Virus record (IMG/VR): IMGVR_UViG_3300010885_011884 | Location: 1-21,544 of that record | Source: a virus | Length of the DNA stretch: 21,544 nt | Direction: 5' to 3' (one strand) | Shown: positions 1-21,544 of the stretch, one piece after another | How the letters are laid out: each line of letters begins with the position of its first letter | Numbering within the stretch: position 1 is the stretch's first letter | The notes under the pieces: generated by a model | The model's database searches: none | What the model was told of the DNA's origin: nothing | The model's input: the letters and a program-made list of their open reading frames with translations, nothing else | Translations under genes and position numbers: made by a program

Positions 1-37
1 AAGTCACGACAGAAACCAACTTGTCTTTATCGTTCAT
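1..37 (-). CDS. Start of an unidentified gene, cut by the window edge
   Basis: Only the first 12 codons are present, reading MNDKDKLVSVVT, and the frame stays open to the window edge. The ATG shares bases with the TGA of the upstream gene (an ATGA overlap at 34-37), and a GGAG ribosome site lies 8 bases before it, so translation start here is well supported. Its position at the end of a possible lysis cassette would suit an endolysin, a spanin or another lysis accessory, but too little is visible to name it. Confidence 0.6.
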   Translation of the reverse strand, partial: MNDKDKLVSVVT

Positions 38-348
38 CTTGCTTTCTCCATAATCTTTGCCCGTAAAGCTGGGCTATCCGATGTTCCTGCCCACTCTGGC
101 AAATTGTTCCAAATAAGCGTGTAATCATCCACGCTACACTTTGATTTATCAAGCCACGTCAGCATGGCCTTATGGCGCTCTGCTGGGTCATGCGTTGACC
201 AGGCAATCGCATATAACTCCTGTATCGCGCAACTCGTCTGCCTTGGCTTTGGCTTTGGCAATGGAGGAGGAGGCTCCGTAGACAGTATTAACTTGTCCTG
301 TGCTGCCGATACCGTTACCAACATTAAGAATAAAAATAAACGGCGCAT
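34..348 (-). CDS. Small secreted protein with a proline-rich linker
   Basis: The 104-aa product starts with a likely Sec signal peptide: MRR, a hydrophobic core LFLFLMLVTV at residues 4-13, and a small-residue cleavage region VSAAQ. A stiff proline-rich stretch (PPPPLPKPKP, residues 26-35) follows, then a folded-looking part with two cysteines (C40 and C71) that could form a disulfide in the periplasm. It lies 7 bases after a membrane protein gene and overlaps the next gene by ATGA. A signal peptide, Pro-rich linker and position after a holin candidate recall spanin-type proteins, but there is no lipobox cysteine and no C-terminal anchor, so a spanin role is only a guess. The ribosome site is weak (AAGTAG), which fits coupling to the upstream stop. 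Confidence 0.75.
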   Translation of the reverse strand: MRRLFLFLMLVTVSAAQDKLILSTEPPPPLPKPKPRQTSCAIQELYAIAWSTHDPAERHKAMLTWLDKSKCSVDDYTLIWNNLPEWAGTSDSPALRAKIMEKAR

Positions 349-355
349 TCATAAT

Positions 356-592
356 CTACTTAAAGCCGTGCTGTTTAGCAGAATCAAGAATGATGTAACC
401 AATACCTACAACCAACATCCAAATCAACGAAGTTAAAGTCTTCTCGATGATTGCTTTACGAAGGGTTATAGATTGAGCTTCTTTCTCGATAGCCATCCTA
501 ACCCAACGTTGTTCATCATCTGTCAACGAATTAACAGCTTTAATATGGAGCATTAACTCCGCTATGAATTCAGCACGTTCTTCAGGTGACAT
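356..592 (-). CDS. Small single-span membrane protein, holin candidate
   Basis: The 78-aa product has a charged, helical N-terminal half (residues 1-50, rich in Glu, Arg and Lys), one membrane segment at about residues 53-69 (TSLIWMLVVGIGYIILD) and a short basic tail ending HGFK. The size, single segment and late position fit a small holin or a holin-associated protein. I recall similar small proteins in other phages, with an 'E(R)xF... EAQSI.LR.AIIEKT' pattern before the membrane segment, but I cannot attach a proven function. An AGGA ribosome site precedes the ATG with good spacing, and only 8 bases separate it from the upstream stop. It could instead be a membrane-bound structural or superinfection protein. 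Confidence 0.75.
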   Translation of the reverse strand: MSPEERAEFIAELMLHIKAVNSLTDDEQRWVRMAIEKEAQSITLRKAIIEKTLTSLIWMLVVGIGYIILDSAKQHGFK

Positions 593-600
593 GATCGTTC

Positions 601-2289
601 CTATCGGGTTGGAGGTGCTATACCATTTTTAGACATATTGTTTTTAATTTTAGATGCCATCAATTCAGTCATTGTCCCTAGTATAGGAGATGCTTTCTTG
701 AAAGAAGACATATAAGATTCAGGATTAACGGCTACATCAGTAACAGCACCAGCAGGCCCACTCACTAAGCCAACTCCAAATGGAGCAGCAATTTTTGCCA
801 ATGGCCCCCAATCTCCCGTTTCTTTTGCATGACTATAAGCATCATATCCAGCTTTTCCAAGCAACCCAGCACTAACTAATCCAACAATTCCACCTAAATG
901 CGCTGGTGTTACTTTTCCATATTGCAAGTTTTCTTTTGGAACAACCATTCCTATAGATTTTCCTTCTCTTGCATATTTGTTAATTGTGGATGGAGAAGTA
1001 ACAATTTTTCCTTCAGGCGTATAAGCAATTCTTTCACCAAGTTCTTTCGGCCCAAAAGTTCCAGCATCAGCTTCAGACGCCGGTAATTTAGAAGCAAAAA
1101 ATGGAGCCATATTAGAAGGAACTCCTTTATTAATTTTTGCTTGAACTTTTTTATAATTTTCATCAGAACCAATAGGTTGCCCATTGTTAAACTGGTCAAC
1201 TATGGCCGCATAAGCTTCTTTTCCGTATGTATTGGCAATACTTACATCACCAGCACCATACCCTTTTAAAACAACTTTTCCTTCAGACGCATATTTAGCT
1301 TGAACTTCAGGAGGAACGGCGGCAGCAGCTTTTTGAACTCGTTCACTTAATACTGGTTCTTTAGGAGCTTCTGGAGGAACAACGGGTTTTGTTTGAGGGC
1401 CATTAGGAAGTTCTTTAGGAGACTCAGGAGCAACAACGCTTTCAGAAGTTAAGCTTGACGAATTTATTTTGTTAATTTCGTCTATATGAGCATTAGTAGC
1501 AGCTTTAAGTTTTGCTTGAGCTTCTGCTTTTCTTATTTGTTCTTGTTCAGGAGTTTCACCAAATTTAGAATATTCACTATTTACTACATCAGGACTGTTT
1601 TTAACAGCTTCTAAACGTGCATTTGCTTCTGCAATTGCAGCATTTCTTTTAGCAACTTTAGGATCAATTGGAGCAACAGGCGGGGCTACAGGAGCTTGTG
1701 GTGAAGCAACAGGAGTTTGCACACTAGGTTGTATAGTTGGAGCCACTTCAGAAGCAACACTTAATTTTTGTTTTAATTGCTCAACAGTAGGTTTTGTTTG
1801 TGCTTCAACCGGCGCAGGAGCTTGAGCATAGTTTGGAACATCAAATATTGGTTCACCAGCTATAGGTTTTTTTGAAATATCTAATTCAGGATCAATTCTT
1901 GAGAACAATTCAGGTGTTGCATTTGTTGCTGTTGTTGGTTTTGATTCACCAAATACTTTGTCTTTTAATGTTTTATATATTTTTTGATTTAATAAAACCG
2001 CAGCACCACCAGCAGCAGCACTAGCTAAAGGATGCTCTTTAACGTAATTAAAAGCACCTTGTCCAAGGTTTACTGCTTGACTACCCAAATCACTAGTAAC
2101 ACCAGGAACTAATGCTGCCGCCTCAGTAAGGTCTGGAGACGTAAGTTGTTCTAATCTTTGAACGTCAGTTTCTTTGTTTTGTTTTGCACGTTTTGTAACA
2201 TCAGGAAAGTCAGTTGGTTTTGGCAAAAGACTTGATCCTTCAGCAGAAGTTGAATCTACAGGTGTAGCAGTGCTTAAATCAAAAGCCAT
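601..2289 (-). CDS. Putative internal virion / DNA ejection protein
   Basis: The 562-aa product is low in cysteine and rich in Ala, Pro, Lys and Glu. It has a hydrophobic N-terminal stretch (residues 87-100, PLASAAAGGAAVLL), a long Pro/Ala/Gln-rich disordered linker (about 130-215), a helical charged stretch (about 215-275), a more compact region (about 325-445, including KGYGAGD and ANTYGKEAY), and two weakly hydrophobic Gly/Ala segments near the C terminus (about 466-486 and 498-520). Flexible linkers plus hidden membrane-active segments are what ejected proteins of short-tailed phages often show. I see no lytic transglycosylase or peptidase motif. Its ATG overlaps the upstream stop as TAATG, with a GAGG ribosome site 7 bases before. 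The ejection role is inferred from composition and context. Confidence 0.7.
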   Translation of the reverse strand: MAFDLSTATPVDSTSAEGSSLLPKPTDFPDVTKRAKQNKETDVQRLEQLTSPDLTEAAALVPGVTSDLGSQAVNLGQGAFNYVKEHPLASAAAGGAAVLLNQKIYKTLKDKVFGESKPTTATNATPELFSRIDPELDISKKPIAGEPIFDVPNYAQAPAPVEAQTKPTVEQLKQKLSVASEVAPTIQPSVQTPVASPQAPVAPPVAPIDPKVAKRNAAIAEANARLEAVKNSPDVVNSEYSKFGETPEQEQIRKAEAQAKLKAATNAHIDEINKINSSSLTSESVVAPESPKELPNGPQTKPVVPPEAPKEPVLSERVQKAAAAVPPEVQAKYASEGKVVLKGYGAGDVSIANTYGKEAYAAIVDQFNNGQPIGSDENYKKVQAKINKGVPSNMAPFFASKLPASEADAGTFGPKELGERIAYTPEGKIVTSPSTINKYAREGKSIGMVVPKENLQYGKVTPAHLGGIVGLVSAGLLGKAGYDAYSHAKETGDWGPLAKIAAPFGVGLVSGPAGAVTDVAVNPESYMSSFKKASPILGTMTELMASKIKNNMSKNGIAPPTR

Positions 2290-3941
2290 TATTTCACCTC
2301 AATAAATTGTTTTTTATCTGGACTGACGTATGCTTTATTACCTTTTGAATCGGTATGCAATGTCCATCCAGCAGGAATCTTAGGAGCAGCAACAGGAGGT
2401 GGCCTACCAGTTACAGGAGCAGTAATTTGATTTGCAGCAGTTTGAGTCGGTGGAGCAACTGCACCAGAAGATTGTTCCGGTGCTTCATTTTTACTAGCAT
2501 CACGCAAAACTGAACCAATAGCTGTTGCAAAAGATTGATTTGTTCTCTGTTGATCTGGATGCTTAACAAATTGAGTTTCTATTTGCCCAATAGGAGGAGC
2601 CATACCCGTTTTGTTATATGCTTCTATAGCACCGTTATAGTACGGCTGGTAATTTTTTAATTGCGTAATGTTGTATTGCGCTTTTAACAATTCAGCTTTT
2701 AACAAACCAAGATTGTCGCCAATTTCTTGAGGCGCAAGTCTTGCAACAAATCCAGGTTTTTTGTAATCAGACAATGAAGTCTGATCTTGAGACATTTTGT
2801 TAATTAATTGATGGGCATTTAACAATTTATCAATTTGTTGTACATCCAATCCTTTTAAACGAGCATCAATTAATAATTGACGAGTTTTTTGCAAAGCAGA
2901 TTGTTCGTTTTGACTTGATGTACCTGAAATATTGAGATTAGTAGTCCCGCCACTTAAATTTGTTGTGTTTTTAACATTTGCACCTGCTGCAATATTTCCA
3001 GAAACACCGCTACTAATTTCTCCTGGAGTTGTGGCTTGAGCAGTACCACCGCCAGCTTTTACAGCAGCATTTTTTTCGTCAGAAGTAGATGCATTTGCAC
3101 TAGCAGTTTTTCCTTTTTGAGTGTTTGTACTTCCTGAAGATCCCGTAGTTATGTTTTTGCTTGCAATTGACAATGCTTGTCGTAATGAATCTGCTGGAAC
3201 ATTTTTTAAATCTTGTAATCCATTTATTGCATCAACAACAAATGCTTCTTGAGGAACAAAAGTTGAATAAAATTGAGCATTTCCTTTTTGATCCACATCT
3301 GCTGCTTGAGCCCTAGTCTTATACATTTCTTTACTAGCCACGCCAGCAATTGTGTTGTCAAAAGAATCGTAGCTAACGCCCCTGTCTTGCAAATCTTGTG
3401 CAGATAATTGATTACCTTGAGCATCTACAGTTTTTACAGGATTACCAAAACCATCAACGGTTTGGTAATACATATCACCTTCTTTGCCCCATTTAATTTG
3501 CGTTTTTTGTTCTCCACCAGTAATAAGTTTAAAAGCAGTAGCATCTTGTCCCAAAATAGACGCGATCAATGCTTGACCAAGTTGAGGTTTATGAGAATAC
3601 TGTTTGATGGCATTTGCAACTGCAATGTTGCCTTCAGGAGTGCCAGGAGTGCCAGCAGCATAAACGCCTTGCTTAATACGCTCGTACTCGTTTAATTGAG
3701 TTGACAGCTCTTTTTTCTTTTCATACGCAAGATCAGAAACAACAGGATTTGTTGAATTTTTGCTTAGTTGATCTAAAACGGTAACCGCTTGTTTTGGATC
3801 AGTAGTGGTTGCGGCAGTGTTCCATGCCATTCTGTCTTTGTTTACTTGAGCAGCATTATTTTCAGCAACAGGGTCTAAAGGCGCTCCACCAGCATTGTAT
3901 TGCTGCATAAATGCGCTAGGTTGTGTGGGATCAGCCATCAT
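2289..3941 (-). CDS. Putative internal virion / DNA ejection protein
   Basis: The 550-aa product has a helical N-terminal region (about 30-130), a region with alternating strands and helices (about 150-260), a Ser/Thr/Asn/Gly-rich low-complexity linker (about 275-345) with no charged core, a helical region (about 345-470), and a Pro-rich stretch before a small C-terminal unit (about residues 520-550) containing PAGWTLHTDSKGNKAYVSP. Asn, Gln, Ala and Thr enrichment and the neighbouring genes suggest a structural protein packed in the particle. The gene follows its upstream neighbour without a gap (TAA directly before ATGATG). The second ATG, at 3938, is better spaced from the AAGGA ribosome site (7 bases against 4), so the true product may start one residue later. 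Confidence 0.7.
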   Translation of the reverse strand: MMADPTQPSAFMQQYNAGGAPLDPVAENNAAQVNKDRMAWNTAATTTDPKQAVTVLDQLSKNSTNPVVSDLAYEKKKELSTQLNEYERIKQGVYAAGTPGTPEGNIAVANAIKQYSHKPQLGQALIASILGQDATAFKLITGGEQKTQIKWGKEGDMYYQTVDGFGNPVKTVDAQGNQLSAQDLQDRGVSYDSFDNTIAGVASKEMYKTRAQAADVDQKGNAQFYSTFVPQEAFVVDAINGLQDLKNVPADSLRQALSIASKNITTGSSGSTNTQKGKTASANASTSDEKNAAVKAGGGTAQATTPGEISSGVSGNIAAGANVKNTTNLSGGTTNLNISGTSSQNEQSALQKTRQLLIDARLKGLDVQQIDKLLNAHQLINKMSQDQTSLSDYKKPGFVARLAPQEIGDNLGLLKAELLKAQYNITQLKNYQPYYNGAIEAYNKTGMAPPIGQIETQFVKHPDQQRTNQSFATAIGSVLRDASKNEAPEQSSGAVAPPTQTAANQITAPVTGRPPPVAAPKIPAGWTLHTDSKGNKAYVSPDKKQFIEVK

Positions 3942-4307
3942 TTATTCCTTGTGCTTGTCTAGGTAAGAATTGCCTATGTCATGATCTGATAGAGCATCTA
4001 GATTATTAAATTGCTTAGTGCTTGTGTATGGATTAAACGAAACTATTTGTCCTGTGTCGTCAACAAAATTATTAGGAACAATGGGTTGTTGTTTTATAGG
4101 TGTTATTGTTGGAGGAGGAAGACCGCCCTTTTCATCTTGAAAACCAGGCATTAAATCATCTAAAAAACCAGTTGCACCTGTTCCATGAAGCAAAGCAATT
4201 GCTGCTACTTTTTTTAATTTAGCTTTTTGCTCGTCAAGAAATCCTGGCCCAGCCAATTCTTGACCAAATTGACTAAGACCAGCACCAGCAAAAGGACTTG
4301 TAGCCAT
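3942..4307 (-). CDS. Small structural-module protein of unknown role
   Basis: The 121-aa product has a Gly/Phe/Leu-containing N terminus, a basic helical stretch (LDEQKAKLKKVAAIALLH, residues 24-41), a Pro-rich middle and an acidic C-terminal part ending DKHKE. I do not recognise a family. It sits among ejection-type genes and is presumably a virion or assembly partner of the proteins encoded on either side. The upstream stop and this gene's ribosome site are fused in TAAGGATTTACTATG, which suggests translational coupling. Confidence 0.7.
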   Translation of the reverse strand: MATSPFAGAGLSQFGQELAGPGFLDEQKAKLKKVAAIALLHGTGATGFLDDLMPGFQDEKGGLPPPTITPIKQQPIVPNNFVDDTGQIVSFNPYTSTKQFNNLDALSDHDIGNSYLDKHKE

Positions 4308-4316
4308 AGTAAATCC

Positions 4317-5039
4317 TTAAATCTTAAATCCGCTGCTCTTGCTAGAGCCAGTAGACGTACCACCTTGCGTACCAGCGTAGTTGGGGTTGGTAGATGCTTG
4401 AGGCGTACCAAACACAATAGAAGCATACTTGCTGTACAGGTCTTGTGGCGCTCCAGCGTATCCAATACGGGAAGCAGCGGCAGTATTTGCGGCATTCAAA
4501 CCTTGACCACCAATATTAGCCAATTGGTTAGCGGCAGCAGCTTTGTTAGCCTGAACCTGGGCTTGCGCTCCAGCAGCAGCAGTAGCCTGTCGTTGAGCAT
4601 TTAGACCGGCTAGATTGGTATCTGCCAAGGCCATACGAGCCGATCCTAGACCACCAGCACCACCGTACATGGCATTCTGTCCAGCTTGGCTTTCCCGAGC
4701 AGATTCACGTCCTGCTTGCAGTGCAGCATTGACTTGTCCTTTTTCGTAGTTGGGGTCAAACAAAGATTGAAGACCCTTTACACCGGACAACAAACTACCA
4801 GCCCCTACAGCACCTTGTAAAGCACCTGTACCGGCAGCTACATCAGACGCAGCATTAGCGGCATTGGTAACACCTCCAGCAGCATTGTTGTATACGTTCT
4901 TTGCACCAGTTACCGTATTTTGGTAAGCAGGAAGAAACGTATTCTTTAAAGCTTCATTTTGTATTTGAAGAGTTTCTTTTTGTTCAGGAGTCATCTGAAC
5001 AGTATTTGTCTGAGTACCAGACGATTTGCCCATTCCCAT
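4317..5039 (-). CDS. Putative DNA ejection / internal virion protein
   Basis: The 240-aa product is very rich in Ala, Gly, Gln and Asn. It starts with a polar segment and TPEQKETLQIQNEALKN, has a Gly/Ala central region, then GGLGSARMALAD and a long Ala/Gln helix (about 145-185), and ends in a Gly/Ser/Thr tail with YSKYASIVFGTPQ before it. A 'GGxGSxRxALA' turn followed by an Ala/Gln-rich helix and a 'Y...GTP' tail is a pattern I associate with small ejection proteins of P22-like and environmental podoviruses. The likely role is to leave the particle with the DNA and help it cross the envelope. A GAGGT ribosome site is correctly spaced before the first ATG; MGMG allows a start two residues later. 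Confidence 0.75.
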   Translation of the reverse strand: MGMGKSSGTQTNTVQMTPEQKETLQIQNEALKNTFLPAYQNTVTGAKNVYNNAAGGVTNAANAASDVAAGTGALQGAVGAGSLLSGVKGLQSLFDPNYEKGQVNAALQAGRESARESQAGQNAMYGGAGGLGSARMALADTNLAGLNAQRQATAAAGAQAQVQANKAAAANQLANIGGQGLNAANTAAASRIGYAGAPQDLYSKYASIVFGTPQASTNPNYAGTQGGTSTGSSKSSGFKI

Positions 5040-5044
5040 GATTA

Positions 5045-5371
5045 TTACCTCTTACCTTTGCTGGATGAACCAGAAGTACCGGCAGAACCTTTGCCGCTAG
5101 GTTGGGTTGAATTATCCCACATACCATTTTGTCCACCATTACCCTGAGTCATGTTTTGGTCAATGGTATTCGAATATGCGTTTGGCATACCCATTTGCGG
5201 TTGACCACTTTGACCTGGAAACGTTACCGCCCCTTGGGAGCCTTGCATCTGCTCTGGAGCTGCATATTCTTGAGAACCACCTTTGCCGCTAGGAGATGAT
5301 TGAGATGAAGCCACACCTTTTCCAGAGGATGAACTCTGAGGTGATTGAACTTGTGCCGATGGTGCGCCCAT
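5045..5371 (-). CDS. Ser/Gly/Gln-rich low-complexity protein
   Basis: The 108-aa product is almost entirely Ser, Gly, Gln, Pro and Asn, with few hydrophobic residues. The short element SGKG occurs at three places (near residues 16, 28 and 92), and the last residues are basic (SSSKGKR). Such a protein is unlikely to have a fixed fold. It may be a flexible virion component or a linker-type assembly factor delivered with the ejection proteins encoded downstream. The ribosome site GGAG overlaps the upstream TAA (GGAGTAAATCATG). Confidence 0.7.
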   Translation of the reverse strand: MGAPSAQVQSPQSSSSGKGVASSQSSPSGKGGSQEYAAPEQMQGSQGAVTFPGQSGQPQMGMPNAYSNTIDQNMTQGNGGQNGMWDNSTQPSGKGSAGTSGSSSKGKR

Positions 5372-5374
5372 GAT

Positions 5375-5794
5375 TTACTCCGGTTTGGAAGGCCAAATAA
5401 TATTAAAAGGGTCAGATTGCGTTGTTATATCACGCAATTCCTGACGATATGTTGCCCATGCTGCTTTGTTGCTTAAAACAACATCAGGCAATTGAGTCCA
5501 ATCTGATTCTGCAAGCAAAGTATTACGTTGGGCTTTTACTACTATCCATTGCGTTTGATCTGTCCTTGGATCAATCCATTGCTTTGTGTCATAGTTAAAA
5601 ACAGAATATGAATTTGGAGCCGGAGGAATATTAACAGGCAAATTATTTATTACATAAAATTCATTTCCAGGATAAATTCCTGAAACGTATTTTTCAATAG
5701 TGGGATCATATTGAGAATTTATCTTATCATCAGGACAAATAGTTACCCTTACAATTTGACCATTGCTTTGCAAATATATTGATATATCAGCCAT
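5375..5794 (-). CDS. Tail (fibre) assembly chaperone-like protein
   Basis: The 139-aa product has a mainly beta N-terminal half and a C-terminal domain (about residues 80-139) with R90NTLLAESDWTQLPD, then a helix WATYRQELRDI, and a closing WPSKP. This 'R..LL..SDWTQLPD...WA.YRQ.LRDI...WP..P' signature is that of the phage tail assembly chaperone family often found directly after fibre genes, whose members help fold or attach fibres. It follows the 785-aa tail-tip gene and overlaps it as TAATG. There is no recognisable ribosome site; the preceding bases are GAAACAAAAAAATA. Expression therefore probably depends on coupling to the upstream gene or on a frameshift at the A-run. Similar chaperone pairs in other phages are frameshifted, but not known to be so for this family. 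Confidence 0.8.
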   Translation of the reverse strand: MADISIYLQSNGQIVRVTICPDDKINSQYDPTIEKYVSGIYPGNEFYVINNLPVNIPPAPNSYSVFNYDTKQWIDPRTDQTQWIVVKAQRNTLLAESDWTQLPDVVLSNKAAWATYRQELRDITTQSDPFNIIWPSKPE

Positions 5795-8151
5795 TATTTT
5801 TTTGTTTCTAAAGTTGCAATGGTGCTAATTTTGTTATAACCGTTATACGAAGAAGGATAAGATGCTTTAAAAACCAAAGTATAAGAATTTGAACCAGACG
5901 GAGGATTGTCCATTATAGAAAATGTACACAAATCACTTCCTATACCTCCATAATAATCATATCCAACTCCAGCCCCACTTTTTGGAGTTTCAAAAAGAGT
6001 TGTACCATTTCTTTTTAATGAAACGACAAGCGCACTTGCTCCACGATCTCCATCGTTATTAATGATTTGAGAAGGTGGAACGTATGAGGTTGAAACTGTA
6101 ACAAGAGTTGGTGCACCTGTAGAAGTTACCGTTTGAGTTAAAACTGTAGTAAAAACAGGGTCATATCCACTACCTGAACTGCCTGCGGCATAAATAACAG
6201 TAGCTGCATAACTGGTTGTACCATTAGGAAGAGTTACTGCATTATTTCCAATCTTCAATGTTTCTACTTGTAAATCGCCAATCTTTGCCGTGGTAATTGT
6301 TGCATCAGCTATTGCAGCATTTGCAGCAGTAATACTATTTGCAGCCATGTTTGTAGCGGAAATAGTAGCTGCTGCAATTTGAGTTGCAGTAATAGTATTT
6401 GATGCAATGTTTGTTGCTGTTAAAGTATTAGCAGCAATCCTGTCGCCAGTAATAGTATTGGCAGAAATCTTATCACCAGTAATTGTGTTTTGAACAATTA
6501 AACTTCCGGTTATATAAGTAACAAACGTTGTCCAAGAAGTTATATACCTATAAACAATAGCATTGTTTTGTATGTTGTAGCTTAAAGTGCAAATGTCTCC
6601 AGCAACAGGAGTTCTTCCAATTAACGCTATTACTTCAGCATCAGTTGGTGGAGATCCATCATTTGCAGTTCTTGTAATAACGTAAGTAGCTGCTCCATTT
6701 CCACCGTTATAAGAAATTGCTCTAATGCTATTGCTTGTGTTAGTCCAATCCAACGTTGAAGTTGTAGTGGTAGCAGTTACTGATAAAGGATAAGTAATTG
6801 ACCACAAATAATTTCCAGAAGTGGTATTGCTAGGAGCCGATGTATACCATCCACTAGGCGCTGTATAAGCTCCTGTAGCCCATGTATAGGTAGATGTTGT
6901 AGTAGGTCTTGTTGGTGGTGTAGAAGAGCCTGTCCATTGATAAATGGTAGGAAAAGCAGACATTACACCATTTGCACCAGCTTGACCAGCAGGGCCGTTA
7001 TAGACAATCGGCATTACTATTGTCTTGCTACCAGGGCTTGATAAATTTGATCCGTTAACAGTCAATACTACCGTTACAGACGTAGCAGAAGAATTAGGAG
7101 TTATTACAACAGATGATGTTGTAGCAGATGTCGGAGTTGCACCAGTAATAGACCAGCTATAAGTAGGACTAGTAACGTTAGTCGTTATGGCTGTTAGCGT
7201 AGCAGTAGCTGGCGTAAATGCACCACCAGCATTTTGCGTAAAAGAAGAATATCCAGAAATATCAATTGTTGGGCCAGAATAACCCGTAGCACCAGGATCA
7301 GCAAATACAAACTGAACAGTTGCTACTGCTGCTTGCGTCACAACACCAAGATTGTTTTTATAACGTATAGGAACGCTTATGAAAGCAGGGTTTGCCGACA
7401 TTGCTGTTGGTGCAGGCCACAACGCATAATCACCGGCATCTGTTGGATTTCCAACCGTAATATTGGTGTAAGAAATATCCCCGTTACCCGTAGTTGAGGA
7501 ATTACCAATGCGCCAAGAATTGCTAACAAAACCAACGTTTGAATCAGTTTGAGCATCCGTAAAAGGAATAACAATGCCTTGTTGAATTGAATACAACGCA
7601 GCTTGTACCCCTGTAAAACTAGGAGTTAACGGCAATCCAGATCGAGGAACTTGTAATGTACTTGGAGTGAAATACGAGAAAAATACTTGTGCAATTACAG
7701 GAATATTTCCAGACGTAACAACATCCAAATCAATAGACGCACCTGGATCAACTAACCATCCTGTATCTGGAGCGTATTGTGAAACGGCAAACTGAATTTG
7801 TCTTCCACCAGTAGATACATAAAACAGAAATTTAGTTGTACCAAATCCACCTGTTACTTTATTCCAAATGTAATCAGTGTAATTAGATGATTCTGAAGAA
7901 TTGTCATTATTTCTAATTCCAAAATACTGACGATTTGTTGGTACGTTACTAAAGTTTACAGATCCGTCAAACGAATCTGCGTATTTAATAGCCATGTACT
8001 TGTACAAGTAACTAAGAATGTTTCCTGTTGGGCCTTTGACTTCACCCGTGTTAGGATCGCTAGTAACGCCTGTACTAAAGTTGCTCAATAGATAATTAAT
8101 CGCCTCAGATATTTCTGATTGCGAGGGATTACCATCAAGAGCATAAGGCAT
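5794..8151 (-). CDS. Large tail-tip or tail fibre protein
   Basis: The 785-aa product has a distinct N-terminal domain (1-285) that probably attaches it to the tail. An Ig/PKD-like beta domain follows (about 296-384), then a short collagen-like GPAGQAGANG (386-395), a beta domain of the type seen in central fibre proteins (about 398-478), a 10-residue-period stalk (about 553-640), and a C-terminal beta domain (650-785) that could be the receptor-binding knob. This order resembles the distal part of lambda J-type and other central fibre proteins, although the N terminus is different. It lies between the nozzle gene and a chaperone-like gene, as expected for a fibre. The ATG overlaps the upstream stop as TAATG, with GAGGA before it. 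Confidence 0.8.
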   Translation of the reverse strand: MPYALDGNPSQSEISEAINYLLSNFSTGVTSDPNTGEVKGPTGNILSYLYKYMAIKYADSFDGSVNFSNVPTNRQYFGIRNNDNSSESSNYTDYIWNKVTGGFGTTKFLFYVSTGGRQIQFAVSQYAPDTGWLVDPGASIDLDVVTSGNIPVIAQVFFSYFTPSTLQVPRSGLPLTPSFTGVQAALYSIQQGIVIPFTDAQTDSNVGFVSNSWRIGNSSTTGNGDISYTNITVGNPTDAGDYALWPAPTAMSANPAFISVPIRYKNNLGVVTQAAVATVQFVFADPGATGYSGPTIDISGYSSFTQNAGGAFTPATATLTAITTNVTSPTYSWSITGATPTSATTSSVVITPNSSATSVTVVLTVNGSNLSSPGSKTIVMPIVYNGPAGQAGANGVMSAFPTIYQWTGSSTPPTRPTTTSTYTWATGAYTAPSGWYTSAPSNTTSGNYLWSITYPLSVTATTTTSTLDWTNTSNSIRAISYNGGNGAATYVITRTANDGSPPTDAEVIALIGRTPVAGDICTLSYNIQNNAIVYRYITSWTTFVTYITGSLIVQNTITGDKISANTITGDRIAANTLTATNIASNTITATQIAAATISATNMAANSITAANAAIADATITTAKIGDLQVETLKIGNNAVTLPNGTTSYAATVIYAAGSSGSGYDPVFTTVLTQTVTSTGAPTLVTVSTSYVPPSQIINNDGDRGASALVVSLKRNGTTLFETPKSGAGVGYDYYGGIGSDLCTFSIMDNPPSGSNSYTLVFKASYPSSYNGYNKISTIATLETKK
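5797..5803 (-). promoter_or_regulatory. A_AAA_AAA slippery heptamer before a stop codon
   Basis: The last codons of the 785-aa gene read ACA AAA AAA TAA, so the transcript carries a run of seven A in the exact X_XXY_YYZ register for a -1 ribosomal frameshift. A -1 slip would read AUA and then AUG GCU, entering the frame of the downstream chaperone gene from its first codon. The heptamer sequence, its register and the fusion product are directly visible; that slippage happens is inference. Confidence 0.5.
6290..6486 (-). repeat. 30-bp coding repeat making a 10-residue stalk
   Basis: Residues about 553-620 of the 785-aa protein repeat every ten residues on the pattern NTITxxxIAA (NTITGDKISA, NTITGDRIAA, NTLTATNIAS, NTITATQIAA, ATISATNMAA, NSITAANAAI). 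Thr-Ile/Leu-Thr and Ile-Ala positions recur in phase, as in trimeric beta-helical or coiled stalks of phage fibres. The repeats differ at the DNA level, so the array is not a fresh duplication. Confidence 0.8.
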
Positions 8152-9764
8152 TAGAACGCATCCTCAGTAACAGTTGCTTGCCAGTTAATGGCTGTTAGAT
8201 TCCATGAATCTGTAGCATCATTTGATTGTACTTTAACCGAGACAGTTCTTACGTTGTTTTGCTGGCTAGTAACCCAAGGGTTATCTGTTACAACAGCAAC
8301 AACCCCTGTTTGACCATAAGTAGCTGGTTGGGCAGTAGAGTTAGAGCCACCGGTAGTAATGTTTACATTACCTGTACCGGCAATCTCTGGAAGCAACCGA
8401 TGTATATACAGTTTGGCACTGTATGGAACAGCACCTTTTTCCGTTTGCAACGTAACATTATTGCGCTCAAATAGAGCAGGAATTGCTACGCCATTAAACG
8501 AATTTCCGACACCTGTTTGGATAAGTTGTGAACTAGCAGTACCACCCTTGGCGTATGTAACAGTCCTAGAAGCGTACTTAAAAGCACCGCTAACAAGCTT
8601 TGGAGCCTCACAAGCACTACAGGCATTAGCTACGTCTCTAGGAGCATTCCAGATGCTTAGATCGTATCTCCAAGAGATCATTTTGTTGCACCAACCGGTA
8701 GACGTTAGATCAGGGAAGTAAACTTCAATCTGGTTCTTTTGCGTATTGTTGACCATGAAAACACGATCAGAATATGTTGGGCTCAAATTGTTAAAAAAGT
8801 AATCACGGACTTTTTGATTGCCAAGAGGAAAGAAATCTGATCCGTTGAACACCCAAATGTCCCTGCTATCAATGCCGTAAACATTGGAGTCGGTGTTAGA
8901 CCAGCAATTGTTGTTTATTAACCCACGACCCTGGTTAAACAGTCGAATGCCAAAGACCGGTGCAGTGCTGTTTTGATAAGCAATAGGAGAGAAAACAACC
9001 GTATCCCAATAAGAACAAACGTAGAAGTTTCCACCTAAAAAGAAACCGTCAACAATAGGGCCACGAACGGGTATTTCCTGCTCGTTAGCAATGTTGGTAA
9101 GGGTAGGAGTCCAAGAAGCAGGAACGCCTGTATTTGCAAAGCTTTGTGACCAGCGAACTGTAGTTGGGTAGTTCACAGTAAGACCAGTGCTGTAGTCCTT
9201 TGTAATGTTTCCAGCAATCAAGATGTTTCCAACGTTTGGAGAACAATAGTTGCGTACAAATTCAGCACGAGTTGCCGTTACTCCAACATCGTAATTCCAG
9301 ACATAGTTATCAGGAGCAGCACCATAAAGATAGATTTCTGTTGCTGTTGGCAGGAAGTACATTGGCGCTCTAAGAGCATCATTGATAAAAAACACTTCAC
9401 CAACCCAAGAGGTTGTAATGTTTATATCGTCTGAATAACCTGACAGTGCAACGTTTGGATTCCCCCCCACACCAGGTGTTATGTTTGTGATACCGGAAGA
9501 GGTAACCATGTACCACTTACCCTCACGGGTAGCGGCAATGTAAACCCAAGCATTGTTGTTTCTAAACCCACCATCCATGAATACTACATTGCCAGGAATA
9601 GCAGAAAGAATAGACTGTTCACCCGAAACCTTCTTAATCCCACGAACATCAGCTTCAACGTTTGTTCCGCTGTTGTATTCGTTTGGGCCAAGAGCATTAG
9701 ACGGCACATCAGGTGTAAAACTCATGTTTACAAATGGAGTGCGAAGTCTAGTGTAATCGGTCAT
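8151..9764 (-). CDS. Tail nozzle-like protein (gp10 / stabilisation type)
   Basis: The 537-aa product is beta-rich throughout and starts MTDYTRLRTPFVNMSF. Near the N terminus it has a GTNVEADVRGIKKVSG segment typical of the tail proteins that close the short tail. Repeated blade-like stretches such as AWVYIAATREGKWYMVT and VYGIDSRDIWVFNGSDF follow, and then W-R-Y-D-L-S-I-W-N at about residue 365 with CSAC beside it (about 380). This pattern fits beta-propeller nozzle proteins such as the P22 gp10 group. I chose ATG 9764 because it overlaps the upstream TGA (ATGA); a longer form would begin with TTG at 9776. The ribosome site is weak. Assignment is by pattern and context. Confidence 0.75.
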   Translation of the reverse strand: MTDYTRLRTPFVNMSFTPDVPSNALGPNEYNSGTNVEADVRGIKKVSGEQSILSAIPGNVVFMDGGFRNNNAWVYIAATREGKWYMVTSSGITNITPGVGGNPNVALSGYSDDINITTSWVGEVFFINDALRAPMYFLPTATEIYLYGAAPDNYVWNYDVGVTATRAEFVRNYCSPNVGNILIAGNITKDYSTGLTVNYPTTVRWSQSFANTGVPASWTPTLTNIANEQEIPVRGPIVDGFFLGGNFYVCSYWDTVVFSPIAYQNSTAPVFGIRLFNQGRGLINNNCWSNTDSNVYGIDSRDIWVFNGSDFFPLGNQKVRDYFFNNLSPTYSDRVFMVNNTQKNQIEVYFPDLTSTGWCNKMISWRYDLSIWNAPRDVANACSACEAPKLVSGAFKYASRTVTYAKGGTASSQLIQTGVGNSFNGVAIPALFERNNVTLQTEKGAVPYSAKLYIHRLLPEIAGTGNVNITTGGSNSTAQPATYGQTGVVAVVTDNPWVTSQQNNVRTVSVKVQSNDATDSWNLTAINWQATVTEDAF

Positions 9765-10117
9765 ATTGCTACCCAAGAAATGGTGCTTTCATCCCAAACG
9801 TAACGATTGTCATCGCTAGGGTATTGTACCGGTGGATACCACTGGCAAGTCTGCTCATCAAGAATCCAGCTTGGATATATTTTGGGTGGGACAAACGCAT
9901 CACGAATTGAATCGTAAAAATATCCAATTCCAGCGTAGTTTTTACGAAACGGTGTACCGCCTAATGTGTGTACGCCACCAACTGTGTTGTAGCTAGTCTT
10001 TTTCCAAATCTTACCCGTGTTTTCTTGGTAGATTGCTTCGCCATCATAAGGCTCGTCAACTCCAACAATTACTTGGACAACAATATTGTTTTCATCAAGT
10101 TGTGCGAAATGTGCCAT
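9761..10117 (-). CDS. Small virion-module protein common in aquatic phages
   Basis: The 118-aa product starts MAHFAQLDENNIVVQVIVG, has a central W-K-K-T-S-Y-N, FRKNYAGIGYFYDSIRDAF and PPKIYPSWILDE, and ends with WDESTISW. I recognise this as a family frequent in cyanophages, pelagiphages and viral metagenomes, usually beside fibre or tail genes; no biochemical function is known to me. The conserved Trp, Tyr and Pro residues suggest a compact beta fold. A GGAG ribosome site lies 8 bases before the ATG. It may decorate the tail or assist fibre attachment. Confidence 0.8.
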   Translation of the reverse strand: MAHFAQLDENNIVVQVIVGVDEPYDGEAIYQENTGKIWKKTSYNTVGGVHTLGGTPFRKNYAGIGYFYDSIRDAFVPPKIYPSWILDEQTCQWYPPVQYPSDDNRYVWDESTISWVAI

Positions 10118-10121
10118 TTAT

Positions 10122-10260
10122 TTAACTCCATCGAATAGTACCTGTGCCAGATGTAAATGTATAGACTTTGTAACCAGAGCGTGATGCTGTATCTGCTGCT
10201 GGAACATTAGAACCTGTGGTGGTTACGCCATTAACAACAAACCCAGCAGAAAAAGTATTA
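10122..10260 (-). repeat. Module-end repeat, copy 1 of 4
   Basis: Encodes the closing block of the glycine module, with VVNGVTTTGSNVP and YKVYTFTSGTGTIRWS. It is clearly alike at the DNA level to the blocks near 11508-11645, 12464-12600 and 13350-13490; the closest is the copy at 13350-13490, for example GTTACGCC(A/G)TTAACAAC on the plus strand in both. Confidence 0.8.
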
Positions 10261-11024
10261 ATACTTGGATATGTACTAGGGTATGCAAGAACAACTATGC
10301 CAGAACCGCCAGCACCACCTGCTGGATGGACTGAATTACTTTGATCTCCGTCTCCGCCACCACCACCGCCTGTATTTGCAGTTCCTGCTGTTCCAGCGGT
10401 ATTGCTATTACCACCCGCACCACCACCGCCTGTTCCACCAAGACCTCTTGATCCAGTAGATCCGCCTCCTCCACCGCCCGAATAGTAGGTTGATGTTCCT
10501 GTTATAGATAATGCTGAACCAATACCACCAGTTTGATTTGTTGCTGCCGCACCAGCGCCACCGCCGCCGCCACCCCAAGGAGAAGCGCTTCCAGTAGCAC
10601 CAGCATTACCTTGACCAGAAGTTCCAGAACCACCAGTACCTACTCTAAGTCCACCACCACCACCGCCTGATCCTCCAGAAACTCCATTGTTTGGTGATCC
10701 AGTATTACCAGCACCGCCACCACCACCACCAACAGCGGTTAATGTTGAAAATACAGAATTTGAACCACTATCTCCACCTCTAGCAGAATTTGCTGGCGTT
10801 GTTGGAGCTCCTGCTCCAACGGTTACTGTATACACAGTTGTACCTAAAAAAACACTAGTTTGTGTTAATACTCCACCAGCACCACCGCCGCCTCCATCTT
10901 GTCCAGTACCTCCAGCACCACCCCCTGCTACAACTAAATATTCACTTGTAATAGTAAAATAAGCCGCAGATAAAATTCCAAATCCTCTAGCAGCTTTAGA
11001 CCCAAACCTAGAAATAAAAGGCAT
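10122..11024 (-). CDS. Glycine-rich adhesin-like protein, one module
   Basis: The 300-aa product has a short N-terminal segment (MPFISRFGSKAARGFGIL, then AAYFTITS) that differs from the two related genes upstream, then the strand EYLVVAGGG that opens the glycine module. The module carries landmarks shared with the others: YTVTVGAG, SVFSTLTAVGGG, TSGQGNAG, SITGTSTYYSGGGGGG, NTGGGGGG and GSGIVVLAYPS, with runs of up to six glycines between them. It closes with VVNGVTTTGSNVP and YKVYTFTSGTGTIRWS. The glycine-run pattern resembles adhesins such as phage S16 gp38, in which polyglycine-II helices form a sandwich that displays receptor loops. A host-binding role is inferred. The upstream stop and ribosome site are fused (TAAGGATTCTTTATG). 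Confidence 0.8.
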   Translation of the reverse strand: MPFISRFGSKAARGFGILSAAYFTITSEYLVVAGGGAGGTGQDGGGGGAGGVLTQTSVFLGTTVYTVTVGAGAPTTPANSARGGDSGSNSVFSTLTAVGGGGGGAGNTGSPNNGVSGGSGGGGGGLRVGTGGSGTSGQGNAGATGSASPWGGGGGGAGAAATNQTGGIGSALSITGTSTYYSGGGGGGSTGSRGLGGTGGGGAGGNSNTAGTAGTANTGGGGGGDGDQSNSVHPAGGAGGSGIVVLAYPSTYPSINTFSAGFVVNGVTTTGSNVPAADTASRSGYKVYTFTSGTGTIRWS

Positions 11025-11033
11025 AAAGAATCC

Positions 11034-11480
11034 TTATGCAAATTTAGTTTGCGAGCCTAAAACCGTAAATGCTGCACTACCTGTTTTTACAATAGTAAAA
11101 GAGTAAACATCTACAGAGCTTGCATTTCCAGCAGAGGGGGCAGTACCACCTTGCCATTTAGGAGTAACTGAAGTCCCATCAATTGTCATAGCAGATTGAT
11201 AGTAAGCTGTTGTACCTTGGGTAACTAAAAACGCAATAGTCAAACTTTGACCGGTTGACATTAAAGTATTCAAGCTAATCGAACTACTACCACGCACATT
11301 AAGCGTCCAGTTTGCAGAAGCATTGGTTGTGTAATACAAAACACTTTGAGTGCTTGCATCGTAATTGATTGTTCCTGTGGCAGCAGTAGCCGAAATGGTG
11401 TTAACCTCTTGAGTATTAAGTGATGCCCCAGTGCTGCCAATACTGTTAGCTAAGAATGAAAGATTACGCGAAATGCTCAT
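11034..11480 (-). CDS. Small fibre-associated protein common in aquatic phages
   Basis: The 148-aa product starts MSISRNLSFLANSIGSTG and contains NASANWTLNVRG, LMSTGQSLTIAFLVTQG, TAYYQSAMTIDGTSV, TPKWQGGTAPSAGNASSVDVY and the ending SFTIVKTGSAAFTVLGSQTKFA. This order of blocks is a well-represented family in cyanophage, pelagiphage and metagenomic viral genomes, where it accompanies fibre genes; I know of no proven function. It is probably a beta-sandwich virion protein. I chose the ATG at 11480, which has GGGG six bases before it; a longer reading would start with TTG at 11492. It sits between two glycine-rich adhesin genes. Confidence 0.8.
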   Translation of the reverse strand: MSISRNLSFLANSIGSTGASLNTQEVNTISATAATGTINYDASTQSVLYYTTNASANWTLNVRGSSSISLNTLMSTGQSLTIAFLVTQGTTAYYQSAMTIDGTSVTPKWQGGTAPSAGNASSVDVYSFTIVKTGSAAFTVLGSQTKFA

Positions 11481-11507
11481 AATTAACCCCAAAAAATTGT
11501 AAATTTC

Positions 11508-11645
11508 TTACCATTGAATTGTACCTGTGCCAGACGTAAACGAATAAACTTTGTAGCCTGATCGCGAAACAATGTCCGATGCTGGAACATTGGAGCCTGT
11601 TGTTGTTACACCGTTAACAATTAAACCTGATGAAAATGAAGAAAT
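11508..11645 (-). repeat. Module-end repeat, copy 2 of 4
   Basis: Encodes IVNGVTTTGSNVPASD and YKVYSFTSGTGTIQW, the closing block of the 317-aa protein. It is the most diverged of the four copies in its final codons, and the protein ends one residue after the Trp-equivalent position. Confidence 0.75.
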
Positions 11646-12461
11646 ATCTGGGTAAGTATTTAAGTAAGCGATGATTACTACTCCAGAACCTCCAGCAAAA
11701 CCACCATTATTTGCGTTTCTACCAATCCCACCATTTCCCGTATTGGCGGCACCAGCGCCGCCAGAAGTAAGACCTGATCCCCCGCCTGCCGCATAAGTTA
11801 CTGATGTTCCTGTAATAGAAACGGCAAGTCCTACTCCACCAGCCCCATAAGTAGCATTTGTTGAAGTTGCTCCACCGCCTCCACCGCCGACCCCTGAACC
11901 GCTAGCTACAGAACTTTGTCCGGAATTTCCATAGCCAGTAGCGCCTCCAGAATTTCCTTGGTTATAACCGCCACCACTGCCAGCACCACTTGTATAGCTA
12001 GAGCCGCCACCGCCGCCACTACCGCCACTTAACCCTGCTCCCGCTGGATATGCGCCACCACCACCGCCAGCATTTGCAGTAATAGTATCAAATACGGAAG
12101 AAATTCCGTAAGACCCCGCAGTGGCTGATCCAGAACTTGTACCTGCATTACCTCCGGCACCAATAGTTACTGTATATGATGTCGATGCCGCAGTAGAGCG
12201 TCCTGTTTGATAACAAAGACCGCCAGCGCCTCCGCCTCCACCAGACCAACCTCCACCACCATAAGTAGTATTTGATCCACCAGCACCGCCACCGCCAGCA
12301 ACTACTAGTACCTCAATAACAGGAGAAAATAAAATTTTAGGCCAACTTGTAGCAGTAAGAGCCTGCATTGTTTCATTAGAGCGCCAGATACCTGGAGCAG
12401 AACTCGTACTTGTAGTTGCTTCTGAAACAGATAACTTAGAACCTTTGTATCTAGTAGACAT
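11508..12461 (-). CDS. Glycine-rich adhesin-like protein, one module
   Basis: The 317-aa product begins with an anchor-like region (MSTRYKGS, then STSSAPGIWRSNETMQAL and SWP, residues 1-40) that matches the start of the 634-aa protein. The strand EVLVVAGGG opens one glycine module with YTVTIGAGG, SVFDTITANAGGGGG, SITGTSVTYAAGGGSG and GSGVVIIAY, and the common closing block follows. In family terms this is a phage glycine-rich fibre or tip protein; binding to a host surface is inferred from the likeness to polyglycine-II adhesins. There is no evident ribosome site before the ATG, and only two bases separate it from the upstream stop, so translation probably depends on coupling. Confidence 0.8.
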   Translation of the reverse strand: MSTRYKGSKLSVSEATTSTSSAPGIWRSNETMQALTATSWPKILFSPVIEVLVVAGGGGAGGSNTTYGGGGWSGGGGGAGGLCYQTGRSTAASTSYTVTIGAGGNAGTSSGSATAGSYGISSVFDTITANAGGGGGAYPAGAGLSGGSGGGGGSSYTSGAGSGGGYNQGNSGGATGYGNSGQSSVASGSGVGGGGGGATSTNATYGAGGVGLAVSITGTSVTYAAGGGSGLTSGGAGAANTGNGGIGRNANNGGFAGGSGVVIIAYLNTYPDISSFSSGLIVNGVTTTGSNVPASDIVSRSGYKVYSFTSGTGTIQW

Positions 12462-12463
12462 AA

Positions 12464-12600
12464 TTAAAAAGTTATTGTGCCAGTTCCGGCTGTAAATTTA
12501 TAAACTTTATTACCAGCGGAAGATGTTGTATCCGAAGCAGGAACATTAGACCCTGTTGTGGTTACACCGTTAACAACTAAACCGCTAGAGAATGAAACAA
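12464..12600 (-). repeat. Module-end repeat, copy 3 of 4
   Basis: Closing block of the second module of the 634-aa protein. It keeps VVNGVTTTGSNVPASD but has SSAGNKVYKF where the other copies have SR(S/A)GYKVY(T/S)F, and it ends at GTITF without the Trp. Confidence 0.75.
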
Positions 12601-14368
12601 TGTCTGTGTAAGTATTTGGATACGCAATAATTACAATACCAGAGCCACCAGCACCACCGCCTTTTTGACTGCTACCTGTAGCATTTGGTGTCCCTGCTCC
12701 ACCGCCTCCGCCACCTGTATTTACACTACCTTGACCACCGATAGTATTTTGGCCGCCAGTTCCGCCACCACCATTACCACCGGCTCCTCCAACTGCTGTA
12801 ATATCACCACCGCCGCCGCCGCCGCCGCCTGCGTAAAACGTTAATGTTCCTGATATAGCTGTTGAAACACCTGCACCACCTGCACCTGCATTAACCCCTA
12901 CAGCATTAGCCCCTACTGCGGAATAACCACCACCACCACCTGCAGAGTATGGGGATGCTGTAATCGCTGTACCACCACGCATACCTTGACCTGCAGGACT
13001 AGTGCTAGCGGCTCCATAGGTAAAACTATAAGAGCCACCACCGCCACTACCACCAGGTTGGCCAGCTAATCCACTTCCTGTAAGGTTTCCGCCTCTACCA
13101 CCGCCGGTAGAAGTTATGCTGCTAAAAACGGAATCGCTACCAGATGTATATGCAGCGTCAGCACCAGCAGGTTGACCTGTACCACCACCCCCAACCGTAA
13201 CTGTATAGTTTGTTGCTGTTGCAACAGCAAACCCATCAATAGCTCTATATCCTCCTGCACCACCACCACCACCAGCCCATCCACCGCCTCCGCCTCCACC
13301 AGCAACTACTAAATAGTTAACGGTTGAAGGCGCAGTTGGTGTTGGAGCAGACCATTTTATTGTTCCTGTACCAGCAGTAAACGTATAAACTTTGTAACCG
13401 GCTCGTGATGTTGTATCTGGAGAAGGAACATTAGAACCCGTGGTAGTTACGCCGTTAACAACCAAACCAGCAGAAAAAGTTACAATGCTAATGCTTGCAC
13501 TTGGGTAAGCAATAATGACAATACCTGAGCCACCAGCGCCTCCTGTGGTTGCTGATGATGCGGCAGTTGATCCACCACCACCACCGCCAGTGTTTACTGT
13601 TCCTGCTACACCAGTATAAGTAGTTATTGGCCCACCACCTCCACCACCACCAGCGCCACCAGCACCAGGAGCGCGTCCTGCTCCAGCACTACCAGCACCA
13701 TACGTTCCACCACCGCCACCACCGGCGTAAGTTGTAGATGTTCCAGAAATACTAGATGCAGTTCCTGCGCCACCATCTCCACCTATAGGGCTAACGTTAT
13801 AAGGACTGGAGTTGCCATTTCCACCAACTGCACTTGCACCTCCGCCACCGCCTCCAGTGTCAGAAGTTCCATTTCCTGCTCCTCCTGCATTACCTTGTCC
13901 AGATGTACCTGCTGCACCACTTAAATTTGCAACCGCACCGCCACCACCAGAACCACCAGTTGTAGCAATTCCAGAAGCAGCACCAGCACCAGCACCACCA
14001 CCAGTAGAAGTTATAGATGAAAAAACAGAATTTAATCCATTAGAACCAGCAGCAGTACTACTAGCTCCCCCACTACCAACAGTAACTGTGTAAATTGTTG
14101 TTGAATCAACAGAAAATCCTGTAGCTGTTTTAAATCCGCCAGCGCCTCCGCCTCCACCGCCAGCAAAACTTGCAGTAGAACCACCACCACCACCACCACC
14201 AGCAACTACTAAATACTCAACAGTTGGCGGCGCTGAGTTAAGTGAAGGCCATATTGATGCGTATAAAGATTGCATTACTTCATTAAGACGCCATATCCCT
14301 TTAGCAGACGACGTGCTAATTGTCGCCGCTGTAGACGACATAATTGAACCTTTATACCGAATAGACAT
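12464..14368 (-). CDS. Glycine-rich adhesin-like protein with two fused modules
   Basis: The 634-aa product has the same anchor-like start as the 317-aa protein (MSIRYKGS, STSSAKGIWRLNEVMQSL, IWPS) and two complete glycine modules in tandem, about residues 50-340 and 350-634. Both open with YLVVAGGGGGGG, contain SVFSSITSTGGG, and close with the VVNGVTTTGSNVP block; the first ends in KWSAPTPTAPST, which links to the second. The second has an eight-glycine run encoded at 12806-12829. The double module is either an in-gene duplication or a fusion of two adhesin genes. The likely role is receptor binding at a fibre tip, by analogy with polyglycine-II adhesins. The ATG overlaps the upstream stop (TAATG) and no ribosome site is seen. 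Confidence 0.8.
   Translation of the reverse strand: MSIRYKGSIMSSTAATISTSSAKGIWRLNEVMQSLYASIWPSLNSAPPTVEYLVVAGGGGGGGSTASFAGGGGGGAGGFKTATGFSVDSTTIYTVTVGSGGASSTAAGSNGLNSVFSSITSTGGGAGAGAASGIATTGGSGGGGAVANLSGAAGTSGQGNAGGAGNGTSDTGGGGGGASAVGGNGNSSPYNVSPIGGDGGAGTASSISGTSTTYAGGGGGGTYGAGSAGAGRAPGAGGAGGGGGGGPITTYTGVAGTVNTGGGGGGSTAASSATTGGAGGSGIVIIAYPSASISIVTFSAGLVVNGVTTTGSNVPSPDTTSRAGYKVYTFTAGTGTIKWSAPTPTAPSTVNYLVVAGGGGGGGWAGGGGGAGGYRAIDGFAVATATNYTVTVGGGGTGQPAGADAAYTSGSDSVFSSITSTGGGRGGNLTGSGLAGQPGGSGGGGSYSFTYGAASTSPAGQGMRGGTAITASPYSAGGGGGYSAVGANAVGVNAGAGGAGVSTAISGTLTFYAGGGGGGGGDITAVGGAGGNGGGGTGGQNTIGGQGSVNTGGGGGGAGTPNATGSSQKGGGAGGSGIVIIAYPNTYTDIVSFSSGLVVNGVTTTGSNVPASDTTSSAGNKVYKFTAGTGTITF
12806..12829 (-). 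repeat. (GGN)8 run encoding eight glycines
   Basis: Six GGC codons followed by two GGT codons give a pure GGN tract, the longest of many in the glycine-rich genes. It sits in the loop after the conserved strand with FYAG in the second module of the 634-aa protein. In-frame length change by slippage is possible. Confidence 0.8.
13350..13490 (-). repeat. Module-end repeat, copy 4 of 4
   Basis: Internal closing block of the first module in the 634-aa protein (VVNGVTTTGSNVPSPD, YKVYTFTAGTGTIKWS). Unlike the other copies it is not at a protein end; it runs into the linker that starts the second module, which marks the fusion or duplication joint. Confidence 0.8.
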
Positions 14369-14739
14369 TAGGTAATAGCTTCGTAAGATGCGGTTAATTC
14401 AATTGCGGAAGCTGTACCAACAGTCACAACAATAGATTGCGCTTCGCCAAGGTAAAAAGCAGTGCTTTTATCAGCAATAACAATTGAAGAGTTTACAGGT
14501 ACAGGCACTTGGTAAACAAGACGATAATTTGTTCCTGCACCAGCCGCAGCGCTATTAATTGCTACAGTTACTGTTGCAACAGATGCAGTTGCGTTAGCTG
14601 CAACAATATTGTCAATTTTGTTTACCGTACTAGCAGCCGGCGTAAGCGCAGTCCAAGTAGTTGCAGATGTTGTACTTGGGATTAAATAACTAGTGTTGCC
14701 GTAAATTGATGTTACGTTAACTATGTTGGGATTTGCCAT
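14368..14739 (-). CDS. Small structural protein common in aquatic phages
   Basis: The 123-aa product starts MANPNIVNVTSIYGNTSYL, has KIDNIVAANATASVATVTVAI, a tyrosine segment YRLVYQVPVPVNSSIVIADK, then FYLGEAQSIVVTVG and the ending IELTASYEAIT. This is a familiar all-beta family of cyanophages and other environmental phages, found next to tail fibre genes. Its exact role is not known to me; a trimeric collar, sleeve or adaptor on fibres would fit its size and beta fold. Stop and ribosome site of the junction are fused (TAAGGAACAAAAATG). The gene overlaps the next one by one base. Confidence 0.8.
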   Translation of the reverse strand: MANPNIVNVTSIYGNTSYLIPSTTSATTWTALTPAASTVNKIDNIVAANATASVATVTVAINSAAAGAGTNYRLVYQVPVPVNSSIVIADKSTAFYLGEAQSIVVTVGTASAIELTASYEAIT

Positions 14740-14748
14740 TTTTGTTCC

Positions 14749-17700
14749 TTAATATCCAAAAATCATTGCCATTGCAATACTTTTACCAGTTGTTACACCA
14801 GCAGTTGAAAATGAAGTAATATTTATTGCTTCAACAATGTCACCAGTATTTGTTCCAACGCCTAAAGTAAATGAAGTTCCATTGGTGGCAGTGTAATCTG
14901 ATGTTGCCAAAAATGTTCCGTTTACATAAACTTGTAATTGTCCTACTGTGTAAGATGATGTAAATGCTGTTTGATTTAATGTTGCAGTAAAACTAGTTCT
15001 TGTAAATGCTCCGGAACTAAACACCGCTGCTTCAACAATTTCACCAGCAAGAGTTGGAACGCTTAAAGTAAAATCTGTTCCAGAAGTTGCTGTGTAATCT
15101 GACGTTGCAAGCAAAATACCATTAACAAATATTTGAAGGTATCCAACTGTATACGTCAAAGTAAAGTTTGTTTGACCGGCTGTAGCTGTAAATGAAGTAC
15201 GGGCATAAGTTCCTGTTGAACCACCACCACCACTACCGTTAGCAGCAGCTGTAATACGACCATAAGCATCAACAGTAATGTTTGCACTTGTATAACTAGC
15301 AGCGGTAACTGCCGTTGTTGCTAATGCAATCGTACCAGTAGTCGTAATCGTACCACCAGTCAGTCCCGTACCAGCAGTAATAGACGTTACTGTTCCTGAT
15401 CCAGAAACCGTTGACCAAGTTGGTGCTGCTGATCCATTTGATGTAAGAACTTGGCCAGAAGTACCGGCACTTGAAAAAGCGTAAGCAGTTCCAGTACCGT
15501 AAGAAATTCCACCAGCGGTAGGTGTTGCAGTAGAGTTTGTACCACCACGGCTAATAGCTATACCAGTTCCGTTCCATGTTGCCGATGTAATAGAACCAGG
15601 ATAATCAAACGTGTTTGTTGACCAAGATACATTAGAAGGTGCAAAGTTATGCAAATCCCATGATCCGGCAGCAGTTGCATTGCTTAACAAAATAACTTCA
15701 ACAAAACCACCAGACTGAACTGTTGCAATTGTAGTGCTTGAGTTATTTTTAACAACAATTGTTCCGCTAGATTGGTTATTGTTAAACGTGTAATTTATGC
15801 CATTAGCCAATGTTGTTGCATCAGGCAATTGATACGTTTGACCACCTGAACCAGTAACAACGTAATTAGGAGCAGAACTTGCCGTTAATACTGTTGTAGT
15901 ACCAGCAGCAGCAACGCTTGAAAATGATTCGCTAATTGAGTTAACTGTTATGTTTGCATTTGAATCTCGCAAAACAATTGAGTTAGCACCAGAAGAAACT
16001 GTAACTCCACTTCCACCATTTGCTACTGCAACAACTCCTGTTACGTTGGCTGCATTGCCGCTGATATTGCCACTTATTTGCGAACCAGGCAAACTCAAAG
16101 AACTTAAGGTGGTTAACGTGCTATTGGATGTGGCAGTAATGTTTGCAGCCGTGCCAGTAGTGTTTTGATTCCACGTTGGAACCGTTCCTGACAATTGAGA
16201 ATAGGGTAAACTCAATGCGCTTAAAGTAGTAAGCGTTGAATTGCTAGTAGCAGTAATGTTTGATGCTGTTCCTGTTGTACTTTGATTCAACGTTGGAATA
16301 TCAGTAGCAACAATGGCCCTAAAAGTAGGAACACCAGCAAAACCATTAGGAGCAGCTAAAACAAAATTAGACGTTTTAGAAGCGTATGGGTTTAAAGTGT
16401 CTCCATAAGCAGCGGCTAAACTTATTGCAGGAGTTGCACCACCACTAGAAACAACAGGAGATGTACCTGTTACAGAAGTAACTGTACCTGAACCGGTTGC
16501 AGAAATTGTAATTGACCCTGAACCATTAGTAATGGTAATTCCCGTGCCAGCAGTCAATGTGCTTTTTGCAAGCGTACTTCCAGTAGAGTTGCCAATTAAT
16601 AATTGACCATCTGTATAAGTAGTTTGACCAGTTCCTCCATTAGCAACCGCTACTGTTCCAGTTACATTGGCTGCATTGCCAGAAATATTGCCAGAAACTT
16701 GAGATCCTGGAAGGCTTAATGAGCTTAATGTAGTAAGCGTTGAATTACTGGTAGCTGTAATGTTTGCAGCAGTACCTGTAGTGTTCTGGTTTAAAGTAGG
16801 TATATCTGCGGAAAGAAGAGTTCTAAACGTTGGAACACCAGCAACACCATTGGGAGCAATAAGTACAGCATTTGCTGTTTGACTTGCAAAGTTTGAAGCC
16901 GTAACCGAAAGAGTACCACCTAGTGTTAGGTTACCTGTTGTAGTTACCGTACCAGTTAAAGTTAAACCGCTTACTGTGCCGGTTCCAGCAACACTAGTAA
17001 CTGTTCCTGTATTGTTTGTGTATCCGCTTGGATTAGATGCAGCATAAGCTCCAAGAGAAGTTAATGCAGCAGAGGCACTTGTTGCACCCGTACCACCGTT
17101 AGCAATAGGTAACGCTGTCCCAGAATACGAAATATCAAGAGAACCGCTAGTAGTAATAGGGCTACCAGCTATTGACAAAAATGCTGGAACTGTAGCTGCA
17201 ACTGAAGTAACTGTACCGCTACCCGCACCAATTGTTATTGGAAGTACGTTGTAGTACCAATCAGAAGCAGGTTGAGCGCTTATTGTTGTTTGCGCTACAC
17301 AAGTAAAAATACCTTTTGAATTTGCGGGTATTGTGGTTAAAGCATTTAAATTATTGTAAGTAGCAACGGTAACTGTTGTAGACGATTTATTAATGATTGT
17401 CCAAGTTTGACCTTTATATGTTGAAGCAGTTGAAGATAAATAAATTGTCTGTGAAATTGCTCCAGTTACATATTGAATAACATTAGAAAATTGAGTAAGT
17501 TGTACAGCAGTTATTGATGATGCTATTAAAGAATAAGTATTTCTTTCAATACCAGAAAGCGCTGTGTTACCAGGAAAACCAGATACTGAAATATCCCAAG
17601 TATTAGTTCCCAAGTAAGTTGCACGAGCTATTGAACCAATTAAAACATATTGAAGAAAAGTAGCGCCAGAATTTTTTAAGCTAATTAAACTAGATGTTGA

Positions 17701-18594
17701 GTTATTTTCAATTAAAAAATTGTATCCAATAGGCAAGCCATAAGAAGAGTCAGGTAAATTTATAGTTGTTGCAGAAGTACTTGAACCCGAAACATACTGA
17801 TATGTAGCACTAGAACCAGTAAGAGTAGTGCTTCCACCAGCAGTTATTGAATCAAAACCAAGCTGTTGAATTCCTGCTCCAGCCAAACTGCTTGAACCTG
17901 TGCCGCCATTTGCTATTGGCAATACTCCTGTTACAGAGCTTGTTAAAGAAACACCTGTAATAGAACCGCCAAGCGTCAAGCTTCCTGTTGACGTTACTGT
18001 TCCACTAAGAGTTAATCCATTAACTGTACCTGTTCCAGCAACACTAGTAACTCCAGTATTGGCTACGGAAATAGATCCTGCGCCATTGGTGATTGATATT
18101 CCAGTACCGGCAGTTAACGTTGCTTTTGACAGCGTATTACCTGTAGTGTTACCAATTAACAGCTCTCCATTCAAATAGCTTGTTTGACCAGAGCCACCAT
18201 TGGCAACTGGCAAAGCTGTTCCAGAATACGATAGTGCAAGTGCTCCACTTGATGTTATTGGAGAATTTGCTACTGATAAAAAAGCTGGAGCAGTTAATCC
18301 TACCGAAGTAACAGTACCAACTCCACTTGAAGTAGAGTTAATAGTTTGATTAGGCCAAGTTCCTGTAATAGTTACATTGGTTCCAGCTACCAATGCCGGT
18401 GTTGTTGTACCCGTACCGCCTTGGGCAACAGCAATAGTTCCAGAAATCATGGAACTAGTAATGTTTGGTGGGCCACCTGTAGCAACAATTGATCCAGTTG
18501 TTGATGGTAACGTAAGAGTTACTGTCGTTGCTGAATCTGGTGCAACTATTTCTGTTGCCCCACCAAGAGCCGCTTGTAAAACAATTTTACCCAT
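14749..18594 (-). CDS. Long repeat-built tail fibre protein
   Basis: The 1281-aa product starts MGKIVLQAALGGATEIV, a usual N terminus of phage fibres in environmental genomes. The shaft is built from repeated Gly/Thr/Ser units: GTVTSV, LLIGN.TG.TL.K.TLTAGTG and (V/I)ANGG(T/S)G elements that recur about seven times. Three larger beta domains, likely knobs, interrupt it at about residues 248-335, 355-453 and 893-985 (the last with GQTYQLPDATTL and AAGSWDLHNF). The C-terminal part has two tandem 67-residue domains and ends GKSIAMAMIFGY, a cap I know from other aquatic phage fibres. It likely forms a trimeric fibre that binds the host. I chose ATG 18594, which has AGGA five bases before it; the longer reading needs TTG at 18612 and overlaps the upstream stop. 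Confidence 0.88.
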   Translation of the reverse strand: MGKIVLQAALGGATEIVAPDSATTVTLTLPSTTGSIVATGGPPNITSSMISGTIAVAQGGTGTTTPALVAGTNVTITGTWPNQTINSTSSGVGTVTSVGLTAPAFLSVANSPITSSGALALSYSGTALPVANGGSGQTSYLNGELLIGNTTGNTLSKATLTAGTGISITNGAGSISVANTGVTSVAGTGTVNGLTLSGTVTSTGSLTLGGSITGVSLTSSVTGVLPIANGGTGSSSLAGAGIQQLGFDSITAGGSTTLTGSSATYQYVSGSSTSATTINLPDSSYGLPIGYNFLIENNSTSSLISLKNSGATFLQYVLIGSIARATYLGTNTWDISVSGFPGNTALSGIERNTYSLIASSITAVQLTQFSNVIQYVTGAISQTIYLSSTASTYKGQTWTIINKSSTTVTVATYNNLNALTTIPANSKGIFTCVAQTTISAQPASDWYYNVLPITIGAGSGTVTSVAATVPAFLSIAGSPITTSGSLDISYSGTALPIANGGTGATSASAALTSLGAYAASNPSGYTNNTGTVTSVAGTGTVSGLTLTGTVTTTGNLTLGGTLSVTASNFASQTANAVLIAPNGVAGVPTFRTLLSADIPTLNQNTTGTAANITATSNSTLTTLSSLSLPGSQVSGNISGNAANVTGTVAVANGGTGQTTYTDGQLLIGNSTGSTLAKSTLTAGTGITITNGSGSITISATGSGTVTSVTGTSPVVSSGGATPAISLAAAYGDTLNPYASKTSNFVLAAPNGFAGVPTFRAIVATDIPTLNQSTTGTASNITATSNSTLTTLSALSLPYSQLSGTVPTWNQNTTGTAANITATSNSTLTTLSSLSLPGSQISGNISGNAANVTGVVAVANGGSGVTVSSGANSIVLRDSNANITVNSISESFSSVAAAGTTTVLTASSAPNYVVTGSGGQTYQLPDATTLANGINYTFNNNQSSGTIVVKNNSSTTIATVQSGGFVEVILLSNATAAGSWDLHNFAPSNVSWSTNTFDYPGSITSATWNGTGIAISRGGTNSTATPTAGGISYGTGTAYAFSSAGTSGQVLTSNGSAAPTWSTVSGSGTVTSITAGTGLTGGTITTTGTIALATTAVTAASYTSANITVDAYGRITAAANGSGGGGSTGTYARTSFTATAGQTNFTLTYTVGYLQIFVNGILLATSDYTATSGTDFTLSVPTLAGEIVEAAVFSSGAFTRTSFTATLNQTAFTSSYTVGQLQVYVNGTFLATSDYTATNGTSFTLGVGTNTGDIVEAINITSFSTAGVTTGKSIAMAMIFGY
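14815..15201 (-). repeat. Tandem 201-bp duplication at the fibre C terminus
   Basis: Two copies of a 67-residue domain lie head to tail, starting RTSFTAT at 15201 and at 15000. Both carry QT.F...YTVG.LQ(I/V).VNG..LATSDYTAT.GT.FTL and end in EA. Matching plus-strand sites GCTTCAACAAT(T/G)TCACCAG are exactly 201 bases apart (15029 and 14828). The conserved VNG and DYTA elements mark a domain seen in many phage fibres. Confidence 0.85.
16016..16800 (-). repeat. Three related shaft repeats within the long fibre gene
   Basis: Three copies of a unit with NITATSNSTLTTLS(S/A)LSLP lie near 16016-16173, 16186-16300 and 16633-16795. The first and third also share SGNISGNAANVTG and the (V/I)AVANGG(T/S)G hinge. 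The middle copy is shortened (SLPYSQLSGTVPTW). The copies are related at the DNA level as well, so they probably arose by recombination within the gene. Confidence 0.8.
17015..17218 (-). repeat. Shaft block shared with the neighbouring fibre gene
   Basis: Encodes GTVTSVAATVPAFLSIAGSP, then SYSGTALPIANGGTGAT and ASAALTSLGAYAASNPSGYT. The same order occurs in the 359-aa fibre at about 18768-18980, and a shorter relative lies at 18175-18320. Similarity is obvious at both protein and DNA level. Confidence 0.8.
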
Positions 18595-18601
18595 AATTTT
18601 C

Positions 18602-19681
18602 CTACGCAGCAATAATTAGATTTGAAACCGTTAACGTTCCGGTGCTTGGGTTAAATTTAAACTTTGAAGAACTTACATATTCTGCCGTTACGTTTCCACT
18701 TGTTGTATTTGAAAACAATGGGTAGCGAACAGCGTTTGTAGTTGTATCGTCAGTAATAGTTGCATAATTTGTTGACGTATATCCATTTGGATTTGAAGCT
18801 GGATATGCTCCCAATGATGTCAACGCTGCGCTTGCAGTGGTAGCACCTGTACCACCATTTGCTATTGGTAAAGCAGTGCCAGAATAACTAATTGCTATTG
18901 TTCCAGAAGACGTTATTGGACTTCCAGTAACAGACAAAAAGGAAGGTACAGTTGTTGCTACAGATGTTACAGTTCCTTGAGGATTTGCGGCAGTGCTAAT
19001 TCCAGTAACACGACCATAAGTGTCAATAGTTACTACAGGTATTAAAGTAGCTGATCCACTAGTACCGGCAGTAGCTATTCCACTTGCTAAATCAACAACA
19101 GGAGTTGTTCCGCCTGTACTTGTAATACGCCCAGCTGTTCCTGTTACGGAATTAACATAAGTTCCCGCTGGTTGTTTAGCATTAAACGTTGTCCAATCTG
19201 CGGAACTCAACAATCCTCTATTAGTTGCAGAAGCAGTAGGAAGGTTAAGTGTAATTACTGGTGTAGTTGTTGGATTTGCTACTGTTGACGAAACGTCTGT
19301 TCCAGAAGTTCCAAGAGTCAAAGCCGAAACATTAAAAACAGTTCCAGTACCAGAAGGAACTACAAATTGTCCTGGTGTAGACCAAGTAAACGATTGGTTT
19401 GATTTTGAATTTACAAGAGTAATTGAAACCCAAACTTTATTTGTTGGGCTTATTGGAGGGTAATTTGACCAACCTGTTGGAGGAGTTCCAACGTTTGTTG
19501 TAAAGTTCCATGATCCACCAGTTGGTGCTGTTAATGCCGTTGCCGATTCTTGAAATACAAACCACTCAAAATACGTTCCACCAAAAACTGTATTGTTTCC
19601 GTACAAACCAACGGATTCTGAACCTGATTGTGGAGCAACAGTTCCTGTAGAAGTACTGCCGTAAAGACCACCTGTAGCCAT
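18602..19681 (-). CDS. Short tail fibre or fibre-base protein
   Basis: The 359-aa product has an N-terminal domain of about 110 residues (MATGGLYGSTSTGTVAP, GGTYFEWFVFQ, GGSWNFTTN, KVWVSITLVNS) that I recognise from other environmental phage fibres, then a repeat shaft. In it are LSSADWTTFNAKQP, VTGTAGRITSTGGTTPVVDLA, DTYGRVTG and one LPIANGGTGAT hinge, and it ends KFKFNPSTGTLTVSNLIIAA. Tyr-Phe-Glu-Trp aromatic residues in the N-terminal domain may form the attachment surface. It may be the proximal fibre segment to which the 1281-aa fibre attaches, or an alternative fibre. Stop and ribosome site are fused at the junction (TAAGGACTAATTATG). Confidence 0.82.
   Translation of the reverse strand: MATGGLYGSTSTGTVAPQSGSESVGLYGNNTVFGGTYFEWFVFQESATALTAPTGGSWNFTTNVGTPPTGWSNYPPISPTNKVWVSITLVNSKSNQSFTWSTPGQFVVPSGTGTVFNVSALTLGTSGTDVSSTVANPTTTPVITLNLPTASATNRGLLSSADWTTFNAKQPAGTYVNSVTGTAGRITSTGGTTPVVDLASGIATAGTSGSATLIPVVTIDTYGRVTGISTAANPQGTVTSVATTVPSFLSVTGSPITSSGTIAISYSGTALPIANGGTGATTASAALTSLGAYPASNPNGYTSTNYATITDDTTTNAVRYPLFSNTTSGNVTAEYVSSSKFKFNPSTGTLTVSNLIIAA
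18768..18980 (-). repeat. Shaft block in the short fibre, matching 17015-17218
   Basis: Encodes GTVTSVATTVPSFLSVTGSP, SYSGTALPIANGGTGAT and TASAALTSLGAYPASNPNGY near the end of the 359-aa fibre. The long shared run between two adjacent genes is a natural substrate for homologous exchange of fibre segments. Confidence 0.8.
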
Positions 19682-19690
19682 AATTAGTCC

Positions 19691-20674
19691 TTACTTGAAC
19701 GAATAGCGATAGTTACGGGGCTGGAATTCACTGGTGAGATGCTGATCTCCACCACGCCATTTGCCTTTGAAGTTTTGATCTTCAATCAAACCGTAAGAGT
19801 CATCAAACCTAGAAATCCACTTTTGTGCTTCTTCAGTATTTTTGTTTTTATCGTAATATGCCCACAATGTACCATAGAAGTACCCTTCAGGAAATGACGC
19901 AAGTGCAGCATTATTTTGAACAATAGGATTTAACGAATCTGTTGTTGGGCTAAACAAAAATGGAAACGTTTGTTGGTAATACGCTTTGATGATTGTATTT
20001 TCACCAGGGTTGGGAGTGAATACATAGTTAGGCCCAACTTCAGAAAACGAAGCACGAATAACCCTTGGTACACCAAAAGGCTTAACGTACAGTTGGTCAA
20101 TCATCCTGCGTCGAATAATTTCACGATCACCAACACGGTCATAAATAATCCAAGGGCCAACGTTTCCGGTGGTTGATGGAGAAGTTGTACTGTAAGTTTC
20201 CTGAAAGAAAAGAATCGGCAGATTCATGTCTGACGGAATAGGAGCCAAACCTTGAGCGTTGACAGTCAGAATTGAAGGATTTGTCAGGCTATACGGATCG
20301 GTACGCAATGCGGGAAGCTCAATTGTCCGCATTTTTAACTCTGCCATCTGAATACAGCCAAGGATTTCAACAGACGATTGGGTTGGAATCTTTAGGATAG
20401 CTGTAGGAAGCGTTGCACCTAGCCAAATTCCGTCCGGATCGTTAACGGTGATGGTAGTGCTGCTTACAGCGGTAACGGCGGTATACGGGCCTGTAACGGT
20501 TGGGCCAATAAAGTCTCCAACTAAAACTACGCTTGTGGGATTTGCAGAAGTTGTGATTACACCGGTAGAGCTAACAAATGCAGTTGCATTGATGCTTACC
20601 GAGGAAGGAATTGCCCCCACCCATTGTGCTACTCGACTAACCAGAGCGTTAGCTGATTGGATGAAAAGGGCCAT
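19691..20674 (-). CDS. Head-tail adaptor-like protein
   Basis: The 327-aa product starts with a short helix (ALFIQSANALVSRVAQWV), then what looks like an inserted beta region (about 25-95, Val/Thr/Ser/Gly-rich). The remainder carries the adaptor signature: AYYQQTFPFL, then NAALASFPEGYFYGTLWAYYDKNK and EEAQKWISRFDD (about residues 228-285). The arrangement of an F/Y-Y..FP turn, a P-x-x-Y-F-Y-G-x-L-W-A-Y-Y helix and a following W..R....Y helix is that of the adaptor family of short-tailed phages such as SU10. These proteins form a ring between portal and nozzle. The beta insertion is not part of the usual small adaptors. TAAGGAAACACTATG links it to the upstream gene. Confidence 0.72.
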   Translation of the reverse strand: MALFIQSANALVSRVAQWVGAIPSSVSINATAFVSSTGVITTSANPTSVVLVGDFIGPTVTGPYTAVTAVSSTTITVNDPDGIWLGATLPTAILKIPTQSSVEILGCIQMAELKMRTIELPALRTDPYSLTNPSILTVNAQGLAPIPSDMNLPILFFQETYSTTSPSTTGNVGPWIIYDRVGDREIIRRRMIDQLYVKPFGVPRVIRASFSEVGPNYVFTPNPGENTIIKAYYQQTFPFLFSPTTDSLNPIVQNNAALASFPEGYFYGTLWAYYDKNKNTEEAQKWISRFDDSYGLIEDQNFKGKWRGGDQHLTSEFQPRNYRYSFK

Positions 20675-20683
20675 AGTGTTTCC

Positions 20684-21190
20684 TTACTTGGTCGGAATAG
20701 CTGGATTATAAGGTAATGGAATTTTACCGCTAGGATGGCAAACAAAGTCGGAATAATACTCATTCACAATAGCGTAGAACAATATCTTGTCTTCTTTTAC
20801 CTGCTTAATAAGTTCCCACGGACGATTACTAAACCACTTAGAACTGATCTCATGAGCAAAGCACTTTGGTAGCTCCATTGCATGAAATGTTCCAGCAAAA
20901 AATGGGTTATCAGTACCGTGTTCTTTATAAAACTCACGCTTTTCTTTACAACCTTGTTTAATTGCTTCAACGTTTTTCTGGTCATACTGAACATACCTGG
21001 CTCCATCAATAGCGCCAATTTTGTAGTCAATGTTCCTTGTGTTGAATGTTTGAGACCAAGTACCTGACTTGACCTCATTAAACATCTTGTCGTTCTTTAT
21101 CAATAATCCTTCAATGCCAGCCCCTAGATTACCCTTTGTGTAGTAATCCTCGTTGATTCGAGCTTCTTCATTGTTGAGATTTAATTCCAT
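20684..21190 (-). CDS. Unidentified protein between capsid and adaptor genes
   Basis: The 168-aa product is charged and soluble-looking, with NNEEARINEDYYTKG, an FHAMELPKCFAHEIS segment (His, Cys and Glu close together, about residues 102-116), an aromatic helix KILFYAIVNEYYSDFVCH and a Pro-rich end PLPYNPAIPTK. I do not recognise a family. The amino-acid makeup, with Lys, Glu, Asn and Tyr high and Gly low, is unlike its neighbours. Its place after the capsid gene would suit a head completion or assembly factor, but that is only context. I prefer ATG 21190 because GGAG lies six bases before it; an upstream ATG at 21202 would add four residues and has a weaker ribosome site. Confidence 0.7.
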   Translation of the reverse strand: MELNLNNEEARINEDYYTKGNLGAGIEGLLIKNDKMFNEVKSGTWSQTFNTRNIDYKIGAIDGARYVQYDQKNVEAIKQGCKEKREFYKEHGTDNPFFAGTFHAMELPKCFAHEISSKWFSNRPWELIKQVKEDKILFYAIVNEYYSDFVCHPSGKIPLPYNPAIPTK

Positions 21191-21196
21191 ACTTTT

Positions 21197-21200
21197 CTCC
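21197..21200 (-). promoter_or_regulatory. GGAG ribosome site deciding the 168-aa start
   Basis: GGAG on the transcript lies six bases before ATG 21190. The competing ATG at 21202 overlaps the same sequence (ATGGAG), so ribosomes starting there would cover the site. Confidence 0.6.
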
Positions 21201-21211
21201 ATGACTTTCCA

Positions 21212-21236
21212 AAGGGAACCCTTTTGAGATTCCCTT
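21212..21236 (-). other. Second hairpin downstream of the capsid gene
   Basis: A perfect 7-bp inverted repeat AAGGGAA / TTCCCTT with an 11-base loop lies in the gap between the capsid stop and the 168-aa gene. There is no long U-run after it, so it would be a poor terminator alone; it may add to attenuation or protect the capsid mRNA end. An alternative, tighter pairing AAAGGG/CCCTTT overlaps it. Confidence 0.5.
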
Positions 21237-21239
21237 CAG

Positions 21240-21257
21240 AAAACCTCCGAAGAGATT
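21240..21257 (-). terminator. cUUCGg tetraloop hairpin with a U-run after the capsid gene
   Basis: On the transcript AAUCUC pairs with GAGGUU (one G-U pair) around a UUCG loop, closed by C-G, which is an exceptionally stable tetraloop. The stem is followed by UU and then CUG, giving UUUU in all. The first two stem bases are the last two bases of the capsid gene's TAA stop. A short stem and short U-run suggest a leaky terminator or an mRNA-end stabiliser that lowers expression of the downstream genes relative to capsid. Confidence 0.6.
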
Positions 21258-21544
21258 ATGCCAAGTAACGCTTAACTTGGGCGCTTGGACGAGGGCCGGT
21301 TACAGCAGCACCAGTTGGGCTAATTGCAGCGAGAACACCCACGCCTGCTGGGTTACGCACAATCAAAGTACCTTCCATGATGTACTGATCCAAAGAAGCG
21401 TCAGCATTGCTGAATACTTCGTTGTTCGGGCCTAGTTCACGCAACGAACCCCACTGGATAACGTCAGGGTTCATGAACAAAGCGGAGGTGTTATCCGAAC
21501 CGGTTTGATCCATAACCCAGCTATCGTCGATCTGGTAGGTGTAG
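21256..21544 (-). CDS. Major capsid protein, C-terminal end (partial)
   Basis: The frame is open to the window edge and gives the last 95 or so residues. The segment DDSWVMDQTGSDNTSALFMNP, then PDVIQWGSLRELG, DASLDQYIMEGTL and IVRNPAGVGVLAAIS corresponds to the end of HK97-fold capsid proteins. There a W-V-x-D-P-like strand, an arginine turn and an E-G-T-L-x-V-R-N beta strand precede the final A-domain residues. In that fold the region lies near the centre of capsomers. The start codon is outside the window; the internal ATG at 21513 is not a start. The next gene lies 65 bases away, the largest gap in this window. Confidence 0.75.
   Translation of the reverse strand, partial: YTYQIDDSWVMDQTGSDNTSALFMNPDVIQWGSLRELGPNNEVFSNADASLDQYIMEGTLIVRNPAGVGVLAAISPTGAAVTGPRPSAQVKRYLA

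Follow-up and report, generated by a model that had tools for sequence, protein, structure and literature searches.

The window analysed here, a 21,544-nt tailed-phage genome fragment with its virion genes on the minus strand, probably contains, within the tail gene region of a freshwater short-tailed phage, a receptor-binding cassette consisting of an adaptor, swappable tips of the PF21722 family and a helper protein, g118. Three module genes lie within positions 10122-14368, all on the minus strand, and their products of 300, 317 and 634 aa comprise four related modules. The 634-aa protein (12464-14368) is composed of an N-terminal anchor followed by modules C1 (13352-14218, residues 51-339) and C2 (12467-13318, residues 351-634), and the 317-aa protein (11508-12461) of an anchor and module B (approximately 11511-12314). 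An anchor of about 48 aa is common to these two proteins, whereas the 300-aa protein (10122-11024) carries its own short N-terminus ahead of module A (approximately 10125-10943). The first-pass annotation had described the three genes as adjacent; they do occupy the same stretch and strand, but the 317- and 300-aa genes are separated by a gene for a 152-aa protein that is unrelated to the modules (11034-11492, minus strand; phrog_5906, annotated as unknown function). Homologues of this protein adjoin g118 and the array at two loci (L012/L013) and form part of larger proteins at two others (L084, L074).

The array is flanked by further genes in the same orientation. Immediately before the first module gene comes g123, which encodes a jelly-roll protein of 123 aa (14368-14739, minus strand), and upstream of the array a 1287-aa fibre-like protein (14749-18612, minus strand; phrog_31660, tail fiber). 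Directly downstream of the array is g118 (9761-10117, minus strand), encoding 118 aa and assigned to phrog_7759, also annotated as unknown function. The conserved flank on this side is the gene for a 541-aa tail nozzle-like protein (8151-9776, minus strand), which is similar to tail nozzles of known structure (E about 8e-8), shares 24% identity with virion proteins of PaP3-type Pseudomonas phages and served as bait for the collection of relatives.

The presence of four copies of one module, proposed initially from the sequence, is confirmed by end-to-end alignment, shuffle scores and Pfam matches. Glycine makes up approximately one third of the module residues, and the resemblance might therefore be a composition artefact of glycine-rich sequence. 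However, identity between the four window modules is 56-63% end to end and still 40-47% once Gly/Gly pairs are dropped, and their local alignment scores lie 24-34 SD above those of composition-preserving shuffles, so composition alone does not account for the similarity. PF21722 (Gly_rich_2) gave four separate matches of 66-74 bits, all well above the curated cut-off of 24.3 bits. In addition, the landmarks occur in order, and a confident AF2 model finds specific structural matches. We consider an artefact refuted on these grounds, its residual probability being negligible. The ordered landmarks themselves stand in part: GSG[IV]V and NGVTTTGSNVP recur in all four modules, but several others are degenerate (VLVVAGGG, YTVTIG and SITGTSVTYAAGGGSG in module B, YSGGGGGG in module A and AISGT in C2). 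All four modules are members of PF21722, a domain that is already known from proteins of phages and algal viruses and is widespread in phages. Compared with PF21722 at large, the window is distinguished by four copies per cassette, by anchors and tails that are conserved, and by its link to a partner gene. A sequence search of the PDB with the modules returned no significant relatives, and tblastn of the module proteins against named phages gave no matches, probably because low-complexity filtering masks the modules.

The structural comparison was based on an AF2 monomer prediction of the 317-aa protein from a 90-sequence alignment (pLDDT 86, pTM 0.84), in which a short helix at residues 28-38 precedes the first strand of the module core. 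The best structure match of this model is the Pam3 fibre (7YPX; Z 13.1, 2.7 Å over 168 residues), closely followed by the Bxb1 tail-tip protein (9D93 chain Qb; Z 12.8, 165 residues). The glycine-rich domains of ALK/LTK match at Z 5.2-5.7, and other rows do not exceed 3.0. A search of BFVD returned many glycine-rich domain-containing proteins from uncultured phages, cyanophages, a pelagiphage and algal viruses. In Pam3 gp24, the matching domain is a receptor-recognising tip that has a TNF-like core and whose glycine motifs are conserved, the distal end being hypervariable (PMC9608196). The match to the Pam3 tip and the Bxb1 tail tip means that the predicted role of the modules as putative tip adhesins is well supported, in agreement with the initial proposal of glycine-rich, loop-displaying tips.

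The window modules and Pam3 gp24 belong to the same fold class, with a TNF-like core and glycine-rich loops. In contrast to the window, with its short anchors, several tandem modules and phrog_7759 (compared here as a monomer model), the single fibre protein of Pam3 has a helical stem and is served by gp25, a Tfa-like fibre chaperone (PMC9608196). Bxb1 represents another phage type with another mounting, and the similarity to ALK/LTK is a weak one of general architecture, for which we do not claim homology, since these animal receptor kinases have another role. The first-pass annotation had instead chosen S16 gp38 as the reference. This comparison holds insofar as gp38 also carries glycine-rich motifs with hypervariable segments between them at the fibre tip (PMC6851490). 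However, gp38 is a polyglycine sandwich built on a beta-helix (PMC6851490) that caps gp37 through an alpha-helical domain, and Pam3 gp24, along with Bxb1 and ALK/LTK, is the better reference. S16 gp38 was not among the matches of either structure search with the 317-aa model, which is no proof of its absence. Polyglycine-rich or brush domains are also described for siphoviral tail hubs in work cited in PMC13243795.

The distribution of sequence variation fits a surface with displayed loops. Over the 90 sequences, mean entropy was 1.59 bits in strands and 2.22 bits at other loop positions, compared with 0.24 bits at conserved glycines, the last value being circular as this class was picked by low entropy. 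Variable columns cluster beyond all 5000 shuffles, which is also true of the non-glycine positions alone, and they are likewise clustered among the four window modules (runs test p ~0.001, ungapped columns). Differences between modules are concentrated rather than even, as anticipated, with variability sitting between the conserved glycine runs and the strands. The modules thereby share with Pam3 gp24 conserved glycine motifs that are separated by hypervariable segments.

Four copies had been regarded as unusual, a view contradicted by other phages, which carry one to about ten. Loci gathered by scanning viral contigs with the 49-aa C-terminal module tail hold one to six modules within the available stretch, about ten PF21722 matches occur on one 32-kb contig, and six tandem module genes lie within 8 kb of a 171-kb contig. 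The cultured Synechococcus phage Bellamy carries four modules in the form of two two-module proteins.

A role of the array in tip exchange, in contrast, is borne out by relatives that were collected through the 541-aa nozzle-like gene, independently of the modules. One of them, L005, matches window positions 15221-21544 with 97.3% and positions 2023-10319 with 95.6% identity. Between these near-identical flanks, it has two other module genes and lacks the 152-aa gene. The exchanged tract takes in g123, where DNA identity is approximately 78%, and reaches into the end of the fibre-like gene, whose C-terminal end borders the tract at the identity edge at 15221; on the opposite side, it stops within the tail of module A or immediately beyond. 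A recombination edge inside module A at 10319 was rejected, as the base-level alignment shows high identity from the stop codon of the 300-aa gene and approximately 80% in the tail. Two C-terminal repeats of about 50 aa in the 1287-aa protein (14798-15221) are absent in L005, and both fibre-like proteins share the final peptide.

Cores also move within the array. The core of window module C1 shares 89% identity across 208 aa with module 2 of another relative, L006, whereas its tail is nearer to the first than to the second L006 module (83 vs 68%), and the tail of L006 module 2 is nearer to window C2 (82%). As the C1 core matches L006 module 2 while the tails follow position, cores change position within a constant frame. 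L009 has the same anchor, attached to a domain that appears LamG-like by eye, and the closest named relative, MW202484 (L164, 5371-7479), has an annotated endo-N-acetylneuraminidase at the array site; the named record nearest to the window comes from an uncultured podovirus of Manatee Spring. At the sequence level, replacement of the module set and alternative binding domains correspond to the pattern of a receptor-binding locus. A diversity-generating retroelement was rejected as a source of variation: the search for a reverse transcriptase (RVT_1) in 14 related records was negative; several of these are fragments, as is the window. Homologous exchange is therefore the likely route of module swapping.

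Upstream of the array, g123 directly precedes the first module gene in 37 loci. Its AF2 model (pLDDT 88) gives jelly-roll matches and resembles a phage cement protein (Z 10.0), viral turrets and nucleoplasmin, while a sequence search of the PDB found no significant relatives. Some members of the g123 family match PHROGs annotated as tail fiber protein, and at L057 a g123-related domain is fused to glycine-rich proteins as their N-terminal part (E 2e-5 and 4e-4). We regard g123 as the likely, putative adaptor for the module proteins. At L057 (4818-8771), the glycine-rich proteins belong to another subtype and are encoded as a tandem of three, each starting with a jelly-roll-like domain, and the first two match the g123 profile; g118 was not found at this locus.

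The association of g118 with the modules is close. Among 36 complete intervals retrieved via the nozzle-like gene, g118 is present in 8/8 module-bearing and 0/28 module-free ones (p 3e-8, kinship ignored), the latter including close relatives such as L009. It adjoins a module gene in 47 of the 53 non-redundant module loci with room downstream. Searching in the other direction, we assessed 76 loci among the best 80 of at least 599 g118 matches; in this set, a module gene is the immediate upstream neighbour in 61 and lies no more than 4 kb away in 75. We also examined 13 phages with g118 that are named or have complete genomes, cyanophages, pelagiphages and a roseophage among them; all have a module gene at most 4 kb upstream, which directly adjoins g118 in 10. 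None of these samples is phylogenetically independent, but the 76 loci and the 13 phages span distant phages, and one g118 copy accompanies arrays of very different module number.

Comparison of g118 with the family of the tail-fibre assembly protein g139 (hhalign, probability 21%, 25 columns) revealed no clear homology, and a sequence search of the PDB gave no significant match. Without clear g139 homology, a chaperone role rests on position and association, from which we propose that g118 is the modules' putative dedicated chaperone or cap. The same evidence could be read differently, with g118 as a virion component that acts structurally, as tip or linker, and is neither chaperone nor detachable cap, given that it is nearly always found beside module genes and shows no clear homology to g139. 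We consider this reading the less plausible one, though a serious candidate: a single copy serves arrays with widely differing module counts, and a position just 3' of a fibre gene is typical of fibre chaperones, which, like Pam3 gp25, are usually encoded just downstream of the fibre gene. Extending the chaperone or cap reading beyond the window, we see an evenly balanced case for phrog_7759 being a near-obligate partner of the PF21722 domain, as chaperone or detachable cap, such that adaptor, interchangeable cores and partner would form a general cassette in which one helper serves many tips.

Some loci deviate from this arrangement. At L171, L173, L203, L206, L217, L228, L244 and L159, a single gene of about 200 aa lies between the adhesin and g118; in L159 (3397-4017) it is annotated as a 2OG-Fe(II) oxygenase, and the others are similar by eye. 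Several of the g118-seeded loci in which no module gene is the immediate neighbour have this arrangement. Such an oxygenase-like protein might modify the adhesin. In L110 (710-1480) and L112 (3575-4345), g118 is absent and the same 256-aa gene (MNSVLIAGCSFVG...) directly follows the modules, perhaps as an alternative partner or enzyme.

Two other readings concern where, and in what number, the modules are displayed. Given the matches of the g123 model to a phage cement protein and to viral turrets noted above, the modules could be mounted on the capsid via g123, as head fibres or turrets that bind host surfaces or environmental glycans loosely, rather than at the tail tip. This is unlikely in our view, since jelly rolls match many unrelated proteins, nucleoplasmin among them, and the array sits between fibre-like genes and the nozzle-like gene; moreover, the top fold matches are tail-tip proteins, and modules also terminate long fibre-like proteins, as in L012 and L116. 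The documented exchange of cores and sets would also be expected if only one or two copies reached the virion and the rest served as a silent recombination stock. We judge this improbable to a similar degree, because every gene is intact and they lie close together in one orientation, because a single protein combines two of the modules, and because distant phages retain multi-module arrays. Display of all four modules at the tail is thus the reading that we prefer.

For the tail-tip cassette, we envisage that (i) the g123 adaptor and the short anchors would attach the modules to the tail; (ii) each module would form a TNF-like beta core, with the conserved glycine runs building a bundle that displays the variable turns; (iii) the modules would act as host-contacting tips; (iv) g118 would help the glycine bundle to fold, or cap it transiently; and (v) conserved anchors, tails and linkers would stay constant around the variable cores, which recombination adds, removes, fuses and exchanges. 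Such recombination of cores would give otherwise near-identical phages new sets of tips.

The glycine-rich domain and its likely role are already known. A search of open-access literature found no account of the recurring cassette of three parts, of cores swapped in nature or of the near-obligate tie to phrog_7759, and a 2026 paper (PMC13243795) regarded it as an interesting open question how widely phages carry polyglycine-rich domains. Our analysis places multi-copy polyglycine-rich arrays in many environmental phages and shows natural tip swapping between near-identical ones. It also provides a strong genomic lead to the role of phrog_7759, a common unannotated family that could be a marker gene for these adhesins, which often escape BLAST owing to masking of their glycine runs. 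If the proposed partnership is true, it spans distant phages of marine and freshwater bacteria.
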